This document shows positions 1 through 64,000 of a stretch of 64,000 nucleotides of DNA, one piece after another. A program made the position numbers and the translations under genes. The notes beneath the pieces were generated by a model. The model made no database searches, was not told where the DNA came from, and saw only the letters and a program-made list of their open reading frames with translations. The DNA comes from Cryomorphaceae bacterium (GTDB lineage Bacteria > Bacteroidota > Bacteroidia > Flavobacteriales_D > Sanyastnellaceae). Location of the stretch: assembly GCA_016124575.1 (NCBI GenBank), contig WGNM01000005.1, positions 146,118 to 210,117 on the forward strand. The letters are read 5' to 3'. The first letter of the stretch is position 1; each line of letters begins with the position of its first letter.

Positions 1-1320
1 TGCTAAGAAGGTCACGTAATTGTCCATTACAACACCTTCGTTTATTTCCCCCATCTCATAAAGTTTAGAAACCATCCACAGTCCAAGGATATCTGCCTTC
101 CCTTCTTCAAGGGCAGAGCTTTCCTCTTTCAGAGCCTCGCGCACAGTACCTTTGCCACAGATGGTGTTTTTGATGCCCAGTCCATGCGCTACTTCGTGGA
201 ACATGGTATTTCCGAAGAACGCATCGAAAGTAATGTGTTGGCGTTGATCATCGGCAATAAGCACATCGGCTAAAGGGATGAGGATTTTATCAAACTTAGC
301 GCGCATAGCGTTTTTAAGTTGCGACCTACGGGTTCCATATTGCTGTTGAATCTCTTCGTCGTTTGGTAAGTTTACAGCGATGGTTTTGCTGCCTGCATTG
401 CAGTCGCCAGCATAAAAAATAACATCGTACGCATTCAATTGGGCATTTGAACCTATGGCGTCTTGTTTATATTTCTCATCGCACGGCAATTCTTTTTGAA
501 GTGCGGGAAGCAGGGCGCTATAGCGTTCGAGGCGTTGGCTCCATTCACGGTCTTTTACGAGGATGTAACATTCGTGAGCTGCTTTGTAAGCATAGAGGTG
601 ATCTTCATAGTTTTCGATTGGACCGATGACAACATCGATGGTGTTGTCGGTCAGGTTCAGCCACGCAATATCGCTTGCGTTGTAGCGATCGGTTTCGAGT
701 GCTTTGGCGCGCTCTTCGAGGTAAAAAGAGAAAGAGGCATTGGTTGTTAGCTTCGACGCTTCTCTAAGCAGACTTGCAGCGCGAGAAATCTCCTCTTTAA
801 AGTATTCGTGGTAGAAAATAGATGTCAGCGCGCCCGTTGAGTCTCTGCGAACCATTGTATACAAGCTCGATTTGAAAGGATTGTCCCATGCTTCAAATTC
901 TTCCTTTGTCATATCAGCAGGATAGAATTGAGCACCGGCTGGCTTTTCACCAACACCACTTAGAAATGGGGCGTTATCGTTCAATCGATCCCACGGACCG
1001 TAGTTGGCCATTGCATAAGTACGTGCATCTTCATCTGCGATAGCGTTTAGGAGTTCAGATTTATCGCCATAAGCCTCTTTCCAGAAGAGTTCATCCATAA
1101 TTGCTCCAGCTTCGAGCAACAGCGGAATGATCTTTCTGTCTTCATCGGAGAATACCGAAGTATCGGTAGTGAGCGTAACTGGGATGTAGGTATTTGCTTC
1201 TTTTTCAGTTAGCAAAGATGCGTATGTAGCTGCAGTTGGCATTTCTTCTTTCTTCGGTTCAGAAGTGGAACAAGAGAAAAGCACAATGGCCACCAATGTA
1301 GTAAGGGCGGTATTTTTCAT
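1..1320 (-). CDS. Dipeptidyl-peptidase 3 (M49)-like zinc metallopeptidase, lipoprotein, partial (C-terminus outside window)
   Basis: The reading frame is open from the ATG at 1320 to the window edge, giving 440 visible residues. The N-terminus is a lipoprotein signal (LFSC, Cys17), so the mature protein should be lipid-anchored in the envelope. Near the visible C-terminal end is a zinc-peptidase motif HEVAHG (HExxH) followed about 30 residues later by EEGKAD, the pattern of a gluzincin with a downstream glutamate ligand. The rest resembles the Bacteroidota proteins called dipeptidyl-peptidase 3 family; the expected role is peptide degradation. Classical DPP III has HExxGH, so the shorter spacing is typical of the bacterial branch or of a divergent enzyme. 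The substrate is unknown. Confidence 0.8.
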   Translation of the reverse strand, partial: MKNTALTTLVAIVLFSCSTSEPKKEEMPTAATYASLLTEKEANTYIPVTLTTDTSVFSDEDRKIIPLLLEAGAIMDELFWKEAYGDKSELLNAIADEDARTYAMANYGPWDRLNDNAPFLSGVGEKPAGAQFYPADMTKEEFEAWDNPFKSSLYTMVRRDSTGALTSIFYHEYFKEEISRAASLLREASKLTTNASFSFYLEERAKALETDRYNASDIAWLNLTDNTIDVVIGPIENYEDHLYAYKAAHECYILVKDREWSQRLERYSALLPALQKELPCDEKYKQDAIGSNAQLNAYDVIFYAGDCNAGSKTIAVNLPNDEEIQQQYGTRRSQLKNAMRAKFDKILIPLADVLIADDQRQHITFDAFFGNTMFHEVAHGLGIKNTICGKGTVREALKEESSALEEGKADILGLWMVSKLYEMGEINEGVVMDNYVTFLA

Positions 1321-1340
1321 AGGGGTAAGATTCGAAATGA

Positions 1341-1613
1341 TTATGAAGCTACAGAGAGCAATTCAGACGGTGCGAAAGATAGGGCTTCACGTCCTTTGCG
1401 CGTTAAGCTGTAGCCATGCTTGTTTTGAATGTGGTCGGTAACATACAGATTTGCTAGACGTTCGCCAACATGCGCTTGGCTGAGGGATATGCTTGATTCG
1501 CTTTCGATGCGTTTCCAGAAGAGGATTTCGATTTCTCCTAAGCGAATAAGTGTGCCGTGCTGTTGTTTATAGGTATGGATAACATCCAGGATCATGTAGT
1601 CGTACTTGTCCAT
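1341..1613 (-). CDS. Small hypothetical protein, possible winged-helix fold
   Basis: This 90-residue ORF starts at an ATG 97 bp after the acyltransferase stop and ends 21 bp before the DPP3-like gene, all on the minus strand. The composition is that of a soluble protein without signal or membrane segment. The pattern of helices ending in a GYSLTRKGREAL segment resembles the wing of small winged-helix proteins, where a TxKGxE motif is common. I do not recognise the family, so DNA binding is only a suggestion. Confidence 0.6.
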   Translation of the reverse strand: MDKYDYMILDVIHTYKQQHGTLIRLGEIEILFWKRIESESSISLSQAHVGERLANLYVTDHIQNKHGYSLTRKGREALSFAPSELLSVAS

Positions 1614-1709
1614 GCTTAGAGGTTTTGTCGTAGGTAATTGTCAGTCTTCGAAAATACCTTTAACACCCGCGCAAACTGCGGTGTTTCGTAATATTTTATC
1701 GACAAGATA

Positions 1710-2279
1710 TTAACGTGAAGTAGACTTTTGTTCACCGTAAAGGAATCCTTCTTCGACATAGGTGTAGAAATTAGCGAAGAAATTCCGGATGTAGTTCAGG
1801 TCGCGATCGCGGTGATTCGACATTTCGAAAGGGTTGTGGAATTTGACAGTTTTTCTGCGGTGATCTATGGCGATGGGCATCAAGGTAGCTTTGCAGTTTT
1901 GGGCCACAGCGTAGAAAAGGTCATCGCCATTGGCATTCAGATCACCAAAGTGATTGTAGGTGAAGACAAGCGAGTGATTGCTTTTTTTGTTAGCGTATGT
2001 CGAGAGGTTCTCTATTGTTTTTTCGCGATTGTTGAAATCGACATAAACTATGTTGAGTGACGACATCAACAGCCGAGTAATCGGATTTGATTTTTTTCGA
2101 TCAGCAACAATGGTTGATTTGAAGTTTGTAAGTCCGTGAATCGCAATTGCAATTTTCACATCATTGACTTCAACATGCGGTCCGACGATGAGAATGCACT
2201 TGTCTATTTGTCGTGGCAGCGAACCTAAAAAGCGCCATTTGTTACGTCGAAACCAATTGATGGAGAGTCGTTTAATCAT
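1710..2279 (-). CDS. Divergent lysophospholipid acyltransferase-like protein
   Basis: This 189-residue protein resembles the Bacteroidota 1-acyl-glycerol-3-phosphate acyltransferases (PlsC superfamily). Visible motifs are an ILIVGPH block near residue 30 in which HVEVND keeps the catalytic HX4D spacing, and a later VPI-like MPIAI block. The usual FPEGTRS substrate motif is replaced by FTYNHFG, so substrate or activity may differ from PlsC. I chose the ATG at 2279 because it overlaps the aat stop as ATGATTAA; an upstream Met at 2300 would need a 29-bp overlap. It is probably translated from the same message as aat. Confidence 0.6.
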   Translation of the reverse strand: MIKRLSINWFRRNKWRFLGSLPRQIDKCILIVGPHVEVNDVKIAIAIHGLTNFKSTIVADRKKSNPITRLLMSSLNIVYVDFNNREKTIENLSTYANKKSNHSLVFTYNHFGDLNANGDDLFYAVAQNCKATLMPIAIDHRRKTVKFHNPFEMSNHRDRDLNYIRNFFANFYTYVEEGFLYGEQKSTSR

Positions 2280-2979
2280 GGTTTGTGACGTTGGTAGCAT
2301 CGGTCCAACTTGACCAACTGCCCCTTATACTGTCGAAGTTTAGTGAATTCTTGAGTATTTCTTTGAATTCGAGACGAGGTATTTCGACAGCACCCAGCGT
2401 ACCGAGGTGGTCATTGTAAATCTGACAGTCGACAATTTCGAATCCTCTTGCCTGCAAGTATTTACAGAGGGTGATAAGTGCCACTTTGCTGGCGTTACTT
2501 TCTCTGGCAAACATAGATTCTCCGCAGAACATGCGGCCTAGTGATACACCATACAAACCACCTACAAGTTGGTTACCGTTCCAGACTTCTACAGAATGAG
2601 CCACGCCTAACTGATGGAGAATGCTATACGATTCGATGAATTCTTCTGTGATCCAGGTGCCTTTTTCCTCTCTTTCTGCTGTTTGGCATCCGCGCATTAC
2701 GTCTTCAAAGGCGTTGTCGAACGTTATTCGATAGCGGTTTTGATTCAAGACATTCCGCATGCTTTTAGAAATCTTCACTTGATCAGTGAAAATTACGCAT
2801 CGCGGGTCTGGACTCCACCAAAGAATAGGGTCTGGTGGCGAATACCAAGGGAAAATTCCCATTTCATAAGCCAGTAAAAGTCTTGCAGGGGAAAGGTCTC
2901 CTCCAATGGCTAACAGTCCGTCAGAAGCATCTTCTGGGTCGGGGAAATACAAGTCGTTATTCAGAAAGTACACCGGCAT
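2272..2979 (-). CDS. aat: Leucyl/phenylalanyl-tRNA--protein transferase
   Basis: Aat transfers Leu or Phe from aminoacyl-tRNA to the N-terminus of proteins with basic N-terminal residues, marking them for the ClpS/ClpAP N-degron pathway in the cytoplasm. The 235-residue product has the family blocks: GGDLSPARLLLAY with GIFPWY near residues 26-44, WWSPDPR around 54-60, and GGLYGVSLGRMFCGESMF near 140-157. Length is normal for the family. The ATG at 2979 is preferred over a TTG at 2988. It diverges from the Nudix gene and overlaps the downstream acyltransferase by 8 bp. Confidence 0.95.
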   Translation of the reverse strand: MPVYFLNNDLYFPDPEDASDGLLAIGGDLSPARLLLAYEMGIFPWYSPPDPILWWSPDPRCVIFTDQVKISKSMRNVLNQNRYRITFDNAFEDVMRGCQTAEREEKGTWITEEFIESYSILHQLGVAHSVEVWNGNQLVGGLYGVSLGRMFCGESMFARESNASKVALITLCKYLQARGFEIVDCQIYNDHLGTLGAVEIPRLEFKEILKNSLNFDSIRGSWSSWTDATNVTNHD

Positions 2980-2996
2980 GGGCGACAAAATTACGG

Positions 2997-3004
2997 TAAC
3001 TTTG
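2997..3004 (+). promoter_or_regulatory. Candidate -7 promoter box for the Nudix gene
   Basis: The sequence TAACTTTG matches the Bacteroidota TAnnTTTG -7 element and ends only 4 nt before the GTG start at 3009. This would give an almost leaderless message. No clear TTG -33 element is visible. Confidence 0.4.
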
Positions 3005-3008
3005 GTCT

Positions 3009-3638
3009 GTGGAAAAAGATTTTATTCAACTTGTTCGCGATCGGCTGAAATCAGACCTGCCAGGACGGTTGGCTCACTTGGAAATGATGTCTTACATCCG
3101 CGATAGCGCCGCCGATATTCGCAAATCGGAAGTTGCATATCGCGAAGGTGCTGTAATGATGTTGCTTCATCGTAATGTGCGTGGTTGGTCGACGGTGCTC
3201 ATTGAAAGAAACAGTTACGAAGGTGTTCACAGCGCTCAAATGGCTTTTCCAGGCGGAAAGCGGGATCCAGAAGATCGAGATTTGATGGATACAGCATTGC
3301 GCGAAACCCATGAAGAGATAGGGGTTCACGGTGACGACATCGAAGTATTAGGTGAGCTTTCAGAAATATTCATCCCTCCAAGCAAGTTTGTCGTCCGCCC
3401 TTTTGTTGGAGTCTTAAAATCGCCACCTGTATTCATCCCAGACCCAAGAGAGGTTGCAGATGTATTTTCTTGGCCAATCGAGAGCCTCCTTCACCAAAAT
3501 GCAATAAAGGATGCCACTGTGATAGTTGGGGGCGATAATGTAAAGTTGAAAGTGAAGGCTTTTAAGGCTGGTGGACGAGTGGTGTGGGGAGCAACAGCCA
3601 TGATGCTATCTGAATTCAGGCACATGTTGCAGAAATAG
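3009..3638 (+). CDS. Nudix hydrolase, CoA pyrophosphatase (NudL)-like
   Basis: This is a cytoplasmic Nudix-fold pyrophosphohydrolase of 209 residues. The Nudix box is complete: GGKRDPEDRDL followed by RETHEEIGV, about residues 79-102, so the Mg2+-binding glutamates are present. The surrounding sequence (LHRNVRGWSTVLIERN before the box and a PPSKFVVRPFVG segment after it) fits the CoA pyrophosphatase group, which cleaves CoA to 4'-phosphopantetheine and 3',5'-ADP. The start is a GTG; no better ATG lies upstream of the domain. It is transcribed divergently from aat. Confidence 0.88.
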   Translation: MEKDFIQLVRDRLKSDLPGRLAHLEMMSYIRDSAADIRKSEVAYREGAVMMLLHRNVRGWSTVLIERNSYEGVHSAQMAFPGGKRDPEDRDLMDTALRETHEEIGVHGDDIEVLGELSEIFIPPSKFVVRPFVGVLKSPPVFIPDPREVADVFSWPIESLLHQNAIKDATVIVGGDNVKLKVKAFKAGGRVVWGATAMMLSEFRHMLQK

Positions 3639-3652
3639 TATAAATCACTTCC

Positions 3653-3660
3653 TACCTTTG
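3653..3660 (+). promoter_or_regulatory. Candidate -7 promoter box
   Basis: TACCTTTG matches TAnnTTTG and lies 8 nt before the ATG at 3669, with a TTG 23 nt upstream of the box. A very short leader is implied. Confidence 0.5.
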
Positions 3661-3668
3661 CGGCGATT

Positions 3669-4205
3669 ATGGAAATGGAAAATCAAAAGAAATCCACTAT
3701 CAAAGTGGTGTCTGACCTTCGCAGCGGAGATTCAAAAACGGTTTTGGCCGCCATCAAGAAGATTGACCAATTGGCAAATGAGGCTTTCGTCTTGCCTTTG
3801 CTCGAATTTTATCGAGACACTGAAGATGAGAGTGCCAAAGAAACAGTCAAGGAGATGCTTTCAACACTCAAAGTTTCTGGAGGAGAAGATGTCCTTGTCC
3901 GCGCCCTGGGAAGTTTGGATTTCGCTCAAATACAAGGCGATATTCTATTTTTCATTTGGCACTCGGGTTTCCAACCGGTTGATCACATTCATTTGGTTTG
4001 TAAAATAGCTGTTGAAGGTGAATTTATGACAGCTTTTGAAGCGCTAACGTTGATTGAGAGCTTGGGCGGACCAGTAAATGATGACAGTTTGATGGAAGGG
4101 TTGATGAGTGTGCGAGGGTTTTTGGCAGATAACAAAGAACATCCGCACCGCGAGTTGATATTTAACCTCTTCCAAGTTCTGTCGACTTTCGAAAATCAAG
4201 GGTAA
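3669..4205 (+). CDS. HEAT-repeat-like cytoplasmic protein
   Basis: This 178-residue helical protein is without signal peptide or membrane segment. Its regular helix pairs, for example DSKTVLAAIKKIDQLANEAFV then LPLLEFYRDTEDESAKETV, suggest an alpha-solenoid (HEAT-like) scaffold. I recognise it only as a type of conserved protein found in Flavobacteriales. No catalytic motif is visible. It stands alone behind its own promoter-like box and precedes the DUF3050 gene by 48 bp. Confidence 0.65.
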   Translation: MEMENQKKSTIKVVSDLRSGDSKTVLAAIKKIDQLANEAFVLPLLEFYRDTEDESAKETVKEMLSTLKVSGGEDVLVRALGSLDFAQIQGDILFFIWHSGFQPVDHIHLVCKIAVEGEFMTAFEALTLIESLGGPVNDDSLMEGLMSVRGFLADNKEHPHRELIFNLFQVLSTFENQG

Positions 4206-4253
4206 ACATTTTCTGCTTTCTGCGGTTTTTCTTTCCTGAACCTAATTGTAAAA

Positions 4254-5027
4254 ATGTCAAGAATAGCCACAATAGAACAACGCATTGCGCCTCTCCGCGA
4301 GCAGTTGAAAAATCATAATTTGTACAAACGCTTTAACAGTGTTGCTGATATCTGCGTATTCACTGAATCACATGTCTTCGCCGTGTGGGATTTCATGTCG
4401 CTTCTCAAATCACTGCAACAGCAACTAACATGTACCAGTTTGCCGTGGGTTCCTGCCCCGAATCCTTCTTTGGCGCGCTTTATCAATGAAATCGTACACG
4501 GTGAGGAAAGCGATGTCAACGAGCTCAATGAGCCGAAAAGTCACTTCGAAATGTACCTTGAAGCCATGCAACAGTTGGGAGCGAATACAAGTTCAATAGA
4601 CACATTTATCTTTCACATCCGCGCTGGTGCGCGACCGGTAGAAGCATTTGAATTTGTAAATGTTCCTCAAGCAGTAAGAGATTTTGTAAGACATACATTC
4701 GCTGTTATTGACTCAAAAAAGCCTCATTTGGTGGCGTCTGCTTTTACTTTCGGACGTGAAGATGTGATTCCCGACATGTTTATTGCGATTTTGAAGGAAG
4801 CTGGACAAAGTCAATACACCAAGTTTTTGTATTACCTCGAACGCCACATCGAATTGGATGGTGATGAGCACGGTCCGCTTGCATTGAAGCTCATCTCAGC
4901 ATTATGTGGCGACGACGACAAGAAGTGGCAGGAAGTTGAAGACACTGCTGTACACGCCCTCGAGATGCGGATTGCTCTGTGGGATGGGATTTTGGAGCAG
5001 ATTACTAATCAGATTGAGGTCGCTTAG
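4254..5027 (+). CDS. DUF3050 protein (heme-oxygenase-like fold)
   Basis: This 257-residue protein matches the DUF3050 family by its opening (ATIEQRIAPLREQLKNH), the FTESHVFAVWDFMSLLKSLQ block near residues 39-60, and the VPAPNPSLARFINEIVHGEE block with downstream SHFEMYLEAM. The family has a predicted heme-oxygenase-like all-helical fold with conserved His and Glu residues (here ESH, HGEE and SHFEMY) that could bind metal or cofactor. Its reaction is not established. No signal peptide is present. Confidence 0.85.
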   Translation: MSRIATIEQRIAPLREQLKNHNLYKRFNSVADICVFTESHVFAVWDFMSLLKSLQQQLTCTSLPWVPAPNPSLARFINEIVHGEESDVNELNEPKSHFEMYLEAMQQLGANTSSIDTFIFHIRAGARPVEAFEFVNVPQAVRDFVRHTFAVIDSKKPHLVASAFTFGREDVIPDMFIAILKEAGQSQYTKFLYYLERHIELDGDEHGPLALKLISALCGDDDKKWQEVEDTAVHALEMRIALWDGILEQITNQIEVA

Positions 5028-5070
5028 TTGATTGGTTTGCGTATTTTCGGACAGTTCCAATATTGTCTGA

Positions 5071-7155
5071 ATGCAACAATCAACCCCCACCTTTCACCTC
5101 GGCCTAACCATGGCAGGCGCAGTTAGCGCAGGCTGTTACTCTGCTGGCGTGCTCGACTACCTATTTGAAATCCTCGATCTCTGGGAGAAGGGGCGGCAAG
5201 GCCTTGTTCCTGAGCTAGAAGAGTTTACCTCGCTTATACCTCAACACAACGTTGTAATTGATGCCATTGGCGGTGCATCGGCGGGAGGTATGACAGCATC
5301 AATGGCGGTGATTCACGCATTGAGTAAGCGCAGGCCGGTATCTGAGCCAGGAGAAATTCTTGAGAGAAAGGGGAATATATTTTACGATAGCTGGGTGCTG
5401 CTTGATGATCCACTTGATGGGAAAGGGCAGAAGACTTTCGGGAAAATGCTTGAAACCGACGATTTGAAGGGTGGGAAAATTCAATCGCTATTGAATTCAA
5501 AAGTGATCGATAACATAGCGCGACGGGCTTTTGAAGTTGAAGGAGCGTTCAATATTGATGGGCTGCCTTCATATATCTCGAAGGAGTTGGAAATGATGCT
5601 TTCGGTGGCGATGCTGCGTGGTATGCCGTTGGAAGTGGATTTTAGAACGCCCATTCGCGAGCGGACAAAACGCAGAAAAGACTCTCCTGCCCACATCACA
5701 TGGGAACACTATACGCTTGCCCACTTCAAATTTTCTGATCAGCAGAAGAGTGGCTACTTGTGGTTAAATCCTTTTGATCAAGAAGCAAGAGCGCTCATGT
5801 TGAAAAGCACCATTGCCACAGGTGCTTTTCCTATTGGTTTGAAATTTAGAAAATTTGAGACTTCCGATTTTCCGAACGAGTACCTGAAAACGGTGGCAGA
5901 GCGAATTATTTTCAATCGCTTTGGGACAGATAAGTATGAAGAAGAATCTGAAGATGTCCGCCAAAAACTCATCCGCATCATACCCCTAGATACCCTCAAC
6001 CCGCGCACCGCAGCTAAATTCACCGAGTTGATAAGTGCACTGCCAGCAACAGCTCGGGAGTTCAGAGATTTTTTGAAAGACAAATTCCCCGATGATTACA
6101 TCAAATATGAAATGCCGCTAGAAGAATGGCCAGATTTCATCGATTGGAATAAACTGAAAGCCGACTTTGATTTTGTTGCCATCGATGGTGGTACCATCAA
6201 CAATGAACCCTTCGGAGAAGTATTGAAAACATTGATTAATAAGTTCGGCCAGCTTGAAGACGGAGAGAGTAAGATGTATGGCGTTGTGATGGTTGATCCA
6301 TTTCCAGACCGCATGGATAAGGAAAAAGCGGAGCAAGAAGAACAGTACTATCACCCAGAAGATATATTTGATGCCGCAGGCAAGATCATTGGCACACTTA
6401 AGAATCAGAGTCGTGTAAAACGCCACGAGATGGTGCTCGAAAGCGATGATGACTTTATTAAAGGAGTGATTTTCCCGAAGAAATGGCAGCGCATAGACCC
6501 CGACAATCCCAAGAAGGTGAAAAGCATAAAATGGCCGTTGGCATGTGAAAGTTTTAACGCCTTCGGCGGATTCTTAGATATTCGGTTCAGGCAGCATGAT
6601 TATTTTTTAGGGCGCGACAATGCGCGGAATTTTATTCGTCATTTTTTCTCCTTACCAGCGAATGAAGGACAAAGGCATCCCATTCACCAGGGGTGGACAG
6701 ATGAAATGGTTGCGAAATTCGGCATACAGAAAGACGACGAGCCACTGTTTTTACCCATCATTCCCGATTTGAACATCTTGCTCGAAGAGAAGCGAGGAAT
6801 AGATAATGACCCTTATCGTTACTCCGTTCCAGCGCGACCGAAATATAAGGCTGCTGAACTGATGGGGTATCGCAAGCAGATGGAGAAAAGGGTAGAGTTG
6901 CTTGTTCAACTAACAGAGCAGAAGCTGAATCAACCGAGCAGAAGCAACAACCAACCAATCACACCTGTAGCTGATAGTGTCATTGCCGATGGTTACAAAG
7001 TACCCCTATTATTGCGTCCATTTTCATCGTTAAAAAAATGGTTCATTCAAGTACTTTTGAGGCGCGCTCCTGGTTCACTTTCGGGCATGGCGACCAAAGG
7101 CGCGTTGCACTATATATTGAAAGATTTAGAAGAAAAAGATTTGCTTGATAAATAG
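5071..7155 (+). CDS. Large patatin-like phospholipase
   Basis: This is a 694-residue serine lipid hydrolase candidate. The nucleophile elbow GASAG (Ser70, in GGASAGGM) and the DGG motif (Asp372, in AIDGGTINNEP) form the patatin Ser-Asp dyad. STIATGAFPIGL near 246-257 matches the usual segment between them. The N-terminal oxyanion glycine loop reads MAGAVSAG and lacks the usual basic residue of GGGxRG. The protein is about twice as long as simple patatins; the extra C-terminal region (from about 400) has no domain I recognise. No signal peptide is obvious. It is followed after 3 bp by a pentapeptide-repeat gene, so the two are probably cotranscribed. Confidence 0.85.
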   Translation: MQQSTPTFHLGLTMAGAVSAGCYSAGVLDYLFEILDLWEKGRQGLVPELEEFTSLIPQHNVVIDAIGGASAGGMTASMAVIHALSKRRPVSEPGEILERKGNIFYDSWVLLDDPLDGKGQKTFGKMLETDDLKGGKIQSLLNSKVIDNIARRAFEVEGAFNIDGLPSYISKELEMMLSVAMLRGMPLEVDFRTPIRERTKRRKDSPAHITWEHYTLAHFKFSDQQKSGYLWLNPFDQEARALMLKSTIATGAFPIGLKFRKFETSDFPNEYLKTVAERIIFNRFGTDKYEEESEDVRQKLIRIIPLDTLNPRTAAKFTELISALPATAREFRDFLKDKFPDDYIKYEMPLEEWPDFIDWNKLKADFDFVAIDGGTINNEPFGEVLKTLINKFGQLEDGESKMYGVVMVDPFPDRMDKEKAEQEEQYYHPEDIFDAAGKIIGTLKNQSRVKRHEMVLESDDDFIKGVIFPKKWQRIDPDNPKKVKSIKWPLACESFNAFGGFLDIRFRQHDYFLGRDNARNFIRHFFSLPANEGQRHPIHQGWTDEMVAKFGIQKDDEPLFLPIIPDLNILLEEKRGIDNDPYRYSVPARPKYKAAELMGYRKQMEKRVELLVQLTEQKLNQPSRSNNQPITPVADSVIADGYKVPLLLRPFSSLKKWFIQVLLRRAPGSLSGMATKGALHYILKDLEEKDLLDK

Positions 7156-7158
7156 GTT

Positions 7159-7716
7159 ATGACAGAAGCGAAACGTTTTGAAAAAGAGGATTTTAAGGAA
7201 GGAATGCCAGACAGTAGTTTCGAGTCTTGCACCTTTCAATCTTGCACCTTTACAGGAGCTAACTTGCGACAACATAAGTTTGTAGACTGCGAATTTCACG
7301 ATTGTGAGTTGAGTAATGTCTTACTTACCGGAACCGTTTTGCAGGATGTTTCGTTTTCTGGCTGCCGTCTATTGGGTGTCCATTTCGAAACCCTCAATAA
7401 CATTCTATTGTCGTTCAGTTTTACAAAGAGCACGCTTGATTATTCTGTTTTCCAGCAACTTCAAATCCATAAGACCAGCTTTGTTGCTTGCAGCTTGCGG
7501 GAGGTAGATTTCTCAGATGCCGATTTATCAGGTAGCAGTTTCAGAGATGCTCAGCTTACCGGAGCTACCTTCGATAATACATCATTGATGAAATGTGATT
7601 TCCGCGGTGCTCAAGGGTTTAATATATCCCCAGTCAATAACCGCATCAAGAAAGCGATTTTCGATAGAGACAATCTGGAGGGACTTTTAACCACGTTCGG
7701 CATCGATGTCGAATGA
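7159..7716 (+). CDS. Pentapeptide-repeat protein (right-handed quadrilateral beta-helix)
   Basis: The 185-residue product is built of A(D/N)LxX-like five-residue repeats such as SFESCTFQSCTF, ANLRQHKFVDCEF, DLSGSSF and AQLTGATF, with a non-repeat stretch near residues 75-90 and the common C-terminal end KAIFDRDNLEGLLTTF. The size and layout are close to the Qnr/AlbG-type proteins that protect DNA gyrase by mimicking DNA, but most chromosomal relatives have no known role. It sits 3 bp behind the patatin gene and converges on the carboxyltransferase gene. Confidence 0.85.
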   Translation: MTEAKRFEKEDFKEGMPDSSFESCTFQSCTFTGANLRQHKFVDCEFHDCELSNVLLTGTVLQDVSFSGCRLLGVHFETLNNILLSFSFTKSTLDYSVFQQLQIHKTSFVACSLREVDFSDADLSGSSFRDAQLTGATFDNTSLMKCDFRGAQGFNISPVNNRIKKAIFDRDNLEGLLTTFGIDVE

Positions 7717-7753
7717 TTCGCAATACAACCCCTGCGATGTCTTTGCCACTGCA

Positions 7754-9406
7754 TCAGGTTTGTAAAACCCCTACATTGTACGCTTTTTCTGCTGGGGCGT
7801 TGTTTGCCGCTTCTATGCCCATCGATATCCATTTGCGGGTGTCAACAGGGTCAATAATAGCGTCTACCCACAACCGTGATGCTGCATAATACGGCGAAAC
7901 TTGTTGGTCGTATCGCGATTTGATTCGGTTGTAAAGCTCGTCTTCTTTCTCTTTGGTGATTTCTTCGCCCTTGGCTTTGAGAGATGCCACTTCAATTTGA
8001 AGCAACACTTTCGCGGCTTGCGCACCTCCCATAACGGCGATTTCAGCGCTAGGCCAGGCAGCAATCAACCTTGGGTCGTACGCTTTTCCGCACATGGCAT
8101 AGTTTCCAGCACCGTATGAGTTTCCAGTAATGATCGTAAACTTAGGTACTACAGAGTTGCTCATGGCATTTACCATCTTCGCACCGTCTTTTATAATTCC
8201 GCCTTGTTCTGATCTGCTGCCAACCATGAAGCCTGTTACGTCTTGCAAAAAGACCAGTGGTATGTTCTTTTGATTGCAGTTCATGATAAATCGTGCGGCT
8301 TTATCGGCGCTATCGCTGTAAATCACCCCGCCGAACTGCATGCCATCTTTCTTCGATTTCACTAGCTGACGCTGATTGGCGACGATTCCAACGCTCCATC
8401 CATCGATTCTCGCATATCCACAAACAATGGTTTTGCCTATCAATTCTTTGTATTCGGTGAAGTCACCTCCGTCAACCAATCGCTTAATGATATCTCTGGT
8501 TTCGTAGGGTTTTCCTCGGTCATCGGGCATGAGTCCGTACAACTCTTTTGCTTCTCCTGCCGGCGGCAGGGATGGTGCCCTATTGAAACCAGCCTTTTGA
8601 TTTGTCTCACCAATTTTATCTACCAAATCTCTTATGATCTGCAAAGCATGATGATCGTCTTTTGCTTTGTAATCGGTAACTCCAGATACTTCACAATGTG
8701 TCGTCGCTCCACCCAAAGTTTCGTTGTCGATGTCTTCACCAATGGCTGCTTTCACAAGGTAGGAACCAGCCAGGAAGATAGTACCCGTTTTATCCACGAT
8801 TAGTGCCTCATCACTCATGATGGGTAAATAAGCACCTCCAGCCACACAGCTTCCCATAATGGCTGCAATCTGCGGTATACCGCGCGACGACATGATAGCA
8901 TTGTTCCTAAAGATACGTCCAAAATGCTCTTTGTCTGGGAAGATTTCGTCTTGTAAGGGTAAAAACACTCCGGCGCTATCTACCAAATAAATGATGGGCA
9001 AGCGGTTCTCCATAGCGATTTCTTGAGCGCGCAAGTTTTTCTTTGCTGTGATTGGAAACCACGCTCCAGCCTTCACTGTAGCATCGTTGGCAACTACAAT
9101 GCACTGTCTTTTTGAAACATAGCCGATGACAACAACAACACCACCAGACGGACATCCGCCGTGTTCGGCGTACATGCCATCGCCAACAAAGGCGCCGATT
9201 TCGAGGTTTGGAGTTTCTGGGTCGAGCAATGCAGCAATGCGCTCGCGTGCAGTCAGCTTTCCTTTCTCGTGCTCTTTTTCAATTTTTTTCTTGCCGCCGC
9301 CTTCAGCAACTTTTGCAAACCGACGAGATAAGTCAGTGAGCAACAGTTTCATGTGGTCTTCATTCTTATTGAAATCTATGTCTTGCTTGCTGTATTTTTC
9401 GCTCAT
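7754..9406 (-). CDS. Acyl-CoA carboxylase carboxyltransferase subunit (methylcrotonyl-CoA carboxylase beta type)
   Basis: This 550-residue enzyme carries the two-part carboxyltransferase (crotonase-like) fold. It moves the carboxyl group from biotin to an acyl-CoA. The N-terminal half shows TARERIAALLD, LVDSAGVFLP and FGRIFRNNAIMSSRGIPQIA. The LGGATTHCEVSGVTDYKA segment and GSCVAGGAYLPIMSDEALIV closely match methylcrotonyl-CoA carboxylase beta subunits (leucine degradation). The C-terminal half has GSRSEQGGIIKDGAKMVNA and GNSYGAGNYAMCGKAYDPR. No biotin carboxylase or biotin carrier gene lies next to it, so its partner must be elsewhere. Substrate preference is inferred from similarity. Confidence 0.9.
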   Translation of the reverse strand: MSEKYSKQDIDFNKNEDHMKLLLTDLSRRFAKVAEGGGKKKIEKEHEKGKLTARERIAALLDPETPNLEIGAFVGDGMYAEHGGCPSGGVVVVIGYVSKRQCIVVANDATVKAGAWFPITAKKNLRAQEIAMENRLPIIYLVDSAGVFLPLQDEIFPDKEHFGRIFRNNAIMSSRGIPQIAAIMGSCVAGGAYLPIMSDEALIVDKTGTIFLAGSYLVKAAIGEDIDNETLGGATTHCEVSGVTDYKAKDDHHALQIIRDLVDKIGETNQKAGFNRAPSLPPAGEAKELYGLMPDDRGKPYETRDIIKRLVDGGDFTEYKELIGKTIVCGYARIDGWSVGIVANQRQLVKSKKDGMQFGGVIYSDSADKAARFIMNCNQKNIPLVFLQDVTGFMVGSRSEQGGIIKDGAKMVNAMSNSVVPKFTIITGNSYGAGNYAMCGKAYDPRLIAAWPSAEIAVMGGAQAAKVLLQIEVASLKAKGEEITKEKEDELYNRIKSRYDQQVSPYYAASRLWVDAIIDPVDTRKWISMGIEAANNAPAEKAYNVGVLQT

Positions 9407-9479
9407 CAGAAACTTGAGTTGGTGCTCAAAGGTAAGAAATGATGCTTAGCGTGGCGATGCTCAAGCGGCGAATACTCAT

Positions 9480-9487
9480 TACCTTCG
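9480..9487 (+). promoter_or_regulatory. Candidate -7 promoter box of the ABC import operon
   Basis: TACCTTCG differs from TAnnTTTG at one position and ends 4 nt before the ATG at 9492. It lies in the short region between the divergent carboxyltransferase gene and the importer operon. Confidence 0.35.
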
Positions 9488-9491
9488 CGGT

Positions 9492-10595
9492 ATGAAGGGC
9501 TTCATTTTTTCTTTTTTCTCTATCATGCTCGCATTGGCATGCAACACTTCCAACGATGTTGCGGTTGATATTTCGACTGATCAGGTGTTGAGAAAACCGT
9601 CGTACGCACACGGATTTGATTGGATAAGTTTGGATGGAACTGAATGTTTGCGAATGTTCGATTTACAAGCAGATTCATTGGTTGTAGTATGCACCATTTG
9701 TAAAGAAAAACGTGAGAATTGTCTGCTTTTACCCTCTCAGCCTGCTTTTGCGACCTTAAGCACAACACATCTTTCGTACTTCAATCGCATAGCATCGTTG
9801 GACGCTGTTCGCGGAACCGCCTATGCTGCTTATGTCATGAATCCTCATGTGAAAAGTGAAATCGAAAGCGGAAATATCGCTTCACTTTCGGGTGAACGCG
9901 ATCTTGATTTCGAGCGGACATTGGCCAGTGGTGCGAATGTGGTACTTACATATCCATACGGTGATCAGTCTTTTGAAGACCTAGAAAATGCAGGTTTGCT
10001 GGTATTGCCGATTTCAGAATATTTGGAAGAGCATCCGCTCGGAAGAGCTGAATGGATTTGTGCTCTTGGTTATCTATGTGGGGCAGAATCTGCCGCAGAT
10101 AGCGCCTTTTTAGAAATTGAAAAAGCCTACAACGATTTGAAGTTGAAAGCTCACCTTTCGAGCTCTATACCTAGTGTTTTTACAGGTAGCAATGATAATG
10201 GTGTGTGGTATGCGCCACCAGGAAATAGCTTTATTTCTCAGTTCATCCGCGATGCCAGTGGTTCGTATATATTTTCAGACCACCATGCAAAAGAAAACAT
10301 CAGTATGGATTTCGAAATTCTCCTCGAAAGGGCGATGGATGTTGATTATTGGGGTAAAGTAGTTTATGAAGAAGGCGCACTGACATTGGAAAAATTAGCT
10401 GCCGACGATGAACGGTATGCAGCGTTGAAGGCATTTAAAAACCACCATGTCTTCTATTGCAATTCAGCTGAGAAAGACTATTTCGGCGATGGATTGATAG
10501 AGCCTCACGTAATTCTTGCTGATCTGATAGCGATATTGCACCCGAATATCTTACCTGACCATAAGCCAGTGTATTTTGAACTGATACAGGAGTGA
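9492..10595 (+). CDS. ABC transporter substrate-binding lipoprotein (siderophore/vitamin B12 class)
   Basis: This 367-residue binding protein of the BtuF/FecB/TroA-like helical-backbone class would deliver an iron-siderophore, heme or corrinoid to the permease encoded next. The N-terminus is a lipoprotein signal (MLALAC, Cys17). Recognisable parts are the SLSGERDLDFERTLASGANVVLTYPYG region near 130-155, the LPISEYLEEHPLGRAEWICALGYLCG segment, and the GNSFISQFIRDASG segment with late DVDYWGKVVYEE. The stop overlaps the GTG of the permease gene. The ligand cannot be deduced. Confidence 0.88.
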   Translation: MKGFIFSFFSIMLALACNTSNDVAVDISTDQVLRKPSYAHGFDWISLDGTECLRMFDLQADSLVVVCTICKEKRENCLLLPSQPAFATLSTTHLSYFNRIASLDAVRGTAYAAYVMNPHVKSEIESGNIASLSGERDLDFERTLASGANVVLTYPYGDQSFEDLENAGLLVLPISEYLEEHPLGRAEWICALGYLCGAESAADSAFLEIEKAYNDLKLKAHLSSSIPSVFTGSNDNGVWYAPPGNSFISQFIRDASGSYIFSDHHAKENISMDFEILLERAMDVDYWGKVVYEEGALTLEKLAADDERYAALKAFKNHHVFYCNSAEKDYFGDGLIEPHVILADLIAILHPNILPDHKPVYFELIQE

Positions 10596-11563
10596 ACCGT
10601 ATTGTTTGGATCGTCGCTATTGCATTGATTCCCGCCCTGTTCGCGGTTGAGCTCTTATTGGGTTCAGTTCCCCTTACTTTTTCAGAGGTTTTGTCGGCTC
10701 TTACAAACAACGATCAGTCGCTGCAACATCTGATAGTTGTGAAATCTCGTTTGCCACGCGCCATAACGGCAATGGCAGGCGGCGGCGGATTGGCCTTGTG
10801 TGGATTGTTGATGCAGACGTATTTTCACAATCCACTTGCTGGGCCATCGGTGCTTGGTATCACTTCAGGGGCTTCACTAGGGGTTGCTGCAGTGCTGCTA
10901 GCAGGCGCAACAGGAGCGGTGCTTCCCGCCGCCGCAGTAGGTTCACTTTTGGTCTTGTTGTTGATTATGTTGATTGCAAACCGCTTGAAAAGCCAGGTTT
11001 CCCTCTTGATTTTCGGATTGATGATCGGCTACCTAACATCATCGGTCGTTACCATCTTGCAGCAAGGAGCAAGCAAAGATGCGCTCAGAAGTTTTGTCTT
11101 CTGGGGCATGGGTAGCTTCGCCGATCTTAACAATGGAGAGGGCTTGTTGTTGCTTACAATGACGGGTCTCGCTGCCTTGGTGGCGTTTGCCTTGCATCGT
11201 CAGCTCGATGTGTGGACGCTCGGCAACGACATCGCAGCTACGATGGGCGTTTCGCGTAGACGTTTCACCTATCAAATCTTACTTATCACCGGACTTGTGG
11301 CAGGTGTAATTACAGCTTATTGTGGTCCTGTTGCATTTCTCGGACTAGCAGTGCCGCACCTCGCCAGAGGGATCTGGCAACGTGGAAATCACGCAACATT
11401 GATTCCTGCCGTGGTGTTGTCTGGAATGGCTATCGGACTTGCGTGCGATCTTATTTGCAGAGCACCTGGCGCCGAGTCTGGATTTCCACTCAATGCCATA
11501 ACCTCGCTGGTTGGAGCACCGGTCGTTATTTTTGTCATTTTGAAAGGGAGGAGGGTGTTTTGA
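10592..11563 (+). CDS. FecCD/BtuC-family ABC transporter permease
   Basis: The 323-residue protein is highly hydrophobic and shows the FecCD hallmarks: VVKSRLPRAITAMAGGGGLALCGLLMQTYFHNPLAGPSVLGITSGA-type N-terminal block (residues about 49-95), the LGNDIAATMGVS coupling region near 205 that contacts the ATPase, and GPVAFLGLAVPHLAR near 250. It is the inner-membrane channel of a siderophore or cobalamin importer. The start is GTG, overlapping the upstream stop by 4 bp (GTGA), and the stop shares one base with the ATPase start (TGATG). Confidence 0.93.
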   Translation: MNRIVWIVAIALIPALFAVELLLGSVPLTFSEVLSALTNNDQSLQHLIVVKSRLPRAITAMAGGGGLALCGLLMQTYFHNPLAGPSVLGITSGASLGVAAVLLAGATGAVLPAAAVGSLLVLLLIMLIANRLKSQVSLLIFGLMIGYLTSSVVTILQQGASKDALRSFVFWGMGSFADLNNGEGLLLLTMTGLAALVAFALHRQLDVWTLGNDIAATMGVSRRRFTYQILLITGLVAGVITAYCGPVAFLGLAVPHLARGIWQRGNHATLIPAVVLSGMAIGLACDLICRAPGAESGFPLNAITSLVGAPVVIFVILKGRRVF

Positions 11564-12252
11564 TGTTAAAACTCGAGAATCTTCAGTTCGGACATTCGGG
11601 TGCATTGCATAAGCCACTATCCATTGATATTGAGTCTGGCAAATTAGTGCTGCTACTCGGTACCAATGGCAGCGGCAAAAGCACGTTGCTGCGAACACTT
11701 TCAGGTATTATACCGCCAACGGCGGGGATGTTGAAGTACGACCAAAAATCAGTTCATATCATGACTGAAAAGCAGCGTGCAAAAATCATTGCTTATGTGG
11801 GTAGTAAGCAAACATCGTTTTCAGGTTTGTCGGTTGAAGAAGTTGTATCCCTTGGCGCTTGGTCGGCAGGAAAAAGCACAGATGTAGCCGCTTTACTAGC
11901 ATCCCATGACCTTTTAAAACTCGCCAACAAGCGGATAGGTGAGATCAGCGATGGAGAGGCACAGAAGGTAATGCTCGCACGCGCAATAGCGCAGCAAACG
12001 TCTATTTTATTGATGGATGAGCCAACTGCTTTTTTGGATCACCCATCGCGAAAAAGTTGGTGGAACAACATGCTGCAATTGGTAACAGATGGTAAGACAG
12101 TTGTTATGAGTACCCACGACATCGCATTTATTCCTGAGAATCATCCAGCGATTGTTGCGCTTTGTATTCCAGCCACTTCTGGTGAAGTAATTGTTTTGGA
12201 AAACGTTGATAGAGCGGGAGTGGAGCGATTTTTTGGTTCGGTAGAGAAATAG
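11563..12252 (+). CDS. ABC transporter ATP-binding protein of the siderophore/B12 importer
   Basis: This ATPase of 229 residues energises the importer of the two preceding genes. It has Walker A GTNGSGKST near residues 33-41, signature ISDGEAQKV (the usual FecE/FepC variant of LSGGQ), Walker B ILLMDEPT and the switch His in VVMSTHD. The start at 11563 overlaps the permease stop as TGATG; an in-frame extension back to 11320 would lie wholly inside the permease gene and is rejected. The C-terminus is slightly short compared with FepC. Confidence 0.92.
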   Translation: MLKLENLQFGHSGALHKPLSIDIESGKLVLLLGTNGSGKSTLLRTLSGIIPPTAGMLKYDQKSVHIMTEKQRAKIIAYVGSKQTSFSGLSVEEVVSLGAWSAGKSTDVAALLASHDLLKLANKRIGEISDGEAQKVMLARAIAQQTSILLMDEPTAFLDHPSRKSWWNNMLQLVTDGKTVVMSTHDIAFIPENHPAIVALCIPATSGEVIVLENVDRAGVERFFGSVEK

Positions 12253-12257
12253 AACGG

Positions 12258-12611
12258 TTATCGCACAAAATGCGGATAGAAAATAAACACCGCAACCACC
12301 AGTGCTGCCAAAGCGACCACCAAAACAGCCGCAGCGGCCAAATCCTTCACTCGCTTTATGTCCATATCGTATTCCGGTTGGACATAATCAGCCAACTTTT
12401 CAATCGCTGAATTCAAAAATTCAGCGCAGAAAACAGCGCCTATGCATATCACAATGGCGACCCATTCCGAACGATTGAGACGAGCAAAAATTCCAAGAAC
12501 AATAGCGATAAGAGCTGCAAAGCTGTGGTAGCGGATGTGGAGTTCTCTTTCAAATCCCCATTTGAACCCTTGCAAGGCGTAGCCAATATGTTTAAATAAC
12601 TTAGAAATCAT
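12258..12611 (-). CDS. dgkA: Diacylglycerol kinase / undecaprenol kinase (DgkA family)
   Basis: The 117-residue inner-membrane kinase has three hydrophobic segments and the family signature EFLNSAIEKLAD near residues 52-63, with an N-terminal GYALQGFKWGFERELHIRYH block carrying the conserved Glu and His. It phosphorylates diacylglycerol or undecaprenol. I chose the ATG at 12611, which gives the usual short MISKLFKHIGYA start; a Met at 12668 would add 19 atypical residues overlapping the opposite promoter. It converges on the ABC importer operon. Confidence 0.9.
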   Translation of the reverse strand: MISKLFKHIGYALQGFKWGFERELHIRYHSFAALIAIVLGIFARLNRSEWVAIVICIGAVFCAEFLNSAIEKLADYVQPEYDMDIKRVKDLAAAAVLVVALAALVVAVFIFYPHFVR

Positions 12612-12681
12612 ATGCGCGGTTAATGTTTGTGAATTTACGGCAATAATGACGAGTGGTACAAATTTCATTTAAAAGGTGCGG

Positions 12682-12689
12682 TATCTTTG
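12682..12689 (+). promoter_or_regulatory. Candidate -7 promoter box that decides the start of the metallophosphoesterase
   Basis: TATCTTTG is a perfect TAnnTTTG match and lies 7 nt before the ATG at 12697. It overlaps an in-frame GTG-initiated extension at 12676, which supports the shorter protein and a nearly leaderless message. Confidence 0.6.
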
Positions 12690-12696
12690 CATCATT

Positions 12697-13956
12697 ATGC
12701 GTCAAGCCGTTTTACCTATCGTTATGTCAATCATCATTTTCCTCCTCCTCATCGGATTTGTTGAGGTGTTTTCTTTTAAGTCTTTAACAGCGTCATTTAC
12801 AGGTATTCAAGGGGTGACCCGAAGTGTTGTATACTGGGTTTGGTGGACATTAACCATTTTCACATATGCCATGACTGTGGCTGCGATGTTAAATTTTAGA
12901 ACGTGGCGTTCAGAGCATCCTTCCATGCTGATGTTCGTTATGGCGTTATTTGTTGTTGTGATGATGCCTAAATTGGTACTCGCTATTTTTCACGGAATCG
13001 ATGATCTTCGTTGGGTGGCGCAATATTTTATGAAGAAAAATGCTGATCCGACATTGGCAGGAGAGGGTATTTCTCGTGCAACATTTATAACACGTACCGG
13101 ACAAGTTTTGGCGGGGTTTACCTTTGTGAGTTTTTTATATGGCGTTACGAAAGGGAAGTTTGATTTTAGAGTTCTTTCTCATAAAGTGCCAATGGCCGGA
13201 CTCCCAGCAAATCTTGCGGGACTCAAAGTGGTGCAGATATCCGACGCCCACCTTGGTAGTTTTAACAATGCTTTTGAAGATGTAGAGAAAGGCATTCAGA
13301 TGATCAATGCTTTAAACCCCGATTTGATCTTGTTTACAGGCGATTTGGTAAATGTAGAATCATCGGAGGCAGAGCCATGGATTCCTGTGTTCAAAAAACT
13401 AAATGCAAAGATTGGTAAGTTCTCAATTCTAGGCAACCACGATTATGCTGACTACGGAGCTATGACCGATGAGCAGCGAGCTGCAAGTTGTGTTCGATTG
13501 CACGAGATCCACAAAGAAATGGATCTCGAATTGCTGCTGAATGAAAACCGCATTCTCGAGATCAACGGGGAATCATTGGCGCTGATTGGTGTCGAAAACT
13601 GGGGCAAGGGATTCCGACAAAGTGGCGACTTAACCAAAGCTATGAAAGGGATAGAAAACATTCCTGCTCGCATTCTTATGTCGCACGACCCTACACACTG
13701 GGAAGAGCAAGTGCTAGCGAAAGAAAAAATTCAGTTGACGCTAAGCGGACATACCCACGGCATGCAAATGGGATTTGAGATTCCTTGGCTGGGCGTGAAA
13801 TTTAGTCCGGCTCGTTTGCGCTACCAACGCTGGGGTGGACTTTATACCGAAGGCGAACAGCACCTTCATGTAAATCGTGGATTTGGATTTTTGGCATTTC
13901 CTGGTCGTGTAGGAATGCCCCCTGAAATTACGTTGCTTGAGCTTCAACAAGCTTGA
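12697..13956 (+). CDS. Membrane-anchored calcineurin-like metallophosphoesterase
   Basis: The 419-residue protein begins with four hydrophobic segments (roughly residues 5-27, 45-65, 78-100 and 130-150) and then a phosphoesterase domain. Metal-binding motifs are all present in order: ISDAHLG, FTGDLVN, LGNHDY, a later MSHDP and GHTHGMQ. This matches the YaeI/YkuE type, membrane-linked phosphodiesterases that in some bacteria act on lipid intermediates such as UDP-diacylglucosamine. The substrate here is not predictable. The ATG at 12697 is chosen over a GTG at 12676 because a promoter box lies between them. Confidence 0.9.
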   Translation: MRQAVLPIVMSIIIFLLLIGFVEVFSFKSLTASFTGIQGVTRSVVYWVWWTLTIFTYAMTVAAMLNFRTWRSEHPSMLMFVMALFVVVMMPKLVLAIFHGIDDLRWVAQYFMKKNADPTLAGEGISRATFITRTGQVLAGFTFVSFLYGVTKGKFDFRVLSHKVPMAGLPANLAGLKVVQISDAHLGSFNNAFEDVEKGIQMINALNPDLILFTGDLVNVESSEAEPWIPVFKKLNAKIGKFSILGNHDYADYGAMTDEQRAASCVRLHEIHKEMDLELLLNENRILEINGESLALIGVENWGKGFRQSGDLTKAMKGIENIPARILMSHDPTHWEEQVLAKEKIQLTLSGHTHGMQMGFEIPWLGVKFSPARLRYQRWGGLYTEGEQHLHVNRGFGFLAFPGRVGMPPEITLLELQQA

Positions 13957-14096
13957 AATGTATAATTTCGTGTTGAAGTTGTAAGTGCTTTGTTTCTGCT
14001 TTGCACAAGAGTGCCGATATTTACGTCGATATTCAATTGCGACTTTATGAAGTTGCCACGTAAATCATCTGCCATCCGGCCAAAAAAATAAATTTC

Positions 14097-14582
14097 ATGA
14101 AACTTATTGCGCTCTTACTTGTCCTTTTTTCTGCCGAGTTTCTTTCAGCACAGGTTGTTGAAGAGTGCAAGAAAGTAGAAACAAGTTTTAAGGACTATGA
14201 TATTGCAATACCTGCTGATGAAACCAATCTCAGAGATTCAGTATTCACTATCGTCACTTCATTTCCCGTATATGTTGGATGCTTGAATGCGCCAAATCAG
14301 AATGATTGTTCAGCGAAAGAGGTGATCAAATTCATTGCATCAAACACCGTTTACCCTGAGGTAGCAAGGGAAAACGAAATTCAAGGTACAGTCTATGTCA
14401 ACTACAAAGTTCTGAGAGATGGCCATGTAACTGATGTCAAAGTGTTACGAGGTGTCAATCCAATCATTGATGACGAGGCCGTTCGAGTAGTCAGAATGCT
14501 GAAGTACGAGCGTGGAGGATTGCTTCAAGACAAGCTCGTAATTACAGAAATGACCTTGCCTGTGAGGTTTGCATTAAAATAG
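14097..14582 (+). CDS. Secreted TonB C-terminal domain protein
   Basis: This 161-residue protein has a signal peptide ending FLSAQ near residue 19, then a TonB-type C-terminal domain from about 80 (NTVYPEVARENEIQGTVYVNYKVLRDG and VTDVKVLRGVNPIIDDEAVRVVRML). Normal TonB proteins have an uncleaved membrane anchor and a Pro-rich linker; here the anchor looks like a cleavable signal and the linker is missing. It may be a periplasmic accessory of TonB systems rather than an energy transducer. Two Cys residues (Cys23, and one in YVGCLNAPNQNDC) are notable. Confidence 0.8.
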   Translation: MKLIALLLVLFSAEFLSAQVVEECKKVETSFKDYDIAIPADETNLRDSVFTIVTSFPVYVGCLNAPNQNDCSAKEVIKFIASNTVYPEVARENEIQGTVYVNYKVLRDGHVTDVKVLRGVNPIIDDEAVRVVRMLKYERGGLLQDKLVITEMTLPVRFALK

Positions 14583-14624
14583 ATCATTCATGCTGCTTGA
14601 AATGTCAATCAGCAGAAGTCTTGT

Positions 14625-14632
14625 TATATTTA
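14625..14632 (+). promoter_or_regulatory. Candidate -7 promoter box for ettA
   Basis: TATATTTA matches TAnnTTTG except for the last base and lies 19 nt before the ettA ATG at 14652. Confidence 0.4.
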
Positions 14633-14651
14633 CGGCCTAATTTCTTCACCC

Positions 14652-16337
14652 ATGTCTGACGATCAAAAGGTCATTTTCTCAATGGTGCGTGTCAACAAGA
14701 ACACACCACAAGGCAAACACATATTAAAAGATATTTACCTGTCATTTTTCTATGGTGCTAAAATCGGCATCATCGGTGCAAATGGTTCTGGTAAATCGAC
14801 GGTAATGAAAATTATCGCTGGCCTCGATGAAGCTTTTCAAGGCGATGTTGTTTGGTCTCCAGGATATACAGTTGGATACCTGCCGCAAGAACCACAGCTC
14901 GATGAGAATAAAACGGTTCGCGAGATAGTTGAAGAAGGAACCCAAGAAATTGTCGATATCCTCAATGAATACGAGGAAATCAACAATAAATTCATGGATG
15001 AGGATGTCTTGAACGACCCAGATAAAATGCAGTCGCTCATGGATCGTCAAGCCGAGGTGCAAGATCGAATCGATGCCCTCGATGCCTGGGAACTAGATAC
15101 CAAGTTAGAACGCGCAATGGATGCTCTGCGTTGTCCTCCTGAGGATCAAAAAATTAGCGAACTATCAGGTGGTGAGCGCCGACGCGTGGCCCTGTGCAGA
15201 TTGCTTTTGAAACAACCTGATGTCTTGCTGCTAGATGAACCGACCAACCACTTGGATGCTGAATCTGTCGATTGGCTCGAACAACACTTGCAACAATATC
15301 AAGGTACAGTAATCGCTGTTACCCACGATAGATACTTCCTCGACAATGTAGCTGGATGGATTTTGGAACTCGACCGCGGTGAAGGTATTCCATGGAAAGG
15401 GAATTATAGCTCGTGGCTTGATCAAAAATCGAAACGCCTAGCCCAAGAAGAAAAACAGGAAAGCAAGCGCAGAAAAGAACTCGAACGTGAGTTGGAGTGG
15501 GTGAGGATGAACCCGAAAGGACGTCAAGCAAAAAGCAAAGCGCGTCTTGGAAATTACGATCGATTGATGAGCGAAGGCGGAAAAGAGAAAGAATTGCGAT
15601 TGCAAATTCCGATTCCAAACGGCCCACGCCTCGGTAGCAATGTAATTGATAGCATTAACATCTCTAAAGGCTACGGCGATAAGTTGCTGTATGAAGATCT
15701 AAGCTTTAGCCTGCCACCGGCAGGGATAGTGGGTGTGATCGGTCCCAATGGTGCGGGTAAAACAACGTTGTTCCGCATGATCATGGGTGAAGAAACTCCG
15801 GATGGTGGGACGTTCTCGGTTGGTGAAACGGTGAAGATCGGATATGTCGATCAACGCCATAAAGACATTGACCCGAATAAAACAATTTGGGAGGTTGTGT
15901 CTGGTGCACAGGAGATGATTGAAATAGGCGGACAGCTCGTTAACTCAAGGGCGTATGTGAGTAAGTTCAACTTCAATGGTTCTGATCAACAAAAGAAATG
16001 CGGGGTGCTCTCTGGTGGTGAAAGAAATCGCTTGCACTTGGCGCTGACTTTAAAAACAGAAGCAAATGTCCTTCTTCTCGATGAACCTACCAATGACCTG
16101 GATGTCAATACCCTCCGTGCTTTGGAAGAGGGAATTGAAAGTTTTGCAGGTTGCGCAGTAGTAATTTCTCACGATCGTTGGTTCTTGGATAGAATATGTA
16201 CCCACATTTTGGCGTTTGAAGGTGATTCTCAGGTTTACTTTTTCGAAGGTAGCTACTCAGAATATGAGGAGAATAAAAAGAAGCGTCTAGGAGATATTGC
16301 TCCGAAACGAATTAAGTACAAAAAACTAGTAAAGTGA
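14652..16337 (+). CDS. ettA: Energy-dependent translational throttle protein EttA (ABC-F)
   Basis: EttA binds the ribosomal E site and gates entry into elongation in response to the ATP/ADP ratio. The 561-residue protein has two ABC cassettes and no membrane domain. Cassette one has Walker A GANGSGKST (residues 42-50), an arm region with DALDAWELDTKLERAMDAL, signature LSGGERRRV and Walker B LLLDEPTNHLD. A PtIM-type linker with MNPKGRQAKSKARL follows, then cassette two with GPNGAGKTT, LSGGERNR and LLLDEPTNDLD. The length and the arm sequence fit EttA rather than Uup or YheS. Its stop overlaps the next GTG start (GTGA). Confidence 0.96.
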   Translation: MSDDQKVIFSMVRVNKNTPQGKHILKDIYLSFFYGAKIGIIGANGSGKSTVMKIIAGLDEAFQGDVVWSPGYTVGYLPQEPQLDENKTVREIVEEGTQEIVDILNEYEEINNKFMDEDVLNDPDKMQSLMDRQAEVQDRIDALDAWELDTKLERAMDALRCPPEDQKISELSGGERRRVALCRLLLKQPDVLLLDEPTNHLDAESVDWLEQHLQQYQGTVIAVTHDRYFLDNVAGWILELDRGEGIPWKGNYSSWLDQKSKRLAQEEKQESKRRKELERELEWVRMNPKGRQAKSKARLGNYDRLMSEGGKEKELRLQIPIPNGPRLGSNVIDSINISKGYGDKLLYEDLSFSLPPAGIVGVIGPNGAGKTTLFRMIMGEETPDGGTFSVGETVKIGYVDQRHKDIDPNKTIWEVVSGAQEMIEIGGQLVNSRAYVSKFNFNGSDQQKKCGVLSGGERNRLHLALTLKTEANVLLLDEPTNDLDVNTLRALEEGIESFAGCAVVISHDRWFLDRICTHILAFEGDSQVYFFEGSYSEYEENKKKRLGDIAPKRIKYKKLVK

Positions 16338-16954
16338 TTAAACTACTTTACGCTATTCTTTTCCTAACCTACGCAACCGCACTTTCTGCACAGTTGAACT
16401 ATGTTGAAACAATTGAGCATGAACGCGATTCAATTGTTCACCATTTTGGCTCTGAGGAAACTTCTATTTTAAAGGAAGAAGACAGAGATAGATTCCGCGG
16501 GATGCCGTTCTTTCCAATTTCTGAAGATTGGCTGATAAACGCATCTTTCGAGCGGATTGAGAAAGGCAAAGAGTTTAAAATGAAGACTTCTACAGATCGT
16601 TTGCCTGTCTATCGTCCCTACGGAAAAGCGAAATTTGTAGTTGATGGTGTCGATTGTGAACTCACAATCTATCAGAATGTCGAACTGTGCAAGAAGGAGG
16701 GTTATGAAGATTATTTGTTCATCCCCTTTACAGATGCTACCAACGCAGTAGACTCATACGGAGGAGGAAGATATGTTGATCTACGAATAAAGGACGTCAA
16801 CGACGGTAAAGTGGCAATCGATTTTAATCGCTGCTACAACCCTTATTGCGCCTACAACGATAGCTATAGTTGTCCGATCCCACCGCGTGAGAACGATCTC
16901 AAAGTTCGGATTGAAGCGGGTGTCAAAAAGTCCGATCTAGCAGGGGCGCACTAG
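16334..16954 (+). CDS. DUF1684 secreted protein
   Basis: The 206-residue protein has a signal peptide (LYAILFLTYATALSAQ, cleavage near residue 20). The DUF1684 core is clear in GKEFKMKTSTDRLPVYRPYGKAKF, LFIPFTDATNAVDSYGGGRYVDL and the closing DFNRCYNPYCAYNDSYSCPIPPREN, which is rich in conserved Cys and Tyr. The function of the family is not established. It begins with a GTG overlapping the ettA stop by 4 bp and is presumably translated from the same message. It ends tail to tail with the esterase gene, overlapping by 4 bp. Confidence 0.85.
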   Translation: MIKLLYAILFLTYATALSAQLNYVETIEHERDSIVHHFGSEETSILKEEDRDRFRGMPFFPISEDWLINASFERIEKGKEFKMKTSTDRLPVYRPYGKAKFVVDGVDCELTIYQNVELCKKEGYEDYLFIPFTDATNAVDSYGGGRYVDLRIKDVNDGKVAIDFNRCYNPYCAYNDSYSCPIPPRENDLKVRIEAGVKKSDLAGAH

Positions 16955-17826
16955 TCGTTGCAAACTCCGCCATCTGGCAATGAGCAGCTTCTTCCTGTTT
17001 CTCGTATTTCGTGGATTGTAAAATGTCCCTTGGAGTTCGCCCTTCTGATAAATTCTAAAATCAAAGGGATGTCTCTTTCCAAAGGCGTTACTGCACTGCC
17101 ATGTTTTCCGCCACAGGCAGTTACCAATTCTACCGAAACATCGAGTTCAACCATCTTCCGGTAAATGGTGTAAGACCCGAATAAATACAGGGCTCCTACA
17201 GAGCTTTCCGGACAATAATGATGTATGCCTTTATCATAAGGTACCAAAGCATCGCAAGTTCCATGAAACAGCAACGTGGGAATTGCTGATGCTTTTGTTA
17301 TTTTGCTCATATCGGTCGCGGCTCCAGCGCAAGAAATAAGTGCTGAAAAAGCTGACGAACCAAGGTTGTATTTCGCATACAGTGCTGCCTCTGCTCCTGC
17401 ACTAGAACCCATTAAAACAATCTTTTCGGGATCTATTTGAAGTTGCTCAGCATGTTTTGAGAGATATTCAGTGGCTGAAAGGATGTCTTCAGCAGCAATT
17501 TCTATCGCTCGAATTTTATTCTTCACTGGCTGATCACAGTGGAAAGATTGTCCAACGAGGTGCAAACGATAAGACATATTCACTACGTTGATCCCTGCCT
17601 GGGCCAGCGAATCGCAGAAATGCATGATGTTTTCTTCTTTTCTTGTGCCAGAATAAAACCCGCCGCCATGAACGAATATTAATGTCGCTTCTGGGTTTTC
17701 GGCAGGGTAGAAGTCGAGTTCTAAATCGACTCCTTCCTTCGAAGAATAGACAAGCGTTGTGAAGGATTGAGCAGCTGCTGAACAGCTAAAAAAGAAGACA
17801 GCAAATGTTAAAATGATGTTTTTCAT
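16951..17826 (-). CDS. Secreted alpha/beta-hydrolase (esterase/lipase)
   Basis: The 291-residue protein has a signal peptide (ILTFAVFFFSCSAAAQ) and an alpha/beta-hydrolase domain of the carboxylesterase type. Visible elements are the oxyanion-hole HGGGF (in LIFVHGGGFYSG), the nucleophile elbow GSSAG (in IVLMGSSAGAEAAL), the acid region HGTCDALVPYD and the probable catalytic His in GGKHGS. The C-terminal tail is Cys-rich (SCSLPDGGVCND). I chose the ATG at 17826, 43 bp after the preceding gene, over a Met at 17901 inside that gene. The substrate is unknown. Confidence 0.87.
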   Translation of the reverse strand: MKNIILTFAVFFFSCSAAAQSFTTLVYSSKEGVDLELDFYPAENPEATLIFVHGGGFYSGTRKEENIMHFCDSLAQAGINVVNMSYRLHLVGQSFHCDQPVKNKIRAIEIAAEDILSATEYLSKHAEQLQIDPEKIVLMGSSAGAEAALYAKYNLGSSAFSALISCAGAATDMSKITKASAIPTLLFHGTCDALVPYDKGIHHYCPESSVGALYLFGSYTIYRKMVELDVSVELVTACGGKHGSAVTPLERDIPLILEFIRRANSKGHFTIHEIRETGRSCSLPDGGVCND

Positions 17827-17869
17827 AGTAAGATTTGATGCGCGTCTTCGTCCATTTTCATGCCGAATT

Positions 17870-18490
17870 TTATTTGCGAACAGGTACCCGCACTTGATCA
17901 ACTATTTCGTTCACATTTGGTCTGCCTTTCGCGTCTAGGTTAAAATAGCGCCACACAATTTTGCCTGAGGCAGATATTAGGTAAACTGCGGTAACAGGCA
18001 TGGTTTCAGTATCACGTCCAAATCGTTCACTGGTCTTTACACCTTTGAAAAGCTTCAATCGTTTTTTGAACCCCTTCGTCATTGTGAAAAGTCCATTGTA
18101 ATCAGCTGCGATGCTTCCTTTTGGGTCTCCCATCAATGGAAATTTCAATCCCAACTTCGAGACAGTGCTCGAACGATAGCCTTCTAGGTCAGGCGAAACT
18201 GCTACTACGCGAATTCCGGCTTCGGTTATTACCGATAGACTATCTTGAAGTTTTGTAAGGAATTTGTTACACGGCTTCGACCAGCCACCTCTTACAAATA
18301 CCAATAAGGAATAACCTTGACCGAGGTTCGTTACGAATTTCTCGTTCTCGCTCATTTGGAAGTCTGGCACAAACAAGTTCACCGCAAGTCCATCTGGAAC
18401 TGTTTGAAGCGTATCAATGCCAAATTTTTGAAGTTTCTGCGCTGATAAGGTTATTGGTAGCAGCAAAACGAGCAGTAATAGGTATTTCAT
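17870..18490 (-). CDS. Secreted thioredoxin-fold (peroxiredoxin-like) protein with altered active site
   Basis: The 206-residue protein has a signal peptide ending LSAQ and an AhpC/TSA-like core (YSLLVFVRGGW near 60-70, VVAVSPDLEGYRSS near 97-110, KFPLMGDPKGSIAADYN). Peroxiredoxins of this type have RGGWCPxC; here the segment is RGGWSKPCN, so the peroxidatic Cys position is Ser and only the second Cys remains. Peroxidase activity by the usual mechanism is therefore doubtful. It is the first gene of a probable pair with the esterase. Confidence 0.78.
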   Translation of the reverse strand: MKYLLLLVLLLPITLSAQKLQKFGIDTLQTVPDGLAVNLFVPDFQMSENEKFVTNLGQGYSLLVFVRGGWSKPCNKFLTKLQDSLSVITEAGIRVVAVSPDLEGYRSSTVSKLGLKFPLMGDPKGSIAADYNGLFTMTKGFKKRLKLFKGVKTSERFGRDTETMPVTAVYLISASGKIVWRYFNLDAKGRPNVNEIVDQVRVPVRK

Positions 18491-18534
18491 GGTAAAAGAT
18501 TTAAAGCATGATCATCCCTGCCGCTGGCAGGAAA

Positions 18535-19773
18535 CTATTTTAAAAGAGTAACCGGAGCGTTGAATGTAATGCCTGATTTTGATTGCCCAACCACAAAGTA
18601 ACTGCCGATAGGGAAGCTCATCAATTCAATGTAACCGCCATGTTGATTTTGAAAAGTAGAGATCAAACGACCACTTATATCGTACAAATTGAAATCCACT
18701 AGCTCTGTTGTTGAAATGAAAATACCGCTAGGTGCAGATGCTACTGTAACGGTCTGTTTTTTTGCTTCAGTTACTTGAATGTTTGATTCTGATTGAAGTT
18801 GCATAACAACTGGCAAGTGGTCGCTCATGAAATACAGTGCGCGAATAATGTCGAAAGGGACATCGTTGTTAACATTGCAAGAGGTTATGCTTTGATTGTA
18901 GCATGTGCCATTGTTACCTAGTGCGTGGTAAGAATCTTCGACGTATGTGAGCGCCTCTGTTCCGCTTAATATGTCTTGAGATGCGAGAATGAAGTCAAAT
19001 CGGTCGTCGATGCCTCCGCCAGCACCATCGTTGTATATGGTTGAACTTCTTGTGCTCTGCGTCAGAATTTGTTTGAATGGATATGCAGATGAAGACCATG
19101 TGCCAGGCGCATTAATCGGATCTTCGAAAACGATAGCATTGTCAGGTGATAACAACATTTGATAGGCTTCTTCATTGCTGTTATAGACATTGAAGTCGCC
19201 AGCAAATATTGCCAATTGATTGTCGCTAAGAGCTGGCAAAGCATTTATAAAGTTTTGTACCATTGCTGCTCGTTGCTGCTGTTCAGAGCTGCCGCTTCCA
19301 GCTTTTAGATGGGTTACAAAAACGGTGAGGTAAGTAGTGTCTGCTCCCGATTCTAAATCGTCGGTTTTTAAATAAAGCTTGAAGTAATTAATGTCTCTAA
19401 CCGATGTGAGAATAAAATCCTGCTCAACCAATCCGAACATGTCTGAATTGAAGATGATGGATTGCTGGAGAGGAAAATCTGTTCCAAAATTCGATTGTTG
19501 TGACCACCATTGTGCAGCGGTGTAATTGCCTTCGAGGTCGCTGCAGGCATCTAGAGCTAGTGATAGTCCAAGAGAGTTTTTAAGCTCCTGAAGGAGGAAC
19601 AAGTCTGGTTGGACAAAGTTTACAATTTTGCGAAGCGTATCTTGTCTGTTAAGAGGCAAACCCTCCGGGAAGTTCAAAAGGTTGTAGCTCAAAACATTGA
19701 TATTTGTTTGGGCAGACAAGTCGACAAAAGGTAGACATAAAAGTGACAAAAAAATGGACGCGAGAATCTTCAT
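18535..19773 (-). CDS. Exported endonuclease/exonuclease/phosphatase-family protein with T9SS sorting domain
   Basis: The 412-residue protein has a signal peptide (LLCLPFVDLSAQ). Its EEP domain shows the opening INVLSYNLLNFPEG, LFLLQELKN, VTHLKAGSG, FAGDFNVYN, DRFDFILAS and SDHLPVVMQ, which supply the catalytic Asn, Glu, Asp and His residues of Mg-dependent nucleases or phosphodiesterases. The last 70 residues (DFNLYDISGRLISTF and FPIGSYFVVGQ) resemble a T9SS type A C-terminal sorting domain, so it should be exported through the outer membrane. It may release phosphate or nucleotides from extracellular DNA or lipids. Confidence 0.88.
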   Translation of the reverse strand: MKILASIFLSLLCLPFVDLSAQTNINVLSYNLLNFPEGLPLNRQDTLRKIVNFVQPDLFLLQELKNSLGLSLALDACSDLEGNYTAAQWWSQQSNFGTDFPLQQSIIFNSDMFGLVEQDFILTSVRDINYFKLYLKTDDLESGADTTYLTVFVTHLKAGSGSSEQQQRAAMVQNFINALPALSDNQLAIFAGDFNVYNSNEEAYQMLLSPDNAIVFEDPINAPGTWSSSAYPFKQILTQSTRSSTIYNDGAGGGIDDRFDFILASQDILSGTEALTYVEDSYHALGNNGTCYNQSITSCNVNNDVPFDIIRALYFMSDHLPVVMQLQSESNIQVTEAKKQTVTVASAPSGIFISTTELVDFNLYDISGRLISTFQNQHGGYIELMSFPIGSYFVVGQSKSGITFNAPVTLLK

Positions 19774-19922
19774 GCATCAAAGGTAAGGAGGAGGGTGGTA
19801 AGGTGGACTTTTGGTGAACTAAAAAAAGATTGTGGAAAAAAAACCGGAAAGAACTTGAACATGCGATATAAAATTTCAGAGATTGCCGAACCAAATGTGG
19901 AATAACAATTAATACTTTTAAA

Positions 19923-20201
19923 ATGAAAAAAGCATTTTTCTTCGCTGCAGCTTCTGTAGCAATGATCATGAGCTCTTGCAGCATCACTTTGCCTGTTGCG
20001 GCTACGTCAAACGCTATTGGAAACAAAGTTGGTAAATCTAGCGGTACTTGTTACCTAGGTATCCTATGTTTCAACGTTGATGCGTCTATCCAAACTGCAG
20101 CTCGTAACGGTGGTATTTCAAAAATTTCTACAGTTGATTACACACAGAAGAACGTTTTGAACTTGATCATCACCCACGAAACTACTGTAACTGGAGAGTA
20201 A
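19923..20201 (+). CDS. TRL-like small lipoprotein
   Basis: The 92-residue product has a lipoprotein signal (IMSSCS, Cys19) and a core resembling the TRL-like family: CYLGILCFNVDASIQTAARNGGISKISTVDY. The family is found in many Gram-negative bacteria and its function is not known. The gene stands alone, divergent from the T9SS nuclease gene and followed by a weak terminator-like hairpin. C-ending Asn, Tyr and Phe codons are frequent, which suggests strong expression. Confidence 0.8.
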   Translation: MKKAFFFAAASVAMIMSSCSITLPVAATSNAIGNKVGKSSGTCYLGILCFNVDASIQTAARNGGISKISTVDYTQKNVLNLIITHETTVTGE

Positions 20202-20223
20202 TCTTCACTTAAAGTTAAAGATT

Positions 20224-20255
20224 AAAGGTGCTTCGAAAGAGGTGCCTTTTTTTTT
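20224..20255 (+). terminator. Possible weak intrinsic terminator
   Basis: AAAGG and CCTTT flank an imperfect loop and are followed by nine T residues. The stem is short and interrupted, so the call rests mainly on the T-tract and its position after the TRL-like gene. Confidence 0.4.
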
Positions 20256-20264
20256 GCCATTTAG

Positions 20265-20722
20265 CCCCCTTATCCGCAATTGTATACAAGGGTTTTTTAC
20301 ACGATAGCGGATAAGGTTTTTTTAGGCCTTTTTATGCCGTGTTTCTCTCATTCCATGCCCCTTTCACCCCTTATCCGCAATTGTATACAAGGGTTTTTTA
20401 CACGATTGCGGATAAGGATTTTTTATGCCTTTTTCTGCGCTGTTTCTCTGATTCCATGCCCCTTTCACCCCCTTATCCGCAATTGTATACAAGGGTTTTT
20501 TACAAGATTGCGGATAAGGGTTTTTTATGCCTTTTTCTGCGCTGTTTCTCTGATTCCATGCCCCTTTGACCCCCTTATCCGCAATTGTATACAAGGATTT
20601 TTTACACGATTGCGGATAAGGGTTTTTTATGCCTTTTTCTGCGCTGTTTCTCTGATTTCATGCCCCTTTCACCCCCTTATCCGCAATTGTATACAAGGAT
20701 TTTTTACACGATTGCGGATAAG
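20265..20722. repeat. Five-copy 102-bp direct repeat array with an internal palindrome in each unit
   Basis: TTATCCGCAAT starts at 20270, 20371, 20473, 20575 and 20677, a period of 101-102 bp. Each is followed 23 nt later by its inverse complement ATTGCGGATAA (at 20405, 20507, 20609 and 20711; the first copy, at 20304, reads ATAGCGGATAA). The 23-nt loop contains GTATAC and a run of T. The sequence between palindromes, with CCTTTTTCTGCGCTGTTTC and ATGCCCCTTTCACCCCC, is also almost identical between units. Because 102 is a multiple of three, the array stays open in several frames on both strands, but the translations look non-biological. This stretch between the TRL-like gene and the lipoprotein at 20790 holds no other gene. 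Confidence 0.95.
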
Positions 20723-20740
20723 TAAAATGTGCGTCAATTC

Positions 20741-20770
20741 TTGTCGATACAGGTCAGAAACATATCTTTG
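20741..20770 (+). promoter_or_regulatory. Flavobacterial-type promoter (-33 TTG, -7 TATCTTTG)
   Basis: A TTG at 20741 and TATCTTTG at 20763 are separated by 19 nt, matching the Bacteroidota TTG-N17-23-TAnnTTTG consensus. The ATG of the lipoprotein gene follows 19 nt later. The promoter starts right after the last palindrome of the repeat array. Confidence 0.7.
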
Positions 20771-20789
20771 CCACCCCGATAAATATCCC

Positions 20790-21308
20790 ATGAAAACAAC
20801 CTTCATATTCCCATTCCTTCTCTCTCTGGTACTTTTCTCTTGTAGCTCCCCATCAACAATCTATTTCGGTATGTTCAGCAAATACGAAATGCGCGATGGC
20901 GAAATAAACCACCACCCAATCCCTCAAGAAAAAATCGATGAGTTCGGTGAATGCTGCTATATGGATCAACAAAACATCTTCCTAAACAGGTCTTTTACGT
21001 TCTCAAGAGAAGGTTATCAAGTATTCATCGGCGCAGGTGAAACACTCCATTCATCAGAATTTGCTGATGTGCAAGAAGCCGATACGTTATACACTGTGAA
21101 GGAAATAAAATCGTTCTCGGGAAAACATGTCCAGTACGATGCTTACTTGGTTCACAGAAAGCCGTATTACCTGAGCCGGGTGGTATTCGATGAACCGAAA
21201 AGTGGGTTGCTTCTTGTCCTCGATCATGTTTTCACAAAAGAATCAAATGCAAGAATCCATTTCGATAGCCTGGAAGTCAATCTGGAAAAATACATCAAGG
21301 TAAAATGA
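20790..21308 (+). CDS. Hypothetical lipoprotein
   Basis: The 172-residue product has a lipoprotein signal (LLSLVLFSC, Cys17). The mature part contains EIKSFSGKHVQYDAYLVHRKPYYLSRVVFDEPKSG and LLLVLDHVF but no domain I recognise. The start at 20790 follows a good promoter. The frame runs open upstream through the 102-bp repeats, but that extension would be a repeat translation without meaning. The stop overlaps the next ATG (ATGA), so the two lipoproteins form an operon. Confidence 0.75.
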   Translation: MKTTFIFPFLLSLVLFSCSSPSTIYFGMFSKYEMRDGEINHHPIPQEKIDEFGECCYMDQQNIFLNRSFTFSREGYQVFIGAGETLHSSEFADVQEADTLYTVKEIKSFSGKHVQYDAYLVHRKPYYLSRVVFDEPKSGLLLVLDHVFTKESNARIHFDSLEVNLEKYIKVK

Positions 21309-21817
21309 GATACGCTCTGATAATTCTCGTTTTCCTCGCTTCCTGCGGTGTCCATGCTCCCAATTCAGGTGGCGGCGGAACGTTCGGTCCTGTTAAGACG
21401 TTCGTGAAAGAAGATGGGACGTTCCTTTACTTTATGGGGCCCCTAAATTTTAAGTCGATCTCTAACAAGCACGATCTAAATATCGATTATTCCTACAATC
21501 ACAAGGGGTCTGATGTCGTTGTTTGCAATTTCACGCTGAAGTCGCCTTCGTTAGACGCGTTCAATTTTGAAAAGTTCACCCTTAAATCAGATGCAGGTGA
21601 AATTTCAACGCTGTCTGCTGAACTGTTTTTCAAGGAAGTAAAAGGCAAGTCGTTCAATTATCGCTACTCTGTAAACGTAAACGCTGCCGATTGGCTGGCT
21701 TTCATGAAGGCGGAGAATCAAACCATTCTCATCAATGAGATTGCCTTCAAACCTGGGAAGAAATACAAGAAGACGATGTCGGCAATTAACAATCAAGTGA
21801 TTTTCGCCATCCAATAA
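21305..21817 (+). CDS. Hypothetical lipoprotein
   Basis: This 170-residue lipoprotein (LVFLASC, Cys14) has a Gly-rich linker (NSGGGGTFG) and then a beta-rich domain with DVVVCNFTLKSPSLDAFNFEKFTLKSD, suggesting an immunoglobulin-like sandwich. I do not recognise a family. It overlaps the preceding lipoprotein gene by 4 bp and converges on xerD with a 6-bp gap. Confidence 0.72.
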   Translation: MRYALIILVFLASCGVHAPNSGGGGTFGPVKTFVKEDGTFLYFMGPLNFKSISNKHDLNIDYSYNHKGSDVVVCNFTLKSPSLDAFNFEKFTLKSDAGEISTLSAELFFKEVKGKSFNYRYSVNVNAADWLAFMKAENQTILINEIAFKPGKKYKKTMSAINNQVIFAIQ

Positions 21818-21823
21818 TTCGCA

Positions 21824-22723
21824 TCACTTCCTATTTCTAGGGTGGTATTTCAATATCTCCTGTCGCAGGTATTCTCTGTCTAAATGTGTATATATCTCGG
21901 TTGTCGTGATGCTCTCATGTCCTAACATCTCCTGAACTGCGCGCAAATCTGCCCCTGCTTCTACCAAATGCGAGGCGAATGAGTGGCGAAAGGTGTGCGG
22001 ACTAACATTTTTCCTTATACCACTCTTTTCAGCGGTGTCTTTAACGATATTGAAAATTGAAACACGTGATAAATACCTTCCACGTCGATTCAAGAAAACA
22101 ATGTCGCTGCTGCTGCTGTCTGGTACTATGTGCGACCGAATCTCGTCGATGTAATGGCGAACTAATTTCAATGCTGAGGCGCCAATGGGGACAAGTCGCT
22201 CTTTATTGCCTTTTCCTATAACGCGTATGAAGCCGTCGTTGAAATATATGCCGGAAATCCGCAATTCACAAAGCTCGGTAACGCGCAGTCCACAACTGTA
22301 TAAGGTCTCCAAAATGGCGCGGTTGCGAACGCCCTCGTCTGTGCTCTGATCGTTGGTGTTGAACATCTTTTCGATGTCGAGGTAAGATAAGGTGTCGGGT
22401 AACTTTGTCCCAAGTCGGGGTGATTCTATAAGCTCTACAGGACTAACTTCTATGCTGTTTTCAAGAAGTAAGAAATCAAAAAAGCCTCGAATCCCGCTGA
22501 GTATTCTTGCCTGCGATCGGGCACTCATGCCCAAATCATGAAGAAAGGCTAAGAAGTTCTCTATGTCGTCTTGCTTGATTTGAGTCGGACTTTTCCCAAA
22601 CCCTATGCTGTACTGTTCTAACTTGCAGACATCGCGTAAATAGGCCTCAACGCTATTGTCGGCTAATGATTTCTCAAGCTGCAAAAATTGTGTATATGAA
22701 ACTATGGCCGATTTCCAATTCAT
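21824..22723 (-). CDS. xerD: Site-specific tyrosine recombinase XerD
   Basis: The 299-residue product has the exact size of housekeeping XerD, which with XerC resolves chromosome dimers at dif. It has the N-terminal SAM-like core-binding domain (FLQLEKSLADNSVEAYLRDV) and the catalytic residues: Arg in LYSCGLRVTELCEL, HTFRHSFASHL (HxxR), the His in LGHESITTTEIYTHL, and its Tyr nucleophile. The ATG at 22723 is used; a longer start at 22759 would lie inside a terminator hairpin. No integrase-type cargo surrounds it. Confidence 0.93.
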   Translation of the reverse strand: MNWKSAIVSYTQFLQLEKSLADNSVEAYLRDVCKLEQYSIGFGKSPTQIKQDDIENFLAFLHDLGMSARSQARILSGIRGFFDFLLLENSIEVSPVELIESPRLGTKLPDTLSYLDIEKMFNTNDQSTDEGVRNRAILETLYSCGLRVTELCELRISGIYFNDGFIRVIGKGNKERLVPIGASALKLVRHYIDEIRSHIVPDSSSSDIVFLNRRGRYLSRVSIFNIVKDTAEKSGIRKNVSPHTFRHSFASHLVEAGADLRAVQEMLGHESITTTEIYTHLDREYLRQEILKYHPRNRK

Positions 22724-22736
22724 GCTTCGTGGAATT

Positions 22737-22769
22737 AAAAACCCTCCGTGACGTTTCACCGAGGGTTTT
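22737..22769 (-). terminator. Intrinsic terminator of the SPOR-like gene (possibly bidirectional)
   Basis: AAAAACCCTC (22737-22746) pairs with GAGGGTTTT (22761-22769), and inner GTGA pairs with TCAC around a CGTT loop. Read on the minus strand it ends in a T-run, placing termination between the SPOR-like gene and xerD. Confidence 0.75.
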
Positions 22770-22853
22770 AGACTAATTTACCTAAACAAATTCTACATTG
22801 TATTAACCAAAATTACTACGAGAACATGTACTCTTTAGAGCCGAAACTCAATA

Positions 22854-24218
22854 TCATTTAATCCATTCTTGCTTGGTAAGCATCAACGCTTCCTGAACGG
22901 TGATGCGCTCTCCGTCGTTATAAGCTGTGACAAATGGACCGTTAAAATTGTATACTTTCTTGATGCGCTCACGATCATTACGAGCCTCACTATACGCTTC
23001 CCACTTACCGGTAGCGTACTTTACCCAACCTTCGTGATTCTCTATGCTGAAATTCTCTGAAAAGTTGTGGCGCGATTTAAAATACTCTTTTCCTACAACC
23101 CGATGGGCAGCAACTATCTGAACCTTGTATGTAACACCTACTTCAGGCTCTGGAACACTGATGCTGGTTGGATTTGAAGGTTTCACAGAGGCGGTAGTAG
23201 ATGTGTTTGTTGTTTTATCAGCACCTTTTGTGTTCGTGGTATTCGAAGGCACTGTTTTAGGCTCTGTCTTCGGATCCTGTTTTACCTCTTTCGGTGTTTC
23301 TTTAACTTCTGCAACTGTTGCTGCTCCATTGTCTTTCGGTACTACTGGTGCAACAGGTTCTGTTACAGCAGCCAATGGCTCTTCAATGAGGGTGGTGCCT
23401 GTGTTAACGACGTCCATTTCTTTCGGACTGTTGTCTTCAACATACGAGAAGGTTCCTTCAATTTTCGGAGCAGCGGTGCCTGTTAAGGTATAAGAGACTT
23501 TGAAATTGGTCAGTTTTGGAACTTCAAACCAGATGTACTTTATTCCGTCTTTTTCTATTGTTACGACTGCTCCGTCTGAATCATCTTCGTTAATGGTTAA
23601 ACCACTTGGTATGTTTTCTTTAATCTTCGCAAATCCTTTCAAATCTGAATTCACGACGTTCAAGGTTACCAGGTATTTGTCGGCTTCAATTTCTGTTATA
23701 GTGCGCAAACATGCTAAATCTGTTCCTTCATACGCAGGAGCTGCAGTCTCAACTGAGGGTTCGGTAGGTTGCGATACTACATCTGTATTGGTTCCACCAA
23801 CTACGATGATTTTGCTCTGCAATTCATAGTCGATGCGCTGGTTCTCTTTGATGTAAGAAAATACTCCTGAAACTACTTTGCTTCCTGATGCTGTGGGAGC
23901 AGCTTTCAAATGGTAGTTAACGGTGAATTCTTGTTCCGCTGGTAACGACATCCAAATGAACTTGATCTTTTGATTACTGAAGGTAAACGATGCGCCGTTG
24001 GTTTCTCCTGCTGTGGCTGTCATTCCTTCCGGAACGTCTATTTGCAACTTGGCAAACCCTTCTACTTCGCCTTTGTTAATGGTTACATCAATCCTACGCT
24101 CTTCTCCTGGGGCCATAGTCGATGGGGTGTTGTCTTCTATTATCACTCCATCATCCATAAATGTGCCCACAAGCAGGGCTCCAATCATGTTCGCTATTAT
24201 AAGGGCATATTTGATCAT
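22854..24218 (-). CDS. Envelope protein with two beta-sandwich repeats and a C-terminal SPOR-like domain
   Basis: The 454-residue protein starts with a hydrophobic signal or anchor (residues 4-22). Two related domains follow, about residues 30-145 and 168-275: compare GFAKLQIDVPEGMTA..IKFIWMSLP..GVFSY with GFAKIKENIPSGLTI..IKYIWFEVP..GTFSY. A Pro/Thr/Lys-rich linker of about 80 residues leads to a C-terminal domain (VTYKVQIVAAHRVV, then GPFVTAYNDGERITVQEAL) typical of Bacteroidota SPOR-like modules, which in SPOR proteins bind denuded peptidoglycan. A cell-wall-linked structural role is inferred. It has its own terminator. Confidence 0.75.
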   Translation of the reverse strand: MIKYALIIANMIGALLVGTFMDDGVIIEDNTPSTMAPGEERRIDVTINKGEVEGFAKLQIDVPEGMTATAGETNGASFTFSNQKIKFIWMSLPAEQEFTVNYHLKAAPTASGSKVVSGVFSYIKENQRIDYELQSKIIVVGGTNTDVVSQPTEPSVETAAPAYEGTDLACLRTITEIEADKYLVTLNVVNSDLKGFAKIKENIPSGLTINEDDSDGAVVTIEKDGIKYIWFEVPKLTNFKVSYTLTGTAAPKIEGTFSYVEDNSPKEMDVVNTGTTLIEEPLAAVTEPVAPVVPKDNGAATVAEVKETPKEVKQDPKTEPKTVPSNTTNTKGADKTTNTSTTASVKPSNPTSISVPEPEVGVTYKVQIVAAHRVVGKEYFKSRHNFSENFSIENHEGWVKYATGKWEAYSEARNDRERIKKVYNFNGPFVTAYNDGERITVQEALMLTKQEWIK

Positions 24219-24328
24219 GTGTCGCGTTTTGGATCAACCATCGTTTTTGGTCTTTACAAAACTATAAGGGTGAATCGCTGTTTTTCGACGCGTCTCCTAT
24301 ACTTGCGAACACGTTTTTGTGGATAAGG

Positions 24329-25495
24329 CTAAAGCAGTCTGCGGTACAATGCCGACATATCACGCGCGAGTCGTTCTTTGCTAAATGCTTGTAGCACTGC
24401 TTTTTGACCTGCTTCTCCCATGTCTTTGCGCTGCGCTTTGTCTGAAATAAGCTGCTCCAAAGCTGAAATAAGGGCTGTTAAATCTTTGGGCGGCACAATC
24501 AAGCCGGTTTTTCCGTGGATAACGATGTCGCTAACACCCCCAACATCGGTGCTGATCACTGGTAATTTGGCGGCCTGAGCTTCAATCAAACTCACTGGGG
24601 TTCCTTCGTTATCACTCGATAAGGCGACTATGTCAAAGCCGGGTAAGATGCTCTCTATCTGCTTTTGCCAGCCTATGAAGTGTATGTCTGCAATTTGGTT
24701 GTCTGCGCTGCTATGCGCAAGTTGTAGCTGGTCGCAAAGCGCTGTTAATGTGGCCTTTTCTGGGCCGTCTCCAACTATAAATAGGCGTATTTTATTTTCT
24801 TTTATCGCGCCAACGGCACGGATGAGGAGGCTGTGGTTCTTAATGGGTACAAGTCTACCAACTATGGCTATCGCTATTTCTTGGTCCTCAAGCTGAAAGC
24901 TGCTCCTAAATGTTTTCCTGCGTTCGTCATTGTCAACATCAAAGCGCTGCAATTCAAAACCCAAGGGTATCACATGGGTCTTTTTTGAATCTGCAATGCG
25001 ATATATGTCGCATATTTCTCTTTGTTGCTGTGGCGAAATGGTGACGATGGCTGTGGTAAACGTTGCGAGTTTTCGTTCTATGAGTTTATAAATGGTGGTC
25101 TTGATCAAACCAAAGTAGGAGTGAAAGACGTGTCCGTGATAGGTATGCACCACCACGGGAACGCGTTCGAGTCGAGCAGCAATTCTGCCCAATGCGCCGG
25201 CTTTCGATGCGTGGGTGTGGACAATGTCGGGCTTGAATTCTCTTATGATCTGGCGTATGCGTTGCAGGGCGCGTAAATCCTGCAGTGGACTAACGCTTCT
25301 GCCCATCTCTTCGATTACAATTGGTTCTAAACCTAATTTGTGAGCAATGTACAGGGCATCGGCTTCGCCGTCTTCATGCGGACCGCCTATAAGTAGGGTC
25401 TCAAATTCGGTCGATAGTTCGGATGTAAGATAACTGGCATTGTAAACAGGCCCACCGAGGTTGAATCTGTTCAATATGCGCAGTACTTTGATCAT
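24329..25495 (-). CDS. Family 4 glycosyltransferase
   Basis: The 388-residue protein is a GT-B-fold glycosyltransferase of family GT4. Visible parts are the N-terminal RFNLGGPVYNASYLTSEL, FKPDIVHTHASKAGALGRIAARL near 88-112, TYHGHVFHSYFG, the donor-binding VGRLVPIKNHSLLIRA near 214, and the ExD/E-type SSDNEGTPVSLIEAQAAKLPVISTDVGG near 302-330. It should transfer a sugar from a nucleotide donor onto a polysaccharide or lipid precursor on the cytoplasmic side. No other glycan genes are adjacent. Confidence 0.92.
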   Translation of the reverse strand: MIKVLRILNRFNLGGPVYNASYLTSELSTEFETLLIGGPHEDGEADALYIAHKLGLEPIVIEEMGRSVSPLQDLRALQRIRQIIREFKPDIVHTHASKAGALGRIAARLERVPVVVHTYHGHVFHSYFGLIKTTIYKLIERKLATFTTAIVTISPQQQREICDIYRIADSKKTHVIPLGFELQRFDVDNDERRKTFRSSFQLEDQEIAIAIVGRLVPIKNHSLLIRAVGAIKENKIRLFIVGDGPEKATLTALCDQLQLAHSSADNQIADIHFIGWQKQIESILPGFDIVALSSDNEGTPVSLIEAQAAKLPVISTDVGGVSDIVIHGKTGLIVPPKDLTALISALEQLISDKAQRKDMGEAGQKAVLQAFSKERLARDMSALYRRLL

Positions 25496-25555
25496 GTCGA
25501 CGAATGTAGTTATTTTGTCTTGGCTGTCAAATTGAGAATATGAATGGTCTTTTTT

Positions 25556-25584
25556 TTGGGATCATAGATTATTTGCTATATTTG
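25556..25584 (+). promoter_or_regulatory. Flavobacterial-type promoter of rpmE2
   Basis: A TTG at 25556 and TATATTTG at 25577 are separated by 18 nt, matching the Bacteroidota consensus. The L31 start follows 21 nt after the box, and the promoter lies inside an in-frame upstream extension that it rules out. Confidence 0.75.
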
Positions 25585-25605
25585 CAGCCCCGAAATAAGA
25601 AGCAA

Positions 25606-25860
25606 ATGAAAAAAGACATTCATCCAGATAGCTACCGTCTAGTAGTATTTAAAGACGTTTCAAACGATTTTATGTTCCTTGGTAAGTCTACCGCAGACAC
25701 CAGAGAAACTGTTGTTTTCGACGATGGAAATGAATATCCAGTTGTGAAGTTGGAAATCAGCAGCGAGTCTCACCCGTTCTTTACTGGTAAAGTTCAGTTC
25801 GTTGATACTGCTGGTCGTATCGACAAGTTCAACAACAAGTACAACAAGTGGAAGAAATAA
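25606..25860 (+). CDS. rpmE2: 50S ribosomal protein L31, type B
   Basis: The 84-residue protein is type-B L31 (opening [22 protein letters not shown], then [26 protein letters not shown]). It lacks the zinc-binding Cys motif of type A, as expected for this form. It sits on the large ribosomal subunit near the central protuberance. The start is set by the promoter box just upstream. Codon use is biased as in highly expressed genes. Confidence 0.97.
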
Positions 25861-25881
25861 GGTTCTAAACCTTTTCGAAAT

Positions 25882-25909
25882 AAAAAAACCCGGTCATGCC
25901 GGGTTTTTT
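25882..25909. terminator. Bidirectional terminator between rpmE2 and ribBA
   Basis: A-tract, stem CCCGG/CCGGG around loop TCATG, and a T-tract of six form a symmetric terminator between two convergent genes. Confidence 0.92.
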
Positions 25910-25926
25910 GTTTTACAAACTTTTGA

Positions 25927-27051
25927 TCACTCTCCGAGTGGAATAACGTCTTCTATTTTCAATCCATAAACGGTTTCTCCATGCACGCGGTTTGGGGTAT
26001 TCGACAACAATTGCATACGGTGCACTCCCAAATCTCTCAGTATCTGAGCGCCAATTCCGTAGTCTTTGTTGTCCATGCGCATGCTGTTAGCATACTCTGC
26101 CGAATTTTTCATTTTGTTGTAAGCTTCCAACTCGTCAAGCAATCCACTTCCAGAGCGTAGCTTGTTGATGTAAACCACTACGCCTTTTCCATTCTTCTCT
26201 ATGTGTTGCATGGCTTGTCGCAACTGCTTTCCTTTGCCGAAATTCAATGCGTTGAAGATGTCGCCAACCATGCTGCTTGAGTGAACGCGAACAGGTATTA
26301 TTTCATCATCTTCCCATGTGCCTTTTACGAGGGCAATGTGCTCTGTGTCGTTGGTAACTTGCCGATATGCTATCAAGGTGAAATCGCCAAACTCAGTTTG
26401 CAAATCACATGAGATTTTACGCTCAATCAATGAGTCGTGTGCAAGGCGATAAGCAATCAAATCGGCGATGGAGACGATTTTTAAGTCGAATTTTTGAGCG
26501 ATGTCCAACAACTGTGGCAGGCGCGCCATGGTGCCGTCTTCATTCATGATCTCAACAATTACTCCCGCTGGCTCAAAACCTGCCAAACGAGCGAAGTCTA
26601 TGGCCGCTTCAGTATGTCCGGCACGTCGTAAAACGCCTCCTTTTTTCGCCCGCAGTGGAAATATGTGGCCGGGCTTGCCGAGCTCTTCCGGACGAATCGT
26701 TGGATCTATAAGGGCAAGCACTGTTTTCGATCTGTCAGCAGCTGATATGCCGGTAGAACATCCATGTCCTACAAGGTCTATACTTACGGTAAATGGGGTC
26801 TCAAAGGCTGCGCTATTGCTCGTTACCATCAACTCCAATCCCAATTCATCACAGCGCGATTCTATGAGCGGGGCACAGATCAATCCGCGACCATGTGTGG
26901 CCATGAAATTGATGATGTCTGGCGTTACATTACGCGCTGCTGTTAAAAAATCGCCTTCGTTTTCGCGGTCCTCATCGTCTACTACAATGATTACTTCGCC
27001 GCGCTGAATCGCCGCAATGGCTGACTCTATTGTGTCCAATTGACCTTTCAT
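25927..27051 (-). CDS. ribB: RibBA: 3,4-dihydroxy-2-butanone-4-phosphate synthase with degenerate GTP cyclohydrolase II domain
   Basis: The first half (residues 1-205) is a complete DHBP synthase for riboflavin synthesis: VVDDEDRENEGDF, MATHGRGLICAPL, DRSKTV and RRAGHTEAAIDFARLAG. The second half has the GTP cyclohydrolase II fold, but the usual HSECLTGDxxxSLRCDCG zinc site reads HSSSMVGDIFNALNFGKG, so all three zinc cysteines are gone. Activity as cyclohydrolase II is therefore unlikely, and a second RibA should exist elsewhere. Degenerate second domains are known in flavobacterial RibBA proteins. It converges on rpmE2. Confidence 0.92.
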   Translation of the reverse strand: MKGQLDTIESAIAAIQRGEVIIVVDDEDRENEGDFLTAARNVTPDIINFMATHGRGLICAPLIESRCDELGLELMVTSNSAAFETPFTVSIDLVGHGCSTGISAADRSKTVLALIDPTIRPEELGKPGHIFPLRAKKGGVLRRAGHTEAAIDFARLAGFEPAGVIVEIMNEDGTMARLPQLLDIAQKFDLKIVSIADLIAYRLAHDSLIERKISCDLQTEFGDFTLIAYRQVTNDTEHIALVKGTWEDDEIIPVRVHSSSMVGDIFNALNFGKGKQLRQAMQHIEKNGKGVVVYINKLRSGSGLLDELEAYNKMKNSAEYANSMRMDNKDYGIGAQILRDLGVHRMQLLSNTPNRVHGETVYGLKIEDVIPLGE

Positions 27052-27166
27052 GCCGCAAAGGTACTCAACAGGCTTTGTTATTCCTCGATTTTCATGTCTG
27101 AGTTTAGATTCCTTAAGAAAAGTTGTGTGTGTCGCTGCATGGTAGGTCAGACGGGTGATTTTACAT

Positions 27167-27174
27167 TATCTTTG
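27167..27174 (+). promoter_or_regulatory. Candidate -7 promoter box of the def operon
   Basis: TATCTTTG matches TAnnTTTG perfectly and ends 20 nt before the def ATG. No clear TTG -33 box is at the right distance. Confidence 0.55.
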
Positions 27175-27194
27175 TGGCTTTATAATTTGTTACT

Positions 27195-27770
27195 ATGATC
27201 TTACCTATCGTAGCTTACGGTGATCCTGTTCTGAGAAAGAAGGGCGATGAGATTGATGAAGACTATCCCAATCTCGATAAGCTAATTGAAAATATGTTCG
27301 AAACGATGTATGATGCACATGGTGTTGGTCTCGCTGCTCCGCAGGTTGGTCTGCCAATTCGTCTGTTTATCGTTGATGCTGCCCCATTTGCTGAGGGTGA
27401 AGACGCTGATGAAGAATGTGCAGATTTCAAACGTGTTTTTATCAATCCTGTAATCTTCGAAGAATCAGGGGAGGAGTGGGAATTCGAAGAAGGTTGCCTG
27501 TCGATACCGAATATTCGCGAAGAGGTGTCCCGTAAGTCGGTTGTGAAAATCGAATACTACGATGAAAATTGGGATCTCTACGAAGAAGAATTGGATGGTA
27601 TTTTGGCGCGCATCGTTCAACACGAATACGACCACATTGAAGGTAAACTGTTCACAGATCGTATCTCGCCGTTGCGACGTACATTGCTGCAAGGTCGATT
27701 GTTAGACATTACCAAAGGAAATGTAGATGTTGCCTATAAAATGAAATTCCCGAAGTCGAAAAAAAGATGA
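27195..27770 (+). CDS. def: Peptide deformylase
   Basis: The 191-residue metalloenzyme removes the formyl group from new polypeptides at the ribosome. The three motifs are intact: GVGLAAPQVG (residues 43-52), EGCLS (99-103, metal ligand Cys101) and HEYDH (143-147). A short acidic insertion (EGEDADEECADFKR) before motif two is common in Bacteroidota. The stop overlaps the next start by 4 bp (ATGA), linking it to two small genes. Confidence 0.97.
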   Translation: MILPIVAYGDPVLRKKGDEIDEDYPNLDKLIENMFETMYDAHGVGLAAPQVGLPIRLFIVDAAPFAEGEDADEECADFKRVFINPVIFEESGEEWEFEEGCLSIPNIREEVSRKSVVKIEYYDENWDLYEEELDGILARIVQHEYDHIEGKLFTDRISPLRRTLLQGRLLDITKGNVDVAYKMKFPKSKKR

Positions 27771-28327
27771 GAAAATACGCTTTAATATTTTTCGTAATCA
27801 CCGCCGTGGCGGTAGCCTGCTCAACATCAAGTGACTCTAACGCTGTGGTGAACGTCGCCGCTGAAGAGAAGAAAGAAGTGATTGCGCAATTGGAAGCTAC
27901 CGTTGAGGCCGATTCTATGCGTATGGACTTCAATGCGCGAAAGCAGCTATTGAGTCGATATGCGGAATTTTCAAACGAGTTTCGCGACGAAGAACTGACT
28001 CCTGAATATCTTTTCCGAGCCGCAAAGTTGGCCGTTGAAATGGGGATGTCGAAACGCGCAATTGAATACCTAACCAATCTTCACGATGGTTTTCCAAAGT
28101 ATGAGCGTAAAATAGAAGCGGCTTTCTTGGTTGGTTTTATCTACGAAAACATGCTGAATGACCGGCCACTAGCTCAAAAAGCCTACGAGAAGGTGGTCGA
28201 ATTGTATCCAGAATCACCTTGGGCACAAGATGCAACAGCATCCATCAATTTGTTGTACCTCACTGATGAACAAAAGATTGAGAAGTTCATCCAGCAAAAC
28301 CAACAAGAAAACCAAAATCCATTATGA
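27767..28327 (+). CDS. Tetratricopeptide-like lipoprotein
   Basis: The 186-residue product has a lipoprotein signal (VAVACS, Cys18). The mature part consists of TPR-like helix pairs (YLFRAAKLAVEMGMSKRAIEYLTNLHDGFPKYERKIEAAFLVGFIYE type, and KAYEKVVELYPESPWAQDATASI). It may act as an envelope assembly factor in the manner of YfgC or BamD-like TPR lipoproteins, but this is inference. It overlaps def and the YbjQ gene by 4 bp each (ATGA), so it is translationally coupled. Confidence 0.82.
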   Translation: MRKYALIFFVITAVAVACSTSSDSNAVVNVAAEEKKEVIAQLEATVEADSMRMDFNARKQLLSRYAEFSNEFRDEELTPEYLFRAAKLAVEMGMSKRAIEYLTNLHDGFPKYERKIEAAFLVGFIYENMLNDRPLAQKAYEKVVELYPESPWAQDATASINLLYLTDEQKIEKFIQQNQQENQNPL

Positions 28328-28638
28328 TAATAGTTACAACTGAGGTCGTTCCAGGTAGGGAAATCGAAAAAGCACTGGGCGTAGCTCGCGGGTCTACCGT
28401 TCGCGCTAGAAATGTGGGTCGTGATATAGTGGCCTCCTTGAAGGGGTTGGTAGGTGGAGAAATAAAAGAGTACACAAAACTTTTGGCAGACTCTCGAGAG
28501 AGTGCTCTGCAACGAATGACCGATGATGCCAAAAAAATGGGCGCCGATGCTGTTGTAAATGTCCGTTTCGGGACAAGTGCTGTCATGCAAGGTGCTGCCG
28601 AAATACTCGCTTATGGCACTGCTGTGAAACTCAAATAA
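28324..28638 (+). CDS. YbjQ/UPF0145 family protein
   Basis: The 104-residue protein is a near-perfect match to the YbjQ family: opening IIVTTEVVPGREIEKALGVA, then RGSTVRARNVGRDI, GGEIKEYTKLLADSRESAL and DDAKKMGADAVVNVRF. The family forms pentamers and is sometimes listed as a putative heavy-metal-binding domain; its biological role is unknown. It is the last gene of the def operon, followed by a strong terminator. Confidence 0.92.
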   Translation: MIIVTTEVVPGREIEKALGVARGSTVRARNVGRDIVASLKGLVGGEIKEYTKLLADSRESALQRMTDDAKKMGADAVVNVRFGTSAVMQGAAEILAYGTAVKLK

Positions 28639-28661
28639 GCATCTGCTGAGTAAAAGATTTA

Positions 28662-28690
28662 ACGGAGACTTTGTGTCTCCGTTTTTTTTT
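28662..28690 (+). terminator. Intrinsic terminator of the def operon
   Basis: ACGGAGAC (28662-28669) pairs with GTCTCCGT (28675-28682), followed by an uninterrupted T-tract of nine. Confidence 0.93.
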
Positions 28691-28733
28691 AAACGAACCT
28701 TTCACCATTTTTGCGAACACAATATAAACAATC

Positions 28734-29804
28734 ATGTCAGCTAAATTCCGCCCAGGTGTGCTTTGGGGTCAAGAAGCACAAGACCTCTTTCGTTATGCCA
28801 ACGCCAATAATTTCGCACTTCCAGCTGTAAATGTTACGAGCACCAATACGTTGAATGCTGTTCTTGAAACGGCACGCGATGTAAACTCTCCTGTTATCAT
28901 CCAGTTCTCAAATGGAGGGGCCTCGTTTTATGCTGGAAAGGGACTAAGTAATGATAATCAACAATCGGCAATATTGGGCGGAATCTCAGGTGCTTTGCAT
29001 GTGCACACACTTGCAGAAGCTTACGGTGTACCTGTTATCTTACATACCGATCACTGCGCTAAAAAACTGCTTCCTTGGATAGATGGATTGCTGGATGAAG
29101 GGGAGAAGTACTTCGCTCAGTACGGACGTCCATTATACTCTTCACATATGCTCGATCTGAGTGAAGAACCAATCGAAGAAAATATAGAAGTATGCGCCCA
29201 TTATTTTGAACGCATGGCCAAAATGGGCATGATCATCGAAATAGAATTGGGTGTTACTGGGGGTGAAGAAGATGGTGTAGACAACTCGGATGTCGATTCA
29301 TCTCGTCTATATACACAACCAGAAGAGGTTGCTTTCGCGTGGGATACGCTGCGTAAAATCAGCGATAAATTTACAATCGCTGCGGCTTTTGGAAATGTAC
29401 ATGGTGTATATAAACCAGGCAATGTATCACTGAAGCCTGTTATCTTGAAGAACTCACAAGACTATATTCAGGATAAATTCAAAACGGAAGCAAATCCTGT
29501 AAACTTTGTCTTCCACGGTGGATCAGGATCAACGCCAGAAGAAATCCGCGAAGCAATCGAGTATGGTGCCATCAAAATGAATATCGATACCGATATGCAA
29601 TGGGCGTACATGGTGGGAATACGCGACTATATGGACAAAAATAAGGCGTATCTCCAATCGCAAATTGGGAACCCTGATGGTGCAGATAAACCAAATAAGA
29701 AAACGTACGATCCACGTGTGTGGCTCCGTGAAGGTGAAAAGGAGTTCAAAAAGCGTCTAACGCAAGCCTTTACTGATCTAAATTGCATCAATCGCAACGC
29801 CTAA
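28734..29804 (+). CDS. fbaA: Class II fructose-bisphosphate aldolase
   Basis: The 356-residue zinc enzyme interconverts fructose-1,6-bisphosphate with dihydroxyacetone phosphate and glyceraldehyde-3-phosphate. Class IIA features are clear: FALPAVNVTSTNTLNAVLETA, VPVILHTDHCAKKLLPWIDG (zinc ligand His and catalytic Asp), EIELGVTGGEEDGVDN, GNVHGVYKPGNV and VFHGGSGSTPEEI. Length is that of the long E. coli-type enzyme. It stands just before pgi, so two glycolytic genes are adjacent, although pgi has its own upstream signals. Confidence 0.97.
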   Translation: MSAKFRPGVLWGQEAQDLFRYANANNFALPAVNVTSTNTLNAVLETARDVNSPVIIQFSNGGASFYAGKGLSNDNQQSAILGGISGALHVHTLAEAYGVPVILHTDHCAKKLLPWIDGLLDEGEKYFAQYGRPLYSSHMLDLSEEPIEENIEVCAHYFERMAKMGMIIEIELGVTGGEEDGVDNSDVDSSRLYTQPEEVAFAWDTLRKISDKFTIAAAFGNVHGVYKPGNVSLKPVILKNSQDYIQDKFKTEANPVNFVFHGGSGSTPEEIREAIEYGAIKMNIDTDMQWAYMVGIRDYMDKNKAYLQSQIGNPDGADKPNKKTYDPRVWLREGEKEFKKRLTQAFTDLNCINRNA

Positions 29805-29864
29805 CGAGCAAAGTTTAATATATTCCCGCTGTTGCCTAAGCAAGGGTATGTTTTGTTAACTTTC

Positions 29865-29883
29865 GTAAGTGTATATTGTACAC
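29865..29883. promoter_or_regulatory. Candidate operator GTGTA-N5-TACAC upstream of pgi
   Basis: The 19-mer GTAAGTGTATATTGTACAC contains a perfect inverted repeat GTGTA-N5-TACAC. An almost identical 19-mer (one base different) lies before the sugar transporter gene at 34516-34534. It sits between a -7-like TAACTTTC (29857-29864) and the pgi ATG at 29897, so a bound protein could block transcription. Confidence 0.5.
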
Positions 29884-29896
29884 TAATTTGATTCTT

Positions 29897-31537
29897 ATGT
29901 TAAAACCTTTTCAAATCAACGAAGCTGAGGCCTCTGGTAAGCTGCGCGAGCTAGCTGATAAAATGATGAAAACGCATACGCGTGCTTTATTCCAAAGCGA
30001 TGCGCAGCGATTTGATCGTTTTCATCTGTCACCTGATGGCCTAACGTTCGACTATTCGAAGCAGCGAATCAACGAGGAGGTAATGAATGAGTTGGTGAAG
30101 TTGGCAGAAGAAGCTGATCTGAAAGGGGCCATTGAGTCGATGTTCACAGGTGAAAAGATAAATTTCACGGAAGATAGGGCTGTGCTGCACACTGCCCTTC
30201 GTGGCGATACTTCCAAGCCTTTGTTGCATGAAGGTAAGGACATTATGACCGATATCCAGTTGGTATTGGATCAGATGTCGGCATTCTCGAAAAACATCCT
30301 TTCGGGAGACTTTGCGGGGTTCACAGGGAAAAGATTCAAGCATGTCGTTAACATTGGTATCGGTGGGTCTGACCTCGGTCCGTTGATGGTTTGTGAAGCG
30401 CTTTCTGGCTTTAGTCAAGGCCTAAAAATGCACTTCGTATCGAATGTTGATGGTGCCGATCTTGCCAATGTCTTAGCCAATGTTCCGGCTGATGAAACGT
30501 TGTTCATTGTTGTTTCAAAGACGTTTACTACCCAAGAAACCCTGGCAAATGCGGCAGCTGCGAAAAATTGGCTGGTACAGTCACTCGGAAATGAGGCTGC
30601 TGTTGCTGATCACTTTGCTGCGGTTTCTACAAACATTCCGGCAGTGGAGAAGTTTGGTATCTCGGCGATGCGGACTTTCGGTTTCTGGGATTGGGTCGGA
30701 GGAAGGTACTCTTTGTGGGGCGCGGTAGGATTGAGTGTGATGCTGTCTGTAGGACCAGAAAACTTTAAAGACCTCCTGCGCGGTGCGCGCTATGCTGATG
30801 ACCATTTTAGAAATACCGACTTTAAAAAGAATGTTCCTGTCTTGATGGCTCTCTTAGGTATCTGGAATCGGAATTTCTTGAAAATGGCGAGCCACGCAGT
30901 GCTGCCATACAGCAATAACTTGCGACGCCTGCCAGCCTATCTGCAACAGGCCGATATGGAAAGTAACGGCAAATCGTCGGGTAGAGACGGTATGCGCGTG
31001 AAACATGAAACGGGACCAACGATATGGGGAGAACCAGGTACCAATGGACAACATGCTTTTTATCAATTGCTGCACCAAGGGACGGATATAATACCTGTCG
31101 ATTTTATTGCCTATATCACGCCGCTTTCAAGATTCACCGATCATCACAAAAAGTTACTTGCGAACTGTCTGGCCCAGTCTGAAGCTATGATGAACGGACG
31201 ATCAGCAGATGAAGTGAGAGCCATGCTTTCAAAACAAGGAATGAGCGAAAATCGCATCGATGAGATGCTGCAACACAAGGTGTTCGAAGGAAATCGTCCG
31301 AGTAACACTCTTCTTTTCGATGAATTAACCCCTTTTAGTGTCGGATGTCTTGTTTCTTTCTACGAAAATAAGATTTTCGTACAGGGAGTGATTTGGAATA
31401 TGTACTCATTTGATCAATGGGGTGTGGAGTTGGGAAAGGAACTCGCAATGCGCATCCTACCTGCAATTGAGGGTGGGGAAGTGCCTCCTTTGGATGGTTC
31501 AACTAACGGACTTCTGCAATTAATATTGCGATGTTGA
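29897..31537 (+). CDS. pgi: Glucose-6-phosphate isomerase
   Basis: Pgi interconverts glucose-6-phosphate and fructose-6-phosphate. The 546-residue protein has GIGGSDLGPLMVCEAL near residue 150, FIVVSKTFTTQETLANA, signature GGRYSLWGAVGLSVML, then EPGTNGQHAFYQLLHQGT and the closing NMYSFDQWGVELGKELA. The ATG at 29897 gives a normal N-terminus (MLKPFQINEAEA); an upstream ATG at 29876 overlaps the operator-like palindrome and is less likely. Confidence 0.96.
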   Translation: MLKPFQINEAEASGKLRELADKMMKTHTRALFQSDAQRFDRFHLSPDGLTFDYSKQRINEEVMNELVKLAEEADLKGAIESMFTGEKINFTEDRAVLHTALRGDTSKPLLHEGKDIMTDIQLVLDQMSAFSKNILSGDFAGFTGKRFKHVVNIGIGGSDLGPLMVCEALSGFSQGLKMHFVSNVDGADLANVLANVPADETLFIVVSKTFTTQETLANAAAAKNWLVQSLGNEAAVADHFAAVSTNIPAVEKFGISAMRTFGFWDWVGGRYSLWGAVGLSVMLSVGPENFKDLLRGARYADDHFRNTDFKKNVPVLMALLGIWNRNFLKMASHAVLPYSNNLRRLPAYLQQADMESNGKSSGRDGMRVKHETGPTIWGEPGTNGQHAFYQLLHQGTDIIPVDFIAYITPLSRFTDHHKKLLANCLAQSEAMMNGRSADEVRAMLSKQGMSENRIDEMLQHKVFEGNRPSNTLLFDELTPFSVGCLVSFYENKIFVQGVIWNMYSFDQWGVELGKELAMRILPAIEGGEVPPLDGSTNGLLQLILRC

Positions 31538-31550
31538 TGGGACAAAGAGT

Positions 31551-31580
31551 TTGAATATTGGTAAGGATTTCCTAACTTTG
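31551..31580 (+). promoter_or_regulatory. Flavobacterial-type promoter of the 940-aa repeat protein
   Basis: TTG at 31551 and TAACTTTG at 31573 are 19 nt apart. The gene start is 53 nt downstream, leaving a normal leader. Confidence 0.65.
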
Positions 31581-31633
31581 GAATATTCCCTTCGGGGAAA
31601 ACTGATTGGATTACCTTAACCAAAAGTGAACTC

Positions 31634-34456
31634 ATGAGATTTCTCTATGCTATTGCCTTGGCTTTCTTGGCTTTTTTTACACCTTCAATTTCTCGCGCTG
31701 ATTTTCTCGGAATTTCCGGTGAAGTTTATGCCGTAAATGGTGTTGCTGGTACTACAACGTATCGCATTTATGCAGATTTCGACAATGCTGCAGATCAATT
31801 GATAGCTATTTATGGTATCGATTATGATCCTCTAGAGATTTTGACAACCACTAGTTTTTTCCAACAAACTGTTGCAGGTGGTCCATTATCGACAAATATC
31901 AACACTGCTTTTTTCGGATTCTTTCCAGATGCAGAATTTGATTCGTGGTTTACGATAGGTCTTGATAACCAAACGGGTAACCAGCTTCAAACCATTGGCT
32001 TTAACTACGCCAATTTCGAGGCAGGTAACAGCTGGGTTGTAAACGATATCATAGGTGGTACTATATTTTCGCTTCCAGGTGAGGTGCAGAATTTACCAGT
32101 TGGCGGTAGAGTGCTAATGGCTCAGTTGACAACTTCTGGTGAGATAGATGTTCGCTTCAATATTCAATGGAGAAACAGTGCTCAAATGCCTACAAACACG
32201 CCTGATCTTATCCTTCACTTGCCTGAAGCGGCGCCAGGATGTACCGATCCAGATGCTTTGAACTACAATCCTGTAGCAACTGAAGACGATGGTTCATGTA
32301 CCTATCCTGCTCCTAGTTTCACGGGTTTGACATGGGAATTGGTGGCTGCAGATGTAACCCCTGGTTTCGATGCCTACCGCATCTATGCCAATTTCACAAA
32401 CCCTTTTGATCAACTGGTAGCAGTGTATGGTCAAGATGTGACTCCTCTTTCAATAACAACAACGGGTTCGTTCTTCCAAGACGGATTGGGTGGTTTTACG
32501 TCCAATGAAATTCTTCCTGCACTATACGGAGCTAGTCCTACTTTGATTTATGACTCATGGGTAACCATTGGTAGAGAAAGCGGCGCCAACGATCTTCAAA
32601 CGTTGAATGTTCCTAGCGCAACTTTCGAAAGTGGTGGCGATCTAATTGTGAATAGCGCTGCAGGTGGTGCATGGTTCGTTTTCCCTGATGTTGAACCAAC
32701 GGCTTTTCCTGATGGTAGCGGACGTGTTTTAGTCGCTCAGGTAACCACAGATGGTATCGTAGACGTGTTGTTAAACCTTCAATACCGCGCTCAAGATGGA
32801 ACAAACCCGCAAGAAGTAGGTTTGACTCTAACTTTCCCAGACATCGTTTTGGGTTGTACTGATCCAACAGCATGTAACTATAACAATGCTGCTACTGATG
32901 ATGATGGCTCTTGTATCCTTCCTGATGGATGCACTGATCCGCTAGCGTGTAACTACGATGCAGCAGCTCTTTGTGACGATGGCTCATGTAACCTCCCTGA
33001 TGGATGTACAAACTCAGCTGCTTGTAACTACGATGCAGCAGCGCTTTGTGATGATGGATCTTGTATCCTTCCTGATGGATGTACCGATCCAATCGCTTGC
33101 AACTACGACGCAGCAGCGCTGTGTGATGACGGTTCTTGTATCCTTCCTGATGGATGTACAAACCCAATCGCTTGTAACTACGATGCAGCAGCACTTTGTG
33201 ATGATGGTTCATGTGTGCTTCCAAATGGTTGTAACGACCAAGCGGCGTGTAACTTCGATCCTGCAGCAACGTGTAACGATGGCTCTTGTATCTACCCTGA
33301 CGGTTGTACAAACCCAATCGCTTGTAACTACGACGCAGCAGCGCTTTGTGATGACGGCTCTTGTATCCTTCCTGATGGATGTACAAACCCAATAGCTTGT
33401 AACTATGTTTCTACTGCCCTTTGTGATGATGGTTCTTGTGTGCTTCCAAATGGTTGTAACGACCAAGCAGCATGTAACTTCAATCCTGCAGCAACGTGTA
33501 ACGATGGCTCTTGTATCTACCCTGATGGATGTACAAACCCAATCGCTTGTAACTACGACGCAGCAGCACTGTGTGATGACGGTTCTTGTAACCTTCCTGA
33601 TGGTTGTACAAACCCTATAGCATGTAACTACGACGCAGCAGCGCTGTGTGATGATGGTTCATGTAACCTTCCTGATGGATGTACAAACCCTGCAGCTTGT
33701 AACTACGTTTCAACAGCACTTTGTGATAACGGTTCTTGTATCCTTCCTGATGGATGCACAAACCCAATCGCTTGTAACTACGACGCAGCAGCACTTTGTG
33801 ATGACGGCTCTTGTATCCTTCCTGATGGATGTACAAACCCTGCAGCGTGTAACTACGTTTCAACTGCACTTTGTGACAATGGAAGCTGTGAGTTCACTTC
33901 TTGCGCAGGTTGTACAAATCCTCTTGCCGATAACTACGATCCTGCCGCTACTATCGATGATGGTTCTTGTCTGCTAGCTGGTTGTACTTACCCGGCTGCT
34001 ACAAACTATGATCCTGCAGCAACAAGCGATGATGGTTCATGTACCTTCGATTGTATCTTCCCTGGTTGTACTGATCCAACTGCGATCAACTACAATGCTG
34101 CAGCAAATACGGATGATGGCTCATGTATCGCTCCAGTTCTCGGTTGTACAGATGCTTCAGCTGTTAACTTCAACGCTGCAGCAAACACAGATGATGGTTC
34201 TTGTATCGCTTCGGTATTCGGTTGTATTGATCCAACAGCTTTCAACTACAATGCTTCGGCAAACGTTGATAACGGTGGATGTATCGCTGTTCAACCTGGT
34301 TGCACTGACCCAGCCTTTGCGAACTACAATCCTTACGCTAACACCGACGATGGTTCATGTTTGGACCCTTGTCTTGGTGACCTTGATAACAACGGAAGCA
34401 TCTCGTCTAGTGACTTGCTGATCTTCTTGTCTGTATTCAATACATCATGTAACTAA
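31634..34456 (+). CDS. Very large secreted Cys-repeat protein with two N-terminal family domains and dockerin-like tail
   Basis: The 940-residue protein has a signal peptide (ending about SRA, residue 22). Two related domains follow (about 25-200 and 225-400), each with YRIYA(D/N)F, a (I/V)YGxD segment, DSWxTIG and VL(M/V)AQ(L/V)TT; these are diverged copies of the domain in the 53-64 kb paralogues. One GCTDP..DDGSC repeat lies between them and twenty more fill residues 407 to about 909. Fourteen of these are nearly identical 25-residue units with four Cys. The C-terminus is a dockerin-like segment (GDLDNNGSISSSDLLIFL) ending TSCN instead of a T9SS domain. It is probably an extracellular, disulphide- and calcium-stabilised surface protein. 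A strong terminator follows. Confidence 0.85.
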   Translation: MRFLYAIALAFLAFFTPSISRADFLGISGEVYAVNGVAGTTTYRIYADFDNAADQLIAIYGIDYDPLEILTTTSFFQQTVAGGPLSTNINTAFFGFFPDAEFDSWFTIGLDNQTGNQLQTIGFNYANFEAGNSWVVNDIIGGTIFSLPGEVQNLPVGGRVLMAQLTTSGEIDVRFNIQWRNSAQMPTNTPDLILHLPEAAPGCTDPDALNYNPVATEDDGSCTYPAPSFTGLTWELVAADVTPGFDAYRIYANFTNPFDQLVAVYGQDVTPLSITTTGSFFQDGLGGFTSNEILPALYGASPTLIYDSWVTIGRESGANDLQTLNVPSATFESGGDLIVNSAAGGAWFVFPDVEPTAFPDGSGRVLVAQVTTDGIVDVLLNLQYRAQDGTNPQEVGLTLTFPDIVLGCTDPTACNYNNAATDDDGSCILPDGCTDPLACNYDAAALCDDGSCNLPDGCTNSAACNYDAAALCDDGSCILPDGCTDPIACNYDAAALCDDGSCILPDGCTNPIACNYDAAALCDDGSCVLPNGCNDQAACNFDPAATCNDGSCIYPDGCTNPIACNYDAAALCDDGSCILPDGCTNPIACNYVSTALCDDGSCVLPNGCNDQAACNFNPAATCNDGSCIYPDGCTNPIACNYDAAALCDDGSCNLPDGCTNPIACNYDAAALCDDGSCNLPDGCTNPAACNYVSTALCDNGSCILPDGCTNPIACNYDAAALCDDGSCILPDGCTNPAACNYVSTALCDNGSCEFTSCAGCTNPLADNYDPAATIDDGSCLLAGCTYPAATNYDPAATSDDGSCTFDCIFPGCTDPTAINYNAAANTDDGSCIAPVLGCTDASAVNFNAAANTDDGSCIASVFGCIDPTAFNYNASANVDNGGCIAVQPGCTDPAFANYNPYANTDDGSCLDPCLGDLDNNGSISSSDLLIFLSVFNTSCN
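32852..33900 (+). repeat. Tandem 75-bp intragenic repeats (14 copies)
   Basis: Fourteen 75-bp units encode the 25-residue module GCTNPIACNYDAAAL-CDDGSC plus a four-residue linker such as ILPD. Units that begin GCNDQAACNF recur three units apart, each preceded by a unit ending VLPN, so a three-unit (225-bp) block was duplicated. Nucleotide identity is very high, a sign of recent expansion. Confidence 0.95.
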
Positions 34457-34478
34457 GTTTTAAATCAAAATCGAGAAG

Positions 34479-34507
34479 GAGGCTGCCATTGGCAGCCTCT
34501 TTTTTTT
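34479..34507 (+). terminator. Strong intrinsic terminator
   Basis: GAGGCTGCC and GGCAGCCTC form a 9-bp stem around a 3-nt loop, followed by eight T residues. Confidence 0.96.
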
Positions 34508-34515
34508 ACAGGTAT

Positions 34516-34534
34516 GTAAGTGTATTTTGTACAC
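34516..34534. promoter_or_regulatory. Candidate operator GTGTA-N5-TACAC upstream of the sugar transporter
   Basis: The 19-mer GTAAGTGTATTTTGTACAC differs at one base from the copy before pgi (29865-29883). It begins 9 nt after the preceding terminator's T-tract and ends 31 nt before the transporter ATG, where a promoter or operator is expected. Confidence 0.5.
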
Positions 34535-34565
34535 ATTTAGTAAATTGTCAGTCTAAACGTTTAAA

Positions 34566-35915
34566 ATGAGTAAACGCAAACTCTCTTTTTGGGAGATCTG
34601 GAACATGAGCTTCGGATTTCTCGGTATCCAATTCGGATTCGCGCTGCAAGGTGGATACATGAGCAGAATATTTCAAACGCTCGGTGCCGAAAAAGATGAA
34701 ATTCCACTGCTGTGGATCGCCGCTCCTTTAACGGGCCTTGTCATTCAACCAATAATCGGTTATTTGAGTGATCGTACGTGGAGCACACGGTTTGGCCGAC
34801 GTCGGCCGTACTTCCTCATTGGGGCAGTATTGAGCTCTTTGGCGCTATTCTTTGTCCCATACAGCTCTGCTTTGTGGATGGCAGCAGGATTTCTCTGGGT
34901 GCTAGATGCAAGTATCAATATTTCAATGGAGCCTTTTCGTGCGCTTGTTGCCGATAAGCTGCCAGACGAACAGCGTTCTTTCGGTTTTGTGGTGCAAACG
35001 TTGATCATTGGTATCGGTACGTGGGTGGCATCTAATTTACCTTGGCTGGTTACAAAACTTGGAGTTTCTAACAATGCCGGTGCTGGTGAAATTCCAGCAT
35101 CAATCTACACGGCATTCGCTATCGGTGCTTTCGTCTTTATCTTGTCTATAATCTATACGGTTTTCACAACTACTGAAGATGCTCCGGAAGATATGGACGC
35201 TTTTATAAAGCACAAGAATGAAACGAAAGGTCCCATTCATGGTGTCATTGAAATATTTCAGAATATCATGAGCATGCCAACGGTGATGAAGAAATTGGGC
35301 TTGGTTCAGTTCTTCTCGTGGTTTGCTTTCTTTACGATGTGGTCATTCGCTACTCCAGCACTAACAGAACATGTTTTTAATGCTCCAATTCCTGCTGATG
35401 GTGATCCGAATTTTGAGGTGCTCAACGCTGCATACAATGATGCCGCCAATGCTGTTGGAAGCGCAATGGGTATCTATGGTTTGAGTTCAATGGCCTTCGC
35501 TTTGGTGCTGAGCTTTGTAGCTGCTAGGCACCGAATCAATAGAAAATATACGCACTTAGTGAGCTTGGTGCTGGGTGGATTAGGATTCATGTCGATGTCG
35601 GTGTGGACTCCTGAAACCACCAGCGGATTGAATTTGTCGTTCGCGTTAATTGGTATCGCGTGGGGAAGCATTCTTTCAATGCCTTATGCCATGCTATCAA
35701 GCGCCATTCCTGAAGATAAAATGGGTGTCAACATGGGAATATTCAATATGTTCATCGTGATTCCACAAATCATCGCTGCTTTGGGCGGTGTTAACTGGGC
35801 CTACAAGAATCTGCTTGGTGAAGATATCATCAATACGATGACGCTTGCCGGAATTTCATTGATTCTCGCTGGCTTAACAAACTTGTGGATCATCAATAAA
35901 AGAGCAATCTCATAA
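34566..35915 (+). CDS. Major facilitator sugar transporter (GPH/SLC45-like)
   Basis: The 449-residue inner-membrane protein has about twelve hydrophobic segments and the sugar:cation symporter style of the SLC45/GPH group: SFWEIWNMSFGFLGIQFGFALQG, PLTGLVIQPIIGYLSDRTW and the loop RFGRRRPYFLIG. Relatives in Bacteroidota are often maltose or sucrose transporters found with alpha-glucan genes. The neighbouring 1020-aa protein with starch-binding-like domains, and the operator shared with pgi, fit a role in uptake of glucose-based oligosaccharides; this remains inference. Confidence 0.88.
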   Translation: MSKRKLSFWEIWNMSFGFLGIQFGFALQGGYMSRIFQTLGAEKDEIPLLWIAAPLTGLVIQPIIGYLSDRTWSTRFGRRRPYFLIGAVLSSLALFFVPYSSALWMAAGFLWVLDASINISMEPFRALVADKLPDEQRSFGFVVQTLIIGIGTWVASNLPWLVTKLGVSNNAGAGEIPASIYTAFAIGAFVFILSIIYTVFTTTEDAPEDMDAFIKHKNETKGPIHGVIEIFQNIMSMPTVMKKLGLVQFFSWFAFFTMWSFATPALTEHVFNAPIPADGDPNFEVLNAAYNDAANAVGSAMGIYGLSSMAFALVLSFVAARHRINRKYTHLVSLVLGGLGFMSMSVWTPETTSGLNLSFALIGIAWGSILSMPYAMLSSAIPEDKMGVNMGIFNMFIVIPQIIAALGGVNWAYKNLLGEDIINTMTLAGISLILAGLTNLWIINKRAIS

Positions 35916-35973
35916 CAGGTCAGATCCGCTGGATCCAATCAGTTCAAAATCCAATTTCCAAAATCCAAAATAT

Positions 35974-38900
35974 ATGAAGTACTTTTCTTACTCGATCAAG
36001 CAGTTATGCTTGGTCCTCACTGCTTGCCTGCTGGGCATCGGTGCTATGGCGCAGGTCACCTTTCAGGTCGATATGTCCAATCAAACTGTAGATGCCGCTG
36101 GTGTCCACATAGCTGGTGATTTTCAAGGCTGGGACCCTTCAACAACGCCTCTCGCTGACTTAGGTGGCGGCGTTTGGGCTGTTACTATACCTGCGCTTAC
36201 CCCATTTGCTACCTACCAATACAAGTTTGTAAATGGTAACGTATGGGGGCTGGATGAAGTTGTTCCTGGAGCATGCAGCAATGAAGGAAACCGTGAAGTG
36301 ACTATCTCAGCAACTGCTGATGAAACGTTGTCTGCGGTATGCTATGCGGCCTGCACGGTTTGTGCTCCACCTGTTGTAGATGTTACCTTTCAAGTCGATA
36401 TGTCGAATGAAGTTGTAAATGCTGCAGGTGTTCACATTGCCGGTGCTTTTCAAGGCTGGGATCCAGCTACAACTCCACTTACTGACATGGGGGCTGGAGT
36501 TTGGGCGGTAACGCTTTCAGTTGATGAAGGTGCTGCTTATGAATATAAGTTTGTAAATGGTAACGCTTGGGGACAAGATGAGGTTTTGTCTGGTACATGT
36601 GTCTCAAACGGTAACCGCAGCATCGTCATCCCCGCCGGTGGCGGGACGGTAGATATCGTTTGCTATAACTCTTGCGATGCCTGTCTTGCGGGTGTGCCAG
36701 GTTGTACCGATGTCAATGCTCAAAACTACGATGCAGCGGCTACAGTAGATGATGGTACGTGCGCTTATTTGATCACTTTCTCAGTCGATATGAACAATGT
36801 TTGTGTTGGTCCGAATGGAGTTCACATAGCGGGCGCTTTCCAAGGTTGGGATCCTGCCGCAACGGCTATGGATGATTCTGATAACGATGGCGTTTACACG
36901 GTTACATTGACTGTTCCAAACGGTAACAGTGAATACAAGTTCGTGAATGGAAATGCCTGGGGGTCTGATGAGTCGGTGCCTGTAGAATGTGCGAGTGGTA
37001 CAAACAGAAATGTGGTAGTTGCCGGTGCAGATGATACTTTGCCTACCGTTTGCTTTGCTTCATGTGCTGCGTGCGGCGCTCCGGCAAACGTGAGTGTAAC
37101 AGTGCAAGTAGATATGTCAGAATTGGTTGTTGATGCTGCCGGTGTTTTTGTTGCCGGTGATTTCAATGGTTGGGATGCCACAGCGAATGCCTTGACAGAT
37201 TTAGGCGGTGGCTTGTGGTCGGCAACAATCGATGTTCCTACTGGTTCAGGTTTGCAATACGTTTTCTACAATGGCGCAACTGGAGAAACTGTTCCTGCAG
37301 CATGTGGTGTTGATAACAATGGTTCTCTGGTTCGTGAAGTTTCTTGCGTGTCTGAAGCTTCACTTGTTGATCCGGTGTGTTTCAGCAGCTGCGGAGCCTG
37401 TGTCTCGTCGCTGGTGAATGTTACTTTTCAAGTCGATCTTTCGAATATCACGATCAACCCAATTGGTGCGTTCATCGTTGGTTCTTTCCAGTCGGTTCCG
37501 TGGACTGCCGGTTTGGATCAAATGGTTGATGCCGGTGGAGGGGTGTTTACGTACTCTGCTTTGGTTCCTTCGAATACGACAATCGAGTACAAATATTTGA
37601 ATGGTCCGAACTTCGCAAATGAAGAAACGGTGCCTTCATCTTGTGGTGTAGACAATGGTTTTGGTAACTTCAATCGCTCGTTCGCTGTCGCGGATGTCGA
37701 TGTAACAATTCCGCTTCACTGTTTCTCAAGCTGCAATAGCTGCGCAACGCTGCCTGTTGATATCACTTTTCAAGTAGATATGTCACAACAGGTTGTGGAT
37801 GCTGCTGGAGTTCATATAGCTGGTGTTTTCCAAGGCTGGGATCCAGGTGCAACGCTTATGACAGACATAGGTGGTGGCATTTGGAGCTATACAGCGTCTA
37901 TTCAACCGGGCGAGGCTGTGCAGTACAAGTTCGTGAATGGCAATGCATGGGGTATGGATGAATCGGTGCCGGCACCTTGCAATGTTGGGGGCAATAGAAG
38001 CTTCACTCCGGGGACTTCGAATGAAACGGTTCCTGCTGTGTGTTACGGTGCTTGTCTGGCCTGTTCAGTACCCGATGCTGATGTCACAATCCAAGTAGAC
38101 ATGTCGAATGAAGTCGTTGATGCTGCAGGTGTGCACATCGCTGGTTCATTCCAAGGCTGGGATCCTGCTACGACGCCGATGACTGATTTGGGCGGCGGTA
38201 TATGGGCCATCACCATTTCGGTTCAAGAAGGGTCTACGGTTGACTATAAGTTTGTCAATGGAAATGTATGGGGATTGGATGAAGTTGTTCCTGTTGAATG
38301 TGCGAATGCTGGCAACCGTTCTTTCCTAGTGCCTGTTGGAGGTGCTTCGCTTGATGTTGTTTGTTTTGCATCATGCACAATTTGCAATACCGATGTTGCT
38401 GGATGTTTGGATCCAGCAGCGCAGAACTACGATCCTGCAGCAACTGTTTCCAACGGGTCGTGCTTGTACAAGGTGACTTTCCGCGTCGATATGGCGAATC
38501 AAGCAACCAATGCAGCGAACATCATGGGTGATTTCCAAGGTTGGAATCCTGCATCGACGCCAATGATGAACAGTGCATTCGACATCTTCCAGTTTGAGGG
38601 ATATTTTACTGAGAACACAACGCTCACTTACAAGTTTGTGAATGGTGAGTCGCTTTTTGCTGAAACGATTCCTGCAGCATGTGGAGTAGATGATGGATTT
38701 GGTGGATTCAACCGCACAATTGAAGTCGGCACTGCCGATCAAGTGGTAACAGTATGTTTCGAATCGTGCACTCTTTGTGAAGGCTGCACTGATCCTATGG
38801 CTGCCGAGTTTAACCCTTTTGCAGGTGTTGACAATGGTAGCTGTTTGACGGCTGTTGTTGAAGGTTGCACTTATGCAGATGCTATCAACTACAATGCAGC

Positions 38901-39036
38901 AGCAAATGCAGATAACGGTTCATGTGAGTTTGGTCCAATGAGTAACAACTGCCCTGAAGACCTGAACCAAGACGGTATCGTCAACGCTGGTGACTTGTTG
39001 CAATTCCTGGGTTCATTCGGTACTACTTGCTTATAA
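35974..39036 (+). CDS. Secreted protein with eight tandem carbohydrate-binding-like domains and dockerin-like tail
   Basis: The 1020-residue protein has a signal peptide (LLGIGAMAQ, to about residue 27). Eight domains of about 105 residues follow, each with VTFQVDMSN, GVHIAGxFQGWDP, YKFVNGNxWG and a Cys-rich close (CYxxCxxC). This pattern resembles the AMPK/CBM48-CBM20-type E-set modules that bind starch or glycogen. GC(T/L)D-DDGSC repeats occur after domains two and seven and twice near the end. The C-terminus is a dockerin-like segment (CPEDLNQDGIVNAGDLLQFL) ending TTCL, with no T9SS domain. Domains four, five and eight lack parts of the consensus. No catalytic domain is present, so binding or adhesion to polysaccharide is the likely role. 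Confidence 0.85.
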   Translation: MKYFSYSIKQLCLVLTACLLGIGAMAQVTFQVDMSNQTVDAAGVHIAGDFQGWDPSTTPLADLGGGVWAVTIPALTPFATYQYKFVNGNVWGLDEVVPGACSNEGNREVTISATADETLSAVCYAACTVCAPPVVDVTFQVDMSNEVVNAAGVHIAGAFQGWDPATTPLTDMGAGVWAVTLSVDEGAAYEYKFVNGNAWGQDEVLSGTCVSNGNRSIVIPAGGGTVDIVCYNSCDACLAGVPGCTDVNAQNYDAAATVDDGTCAYLITFSVDMNNVCVGPNGVHIAGAFQGWDPAATAMDDSDNDGVYTVTLTVPNGNSEYKFVNGNAWGSDESVPVECASGTNRNVVVAGADDTLPTVCFASCAACGAPANVSVTVQVDMSELVVDAAGVFVAGDFNGWDATANALTDLGGGLWSATIDVPTGSGLQYVFYNGATGETVPAACGVDNNGSLVREVSCVSEASLVDPVCFSSCGACVSSLVNVTFQVDLSNITINPIGAFIVGSFQSVPWTAGLDQMVDAGGGVFTYSALVPSNTTIEYKYLNGPNFANEETVPSSCGVDNGFGNFNRSFAVADVDVTIPLHCFSSCNSCATLPVDITFQVDMSQQVVDAAGVHIAGVFQGWDPGATLMTDIGGGIWSYTASIQPGEAVQYKFVNGNAWGMDESVPAPCNVGGNRSFTPGTSNETVPAVCYGACLACSVPDADVTIQVDMSNEVVDAAGVHIAGSFQGWDPATTPMTDLGGGIWAITISVQEGSTVDYKFVNGNVWGLDEVVPVECANAGNRSFLVPVGGASLDVVCFASCTICNTDVAGCLDPAAQNYDPAATVSNGSCLYKVTFRVDMANQATNAANIMGDFQGWNPASTPMMNSAFDIFQFEGYFTENTTLTYKFVNGESLFAETIPAACGVDDGFGGFNRTIEVGTADQVVTVCFESCTLCEGCTDPMAAEFNPFAGVDNGSCLTAVVEGCTYADAINYNAAANADNGSCEFGPMSNNCPEDLNQDGIVNAGDLLQFLGSFGTTCL

Positions 39037-39060
39037 GTTAAGATAAAGTAAGTCTCTGTT

Positions 39061-39093
39061 AAGGCGCATCAATTCGTTGATGCGCCTTTTTTT
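39061..39093 (+). terminator. Strong intrinsic terminator
   Basis: AAGGCGCATCAA pairs with TTGATGCGCCTT around TTCG (a stable tetraloop), followed by a T-tract. Confidence 0.96.
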
Positions 39094-39180
39094 AATCAAC
39101 TTTTTTGGAAGATTAGATAGGTCCGAGTGCTGATAAATCTGGAAAAGAAGATATTACTTCGTTTCTGCATCTATTCAAAT

Positions 39181-39188
39181 TACCTTTG
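39181..39188 (+). promoter_or_regulatory. Candidate -7 promoter box of the helicase gene
   Basis: TACCTTTG matches TAnnTTTG and lies 28 nt before the ATG at 39217, inside an in-frame upstream extension that it makes unlikely. Confidence 0.6.
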
Positions 39189-39216
39189 CAGCTCAAGCAC
39201 CAAACGAATCTTCCGT

Positions 39217-40359
39217 ATGTTATTTTCAGAATTAGGATTGCCGGCATATTTTCTCAAAGCATTAGCAGATAACGACTACAACCAGGCGTATCCAATTCAA
39301 CAAGAAGCCATACCAGCCATTTTAGCAAAAAGAGATGTCCTTGGCATCGCTCAAACAGGTGCGGGGAAAACAATAGCATACGTGCTGCCGGTGTTGATGA
39401 ACCTGGAGGGACAAACGGCAACCAAAAACCGTCATATAAATGTGTTGGTGGTTGTGCCAACCCGTGAGCTCGCAGTGCAAGTAGAGGAGGTTTTTAACTT
39501 TTTTGGAGACAAGCTGCCTTACAATTTTAAGTCGTTGGCAGTGCATGGTGGTGTTTCAATCAACCCCCAAATGATCGCCATGCAGCATGTGAATGTGCTG
39601 GTTGCAACCCCAGGTAGATTGCTCGAATTGACAGGGTCGAATGCACTTCATTTTGATTCGTTGAGCACCTTAATTTTGGACGAAGCCGATAAGATGTTGA
39701 ATCTCGGTTTTAAGGCAGAAATGGATAAAATATTGTCGTTATTGCCGAAAAAACGTCAAAATTTACTGTTTTCAGCCACTTTAAGTCCGGATATTCAAAA
39801 TATTGAAAAGGTACTTTTAACCGATCCGTTGACGATCAATGTCGTACCAGAAGCAGAAAGCATTGATCTTATAAACCAAACCGCGTACAACGTTGAGAAG
39901 GAGCGCAAAGGAGGATTGTTGAGGTATTTGATAAAGACACGCGAGATGCATCAGGTGCTTATTTTTACCTCTTCGGTTTATCAAGCCGATTTGGTGACGA
40001 AGAAGCTGCTGAAAAACGGAATTCAGGCGCGCGCAATTCACAGCGAGAAAAGTCAAGGCAGCAGAAATGAAGCACTTAACGATTTCAAAGGTGGACGTTT
40101 GAGAGCCTTGGTAGCGACCGATTTGTTGTCGAGAGGTATTGACATCGAACAATTGCCATTTGTGATCAACTACGAACTGCCTCGATCACCGAAAGATTAC
40201 ATTCACCGCATTGGGCGTACCGGACGGGCCGATAATCTCGGTGAGTGCATCACCTTTGTTACCGACGATGATTTGCATCATTTCGATGTCATTCAGCGCA
40301 AGATGGATAAATATGTGGAAGTGCAGCCATCGCAAGATATCAATCTGCACGGCTTTTAA
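39217..40359 (+). CDS. DEAD-box RNA helicase (RhlE-like)
   Basis: The 380-residue protein is a minimal two-domain RNA helicase. It has the Q motif (YNQAYPIQQEAIP), motif I AQTGAGKT, PTRELA, TPGRLLE, DEAD in LILDEADKM, SAT in LFSATLS, and HRIGRTGR near the end. A C-terminal basic extension typical of RhlE is very short. Likely roles are ribosome assembly or RNA turnover. The start at 39217 (MLFSELGLPAYF) follows a promoter box; an ATG at 39127 lies upstream of that box. Confidence 0.95.
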   Translation: MLFSELGLPAYFLKALADNDYNQAYPIQQEAIPAILAKRDVLGIAQTGAGKTIAYVLPVLMNLEGQTATKNRHINVLVVVPTRELAVQVEEVFNFFGDKLPYNFKSLAVHGGVSINPQMIAMQHVNVLVATPGRLLELTGSNALHFDSLSTLILDEADKMLNLGFKAEMDKILSLLPKKRQNLLFSATLSPDIQNIEKVLLTDPLTINVVPEAESIDLINQTAYNVEKERKGGLLRYLIKTREMHQVLIFTSSVYQADLVTKKLLKNGIQARAIHSEKSQGSRNEALNDFKGGRLRALVATDLLSRGIDIEQLPFVINYELPRSPKDYIHRIGRTGRADNLGECITFVTDDDLHHFDVIQRKMDKYVEVQPSQDINLHGF

Positions 40360-40628
40360 TCTATCAAAGTCGACTGACGGAAGCGCATTCTCTGACATCC
40401 GCGCCGCGTGCGCGATACCTCTTGATTTTCAAGAAATAACAGATTTTCGGGTTGTTAGACTAAAAATCGGCACCCAGTAAATGATCTTGTAAGATCATGC
40501 TAGTCAGCTGCTTAAAATGAATTTCTGTGTCGGCTTTTCAATAATTACACGTTGTGAGCGACAAGGTTTTGCAACCATTAACGCTACAAGCTGGTCTTTC
40601 TTTAACAACAACTTAAACTCAACTTACA

Positions 40629-43568
40629 ATGAGGTCAACATTTATAATTTTAATTCTTCTTATTTCCACCGCACGTGGATTCGCATTTTGCGATGGTTTT
40701 CCGACCATTACAGCGCAACCACAGACATGTGGAGACAACACATTGACCTTAATTGGATCGCCTGGATTGTTTGGTTGCCCAAGCGCAACTTCAATGTACT
40801 ATCAATGGACGGGCACTAATTTCAATGGCTCATCAACTGTTATTGAAGAAGGAACCGTTCTAGGTTCTAGTCCTTATTCTGTCAATCTGGCTGTTTCTGC
40901 CACCACGCCCTTTGCAAACGTTTGTTTGTATATGGAAGTGTACAATGAAGCTGGCGAAATTGAATCTACCGGAACAGCTTGTAATAGCAATTTTAATCCG
41001 CTGCCAACTTTTGATCCAGCAACGTCGTTCAATTGGTCTTGCGATGGTTCCTGTTTCAGTTTGAATTTTACTACGCAGGCAATGTATAGTTACTCATATC
41101 AGTTGGACGGGCAGCCCATGAACATCGGACAGCTATTTAATGCCACTTGTCCGGATGCTGGAATGCACACATTTTCTATAACCGGAAATGGATGTACCGT
41201 AACAGATACGTTTGAAATACTGAATGTTGCAGCAGATAACAACACGTCGTGTGAGTCGGCAATACCCCTTGTTGATGGTGTTTTTACTGCAGATGATGCA
41301 TGTATACAAAGTACAGTTTATCCAGAATGCAATATTTGGGCTGCCGATGCTGAAAATTGGTTTTCATTCAATTCTGGCGATAACGTGCATGTGAATGTGG
41401 CGATGGATTTTGAAGATTATCACATCTTCAACCTTCAATTGTGGGAAGAAACCATACCTGGAGACTGCAGCAGTCTGGAAATTCTAGATTGCAGCTATAT
41501 CACAGAAATACCAGGATGTATCTTGATGACTGATACCACGCTACTCAATCCAAACACCAATTACTACCTGCAAGTGTTGAGTCAAGTTGGATTTGAGTAC
41601 GAAATACTGATTAACCTCAGCAACGACGGACAATCAGTTTGCGGTTGTACGGATGCATCGTCGTGTTTTTATGATCCCGAAGCTATTTTAAATGATGGCA
41701 ATTGCGGATATGCGGGGTGCACCAATCCAAGCGCATGCAATTACGAACCTTGGTTCACATGCGATGACGGTAGCTGCATATTAGGAGATAGCTTTGTGGC
41801 ACAGTTGTACCACGATGTGAATGGTGACGGAATCTGGCAAACGATTTTTTTCGGTGAGCCAGCACTCGGAAATACCGGCTCTATTTATATCACAGAATTG
41901 GATGTTACCCTGTATCCAAATGATGCTGGACAATTTAATTTTCCGAACATTGAGACAGGTGCGTATACCATAACCTACACCGACAATTCTGGAGTTTGGA
42001 ATCTTACCACAGGTGACACGTTTACCTTGACGTTGCCAACTTGCGATGGGGCGCATATCGGATTAATACCGGCAAGCAATACACTCGTCCAAGTGAGCGG
42101 GCCGTGCTGCATTTGGAGCATGGACATTCATTGCGTCAATGGATTCAATCCCGGCTTGTGGTTGCAAAACACCGGTACCGTTCCCCTGAATGGAACTTTT
42201 GTAATGACCTTCAATGCGAATTTGTTTGCTGAACAGTTAACCAATGCAGAGCCTTTTGATACTTACACACCGGGAATACTGACATGGGACATTGTCGATC
42301 AGCAGCCAGGTGAGTCAGTGCTCTACCAATGTCACATTCAAGGGCCTGGGGCAACGTATGCCGGACAAGTATTCCCATTCGATATGCAGATGGAATTGAT
42401 TGATGAGAACGGAAACGTAGCAGTATCGCAAGATTGGCTTTTGGAACCAACTGTGGTTTGCTCGTACGATCCCAACGACAAATATTGCGTGCCAGAAGGG
42501 TATGCCGAGCCTCATTTTATACTTGGGACAGAGGAATTAGAGTACCGCATCCGATTCCAGAATACGGGAGATTCTTATGCGCAAAATGTGCTTGTTGTTG
42601 ATCAATTGGATGCCACCAAGCTTGATATAAGCACATTCAATCCTGTATTTGCCTCTCACGACTATTCGACCATTTTAAATGGCAACGGACAATTGGAATT
42701 CCATTTTGACAACATAGTCTTACCTGACAGTGCAACCGATGAGCCAGGAAGTCAAGGTTATGTAGTGTTCAGAATTCAACCTCTAGCTGGTCTAATTGGC
42801 GGCGATGTGATTAACAATACCGCATCCATTTACTTCGATGATAACGATCCAATCATCACCAACACAACATACCATACCATTTTTGACTGCGCATGGATGG
42901 GTGCATTGCCAGCTGAAGATGAGGTTTGTGAGACCTATGTTTCACCCGACATGACCTATGAATATGCAGAAACATATTTTTGGGATATCGATGGATTGAG
43001 TGGAGGCAGCAATTCGCCACAAGAAACGTTCACATTTATACCAGGAGAACACACCGTTGGAGTGACCATCTCCAATCCATTGTGCTCTGTTTATTCTGAA
43101 ACCCTTGTTACAGTTAACCCGAATCCGCAAGTGGAAATTACGGTGAATGGCAACGAGCTAAGTGTTCCAGCCGAAAATACCTACCAGTGGTACCTCAATG
43201 GCAATTGGATCAGCGACGCTGTTGGAAATACATTCATCGCGAATGAAGCAGGGGCATACACGGTGCTTGCTTTCAATGAATGGGGTTGTACTTTCTTGAG
43301 CGAGCCTGTTGTCCTCATAGGTATTGAAGATAGGGTAGATGCTAGTTTCTCTGTTTACCCGAATCCAGCTGAAGATTTGTTGCAGCTTGAATTGCCTGCA
43401 GGAGTTTTCTCAATTGAGATATACAACATCCTTGGAGAGCTTGTGGTTCAAAAAACGACAGCTACTGCCTCATTCATAGACGTTTCAAATTTGGTTGATG
43501 GAGCTTACATCATCAAAGCCGTATCTGATAATACCAGTTTTACAGCACGCTTTATTGTAGAACGCTAA
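40629..43568 (+). CDS. Large T9SS-exported protein with DUF7619-like domain
   Basis: The 979-residue protein has a signal peptide (IILILLISTARGFA). Two Cys-repeats (GCTDASSCFYDPEA and GCTNPSACNYEPWF, each ending DG(N/S)C) are near residues 340-385, followed by an SdrB-like segment (LYHDVNGDGIWQ). Residues about 610-750 resemble the conserved-repeat domain of T9SS proteins (SYDPNDKYCVPEG, LEYRIRFQNTGDSYAQNVLVVDQLD, NTASIYFDDNDPIITNT). The C-terminal 76 residues are a classical T9SS type A sorting domain (FSVYPNPAEDLLQLEL, then LVDGAYIIKAV). It is probably anchored to the cell surface or released. Function is unknown. Confidence 0.88.
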   Translation: MRSTFIILILLISTARGFAFCDGFPTITAQPQTCGDNTLTLIGSPGLFGCPSATSMYYQWTGTNFNGSSTVIEEGTVLGSSPYSVNLAVSATTPFANVCLYMEVYNEAGEIESTGTACNSNFNPLPTFDPATSFNWSCDGSCFSLNFTTQAMYSYSYQLDGQPMNIGQLFNATCPDAGMHTFSITGNGCTVTDTFEILNVAADNNTSCESAIPLVDGVFTADDACIQSTVYPECNIWAADAENWFSFNSGDNVHVNVAMDFEDYHIFNLQLWEETIPGDCSSLEILDCSYITEIPGCILMTDTTLLNPNTNYYLQVLSQVGFEYEILINLSNDGQSVCGCTDASSCFYDPEAILNDGNCGYAGCTNPSACNYEPWFTCDDGSCILGDSFVAQLYHDVNGDGIWQTIFFGEPALGNTGSIYITELDVTLYPNDAGQFNFPNIETGAYTITYTDNSGVWNLTTGDTFTLTLPTCDGAHIGLIPASNTLVQVSGPCCIWSMDIHCVNGFNPGLWLQNTGTVPLNGTFVMTFNANLFAEQLTNAEPFDTYTPGILTWDIVDQQPGESVLYQCHIQGPGATYAGQVFPFDMQMELIDENGNVAVSQDWLLEPTVVCSYDPNDKYCVPEGYAEPHFILGTEELEYRIRFQNTGDSYAQNVLVVDQLDATKLDISTFNPVFASHDYSTILNGNGQLEFHFDNIVLPDSATDEPGSQGYVVFRIQPLAGLIGGDVINNTASIYFDDNDPIITNTTYHTIFDCAWMGALPAEDEVCETYVSPDMTYEYAETYFWDIDGLSGGSNSPQETFTFIPGEHTVGVTISNPLCSVYSETLVTVNPNPQVEITVNGNELSVPAENTYQWYLNGNWISDAVGNTFIANEAGAYTVLAFNEWGCTFLSEPVVLIGIEDRVDASFSVYPNPAEDLLQLELPAGVFSIEIYNILGELVVQKTTATASFIDVSNLVDGAYIIKAVSDNTSFTARFIVER

Positions 43569-43591
43569 TTTGTTGCTTTACAAAAGAAGGA

Positions 43592-43622
43592 AGTGAGATG
43601 TGAAAGCATCTCACTTTTTTTT
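43592..43622 (+). terminator. Intrinsic terminator of the 979-aa protein gene
   Basis: AGTGAGATG (43592-43600) pairs with CATCTCACT (43607-43615) and a T-tract follows. Confidence 0.92.
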
Positions 43623-43626
43623 CGCT

Positions 43627-43749
43627 GTTGCCTTCGAGAGCCTCTATTCACGTTGCCTTCGAGAGCCTCAGGCAACGTGAATAGAGGTTCTCGAACAACC
43701 GTTGCCTGAGGCACTCGAACAACCGTTGCCTGAGGCTCTCGAAGGCAAC
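43627..43749. repeat. Composite hairpin element built from GTTGCC(T) repeats
   Basis: The motif GTTGCCTTCGAGAGCCTC occurs at 43627 and 43652, and its exact inverse complement ends the element at 43732-43749. Between them are two further GTTGCCTGAGGC copies at about 24-bp spacing. An inner 18-bp perfect inverted repeat (CCTCTATTCACGTTGCCT at 43641-43658 with its complement at 43670-43687) would form a strong hairpin. No ORF of note crosses it; it looks like an intergenic palindromic repeat element. The remainder to 43978 shows no feature beyond AT-rich promoter-like sequence. Confidence 0.9.
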
Positions 43750-43978
43750 GCTCTAAGCCTCCCATAGAAATAAGCGATTTGAGTGTCGATGATATCTGGT
43801 TTTCAGCACTGAACTTCATGAAACGAATGTGGTGATGACTTTGATCGATATGAAGCAGATAATCAGCAAATTTTAATCATGAATCATAGAAAGGACGTTT
43901 AATAAGATTCTTTTCAGTTAATTGAACTTTAGATAAATCGCATGTAACCTATCTTTTAGTTGAGCATCTTTTCCATTG

Positions 43979-44527
43979 ATGAGTCAAAACATTGAAAACA
44001 TACAATCGGAATTTATGAAGCATTATGCTCCCTTGCACGATGGCTTCACGCGTTTTTGCAGCGCACGTTCTTATGGCATTATTGATACGGAAGATTTGGT
44101 GCAAGAGTCGGTTTTGGCTGCCTATTCCAATTTCGATAAAATTCGCAACCCTCAGGCGCTTATGGCTTACCTCATGCGTGTCGCCATCAATCACGTGAAC
44201 AGCAAAGCACGACGAAAGAAATTTAAAGCCGAGTTCGATGAGAAAGCATTCAATAAACTTCTCGACCTAGCGCCGAATGCTGAAGTTGCTCTCGATGCTT
44301 CTCTCCTTTATCGATCGCTTAGAAATTTGTCGCCAAAACTGCGCGAACCACTCGAATTGTTCGAAATCGTTGGCTTTTCGATCGCCGAAATTGCCGAAAT
44401 GAAGGGAGTGAGTGAAAGCGCTATAAAAGTTCGATTGCACAGAGCCAGAAAACAGTTGAAAAACGAACTAGAGCCGTTCGCAGCAGATCTTCAACAAGTA
44501 TTCACCAGCGTGATGCTTTTATTTTAA
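43979..44527 (+). CDS. ECF-type RNA polymerase sigma factor
   Basis: The 182-residue protein has the two ECF regions. Region 2 covers about residues 15-80 (DGFTRFCSARSYGIIDTEDLVQESVLAAY and NPQALMAYLMRVAINHV). Region 4 covers about 110-165 (LSPKLREPLELFEIVGFSIAEIAEMKGVSESAIKVRLHRARKQL, a helix-turn-helix). I use the ATG at 43979; a TTG lies one codon upstream. It is followed after 11 bp by a single-span membrane protein, the usual layout of a sigma/anti-sigma pair. Its regulon is unknown. Confidence 0.92.
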   Translation: MSQNIENIQSEFMKHYAPLHDGFTRFCSARSYGIIDTEDLVQESVLAAYSNFDKIRNPQALMAYLMRVAINHVNSKARRKKFKAEFDEKAFNKLLDLAPNAEVALDASLLYRSLRNLSPKLREPLELFEIVGFSIAEIAEMKGVSESAIKVRLHRARKQLKNELEPFAADLQQVFTSVMLLF

Positions 44528-44538
44528 TTCAGGAAACC

Positions 44539-45426
44539 ATGACAGATATAAATAGACAATTTGAGGCAGTCCGGAAACTGCGCCTAGAAGTTAATGTGGA
44601 TTATGTAGGACAATTGCTGAGCAATCAACCCATCCCAGTATTAAAGAAATCAGGCTTCAACTTGAAGTTTTTCATGTCTGTGCTAATTGGTGCTGCAGCC
44701 ATTGTTTTTCTACTAAATACAAAAATGCAAGAGTATACTGGTGATAAACCATTAAAGCTCCACTCAGCAGCTGGCTTGGCTTTGGATACTGCAAAGAAGG
44801 ATAACAGCAATCAATTGGAGATACAGAGTTTAACAGACAAAAATGATGGACAAGGAACACAAATCGTTGGTGATACCAATGGTTTTAAATTGAAACCAAC
44901 TTTCCCGATTGACACATCCCGATTCGTTAGGGTTTCGTCTGCGCGTGATTCCAATTTCTTGAAGTCGAGTGAATCGTTGTCGGTTTCGGGTGGACCTCAA
45001 GATTTGCAAATGCAGCATTTCGATTTCATCAACTCATTGTTTCATTTATCGGATAGTGTTGAAGGTTCAATGCCAGGCACACAATATCAATTCACCATTC
45101 GCAAAGAAGAATCTGAGCGAGAGATTTTTCAGAAGTTAAAGGAGGTATACCACCTTGGAATGACTGTGTTCATGAACAAATGCAAAGAACGTCGAGGTGA
45201 CATTTATCATCTCAAACTGAGCTTTTCATATACCACCGTAGATTGCCGACAACATTTCTTTTATAATGTTGACCTCAAAGGTTTTGATACGTTCTCATTC
45301 GGGTGGGACACAAGCAACAATGGAAGCATCGAACACTTTTGGACCCAGCTCAACAATGGTAAGAAGAGTTTTATTCACGACGTATACACCCATAAAGGGA
45401 AGTTTAAGTATAGCCATAAAGACTAA
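44539..45426 (+). CDS. Single-pass membrane protein, probable anti-sigma partner of the ECF factor
   Basis: The 295-residue protein has a short cytoplasmic N-terminus of about 45 residues, one membrane segment (FFMSVLIGAAAIVFLLN, about 48-66) and a periplasmic C-terminal part of about 225 residues. The N-terminal part (DINRQFEAVRKLRLEVNVDYV) could bind the sigma factor, but no zinc-type anti-sigma motif is visible. The call rests on gene order and topology. The periplasmic part is not recognised. Confidence 0.6.
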   Translation: MTDINRQFEAVRKLRLEVNVDYVGQLLSNQPIPVLKKSGFNLKFFMSVLIGAAAIVFLLNTKMQEYTGDKPLKLHSAAGLALDTAKKDNSNQLEIQSLTDKNDGQGTQIVGDTNGFKLKPTFPIDTSRFVRVSSARDSNFLKSSESLSVSGGPQDLQMQHFDFINSLFHLSDSVEGSMPGTQYQFTIRKEESEREIFQKLKEVYHLGMTVFMNKCKERRGDIYHLKLSFSYTTVDCRQHFFYNVDLKGFDTFSFGWDTSNNGSIEHFWTQLNNGKKSFIHDVYTHKGKFKYSHKD

Positions 45427-45564
45427 GTTTGCGCAGCAATTAACGAGAGACTATATTTTCGATGTCGAAATAAGCGACAAGTTATTTTTCCTTGGCTAAT
45501 GGATGTTTACAATTAGAAAAGAAAGGTGAAGCAAGGGAAAATGAGTTTATCATGCGCAGCATAG

Positions 45565-46104
45565 ATGCAAAAGAACGATAAGAAATACATATTCGAGAGT
45601 GCTCGATTGGGTTTTCGGACATGGAACGAAACCGATTTAGATGAGCTTTCGCGCATGAATGCGGATGTCGATGTGATGCGCTTTTTTCCCTCGGTACAAA
45701 CCCGTGAACAAAGCAGATTGTTTCTTGAGAGAATGCAACAGCATCAAGATGAGTTTGGCTTCTGTTATTTTGCAGTAGAAGAGTTGATAAGCAGAAAGTT
45801 TATAGGGTTCATTGGTGCGTGCCAACAAACCTATGAAGCGCCGTTTACTCCCTGCACAGATGTCGGTTGGCGTTTGCTCCCAGCGTTTTGGGGAAAAGGA
45901 TATGCGCAAGAAGGGGCGCTAGGAACGATGGATTTCCTCAAAAGGGCAGGTGTCGACGAAGTTTTCGCAGTTGCACCCGAAGTAAATCTTCCGTCTATAA
46001 GAGTTATGGAACGCGCAGGTATGAAGAGGCAGGCAGTTTTCAAGCATCCTCATCTGAACGATTCACCGCTGGCAACGTGCGTTTATTGGAGCAAATCACT
46101 TTGA
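45565..46104 (+). CDS. GNAT-family N-acetyltransferase (RimJ/RimL type)
   Basis: The 179-residue protein has the RimJ/RimL layout: ESARLGFRTWNETDLDELSRMN at the start, FGFCYFAVEELISRKFIGFIG in the middle, the acetyl-CoA-binding VGWRLLPAFWGKGYAQEGALGTMDF near 106-130, and VNLPSIRVMERAGMKRQ near 140. It should acetylate an amine of a protein or small molecule. No substrate clue comes from the neighbours. Confidence 0.9.
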   Translation: MQKNDKKYIFESARLGFRTWNETDLDELSRMNADVDVMRFFPSVQTREQSRLFLERMQQHQDEFGFCYFAVEELISRKFIGFIGACQQTYEAPFTPCTDVGWRLLPAFWGKGYAQEGALGTMDFLKRAGVDEVFAVAPEVNLPSIRVMERAGMKRQAVFKHPHLNDSPLATCVYWSKSL

Positions 46105-46134
46105 GAAGCGAGATTTTTAATAAAATTGCATTAA

Positions 46135-46146
46135 ATCGTATACGAT
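46135..46146. promoter_or_regulatory. Candidate GntR operator
   Basis: ATCGTATACGAT is a perfect 12-bp palindrome located between a TTG and the TATATTTG box of the GntR gene, where an autoregulator would act. Its GTATAC centre is compatible with FadR-type operators. Confidence 0.5.
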
Positions 46147-46150
46147 ATAC

Positions 46151-46158
46151 TATATTTG
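46151..46158 (+). promoter_or_regulatory. Candidate -7 promoter box of the gntR-hydrolase operon
   Basis: TATATTTG matches TAnnTTTG, with a TTG 22 nt upstream, and ends 3 nt before the ATG at 46162. A leaderless message is implied. Confidence 0.45.
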
Positions 46159-46161
46159 AAC

Positions 46162-46809
46162 ATGATTCAAAAGATTACATTCAGAGACCAGGTCAAAGAA
46201 GAGCTTTTAGGAGCTATGTTTTCTGGGGAGATAGAGCCAGGGGCAAGGATCTCGTTGGTTGATATTGCTCGCAAGTTAGATGTGAGTGTAACGCCAGTCA
46301 GAGAAGCGTTGACGCAGCTAACTGAGACAAGAATTGTGAACTACATTCCGAATCGGGGATTTGTGGTTTCGGACCTAAATGAGAACGAAGCCCTCGATCT
46401 TTATGAGGCGATTTCATTGATAGAGTCTGCGTTGCTTTTAACGTGTCAATTCGATACACAGGCTATAATTGGATTAGAGATTAGTCAAAAGTCTTTTCTA
46501 AACGCTAAATCCAAAACAGAGCGGGTTCATTCAGACATGATGTTTCACAAAACCTTGATTGGACCTGCTAAGAATAACCTTTTGAAGAAAATTATCGAAG
46601 ATGTCCGCATTCGCGTTTTTTTCTACGAATTGGAATACATGTCGCTCGATGATTTAAAAGTCAACTCCGATGAAAGTCACGATCAAATCATATCCTTCTT
46701 AAAGGAGGGTAATCTTACTGAGGCCTCTGCTGTGTTGAGATTGAATTGGAAATTGAGCATTGACAGAATAACTTCAAAAATGCGTGTTGAAGAAAAGCAT
46801 ATAAACTAA
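46162..46809 (+). CDS. GntR-family transcriptional regulator with FCD domain
   Basis: The 215-residue regulator has the N-terminal winged helix (DQVKEELLGAMFSGEIEPGARISLVDIARKLDVSVTPVREALTQL, ending with NRGFVV) and a C-terminal all-helical FCD ligand domain (residues about 75-205, with MMFHKTLIGPAKN and DESHDQIISFLKEG carrying the conserved His). Such regulators usually sense an organic acid or related metabolite. The ATG at 46162 is used; a TTG lies six bases upstream. A palindromic operator candidate lies before it and the serine hydrolase gene follows, suggesting joint control. Confidence 0.93.
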   Translation: MIQKITFRDQVKEELLGAMFSGEIEPGARISLVDIARKLDVSVTPVREALTQLTETRIVNYIPNRGFVVSDLNENEALDLYEAISLIESALLLTCQFDTQAIIGLEISQKSFLNAKSKTERVHSDMMFHKTLIGPAKNNLLKKIIEDVRIRVFFYELEYMSLDDLKVNSDESHDQIISFLKEGNLTEASAVLRLNWKLSIDRITSKMRVEEKHIN

Positions 46810-46815
46810 AGGAGG
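46808..46815 (+). promoter_or_regulatory. Unusually strong Shine-Dalgarno sequence
   Basis: AAAGGAGG lies 8 nt before the ATG at 46824 and overlaps the stop codon of the GntR gene. Most genes in this window lack such a site, so this one is exceptional and would couple the hydrolase to the regulator. Confidence 0.7.
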
Positions 46816-46823
46816 CGCTTGTT

Positions 46824-48356
46824 ATGAAAAGGATTGCACCTATTTTCCTGTTGATTTCGATATTCTTCATTTCCGCGACGTTCACTTGTGAAGAAAAGCG
46901 AAACCCTCGTAAAATCATCCATACAGAGGTAGGAGTAAAAATGGATGAAAGGTTAACGCCATACATTCAATCGTTGTTGGCGGTTCACGATAGTGAGTCG
47001 AGTGTTTCTGTTGGGGTGACATATGGGGATCAAATTGTATACGCTCGATCTTTCGGTTATGCCAATATAGAAACACGCGAATTAGCAAATCTTAGAACCC
47101 TTTATCATGTTTCATCCATTTCAAAAACATTTATCGCAGCTGCCATTGTGAAACTTGAAAGTGAAGGTTTGCTGGATATTGATGATCCTGTTGTTAAATA
47201 CATTCCATATTTTAAGTTGGCTTCCGCAAGCTACATGGAGATCACTCTTCAACAACTTTTAACTCATACTTCGGGCTTGCCAGCACACAATGGGTTGGAT
47301 AATTGGGAATCACCCTCATACAGCAGTGATGCACTTGAAGTTTATATTCGAAGTGCTTCCCATTTGGAATTGGAGTTTTCTCCAGGGACTGATTTCAGTT
47401 ACAGCGATATCGGATTTATTCTTTTGGGAGAGGTCATCGAAAATGTCGCGGGAGGTTCTTTCGAAGAATACGTTGATCGTCAAATTTTGAAACCTTGTAA
47501 TATGAAAGCATCAACTTTTAGAAAAGGCGATGAGCTTTTAAAGAATTGGGCGGCGCCTCATATTTTTGGGACCAATACACAAGTTTGGAAGCACTATCCA
47601 TACAACAGAATGTATGCTCCTAGCAATGCATTCAATTCCAATGTAATTGAAATGTGTAGGTGGTCAATCATGAATCTTCATCATGGAAAATCGGAGAAAG
47701 GGAATGTCTTAGATTCAACTTCTCATGCGCTTTTATTTCAACCCCATGTCGCTACTCCGTGGGGAAAAGAAATTGGCTACAGTTGGTTTATTCAAGACTA
47801 TTTGGGGATGACAACATGGATGCATACGGGTGAAGACATTGGTTTTAGTTCACAGTGCATTCTTTATCCTGAGGAGGATGTCGCGATTGTTGTTTTGGCA
47901 AACGGATCAAACTCGCGAACCGCTCGGATTGCAAACGCAGCAATGGAAATTTTTAAAGACATGGAACCGAAGAGTTATCAGGTATCCGGTAAATTCTTGT
48001 TTTGCAAAGAGTGGAATGAGCGCGGATTGGACAGCGCCAAAAATCTATGGAAAAGTTTGTTAGCAGATAGTACCGATAATTATTTTGCAAATGAATGGGA
48101 ATTAAATATTGTCGGACATGGTTTGATATTTACCGGGGAAATTGAGAAAGCAAAGCAGGTTTTCCAATTTAACATTGATCTATTCCCAGAAGAACCGAAT
48201 GTTTATGATAGTTATGGTGATGCACTTTTTGCTGAGTGCGATACGCTAGGAGCCATATCTTATTTTATGAAATCGATGTCTGTGGATTCAAGTTTTACCG
48301 AACCGCTGCCTAAGCTTGACAAGCTCAAAGACTTTATAGACGGAAGAAAGCTATAG
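46824..48356 (+). CDS. Beta-lactamase-family serine hydrolase (envelope)
   Basis: The 510-residue protein has an N-terminal signal that ends in a possible lipobox (ISATFTC, Cys22). The class C beta-lactamase/DD-peptidase-like fold shows the nucleophile SISK (Ser98-Lys101), a YSD in FSYSDIGFILLGEV in place of YxN, the block LQQLLTHTSGLP, and HTG in WMHTGEDIGFSS. The last 110 residues look TPR-like (VFQFNIDLFPEEPNVYDSYGDALF). It may act on peptides, esters or cell-wall fragments; antibiotic hydrolysis is not implied. Confidence 0.88.
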   Translation: MKRIAPIFLLISIFFISATFTCEEKRNPRKIIHTEVGVKMDERLTPYIQSLLAVHDSESSVSVGVTYGDQIVYARSFGYANIETRELANLRTLYHVSSISKTFIAAAIVKLESEGLLDIDDPVVKYIPYFKLASASYMEITLQQLLTHTSGLPAHNGLDNWESPSYSSDALEVYIRSASHLELEFSPGTDFSYSDIGFILLGEVIENVAGGSFEEYVDRQILKPCNMKASTFRKGDELLKNWAAPHIFGTNTQVWKHYPYNRMYAPSNAFNSNVIEMCRWSIMNLHHGKSEKGNVLDSTSHALLFQPHVATPWGKEIGYSWFIQDYLGMTTWMHTGEDIGFSSQCILYPEEDVAIVVLANGSNSRTARIANAAMEIFKDMEPKSYQVSGKFLFCKEWNERGLDSAKNLWKSLLADSTDNYFANEWELNIVGHGLIFTGEIEKAKQVFQFNIDLFPEEPNVYDSYGDALFAECDTLGAISYFMKSMSVDSSFTEPLPKLDKLKDFIDGRKL

Positions 48357-49658
48357 TATCGTCAACGTCTCCCAGATTTGATCCCGAAGTTTTGGGTTTA
48401 CTTCGGTCTCATCTGCGTACGTTTTCCACTTGCTTACCACGTGCGATACCTGATCGATTGTTTCAATCCAATTTGAATGTCCGATTTTGATGCTTTCACC
48501 AACCTTTAGTAAATCGTTTCGGTTAATTTCTTTTCGTTTTCCGTTGATACTCAAGGCGTGCTGACTGACCCAAAGGCTGTCTGGTCGGTAGGCATGGCAA
48601 AGATCGTAAGCAGGAGCAAGTTCCCAAACGTCATCTTTTTTCAATCGAAAAGCGAAGTTTTTGGTGTGGTCATCGCAGTTTCTAGCGATAACGTTGAAGA
48701 CCATTCGTTTGAACATCTGCTCTGCTTGTGAGTATGGCAAACGCAACACGCGCATGGTCTGAAATAGCTGCTCGTAGCTGTAGCTTGTAACGAGGTTGAA
48801 GTCGACATGCTGCATCGCACACCAAGTCTGAATGTGATGTTTGGTGTTATGACCCTCGCGATCGAATCTTTTTGTCATAAAGTGTGCACGCTCATTTTCG
48901 ACAAGCAGACGGGAAGGCATCATCTCAATGCCACAATCGAGCGCCATTTTGTAATAGGCCATTTCAACCCTGCCATATCCATGTGTAGCGCCCAATTGAA
49001 CGTCTGATACCCCGTCAAGTTTGATCATCCAATGCTCAAATCCTCTGGGTGCTGTCGTTTGTCCGGATCGCACTTCGCCCGTTTTTTCGTTGAATGCAAT
49101 CACTGCTTTCGGACGTGCACCACCTGCTGATGTCCCTATGCGGATAATGTCGAGCAATGCCCTTTCTTTTTCTTCGTTGATGTTGGTCGAAAACGATTGT
49201 TTGCTGCTCAAAACTTGCTGGGCTACTTCTATCAAGCTTTCAACTTCGAGTGAAAAGCTGTTTTGCGAGTCGCTGAATCGACTCGGGGTAAACTCGAGTG
49301 CTCCCATTCCGCGTGAGCCAATGAAGCAGAGTGTTTCGACAGGGTTCATGCTGTTGATGGGACGGCCTTGTTGAGCAAGCCAAAGGTTTATCAACTCGTT
49401 GCCGTAGCGATCAGGCAATACATCTGCGAGCAACCCCGGCAAACCTTTAAAAGTATCGAACGCAGACCCCTGTTGTTGTCGCAAAGCCGGAAAGCTATAT
49501 ATGCTTTGTCCGCTAGCAACAGGCATGAAAATAGGCGCTAGGTCCCACCCGAACCGTTTAAACAGCTCCGTGTATTCAAATGTCGCATGCCCCGTTTTAT
49601 CATCCCATACGACAGCCCCGACTTGGTTTCCCCAAATGTTTATTTCAGCAGCCTCCAT
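48351..49658 (-). CDS. hipA: HipA-family serine/threonine kinase (toxin-like)
   Basis: The 435-residue protein has the HipA arrangement: a small N-terminal domain (MEAAEINIWGNQVGAVVWD), FKGLPGLLADVLPDRYGN, a nucleotide-binding loop GTSAGGARPKAV near 175, MIKLDGVS, the catalytic NVIARNCDDHTKNFAF near 318-332 and the metal-binding AYDLCHA. HipA proteins phosphorylate targets such as glutamyl-tRNA synthetase and cause growth arrest, with HipB as the antidote. The HipB-like gene lies directly upstream (1-bp gap), so this is a complete toxin-antitoxin module. Confidence 0.93.
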   Translation of the reverse strand: MEAAEINIWGNQVGAVVWDDKTGHATFEYTELFKRFGWDLAPIFMPVASGQSIYSFPALRQQQGSAFDTFKGLPGLLADVLPDRYGNELINLWLAQQGRPINSMNPVETLCFIGSRGMGALEFTPSRFSDSQNSFSLEVESLIEVAQQVLSSKQSFSTNINEEKERALLDIIRIGTSAGGARPKAVIAFNEKTGEVRSGQTTAPRGFEHWMIKLDGVSDVQLGATHGYGRVEMAYYKMALDCGIEMMPSRLLVENERAHFMTKRFDREGHNTKHHIQTWCAMQHVDFNLVTSYSYEQLFQTMRVLRLPYSQAEQMFKRMVFNVIARNCDDHTKNFAFRLKKDDVWELAPAYDLCHAYRPDSLWVSQHALSINGKRKEINRNDLLKVGESIKIGHSNWIETIDQVSHVVSKWKTYADETEVNPKLRDQIWETLTIL

Positions 49659-49659
49659 A

Positions 49660-49974
49660 TCACCATTCAGATTCGTTTGTTGGACCTTTTTTGCGCCTAC
49701 CAGCGCGCAGACGTTGAAGTTTTGCTTCTTTGACGATAGCGAGCGGACTGATTACTTTTTCGATGTGAAATGCATCGAACACATGTAGTAGATTTAAAAT
49801 GCGTAACACCTGCAGCAGCGTGGCGATGTTTACAGGCTCACCATTTTCAAGCAAGCTAAGTGTTGACCTGCTGATGGATGCCGCTGATGCGACTTCGGAT
49901 TGCGACTTGTTTTGCAAAAGCCGATGGTGCTTTATGAATGAACCGATGTGCTCTGCTAAAGCCTTATCACTCAT
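49660..49974 (-). CDS. hipB: HipB-like XRE-family antitoxin
   Basis: The 104-residue protein has a Cro/C1-type helix-turn-helix (IGSFIKHHRLLQNKSQSEVASAASISRSTLSLLENGEPVNIATLLQVLRIL, about residues 9-60) and a basic C-terminus (LQRLRAGRRKKGPTNE). It should bind and neutralise HipA and repress the operon. The ATG at 49974 is chosen because an operator-like repeat covers the alternative ATG at 50007, which would add 11 residues. It precedes hipA by 1 bp. Confidence 0.88.
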   Translation of the reverse strand: MSDKALAEHIGSFIKHHRLLQNKSQSEVASAASISRSTLSLLENGEPVNIATLLQVLRILNLLHVFDAFHIEKVISPLAIVKEAKLQRLRAGRRKKGPTNESEW

Positions 49975-49985
49975 TGCGTGCCAGT

Positions 49986-50050
49986 TAATGTATGAGTAAT
50001 TATGCATAAATATGATATGTGACTATAATGTACGAATAATCATTCAAATA
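49986..50050. promoter_or_regulatory. Operator-like direct repeats upstream of hipBA
   Basis: TAATGTATGAGTAATTATGC at 49986 and TAATGTACGAATAATCATTC at 50026 are related copies 40 bp apart. A third related copy (TAATGAATGATAAAACATTC) lies at 50114-50135. Spacing of about four helical turns and position before the HipB gene fit antitoxin binding sites. Confidence 0.5.
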
Positions 50051-50366
50051 TAATAAATATTGTTGACTTTATGTATGTATGAAAAACAATACGTAAATGT
50101 ATTTTATATATTATAATGAATGATAAAACATTCAATATGAATTTTGTTACATGGGTCGTGATGAATTCTATGCTACTGATTGGTGTTTTTTCTTAGCTGT
50201 TTAATGTCATTAATTCACAAGGTGCTCAGTATTTAATACATTCATAAATTTCATAACATCGCGGTAACAGCAAAACCTTTTTTAGGTAAAGATTTGGTAA
50301 ACCTCGCGGGGTTGAATTGAGATAAGTTTGGGCACCCGAACAAACGATGTTTCAACCAAATCTGCT
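50008..50366. other. AT-rich intergenic region between divergent hipBA and the TonB-dependent receptor
   Basis: About 360 bp without a gene. It holds the operator-like repeats noted at 50026 and 50114, a small inverted repeat ATTCA-ATA-TGAAT at 50130-50142, and a promoter-like TAAGTTTG at 50323-50330. No ORF, RNA gene or terminator hairpin was recognised. Confidence 0.6.
50323..50330 (+). promoter_or_regulatory. Candidate -7 promoter box of the receptor operon
   Basis: TAAGTTTG matches TAnnTTTG and ends 36 nt before the ATG at 50367. It overlaps an in-frame GTG/ATG-type extension, supporting the shorter start. Confidence 0.5.
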
Positions 50367-53300
50367 ATGACCTTCCACCTGCGTTTAGCTACTCTGTCTT
50401 TACTGATGTTTTCGTCTCTCTTTGCATTATCACAAGGAACCGTGCGCGGTGTTGTAAGTGATGAGTTGGGAGAACCACTTCCTTTTGTGAATGTATATGT
50501 TAAAGACATCACTTCGATAGGCACCACAACTGACCTTAACGGTTTATACACATTGAACTTACCAGATGCCAATGCGCACGTCGTTGTTTTTTCTTCGGTG
50601 GGGATGGCTCAGCAAAACTTAGAAGTCACTGTTAAGAATAAAGAGGTATTCGTTCTGAATGTCAAAATGCTCAACATGGCCATTGAGATTGAGGGCGGGG
50701 CGGAAATCATTGTGAAGGCAAACAGGGGAGGAGAACCTTATATGGAAATTCTTAAGAAAGAGAATCCTTCGAGTATCGATTATATTTCAGCATCTACGTT
50801 TAAGAAAACAGGCGATACCAATGTGCCTGATGCGGTGAAGCGTATTAGTGGAGTTTCTACCGTAGGAGGTTATGTTTCTGTTCGTGGACTGTCTGATAGA
50901 TACATTAAAACCACAATCAACGGATCACGTCTCCCAACACTGGATCCGTTTACCAATAATATACGTATGGATATGTTCCCAACTGGGCTTATTGACAACG
51001 TTATTATAAGTAAGACGATGACTCCCGATTTGCCAGGTGATTGGTCGGGTGCCTTTATCTCAATTGAAACCAAAGACTATCCTGAAGAACTTCAGATAAA
51101 TTTTACAAGTTCGGTGGGTTACAATTCGCAGACAACCTTCAAAGACATTGTGACTTCACAAAGAAGTTCGACCGATTGGTTGGGTTTCGATAACGGATTC
51201 CGTGATATTCCAGAAGGAACGCCTACAGATCAGTCAAGTTTTCCACGGGAAATAAATCCATCACTATGGCAACAGTTTGATTACCTCGGTATCAGTGGCG
51301 TTTTAGAAGGTTATGGAATTCCGGCCGACCAAAATATAGCGAACGGTAGCATCGGTCATCAAATCGGATTGTCGGAACTAGGTTTTTTAGGGCCTGGTCA
51401 ATTCAACAATTCTTTCGCGGTACAAAATGCAATTAGTGAGTACAACCAAACGTATGCTCCATCAGTTTTCTTCACTGCCTACAACCAAGAATTAGAAAAT
51501 ATAGGTACATCTTTTAAGGATACTTGGTTTACTGTAAAGGACCAAGCGCCTTTGAATAGCAGTATCAGTTTGAGCATTGGTAATCAAACCAAGCTTTTCA
51601 AACGTCCACTTGGATTTGTAATAGGATTCAGACATAGCACAACTACAGAGTATGATCCTGATTCTGATCTAAACCGCACAAATCTTTCGCCTAATCAGAC
51701 GAGAGAGAATACTGCTACTTATGCAAATCTTCGCAACCAAGTGCAGCAAGTAAGTCGTGAAACCACGGGTTGGAGCGGTTTGGCTAGTTTAACTTACAAC
51801 CTTAACCCGAACAACAAAGTATCCTTGCTTTTCATGCCGAATTTTCAAGGACAAAATAAAGCGCGGAAATCAGAAGGTTTCTTGGAGGATAATCAGGATA
51901 TTTCTTTTGGAGAAGATCAGGTTTATGAAGAACGTCAACAATTGCTGACTCAATTTAACAGCGAACATTTATTCCCTGAAAGCAAAATTCGAATCAATAC
52001 AGATGCTTCCTATACAAAAGGAAAACGAAATTTGTTAGATTTTAAAGATTTCCGTTATTTATTTGACGGAACAGACTATTTGTTTAATAGCACATTCACA
52101 CCTGATCGTCGCTTCCGTTATATGGATGAGAACCTTTTAGATACTCGTGTTTCTATTGAAATCCCTGTTTTAGAAACAAAAATGAAGGGTTCAAAACTTA
52201 AATTTGGAGGCGCCTACCAATACAATACCCGTGAGAATCAGCAGGTAGTATATACCGTTCAAGGGCTGAACGAAAGCGATTTGGCGCTTGGGTTTGATGA
52301 CGTTATGTCTATAGAGCGTTTCAGAATTGTAGATGGAACTTCGTTTGATTTATCCTACAACAATACCTCTTCAAATGTCGATAGTGATTTAGGTTTCCTC
52401 AAAGTAGCTGGCGGTTTCGGAATGTTCGATCTTCGTGTCACCCCAATTCTTCGATTTGTAGGTGGTTTACGCGTAGAACATACCGATATGTTGGTGGATA
52501 TAAAAGAGTTCTATGAGAACAACTATGCGATAGATGACCCTCGTCGTTCTAGTCAAGGTCAACTATTAAGTCCAGGAGAAATTAATCAGGTCAATTTTCT
52601 GCCGAGTATCAATATCATTTACAAGCTTAAAGATGATGAAGAAGCTGCCGTTAATTTGCGTGCCAACTTTAGTCAATCTCTTGCTCGTCCAAGTTTTCGA
52701 GAACTTACGAATGTTGCTTTGTTCGATTATGAGTTATTTGCCCGTGTAAAGGGAAATACTAACTTGGAAATGACCTCAATAAATAACTACGATTTACGTT
52801 GTGAAAGTTTTTTCAAAGGCGGTTCAAATCTTTCTGCTAGCGTATTCTATAAAACCTTTAAGAACCACATCGAGTTGATTTTGGCTCCAGGTGATGAGTT
52901 TACCTGGCAAAATGCGGAGAGTTCACAAGCTCTTGGTTTCGAATTAGAAGGAAAGGTTGATTTAACTAAGAAACTGGAGTTAAGGGCGAATGTTACTTTT
53001 ATACGTTCGGAAACAACAGTAACGATTCCTGTGCCGGAAACACGCACAATGTTCGGTCAGGCACCGTATATTTTTAATGCAATGTTGAGCTATCGCTTGG
53101 ATAGTATAGGTTTGATCTTCACTGGGTCATACAATATACAAGGTCCTAAATTGGCATTGGTAGCTAGTTCGGCCTTCTCAGCACCCGATGTATTTGAATT
53201 ACCTCGAAACATGGTTGATCTCAAAGTGTCAAAACGCCTAGGAGAGCATTTTTCGATAGCTGTTGCAGCTAGAAACCTCTTGAATGCGACCTTGATTCGT

Positions 53301-53390
53301 GCTTACCGCTTTGAAAATGGTTATGATTTGCACTTTGATAGCTACCAATTTGGTACGGTTTACAACTTTAGTGTTTCATACGATCTATAA
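50367..53390 (+). CDS. TonB-dependent outer-membrane receptor with carboxypeptidase-regulatory-like domain
   Basis: The 1007-residue protein has a signal peptide (LSLLMFSSLFALSQ), a CarboxypepD_reg-like N-terminal domain (GTVRGVVSDELGEPLPFVNVYV, about residues 22-100), a plug domain (PDAVKRISGVSTVGGYVSVRGLSDRYIKTTINGSRLP) and a long beta-barrel ending in VYNFSVSYDL with an aromatic-hydrophobic terminus. It would import a large substrate using TonB energy; no SusD partner follows. The next gene starts 4 bp later, so the receptor and the first family paralogue share a message. Confidence 0.94.
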   Translation: MTFHLRLATLSLLMFSSLFALSQGTVRGVVSDELGEPLPFVNVYVKDITSIGTTTDLNGLYTLNLPDANAHVVVFSSVGMAQQNLEVTVKNKEVFVLNVKMLNMAIEIEGGAEIIVKANRGGEPYMEILKKENPSSIDYISASTFKKTGDTNVPDAVKRISGVSTVGGYVSVRGLSDRYIKTTINGSRLPTLDPFTNNIRMDMFPTGLIDNVIISKTMTPDLPGDWSGAFISIETKDYPEELQINFTSSVGYNSQTTFKDIVTSQRSSTDWLGFDNGFRDIPEGTPTDQSSFPREINPSLWQQFDYLGISGVLEGYGIPADQNIANGSIGHQIGLSELGFLGPGQFNNSFAVQNAISEYNQTYAPSVFFTAYNQELENIGTSFKDTWFTVKDQAPLNSSISLSIGNQTKLFKRPLGFVIGFRHSTTTEYDPDSDLNRTNLSPNQTRENTATYANLRNQVQQVSRETTGWSGLASLTYNLNPNNKVSLLFMPNFQGQNKARKSEGFLEDNQDISFGEDQVYEERQQLLTQFNSEHLFPESKIRINTDASYTKGKRNLLDFKDFRYLFDGTDYLFNSTFTPDRRFRYMDENLLDTRVSIEIPVLETKMKGSKLKFGGAYQYNTRENQQVVYTVQGLNESDLALGFDDVMSIERFRIVDGTSFDLSYNNTSSNVDSDLGFLKVAGGFGMFDLRVTPILRFVGGLRVEHTDMLVDIKEFYENNYAIDDPRRSSQGQLLSPGEINQVNFLPSINIIYKLKDDEEAAVNLRANFSQSLARPSFRELTNVALFDYELFARVKGNTNLEMTSINNYDLRCESFFKGGSNLSASVFYKTFKNHIELILAPGDEFTWQNAESSQALGFELEGKVDLTKKLELRANVTFIRSETTVTIPVPETRTMFGQAPYIFNAMLSYRLDSIGLIFTGSYNIQGPKLALVASSAFSAPDVFELPRNMVDLKVSKRLGEHFSIAVAARNLLNATLIRAYRFENGYDLHFDSYQFGTVYNFSVSYDL

Positions 53391-53394
53391 TGTT

Positions 53395-54702
53395 ATGAAA
53401 GAGTTTAATAGAATATTTCAATTTGGACTGTTGTCTGCTTTATCTGTTTTTTTTTTCAATTCAGCTTCTAGTCAAGGAGTTTTAGAAAATGTTACAGTAG
53501 AGACTTATTACATATCGAATGCTGACGATGCTGCAACAACTGTGGGCGGCACCCTCGATGAAGGATCAGTAACGTACAGAGTTTTTATTACGATCTGCGA
53601 GGGTTGTAATTTGAGGGCAATGTATGGTTCAGTGAATCATCCCTTTTCAATTACCTCAACAGAATTGTTTTTTAACAATACCGATCGCGGTAAGACATGG
53701 GGTTACGATATTCAAGACAATAGACTTGATGAGAATACGGTAGCGCTGGATTCATGGCTTGGCTTCGGCGGAGCTACTGATGAACATTGGGGTGTTTTGA
53801 AATCAATGGATGACAATGGATCGATCATTGGTGGAGCGAATCATGAAGATGGTCTTCTTGTGAACAATGCGAGCGCAATAGGTATTTTGTTGCCAGAGGC
53901 CGACGGACTATTACCTGCTTCTGCGACAGCTCCTTCGAATTTCTTTCAGTCAGGAACTGATCCTTCAGCTGTTTTTGGAATTGAAACCATAGGCAACGCA
54001 TTTGAAAGTACAACTTTCAGAGCGCAGTTTGACCCGATGAATATTCCTGAAACAGGTAACACATTTTTAGTTGCTCAACTTACAACAAAGGGCGATTTGA
54101 CATTTGATCTTAATTTTGAAATAGAGAATGCAAATGGTCAGCTCGTTAAGGTTGTTTCATCTGACGAAATTCTAGAAGCAGATGAGGTTTTTTCTGCTTT
54201 TCTTAGCTACCCTCTTTCTTGTGGATGCACAGATCCTTATTACTTGGAATTTGATGCAACAGCAGCTTGTGATGACGGATCTTGTGTAACTGAAATTGTT
54301 TACGGATGCTCTGATCCTGAAGCATGTAACTATGATCCGGATGTAAATTTCAACGTGCCTCAATTGTGTTGTATCCTCCCCGATAACTGTGTCGGTTTGG
54401 ATTCTGATGTATTGTGTCCAGGAATCGTAGGTATTGAAGATGTAACCACCAATTTCAGCGTGAATATCTACCCAAACCCTACAAATGGGTTACTCAATTT
54501 GGAATTGGAGGGTAATTTGACCTCTGTAGATTTGCGTATAATTGGAATGCGTGGAGAAATTATCGTACAGCGAAATCTACAAGCGTCAAATGGACAAATA
54601 TTTGACCAGTTAGATATAAGCGGACTCGCGAATGGCTTCTACACAGTGCAGTTGATCGCACCGACTTCTGTTTGGAATACCCGTATTTTAAAATCTGAAT
54701 AG
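53395..54702 (+). CDS. Secreted family paralogue 1 with Cys-repeats and T9SS sorting domain
   Basis: The 435-residue protein has a signal peptide (ending ASSQ) and the roughly 240-residue family domain: VETYY, TYRVFI, LRAMYGS, FFNNTDRG, NTVALDSW and LVAQLTT. Two Cys-repeats (GCTDPYYLEFDATAACDDGSC and GCSDPEACNYDPD) follow, then a T9SS type A domain (FSVNIYPNPTNGLLNLEL, and LANGFYTVQLI). It should be exported across the outer membrane. The start at 53395 (not an upstream Met inside the receptor gene) gives the signal peptide. It is 4 bp behind the TonB-dependent receptor. Confidence 0.88.
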   Translation: MKEFNRIFQFGLLSALSVFFFNSASSQGVLENVTVETYYISNADDAATTVGGTLDEGSVTYRVFITICEGCNLRAMYGSVNHPFSITSTELFFNNTDRGKTWGYDIQDNRLDENTVALDSWLGFGGATDEHWGVLKSMDDNGSIIGGANHEDGLLVNNASAIGILLPEADGLLPASATAPSNFFQSGTDPSAVFGIETIGNAFESTTFRAQFDPMNIPETGNTFLVAQLTTKGDLTFDLNFEIENANGQLVKVVSSDEILEADEVFSAFLSYPLSCGCTDPYYLEFDATAACDDGSCVTEIVYGCSDPEACNYDPDVNFNVPQLCCILPDNCVGLDSDVLCPGIVGIEDVTTNFSVNIYPNPTNGLLNLELEGNLTSVDLRIIGMRGEIIVQRNLQASNGQIFDQLDISGLANGFYTVQLIAPTSVWNTRILKSE

Positions 54703-54786
54703 CATTTTTCGTAGACGAAAGCAATAGTCTTTGCTAGGGTAACTTAAACATAACTGTTTTTTCACACCCACAGCATGTGATTAGAA

Positions 54787-54794
54787 TATTTTTG
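54787..54794 (+). promoter_or_regulatory. Candidate -7 promoter box of the five-gene array
   Basis: TATTTTTG matches TAnnTTTG and lies 21 nt before the ATG at 54816, after a 113-bp intergenic gap. This marks the start of a second transcription unit. Confidence 0.6.
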
Positions 54795-54815
54795 TAGTTC
54801 AAACATAAAACACAC

Positions 54816-56000
54816 ATGAACCGATTTTTATCCACCCTATCTTTATTCTTAACACTCGTCCCAACTGCTTTATTGGCACAGTATTCACCTCCAGATGGTA
54901 CTGCTTTAGAGGCAATTTTTGTTGAACGTTACTATGTTTCTGATACATTGGATGTAACAGATGAAGATGGTGGTTTTTTGGATACTTGTTCGGTAACCTA
55001 CAGAGTTTATGTTGATTTGAAACCGGAGTATCGATTACAGGCTGTATACGGTAATGCGCGTAACTTATTGAAAATAGAAACAGAAACTGTGTTTTTCAAC
55101 AATGAAGATCGCGGAGAGGTTTCTGGTGATTTGATAGGAGCAAACTTCCTTGATAACAATACAGTAGCCCTTGATTCATGGGTTACGATGGGCCCAGCCT
55201 CGAATGCACATTGGGGTATTCAGAAAACCTCTGATAGTGATGGATCAATCGTTGGAGGTTCTAACAATGACGGGGGAAGCGAAGCAATAGAAGGTGGATT
55301 GTTAGTTTACAACAATTTGGCTGCTGGTGTAGCTTTAACTGAAGCCGACGGACTATTAAGCGGAGTAGTTCCAACAATTACTGCTGTAGGTTTGGATCTG
55401 AGTGTTTTTGACTCTTCAAACTCAGGTTCTTTGTTTGAAACCATGAATGGTGCTTGGTCTGTATTAGAAGGAGTAGTTGGTCCTACTGAAGACAATATTA
55501 TTTTGATTGGGCAATTTACGACTCGAGGTCAGTTCGATTTCCAAATGAACATTCAAATTGGAATACCACCAGCGTTGCAATGTCAGCATCCTGATTGTCA
55601 CTCAACCATTCAATATGTTGCTGAATTGCATCCTTTGGATGCCGTTCCGGGAGTTGAGAACGATAATAAATTTCCTTTTGCTGGCTTAACGTATGTTTCG
55701 GAACCATTGTTTTGTGATTTCGATAGTTCAGTTTTGGAAGAAGACTTAAGTATAGATTTCAGTGCATTCCCAAACCCAACATCAGGAATGGTTCAAATTT
55801 CAATTGATCAGAAGGTTGGTCAGGAACTTGATTTGGAAGTTTATGATGTTTTGGGTAACCTCGTTCACAGTGTTAACTATGGTAATGTTTCAAATCACTT
55901 CAATGCCGAAGTTGATCTCTCTGCTTCTCCTGCTGGTGCATACACTTTTGTAGTGCGTTCAGAGAATGGAGCACGTTTTTCTAGAATAGTAAAATATTGA
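54816..56000 (+). CDS. Secreted family paralogue 2 with T9SS sorting domain
   Basis: The 394-residue protein has a signal peptide (LVPTALLAQ), the family domain (VERYYVSD, TYRVYVDL, LQAVYGN, FFNNEDRGE, NTVALDSW, WSVLEGVVGPT, LIGQFTT) and, directly after it, a T9SS type A sorting domain (IDFSAFPNPTSGMVQISI, then SPAGAYTFVV). It has no Cys-repeats; one Cys pair (CQHPDC) lies between the modules. It shows that the family domain alone can be a complete exported product. Confidence 0.87.
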   Translation: MNRFLSTLSLFLTLVPTALLAQYSPPDGTALEAIFVERYYVSDTLDVTDEDGGFLDTCSVTYRVYVDLKPEYRLQAVYGNARNLLKIETETVFFNNEDRGEVSGDLIGANFLDNNTVALDSWVTMGPASNAHWGIQKTSDSDGSIVGGSNNDGGSEAIEGGLLVYNNLAAGVALTEADGLLSGVVPTITAVGLDLSVFDSSNSGSLFETMNGAWSVLEGVVGPTEDNIILIGQFTTRGQFDFQMNIQIGIPPALQCQHPDCHSTIQYVAELHPLDAVPGVENDNKFPFAGLTYVSEPLFCDFDSSVLEEDLSIDFSAFPNPTSGMVQISIDQKVGQELDLEVYDVLGNLVHSVNYGNVSNHFNAEVDLSASPAGAYTFVVRSENGARFSRIVKY

Positions 56001-56002
56001 TA

Positions 56003-56764
56003 ATGATGTTTGTAGCTCGTTATATTTTCTGTGTCAATCTATGTTTGATAGGCCTATTTGCTTCCTGTCAAGAAGGATTGGAAGATATTTTCATAGAGAC
56101 CTATTACGAGTCAGATGTGAACCCCTTTACTGGTGAGTCGGCTCATGTAAAGACCTATCGCATTTATGTAGATTTAGCAGAGGGGTATAACCTTCAAGCG
56201 ATATTCGGAAATTCAAAACATCCAATGTTTTTAGAAGTTTCTGAACCAATATTGAATCAGACCGATCGCGGTTCTGAAATAGGTACATGGTTAGACTACA
56301 AGCGCTATGGTGACGGGAATCTGTATTTAGATTCTTACCTAACCGTTGGTGTTGTTGCCAATGCTCAATCAGGAGTGCCGTTGAAGTATGATGTTGATGG
56401 TTCGAACTACCCTACATGGTTGGGGGAGAGCTGTCCAGATAAATTTACAAAGGTTGATGGAGTTTTTAAAAGCCTTCCTGCGAACATACAGTTGATTGGC
56501 TTGGATGCGTCACCATTTGGTGATAGTCAAGAAGGCAAAAGAATAGAAACTAGCGATGGCTGTTGGGCATTGATGGGCTCTGTAAAAGGAGGTACACCTG
56601 AAAACTGTGTATTGATTGCTCAAATTACAACATCTGGTGAGATTTCATTTGAATTGAATCTACAAGTTGGTAAACCAGATGGTTTACCTCAGCAATTCGT
56701 TGCTCGCAATCCTACAGGGAAAGAACTACTTTCAGAAAAACTCATTTATCCTCGACCGCAATAA
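56003..56764 (+). CDS. Secreted family paralogue 3, lipoprotein form without C-terminal sorting module
   Basis: The 253-residue protein holds only the family domain (IETYYESD, TYRIYVDLAEGYNLQAIFGN, NQTDRGSE, LDSYLTVG, CWALMGSVKGGTPENCVLIAQITT). Its N-terminus ends in LIGLFASC, a lipobox (Cys22 of the ATG-56003 form), so it is probably lipid-anchored rather than carried by a sorting domain. The sequence is more diverged than the other copies and lacks Cys-repeats. The start follows the previous stop by 2 bp; a second ATG is at 56006. Confidence 0.82.
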   Translation: MMFVARYIFCVNLCLIGLFASCQEGLEDIFIETYYESDVNPFTGESAHVKTYRIYVDLAEGYNLQAIFGNSKHPMFLEVSEPILNQTDRGSEIGTWLDYKRYGDGNLYLDSYLTVGVVANAQSGVPLKYDVDGSNYPTWLGESCPDKFTKVDGVFKSLPANIQLIGLDASPFGDSQEGKRIETSDGCWALMGSVKGGTPENCVLIAQITTSGEISFELNLQVGKPDGLPQQFVARNPTGKELLSEKLIYPRPQ

Positions 56765-56807
56765 AGAACACCACCCTATAACAACACAAACCTAACCTAA
56801 CTTTATC

Positions 56808-58286
56808 ATGAGAAATGTGCTTGTTATAGTTTTCAGTCTTTCGATTTCGGTTTTAGGCCGCAGTCAAGGCTTAGAGAATATTCTAGTTGAAACCTACTAT
56901 GTTTCAGATAGCAATGATGCTACCGATACCGATGGAGGAAGTTTGGAAGTTGGGTCAGTTACTTACAGAGTTTTTGTAGATATGGCACCTGGTTATGAGT
57001 TGCAAGCTGTTTACGGAAATGAGAATCACCCGCTAAGTATCTCAACCTCAACATATTTTTTTAATAACGAAGATCGAGGAGAAAGCAAAGGGGATGTAAT
57101 AAATGATATCCGTCTTGATGAAAACACTGTGGCATTGGACTCTTGGTTAACCATTGGAGCTGCTTCAGATGCTCACATTGCTGTGCCTAAGAATATAGAT
57201 AGCAATGGGTCTATTGTAGGTGGTATTAACAACGACGGCGGCAGTGAAGGTATTGCTGGGGGTTTGTTGACAAACCTGGTTGGGGTAGGAATTCCTCTAA
57301 CGCAATCCGATGGTCTGCTAAGTGAAACGTTGCCTAGTTCTGTTGTGACTTTAGGTGTTGATTTATCACTATTTGCGAATGCTAACGCAGGAACTACATT
57401 TTCAACGAGCAGCGGCGCGTGGTCTGTTTTAGAAGGATTTCAAGGAGTTACCAGTGAGAATTATGTGCTGATAGCTCAACTTACAACCAAAGGTTCATTG
57501 ACTTTTCATATAAACCTTCAGCTCGGTACTCCGGGAGGTGGCACTGAGAAGTATGTTTATAGCAATCCCATTGCTGGAGAGATTGGTTTTCCTGCTTTGA
57601 ATTTTCCAGTTGTCGCGGTAAACGGCTGCACAAGCTCTGCGGCATGCAATTACAATCCTCTTGCTACAACTGATGATGGAAGTTGCTTATTGCCTGTGGT
57701 TGACTGTTCAACTTGTGTTGGTGATCAGTTGGTTGTAATTGATACCGACATGGATGGGGTTTGCAATGCGCAAGAGATTCTGGGATGCACAAGTGATACA
57801 GCTTGTAATTATAATGTTGACGCTACAGAAGATGACTTTTCTTGTGTTGAATCCACTCCAGGATGCTCATTTTGCAATTCTTCGAACGATGGCCTAATTT
57901 TAATCGATAGCGATGGAGATGGGGTATGCGATGCCAATGAAATTTCAGGGTGTTTGAACCCAGAAGCTTGTAACTATAATCCTAATACAACGAATGAAAT
58001 ACCATGTATTATTCCTTTTCCAAATTGTGTAGAATGCAATGTTTTAGGAACAGGGTTGATACTTGTTGATACAGACGGAGATGGAATTTGTGATGCTGAA
58101 GATACACCACCTACTTGCCTGGGTGACTTCGATGCCAACGGCACCATAGCATCCGCCGACCTTTTATTTTTTATATCTCAATATGGATGTCAGTCTGAAT
58201 GCACTGGTGACCTCAATAATGATGGGGTTGTAGATACCAGTGACATCCTTATTATGTTCAGTCTTTACGGAGCCGATTGTCAATAA
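56808..58286 (+). CDS. Secreted family paralogue 4 with Cys-repeats, Ca-loops and double dockerin-like tail
   Basis: The 492-residue protein has a signal peptide (ISVLGRSQG), the family domain (VETYYVSD, TYRVFVDMAPGYELQAVYGN, NEDRGE, NTVALDSW, WSVLEGF, LIAQLTT), three Cys-repeats (GCTSSAACNY, GCTSDTACNY, GCLNPEACNY) alternating with DTDMDGVCN, DSDGDGVCD and DTDGDGICD loops typical of calcium binding, and finally two dockerin-like segments (GDFDANGTIASADLLFFI and GDLNNDGVVDTSDILIMF) ending ADCQ. No T9SS domain is present. The dockerin-like repeats resemble EF-hand-type calcium loops. Confidence 0.85.
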   Translation: MRNVLVIVFSLSISVLGRSQGLENILVETYYVSDSNDATDTDGGSLEVGSVTYRVFVDMAPGYELQAVYGNENHPLSISTSTYFFNNEDRGESKGDVINDIRLDENTVALDSWLTIGAASDAHIAVPKNIDSNGSIVGGINNDGGSEGIAGGLLTNLVGVGIPLTQSDGLLSETLPSSVVTLGVDLSLFANANAGTTFSTSSGAWSVLEGFQGVTSENYVLIAQLTTKGSLTFHINLQLGTPGGGTEKYVYSNPIAGEIGFPALNFPVVAVNGCTSSAACNYNPLATTDDGSCLLPVVDCSTCVGDQLVVIDTDMDGVCNAQEILGCTSDTACNYNVDATEDDFSCVESTPGCSFCNSSNDGLILIDSDGDGVCDANEISGCLNPEACNYNPNTTNEIPCIIPFPNCVECNVLGTGLILVDTDGDGICDAEDTPPTCLGDFDANGTIASADLLFFISQYGCQSECTGDLNNDGVVDTSDILIMFSLYGADCQ

Positions 58287-58315
58287 ATAGCATGATTCAA
58301 CCAAAACCAAATACA

Positions 58316-59425
58316 ATGAAAAATCTTTTAACATCTATCGTTTTACTTCTCTCTACAGGAGTCGTTTTTGGGCAAGGCCTGGAAGACATTATTGTAGAAA
58401 CATACTACATCTCGGATGCCAATGATGCAACGGATACTGATGGTGGCTTTTTACCTGAAGGATCAGTTAGTTACCGCATTTACGTTGACATGGCTCCAGG
58501 ATACGAAGTTCAGGCAGTTTATGGAAACTCAAACCATACTTTGCGTATTTCAACCTCTACTTTTTTCTTCAACAATGAAGACCGAGGCGCAACAACAGGA
58601 ACTGGTATTGCTTTGAATCGTTTTGATGACAATACAGTTGCTGCAGATACGTATGTTACACTTGGCGGTCCAACGGCTACAACTTTGGCTGTTTTGAAGT
58701 CGGAAGATACAAATGGTGCAGTTGCGAATAGCGACGGCTTCATGCAAAGTACAAATCCTTTGGCTGGTATTCCTATGTCGGTTCAAGATGGTATGATTCC
58801 AGGTTCTTTGCCTTCAGCAGTAGTTTCTGTGGGACTTGATTTGTCGATGTTTGACAATGAGAATAGTTCAGTTTCTTTGCTTTCTAATGGTGGCGCATGG
58901 TCTGTATTAGAAGGTGTTGTAGGTCCAACACCTACCAACCGTGTTCTTTTAGCTCAAATCACAACGGATGGAGATTTGGAATTCGAATTGAATATTCAAT
59001 TGGGTACTCCTACGGGTGGTGTAGAGCAATATGTTGCTAGCAATCCAATTGGAAATGAGCAATTTTTTGCAGGTCTTACATTCCCATCTTTAGGGGTTGA
59101 TGGTTGTACTAGTGCGACTGCATGTAACTACAACCCATCAGCAAACAACGACGATGGTTCTTGTTTGGAGCCGGTTGCCGGTTGCTCAGAATGCAACGGA
59201 GCAGATTTGGAACTAATTGATTCCGATGGCGATGGGATATGTGATGCCGACGATTGTTTGGGAGATTTCAACGGCGACGGAACAATCTCTTCTGCTGATT
59301 TGTTGGTCTTCGTTTCTCAGTTCGGATGTAGCTCAAATTGCACGGCCAATTTAGATGCAGATCCTTCAGTTTCAGGATCAGATTTCCTTGTTTTCCTTAG
59401 TCTTTTTGGCAGCGATTGTCAGTAA
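58316..59425 (+). CDS. Secreted family paralogue 5 with one Cys-repeat and double dockerin-like tail
   Basis: The 369-residue protein has a signal peptide (LLSTGVVFGQ), the family domain (VETYYISD, YRIYVDMAPGYEVQAVYGN, FFNNEDRG, NTVAADTY, WSVLEGVVGPT, LLAQITT), one Cys-repeat (GCTSATACNYNPSANNDDGSC), one DSDGDGICD loop, and a tail with two dockerin-like parts (GDFNGDGTISSADLLVFV and a weaker second with SGSDFLVFLSLFG) ending SDCQ. The ATG at 58316, 29 bp after the previous stop, gives the signal peptide directly; ATGs upstream would add a non-signal extension. Confidence 0.85.
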   Translation: MKNLLTSIVLLLSTGVVFGQGLEDIIVETYYISDANDATDTDGGFLPEGSVSYRIYVDMAPGYEVQAVYGNSNHTLRISTSTFFFNNEDRGATTGTGIALNRFDDNTVAADTYVTLGGPTATTLAVLKSEDTNGAVANSDGFMQSTNPLAGIPMSVQDGMIPGSLPSAVVSVGLDLSMFDNENSSVSLLSNGGAWSVLEGVVGPTPTNRVLLAQITTDGDLEFELNIQLGTPTGGVEQYVASNPIGNEQFFAGLTFPSLGVDGCTSATACNYNPSANNDDGSCLEPVAGCSECNGADLELIDSDGDGICDADDCLGDFNGDGTISSADLLVFVSQFGCSSNCTANLDADPSVSGSDFLVFLSLFGSDCQ

Positions 59426-59445
59426 TTTTCAATTCATTTCACCCG

Positions 59446-61584
59446 ATGAAACACTTATTTACGATTGTCCTTTCTATCTTCTCCCTCGGCATTTGGGCCC
59501 AAGGATTAGAGAATGTTTTTGTTGAAACGTACTACGTTTCAGATGCCAATGATGCCACCGATACAGATGGTGGTAACTTACCTCCAAACTCTGTAACATA
59601 CCGGATTTTTGTCGACATGGCACCTGGATATGAGTTGCAAGCCATTTATGGAAATACCAACCACGAGGCTCGTATAGAAACAACAACCTTTTTCTTCAAT
59701 AACCTCGATCGTGGGGAGATTTCAGGTGACATGATTCCTGCAAATCGATTAGATGAAAATACCGTTGCACTTGATTCGTGGGTAGGTATGAGCGGTGCCT
59801 CAGGTATTCATTTAGGTGTTCCTAAAAACATGGATACTAATGGGTCCATCATTGGTGGTGATAACAATGATGGTGGTAGTGAAGGCATATCAACAGGTTT
59901 GTTGATTAACAATGATCCACTTGCTGGAATTCCGCTTACAACTGCTGATGGGTTGATTACTGGTTTTGTTCCAACAGTAACTGCAGTTGGTCTAGATCTA
60001 AGTATGTTTGCTGAATTAAACAGTTCTGTAGCTTTTTCTTCTAACGGAGGTGCATGGTCTGTTCTAGAAGGTGTGCAAGGGCCAACTCCTGAGAATATTG
60101 TTTTAATTGCTCAAATTACTACTGATGGCGAACTTGAATTCCACCTCAATCTTCAGTTGGGAATTTTAACTGGAGGAGTTGAACAATATGTTTCTTCAAA
60201 TCCTACTGGAAATGAACAGTTTTTCAACGCTCTGAACTATCCTTTGCTTCCTGTTTTCGGTTGCACAAGTCCTACTGCTTGTAATTATGACGTTACAGCT
60301 GAGGAAGAAGATGGGTCATGTATTGAACCAACCGCCAATTGCGAAATATGCAATGCTACAAACACGGGTCTAGTATTGGTTGATACAGACGGTGATGGAA
60401 TTTGCAACGCACAAGAAATACCTGGATGCACTACAAGCACTACAGCATGCAACTACAATCCAAATGCAACAGATGAAGTGCCTTGTTTGGAACCAATCAT
60501 GGATTGTACGATTTGCAATGGAGTAAATCTGATTTTAGTTGATACAGATGGAGACGGTGTTTGTGATGCAGACGAAGTTTCTGGATGCATGGACAACACT
60601 GCATGCAATTATTCAGCAACAGCGACAGATGACGATGGTGGTTGTTTGATTCCTGTCGCCAATTGTTCAGTTTGCAATGCCAACAACGACGGCCTTGATT
60701 TGATAGATACTGACGGAGATGGCATTTGTGATGCTCTTGAGAACCCAGGTTGTTTTAGCGCAACAGCGTGTAACTACAATTCAGAGGCAACTTCAGATGA
60801 CGGGTCTTGTATTGAACCAATTGAGAATTGCCAGATTTGCAACGAAACAAACACCGATCTAATTATCTTAGATACCGATGGTGATGGAATTTGTGATGCT
60901 CAAGATATGCCTGGATGCATGAGTTTATCAGCTTGTAACTACAACCCATTTGCTCTTCAAGATGACGGAAGTTGTCTTGAACCAATTGACGGTTGTAGTG
61001 ATTGCAATGATGAGAATACTGCACTTGTGCTTATTGATACCGACGGAGATGGAGTATGTGACGGTGAAGAAATTGCAGGTTGCACAAGCAGTTCTGCATG
61101 CAATTACAATGACGCAGCTACCGACGAAGACGAATCATGTATCGAACCAATTGAAGACTGTTACGCGTGTAACGAGACAAATGACGGATTGGATTTTGTA
61201 GACACCGATGGTGATGGAATTTGTGATGGCGAAGAGATTTTTGGCTGCACCAATCCTGAAGCTGAAAATTACAATCCTGAGGCCACAGAAGATGACGGAA
61301 GTTGCATTGTAAGTGTTGAGGAAATTCAATCTCATTTTAATTTTTCAGTAACACCGAATCCTACAAACGGAGCTTTGCAATTGAATGTTTCAAGCAATAT
61401 CGGAGGGGTAGCTCAGATTCAAGTTTTGAACCTGATGGGACAAGTAATCTTGGTTCAGGATATCACAATAACCGCTGCGAAGAAATCATTCTTCATAGAT
61501 TTGTCAGGAAAGTCAGCAGGCGTTTATTTCGTTCGCACAGGATTGAACGATTCTGTTGTTACTCAACGAGTTATAAAGGAGTAA
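59446..61584 (+). CDS. Secreted family paralogue 6 with long Cys-repeat/Ca-loop array and T9SS sorting domain
   Basis: The 712-residue protein has a signal peptide (IFSLGIWAQ), the family domain (VETYYVSD, TYRIFVDMAPGYELQAIYGN, FFNNLDRGE, NTVALDSW, WSVLEGVQGPT, LIAQITT), and then seven Cys-repeats (GCTSPTACNY to GCTNPEAENY) alternating with six DTDGDG(I/V)C(D/N) loops, forming a composite repeat of about 50 residues. The C-terminus is a T9SS type A domain (FSVTPNPTNGALQLNV, then SAGVYFVRTGL). It is the largest member of the array and ends a probable five-gene operon before a terminator. Confidence 0.88.
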   Translation: MKHLFTIVLSIFSLGIWAQGLENVFVETYYVSDANDATDTDGGNLPPNSVTYRIFVDMAPGYELQAIYGNTNHEARIETTTFFFNNLDRGEISGDMIPANRLDENTVALDSWVGMSGASGIHLGVPKNMDTNGSIIGGDNNDGGSEGISTGLLINNDPLAGIPLTTADGLITGFVPTVTAVGLDLSMFAELNSSVAFSSNGGAWSVLEGVQGPTPENIVLIAQITTDGELEFHLNLQLGILTGGVEQYVSSNPTGNEQFFNALNYPLLPVFGCTSPTACNYDVTAEEEDGSCIEPTANCEICNATNTGLVLVDTDGDGICNAQEIPGCTTSTTACNYNPNATDEVPCLEPIMDCTICNGVNLILVDTDGDGVCDADEVSGCMDNTACNYSATATDDDGGCLIPVANCSVCNANNDGLDLIDTDGDGICDALENPGCFSATACNYNSEATSDDGSCIEPIENCQICNETNTDLIILDTDGDGICDAQDMPGCMSLSACNYNPFALQDDGSCLEPIDGCSDCNDENTALVLIDTDGDGVCDGEEIAGCTSSSACNYNDAATDEDESCIEPIEDCYACNETNDGLDFVDTDGDGICDGEEIFGCTNPEAENYNPEATEDDGSCIVSVEEIQSHFNFSVTPNPTNGALQLNVSSNIGGVAQIQVLNLMGQVILVQDITITAAKKSFFIDLSGKSAGVYFVRTGLNDSVVTQRVIKE

Positions 61585-61611
61585 GAATAACCAAACCAAT
61601 TTTTCATATTG

Positions 61612-61655
61612 AGCGGGCCTACGAGTTAAAATTCGGTAGGTCCGCTTTCTTTTTG
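61612..61655 (+). terminator. Intrinsic terminator of the paralogue operon
   Basis: AGCGGGCCTAC (61612-61622) pairs with GTAGGTCCGCT (61636-61646), with one G-T pair in the middle, followed by a T-rich run. Confidence 0.82.
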
Positions 61656-61816
61656 TGCGACTTAAAGTAGAATTGTTATTGGTTACATTCTTTTCATTTT
61701 GGGGTAATCGAACCATAGTCTTTAGTTAATCATATTTGGATGATAAGTGATGAATTTTGACCAAGCTCAAAGTGAGCATAAATTTTTAAAGGTTTAACCA
61801 ATTTCAACCAAAACAC

Positions 61817-63349
61817 ATGGCTTTTTTACCTAAAAATTTGATTGTTGCATCGATTGCAATTTTCACAGTAACAACAGCATCAGCGCAACTTGCGTTGGGC
61901 GAAGATTGCGGATGTCCTGCTCTTGCTAGCAGAACTGAAGTGAACATCTCTACTCTTACTGATGCTTCTGGAAACCTTCCAGTTGGATCAACTACTTTCA
62001 CTTGCGACAAAACGTACATGATTGACCAACAAGTTTACGTTCAAGACGGAGCTAACTTGTTCGTTCAGCCTGGTACAGTTCTTCGCGGTGTATTTGGACT
62101 TGGATTCGACGCTAACGCGTTGATCGTTTCTCGTGGTGGAAAACTTTTCGCTAACGGAACTGATTGTTGTCCAATCATCTTCACTGATGCGAACGATCCA
62201 TTGGATGGTTCTTACTCAGTAAACATCCGCGGTCAGTGGGGTGGTGTTATCATGCTTGGAAGAGCTACTAACAACCTTTTGTTGGCTAACGGTGGTCTAG
62301 CTGTTGGTGACGGTGAAGGTACAATCGAAGGATTGGTAGCTGGTGATTCTCGTAACCACTACGGTGGTAATGATGACAACGATTCATCTGGTAGCTTGAA
62401 GTATGTTTCTATCCGTCACGGTGGAACAAACATCGGTGCTAACAACGAAATCAACGCTTTGACTCTTGGTTCTGTTGGTCGTGGTACTACACTAGAGCAC
62501 ATCGAAGTTATATCTAATGACGACGATGGTGTTGAGTTCTTCGGTGGAACTGTTGACTTGAAGTACGCTAACGTTATGTTCTGTAACGATGACTACTTTG
62601 ACTGGGATCATGGTTATTCAGGTCGTGGTCAGTTTTGGTACGGTGTTATGCTTCCTGCTTTCGCTCCAATCGCTGGTCAAGGTGACTTCGGTTTCGAAGC
62701 TGACAGTGATGACAGCAACTCTGGAAACTTGCCAATCGCTAACCCAATTATCTACAACTCTACTTTGATCGGTCGTGGTGCACAACGTGCTTTGGAAATG
62801 AAGGAAGGAACTGCTGGTCAGATTTCTAACTCAATCTTCGTTAACTTTGGATACGGTGTTAACCTTGCTGACGAGGCTTCTCGTGCTTTTGATGCTATCG
62901 ATAACTACAACACTGAATTGTTGAATTTCTCAAACAACTTGTTTGATACTAACGGTGAATTGTTGCGTGTTAACAACGTTGCAGCTCCTGCTGTTACTTT
63001 GGCTTCTTTCCAGGGTGCTGGAAACGTTCTTGCCCCAGGAGTTATCGACTTCACATGGAGCATCGACCCAACAACAAACCAAGTTATCGCTGCTTTGAAC
63101 CCAGTTCCAACTATCGATGTTACTAGCCCTGAAGTTGCTCCAGTTGACGATTTCTTCACTGGTGCTAACTACAAAGGTGCTTTCAAGCCAGGTGCTACAC
63201 CTTGGACTGCTGGCTGGACTGCTGGTGCTCTTTTGGGTATCGACAACTCTCTTATCGCTTGTCCGGAAGATATCAACACAGACGGTAACGTTAACGTTGA
63301 TGATTTCCTTCAGTTGCTAGGTGCTTTCAACACATCTTGCGGACTATAA
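61817..63349 (+). CDS. Secreted beta-helix-like protein with dockerin-like tail, highly expressed codon use
   Basis: The 510-residue protein has a signal peptide (FTVTTASAQ). The body resembles Bacteroidota exported parallel-beta-helix proteins: GTVLRG, ALIVSRGGKLFANGTDCCPIIFTD, GQWGGVIMLGRA, KYVSIRHGGT, LEHIEVISNDDDGVEFFGGTVDLKYA and DDYFDWDHGYSGRGQFWYG. Related proteins are often encoded near TonB-dependent receptors of the type at 50367. The C-terminus is dockerin-like (CPEDINTDGNVNVDDFLQLL) ending TSCGL. Codons are strongly biased to C-ending Asn, Phe, Tyr and to GGT, CGT and GCT, so it is likely an abundant surface protein. Confidence 0.85.
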   Translation: MAFLPKNLIVASIAIFTVTTASAQLALGEDCGCPALASRTEVNISTLTDASGNLPVGSTTFTCDKTYMIDQQVYVQDGANLFVQPGTVLRGVFGLGFDANALIVSRGGKLFANGTDCCPIIFTDANDPLDGSYSVNIRGQWGGVIMLGRATNNLLLANGGLAVGDGEGTIEGLVAGDSRNHYGGNDDNDSSGSLKYVSIRHGGTNIGANNEINALTLGSVGRGTTLEHIEVISNDDDGVEFFGGTVDLKYANVMFCNDDYFDWDHGYSGRGQFWYGVMLPAFAPIAGQGDFGFEADSDDSNSGNLPIANPIIYNSTLIGRGAQRALEMKEGTAGQISNSIFVNFGYGVNLADEASRAFDAIDNYNTELLNFSNNLFDTNGELLRVNNVAAPAVTLASFQGAGNVLAPGVIDFTWSIDPTTNQVIAALNPVPTIDVTSPEVAPVDDFFTGANYKGAFKPGATPWTAGWTAGALLGIDNSLIACPEDINTDGNVNVDDFLQLLGAFNTSCGL

Positions 63350-63375
63350 TTTACAAATAGGGGCTATAAAAAAAT

Positions 63376-63407
63376 GTGGGTGCCGACTCTTGCCAGTCTG
63401 CACCCAC
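63376..63407. other. Strong intergenic hairpin without T-tract
   Basis: GTGGGTGC pairs with GCACCCAC, and an inner GACT with AGTC around loop CTTGCC. There is no T-run after it on the plus strand, but an A-run before it. It could stabilise the 3' end of the upstream message, attenuate transcription into the next gene, or act as a terminator for minus-strand transcription. Confidence 0.6.
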
Positions 63408-63436
63408 TTACTAATAGCTCCCAAAATTCAACCGAT

Positions 63437-64000
63437 ATGGGAAATCTTCGCAATTTACGAAATTTCCTTCTTGCTCTATTCACCGTGGCTTTTTGTCAGG
63501 TGGGTTACTCACAGGGGCTAGAAGGTATTATTGTTGAGACCTTTTACATTGCAGATGCGAATGACGCATCAGACACCGATGGTGGTAGCATTGCAAATGG
63601 TGCAACAACATACAGAATATATGTAGACATGGCTCCGGGTTATGAGATCCAGGCTGTGTACGGTAACGCTGCGCACACAATGCGTATCGCTACTTCAACT
63701 GAATTCTTCAACAATGAAGACCGTGGTGCTATTTCTGGTCACGGTATTGCTTTAATCCGTTGGGATGACAACACTGTTGCTCTTGATTCATACCTTACTC
63801 TTGGTGCTGTAACTGCAGCTACTTTGGGTGTATTGAAGACAGATGATACCAATGGTGCTGTTCAAAACGCTGACGGTTTCCTTCAAAGTGCCAACCCACT
63901 AGCTGGAATTCCAGTTTCTGTGGCTGATGGTATGTTTCCAGGAACTACTGCTTCTGCCCTTGTAACTGTTGGTTTGGACGCTTCTATGTTCGACAACGTG
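63437..64000 (+). CDS. Secreted family paralogue 7, partial (3' end outside window)
   Basis: The open frame gives 188 residues up to the window end. It has a signal peptide (AFCQVGYSQ) and the family domain start (VETFYIADANDASDTDGG, TYRIYVDMAPGYEIQAVYGN, FFNNEDRGA, NTVALDSY, and PLAGIPVSVADG). It is closest to paralogue 5, judged by the shared PLAGIP block and the DDTNGAVQNADGF segment. After the signal peptide codon use becomes strongly biased, as in the beta-helix gene upstream. The C-terminal module cannot be seen. Confidence 0.85.
   Translation, partial: MGNLRNLRNFLLALFTVAFCQVGYSQGLEGIIVETFYIADANDASDTDGGSIANGATTYRIYVDMAPGYEIQAVYGNAAHTMRIATSTEFFNNEDRGAISGHGIALIRWDDNTVALDSYLTLGAVTAATLGVLKTDDTNGAVQNADGFLQSANPLAGIPVSVADGMFPGTTASALVTVGLDASMFDNV

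Follow-up and report, generated by a model that had tools for sequence, protein, structure and literature searches.

The described systems closest to the locus reported here are the cellulosome of anaerobic Clostridia, built of scaffoldin and dockerin-bearing enzymes and anchored by S-layer or sortase, and the SusCD polysaccharide utilisation loci, in which a TonB-dependent receptor and its secreted partners are encoded in one operon. Cohesins (PF00963), both the type I/II domains of cellulosomes and non-cellulosomal ones (2vo8, 2xdh), are secreted, flattened beta-sandwiches of nine strands, and dockerins (type I, PF00404; dockerin_GC, NF041540) are C-terminal and composed of a duplicated calcium-loop-helix. 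Domains resembling the one described below, as well as GC-type dockerins, are probably also present in Planctomycetota. No such locus was described in the literature searched on dockerins and cohesins in Bacteroidota, the type IX secretion system (T9SS) and scaffoldin, judged by titles and the starts of abstracts and with subscription papers largely outside its scope, and within the same scope the term 'GC-type dockerin' did not occur.

The locus analysed here, found in a window of 64,000 nucleotides from a Cryomorphaceae bacterium, appears to be a new form of cohesin-dockerin assembly. Our tentative reading is that it may encode a docking system displayed through type IX tails, in which a shared N-terminal domain (NTD) is the most plausible dockerin socket for the family of the window. 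Such a system would follow the cellulosomal logic of scaffold, adaptor (NTD and dockerin) and tailed cargo, but with type IX tails as anchor, a cargo which is not mainly cellulases and a TonB receptor inside the operon. The combination of scaffoldin cohesins with dockerin-bearing cellulolytic enzymes that defines a cellulosome is not found, as the genome of the window had no match to PF00963 at E ≤ 1 and none to a phylum-specific cohesin profile at E ≤ 0.05. The likeness to SusCD loci lies in the receptor and its secreted partners, but the receptor is under the SusC/RagA cut-off (TIGR04056, 53 vs 368 bits) and Pfam and NCBIfam scans of nine proteins of the window cluster revealed neither a SusD-like nor a carbohydrate-active gene.

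Seven plus-strand ORFs share the NTD, with 22 columns invariant across all seven (Table 1). The original prediction, made from the sequence alone, had described these ORFs with their common domain and a set of motifs, and both were recovered, 61817-63349 being the sole intervening gene. The count of seven copies also stands, with the qualification that the last crosses the window edge; in the genome (G000:C43) it belongs to a frame of 2366 aa that also holds another NTD, a long repeat region, two more domains and a type IX tail. That a TonB-dependent receptor heads the locus was confirmed by Pfam, with OMP_b-brl_3, CarbopepD_reg_2 and Plug all over cut-off, and its real start codon is probably a few codons 3' of 50328.

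Table 1. Genes of the window that encode the receptor, the NTD proteins and the beta-helix-like protein.
Feature	Coordinates	Strand	Domains and remarks
TonB-dependent receptor	50328..53390	+	CarboxypepD_reg-like N-terminal domain, plug, barrel; heads locus
NTD protein 1	53395..54702	+	NTD ~53482-54207; type IX type A tail; 'behind TonB' slot
NTD protein 2	54816..56000	+	NTD ~54906-55634; type IX type A tail
NTD protein 3	55997..56764	+	NTD ~56078-56752, then no further domain; tail-less slot
NTD protein 4	56808..58286	+	NTD ~56871-57608; GCT/ACNY repeats; two-loop dockerin-like tail 58110-58283
NTD protein 5	~58316..59425	+	NTD ~58379-59086; repeats; two-loop dockerin-like tail 59252-59422
NTD protein 6	~59446..61584	+	NTD ~59506-60243; seven-fold GCT/ACNY repeat region; type IX type A tail
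Beta-helix-like secreted protein	61817..63349	+	C-terminal half-dockerin 63239-63346
NTD protein 7	~63437..64000, crosses window edge	+	First NTD from ~63518
Separate gene outside array	31634..34456	+	Two tandem short-form NTDs (~31667-32254, ~32306-32863), GCT/ACNY repeats, half-dockerin-like C-terminus

Some proteins of the NTD array end in a type IX sorting domain and others in a dockerin-like domain, and some have no tail at all. Type IX C-terminal sorting domains (TIGR04183 / PF18962) were over cut-off in 53395 (TIGR04183 36.8 bits vs a cut-off of 23), 54816, 59446 and the last gene (36.5 bits), and Pfam and NCBIfam scans found none over cut-off in 55997, 56808, 58316 and 61817. The dockerin-like tails of NTD proteins 4 and 5 reached 24.4 and 26.2 bits with dockerin_GC, under its cut-off of 29, and both align with the other tails; in 14 aligned two-loop tails both loops are present and the best PDB match was a dockerin (E 2.4e-10). 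The protein 61817..63349, for which 'beta-helix' is the label of the original prediction, had no match in Pfam and NCBIfam scans. The earlier suggestion of a dedicated surface system is likely to be right, given that the locus combines a TonB receptor with tails of both the type IX and the dockerin-like kind.

Comparison with other genomes showed that the window holds an expanded version of a conserved cluster in which several genes occupy fixed slots, and this replaces the earlier description of a free-standing, diversified tandem array interrupted by the beta-helix gene, which is itself a fixed member carrying a half-dockerin. The usual order elsewhere is NTD, NTD, TonB receptor, NTD, lipoprotein, "beta-helix" and long NTD protein. 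Counts were made on 72 loci (67 from named records, on 64 contigs), leaving out L090-L093, which duplicate named contigs. The order TonB, NTD, lipoprotein, beta-helix, NTD was found in 24 of them, plus three with one extra NTD gene, and seven had several NTD genes between receptor and beta-helix gene, and another NTD gene after the latter, without the lipoprotein. The lipoprotein is also absent from the window cluster, which speaks against the docking reading; many of the remaining loci are interrupted by contig or locus ends. Of the 54 TonB receptors longer than 800 aa in these loci, 52 are encoded beside an NTD gene. Cohesin domains, usually two each, were found with the phylum-specific profile in 21 of 37 NTD ORFs of at least 800 aa, several of which end at locus ends, and classical cohesins are encoded beside the half-dockerin gene in many clusters; this profile, built from Bacteroidota, had cohesins as its best PDB matches (E 8.3e-12). 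Chance or artefact as the source of the cluster is ruled out, since it recurs in dozens of other genomes.

By sequence comparison the NTD is a new domain family, unnamed in the Pfam, NCBIfam and PDB sequence families searched, and the earlier statement that it had no family name therefore holds. Pfam and NCBIfam gave no family for the lead member and none common to 61 members, among which 13 (Pfam) and 8 (NCBIfam) weak matches were unrelated and each confined to a single member; against PDB sequences the NTD profile found no cohesin even at E 10 and no other plausible relative. The domain is not filed as a cohesin because PF00963 had no match in NTD proteins and profile-profile alignment with cohesin (hhalign) gave a probability of 0.1 %, leaving a bona fide cohesin unsupported. 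An HMM built from six complete copies recovered each of the seven ORFs with an E-value no higher than 4.6e-98, the last gene being an independent match since the other six were its seeds. The domain had been placed in the array, and it does occur there, but it is also found elsewhere in the genome, which holds at least 19 NTDs: ten further copies, two of them within the window, are shorter by a central insertion, and one more is weaker (L038). A viral origin was not supported, as one array NTD had no relative among the viral contigs scanned; one short NTD likewise had no match among plasmids.

A tree of 119 NTDs separates the array copies into different groups. That of 53395 falls in a pure clade of 27 genes that, in other genomes, follow the TonB receptor (support 1.0), and that of 55997 is grouped only weakly with small tail-less genes (support 0.58 for 14 tips, 0.70 for 7). 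The NTDs of 54816, 56808, 58277 (protein 5) and 59416 (protein 6) and both of the last gene form a clade of eight (support 0.82) together with two genes from one other genome of the family.

A conserved fold across the copies, as had been expected, was supported by a model predicted from one alignment for the second NTD of 31634..34456, a beta-sandwich with a pLDDT of 93. The structure thus appears shared, but it is not without relatives: the predicted fold is of the cohesin, MSCRAMM and Als adhesin class, with a score below the decisive level. The best structural match was an Als adhesin (Z 6.8), and the VIA comparison of the NTD core with cohesin gave Z 6.4 over 125 aligned positions (rmsd 4.4), level with the adhesins; none of 998 comparisons reached Z 8. 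Cohesins made up 24 of the 50 structural rows listed for the core, and the best Foldseek match was cohesin 2vo8 at E 1.3e-3, with none at E ≤ 0.001. A model of the long form compared with 1000 chains had cohesins in all of the top 21 rows (Z 4.5 to 5.4), in a list biased by Foldseek pre-selection. One structural match among viral models (E 2.6e-4, TM ~0.25) was taken as noise. The NTD resembles cohesins as a predicted secreted beta-sandwich of similar size, found in genomes and operons that also encode dockerin-like tails, with true cohesins inside some NTD proteins, but it has no detectable sequence relation to them and its binding is putative.

The MSCRAMM and Als adhesin domains (1amx, 4b60, 4lee), with Z of 5.2 to 6.8, score as well as cohesins, likewise with no sequence relation found, and none of them is a known dockerin binder. 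Their scores favour an alternative which we regard as unlikely, though a serious competitor: that the NTD binds a ligand or acts as an adhesin, on polysaccharide, particles or cell surfaces, and is shown beside the TonB receptor like surface glycan-binding proteins or the adhesins themselves, and that the dockerin-like tails merely anchor their proteins, bound by cohesins which are classical in some lineages and unrecognised in others. The small tail-less gene, a near-minimal secreted NTD, the adjacency of NTD and receptor genes and the classical cohesins inside NTD proteins would all suit this explanation; where such cohesins share a protein with the NTD, the latter is not needed as a socket. 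Against it stand the lack of an identified SusD-like or carbohydrate-active gene in the window cluster and the composition of the window's genome, where no cohesin was found, yet dockerins are many: 36 dockerin_GC matches at E ≤ 1, of which 12 are over cut-off and about a third weak (E > 0.01). No overlap was seen between these ORFs and those with type IX tails (compared by eye, with 150 of 212 type IX candidates scored).

The numbers of the two domains, which rise together, also weigh against the NTD as an adhesin. In an order sample of 299 genomes the NTD was found in 129 and dockerin_GC in 95, and 92 of these 95 also had the NTD, leaving three with dockerin_GC without it. The NTD was present in 113 of 114 sampled genomes of the window's family, where its copy number is high, and across 21 genera of the family NTD and dockerin counts were correlated (Spearman 0.83 with the best 10 NTD matches listed, 0.70 with loose candidates; 0.82 and 0.70 after removal of genome size by ranks), although phylogeny is handled by genus averaging alone and some proteins carry both domains. 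Both counts could track a larger, repeat-rich secretome. Among 24 genomes of the family lacking a dockerin_GC match, 21 have a half-dockerin match, and the NTD was present without one in G524, G676 and G682. The same held for G475 and G688 in another survey, where 6 of the 15 strongly matching genomes had contributed sequences to the half-dockerin profile. PF00963 was matched (E ≤ 0.1) by 8 of 10 genomes that have dockerin-like matches but not the NTD, and by 4 of 25 genomes of the NTD-rich family (three over cut-off). Since dockerins and NTDs have both multiplied in the window's family without a detectable cohesin, the NTD is the best candidate socket, and probably takes over the role of cohesin there.

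From gene order, tail types, the identities of dockerins and cohesins and their co-occurrence, all read from sequence, we infer surface location, binding, the NTD as socket and import as follows. NTD proteins with type IX tails would be attached at the cell surface and serve as scaffolds, on which 61817-63349 and some 25 to 36 other secreted proteins would be held by their dockerin-like tails, in place of a type IX tail. NTD proteins that themselves end in a dockerin-like tail (56808, 58316) may act as adaptors, as in cellulosomes. The NTD, a predicted cohesin/adhesin-class sandwich, would be the socket in the window's family, and in other lineages the classical cohesins of the long NTD protein beside the beta-helix gene would bind the half-dockerin. 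The cargo would include proteases, an esterase, lysyl oxidase-like and binding proteins, and the TonB receptor may import the products they release. Proteases, an esterase and binding proteins were indeed among the 19 tailed proteins scanned; none of the 19 had a glycoside hydrolase catalytic domain at E ≤ 0.001, and three pass the cut-off of PF00404. In genome G452 one candidate NTD protein, a gene of 293 aa with a dockerin tail, contains no NTD.

If the docking reading is correct, a whole Bacteroidota family would sort part of its secretome by docking rather than by individual type IX tails, relying on a domain missing from current libraries, and the NTD would be a socket for GC-type dockerins and possibly part of a new orthogonal protein-protein pair. 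More doubtful is the fuller version, that the NTD is a sequence-unrelated new class of dockerin receptor, and that the family swapped cohesins for NTDs, multiplied them with dockerin-tailed enzymes and anchored the scaffolds by type IX tails, giving a Gram-negative cellulosome-like surface system on half- and two-loop dockerins. Even with the NTD only an adhesin, an operon with a half-dockerin and cohesins would be a clear, testable non-cellulosomal cohesin-dockerin locus.

Among beta-helix genes with the C-terminus in hand, 47 of 50 end in a half-dockerin (four ORFs ending at locus ends, L095, L111, L150 and L156, are outside this count). The three exceptions and two more beta-helix genes are members of neighbouring pairs of TonB receptor and beta-helix gene, and all five carry a type IX tail over cut-off; L092 and L093, excluded from the 72 loci, gave two of these five proteins from outside the cluster. 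None of four in-cluster beta-helix genes tested had a type IX tail. The two tails thus substitute for each other on homologous proteins, which under the docking reading would be a natural swap experiment. The same substitution favours the improbable alternative that the dockerin-like and half-dockerin tails have no docking role and are instead a C-terminal sorting or stabilising signal exchangeable with the type IX tail, the NTD being an unrelated structural domain. It would agree with the tails forming the very end of the protein in all 83 of 83 matches, their usual cysteine pair and the membership of one dockerin-tailed protein in a 'choice-of-anchor' family, but the tails match solved dockerins (half-dockerin profile, E 1.4e-10), classical cohesins adjoin the half-dockerin gene in many clusters, and cysteines are absent from 7 of 36 aligned half-dockerins. 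All 36 consist of a single loop-helix that is not duplicated, half of a dockerin.

A self-assembling extracellular coat or matrix, with NTD-NTD association, GCT/ACNY repeats as spacers and a dockerin co-occurrence that only mirrors a large secretome, is very unlikely: the very long repeat regions of calcium-binding type in the array proteins (TSP3_bac and EF-hand matches), the tandem NTDs within one chain and the high copy number in the family are in its favour, but it leaves unexplained both the half-dockerin on the beta-helix gene and the cohesins within long NTD proteins.

A lipoprotein signal at the N-terminus is not general in the tail-less slot, a loose lipobox pattern being present in 3 of 41 small NTD ORFs.

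The locus belongs to a source genome of 3.68 Mb (the window is G000:C43:146118-210117) and is encoded on the plus strand throughout, with a TonB receptor gene followed by six genes whose products share an N-terminal domain (NTD), a beta-helix-like gene and a seventh NTD gene which continues beyond the window end. Because only four bases separate the receptor stop (53390) from the first NTD start (53395), and because the genes starting at 54816 and 55997 overlap, the genes of the locus look co-transcribed, as judged by their spacing. The array proteins differ in their endings. Type IX secretion sorting domains (type A) end the products of 53395, 54816, 59446 and the last array gene, while 56808 and 58316 end in two-loop dockerin-like domains (dockerin_GC, NF041540; 24.4 and 26.2 bits, both below the cut-off of 29) and 55997 stops directly after the NTD. 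Traced beyond the window, the seventh gene forms a frame of 2366 aa; its product carries two NTDs along with a long repeat region, two other domains and the type IX tail. The repeats have no model of their own in Pfam or NCBIfam, and the TSP3_bac and EF-hand models cover only part of the runs.

Coordinates of the locus, neighbouring genes and comparison loci (plain numbers are window positions; L-numbers are other loci compared)
Feature	Coordinates	Strand	Remarks
TonB-dependent receptor	50328, stop 53390	+	Plug, CarbopepD_reg_2 and OMP_b-brl_3 above cut-off
Beta-helix-like gene	61817-63349	+	Between sixth and seventh NTD genes
Long runs of GCTxxxACNYNPxAxxxDGSC repeats	59446-61584; gene from 63437 (G000:C43 to about 216558)		DTDGDGxCD linkers
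Putative HipA-type kinase-like gene	48351-49658	-	Divergent from receptor gene; reading of sequence
Tandem short-form NTD gene	31634-34456		Two NTDs, many GCT/ACNY repeats, single-loop dockerin-like C-terminus
Long secreted protein	35974-39036		Weak dockerin-like C-terminus near 38950-39024 (NF041540 16.1 bits, E 0.055)
Lipoprotein-slot gene	L110:15800-16552		Lipoprotein-like start; also in 45 other loci
TonB receptor/beta-helix pairs without NTD, beside clusters	L093:1442-3136; L114:1962-4823; L121:5841-8705; L158:5987-7723		
Long NTD proteins with internal Dockerin_1-like stretch	L116:14417-17878; L122:14397-17876; L137:3219-6659		

HMM searches of the genome identified 18 NTDs in 16 ORFs; eight of these domains lie in the array and ten outside it, and one weaker copy brings the total to at least 19 NTDs in 17 ORFs. 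The array copies are of a long form of about 240 aa, and the others, of about 190 aa, have no central insertion. Type IX tails were found on 9 of the 17 ORFs (among 150 scored of 212 type IX candidates) and dockerin-like tails on four, three by an NF041540 match and one, the tandem short-form gene, by reading of the sequence; the remaining ORFs end bare, unrecognised, or are lost at a contig end. That tandem gene is among the closest links of NTD and half-dockerin (a single loop-helix C-terminal tail) within one chain.

No Pfam or NCBIfam family was common to the 61 NTDs scanned, and a PDB profile search gave two implausible matches only (E 0.031 and 0.46). The long form was modelled with a pLDDT of 80 and the short form (61 sequences) with a pLDDT of 93.2 and a pTM of 0.88. 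Foldseek ranked the cohesin 2vo8 first (E 1.3e-3, probability 1.00), ahead of a collagen-binding adhesin and of ApaG, with none of 1150 matches at E<=0.001. VIA-align gave 6.8 for Als3 and 6.4 for 2vo8, with none of 998 structures reaching Z 8; cohesins made up 24 of the 50 matches listed, the remainder being mostly Als/MSCRAMM adhesins and Ig-like proteins. On these two comparisons, the modelled NTD would be placed in the cohesin/adhesin class of sandwiches, with no finer placement. Its profile bears no resemblance to cohesin profiles (hhalign 0.1 %).

A scan of named genomes with array NTDs located 67 loci, which lie on 64 contigs with titles such as Bacteroidetes and Flavobacteriales. The labels Chitinophaga pinensis and Chryseobacterium gleum look wrong on lake or pond metagenome bins with the cluster (CAMCXT010000001.1, CAMAXI010000006.1 and similar). 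With five more, the window's genome included, 72 loci were ordered: 24 have the order receptor, NTD, lipoprotein slot, beta-helix, NTD, three more have one extra NTD gene, and seven, including the window, have the receptor, a run of NTD genes, beta-helix and NTD with no lipoprotein slot, many of the remaining loci being incomplete. The lipoprotein-slot gene, present in 46 loci and in the one member scanned a Fib_succ_major protein, is a regular member of one layout and missing from that of the window. An NTD gene stands beside 52 of the 54 receptors longer than 800 aa. In a tree of 119 NTDs, those behind the receptor form a single clade of 27 (support 1.0) which includes the window copy; the cluster slots are therefore old. 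Most other NTD copies of the window are younger expansions within the family (Sanyastnellaceae).

The beta-helix-like protein of the window ends in one dockerin loop-helix between two cysteines. The 72 loci hold 54 beta-helix ORFs, of which four are cut at locus ends; 47 of the 50 countable ones carry a half-dockerin, and 46 of these exceed 480 aa. A PDB search with a profile of 36 half-dockerins retrieved dockerins first (2y3n_B, E 1.4e-10) and EF-hand proteins next. The other three of the 50 (L114, L121, L158), as well as L092 and L093, come from TonB/beta-helix pairs beside the cluster and, by gene order, outside it; each of these five proteins has a C-terminal type IX tail above cut-off, which is absent from all four in-cluster proteins scanned as a control. 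As such pairs, themselves without an NTD, stand beside clusters, the receptor/beta-helix pair may be older than the cluster.

Dockerins are numerous in the window's genome: NF041540 gives 36 matches with E<=1, of which 12 are above cut-off, and 25 ORFs of the genome stretches examined have a dockerin-like C-terminal motif. Nineteen tailed ORFs were scanned and include trypsin-like and reprolysin-like peptidases, sortilin-like, lysyl-oxidase-like, esterase, choice-of-anchor I, CBM48-type, lamin-tail and beta-helix proteins, three with Dockerin_1 above its cut-off. The two kinds of tail were never seen on the same ORF when the lists of type IX tails (150 scored of 212 candidates) and of dockerin tails were compared by eye.

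The NTD occurred in 2 of 395 genomes sampled from the phylum (dockerin_GC in 7, above cut-off in 2) and in 129 of 299 from the order (dockerin_GC in 95). Within the family, 113 of 114 genomes have the NTD and 90 dockerin_GC, all 90 having the NTD; among the 185 order genomes beyond the family the figures are 16, 5 and, for both, 2. Averaged by genus, NTD and dockerin numbers correlate, with a rho of 0.83 or 0.70 (n = 21), or of 0.82 and 0.70 once genome size is removed. Strong half-dockerin matches (E<1e-10) were found in 15 of 17 NTD genomes versus none of 17 without it, four of which gave weak matches, and in 21 of the 24 family genomes without dockerin_GC a half-dockerin was present; one of the 24, G672, also has no NTD match. 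These numbers, from related genomes, in part lower bounds and obtained in the same order search that found the NTD, suggest, short of proof, a partnership of NTD and dockerin.

The Pfam cohesin (PF00963) at E<=0.1 was found in 8 of the 10 NTD-less genomes with dockerin-like matches, in 4 of 25 family genomes and in 3 of 5 other NTD genomes (above cut-off in 5, 3 and 3, respectively). In two genomes it lies inside the long NTD protein. A profile of 14 cohesins from the same phylum, which retrieves cohesins from the PDB (E 8.3e-12), matched 21 of 37 NTD ORFs of at least 800 aa, usually twice, after the NTD and Ig-like domains and ahead of the type IX tail; genes adjoining these ORFs also encode cohesins. 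The half-dockerin gene in many lineages therefore adjoins a scaffold with true cohesins, and there the cluster is likely a cohesin-dockerin system. Overall, the cluster would operate in the manner of a cohesin-dockerin system on the cell surface, with the type IX machinery as its anchor. In the window's genome, no cohesin was found with PF00963 (E<=1) or the 14-sequence profile (E<=0.05). The best explanation for the many dockerins found without detectable cohesins is that in the window's family the NTD itself serves as the dockerin socket, a role which we propose tentatively and which may well prove wrong. In the main rival reading, the partner of the NTD would be an external ligand, and the dockerin tails would be bound by an unrecognised cohesin. 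In three of the long NTD proteins, two cohesin-like domains flank an internal stretch with a weak likeness to Dockerin_1 (18 to 20 bits, below cut-off).
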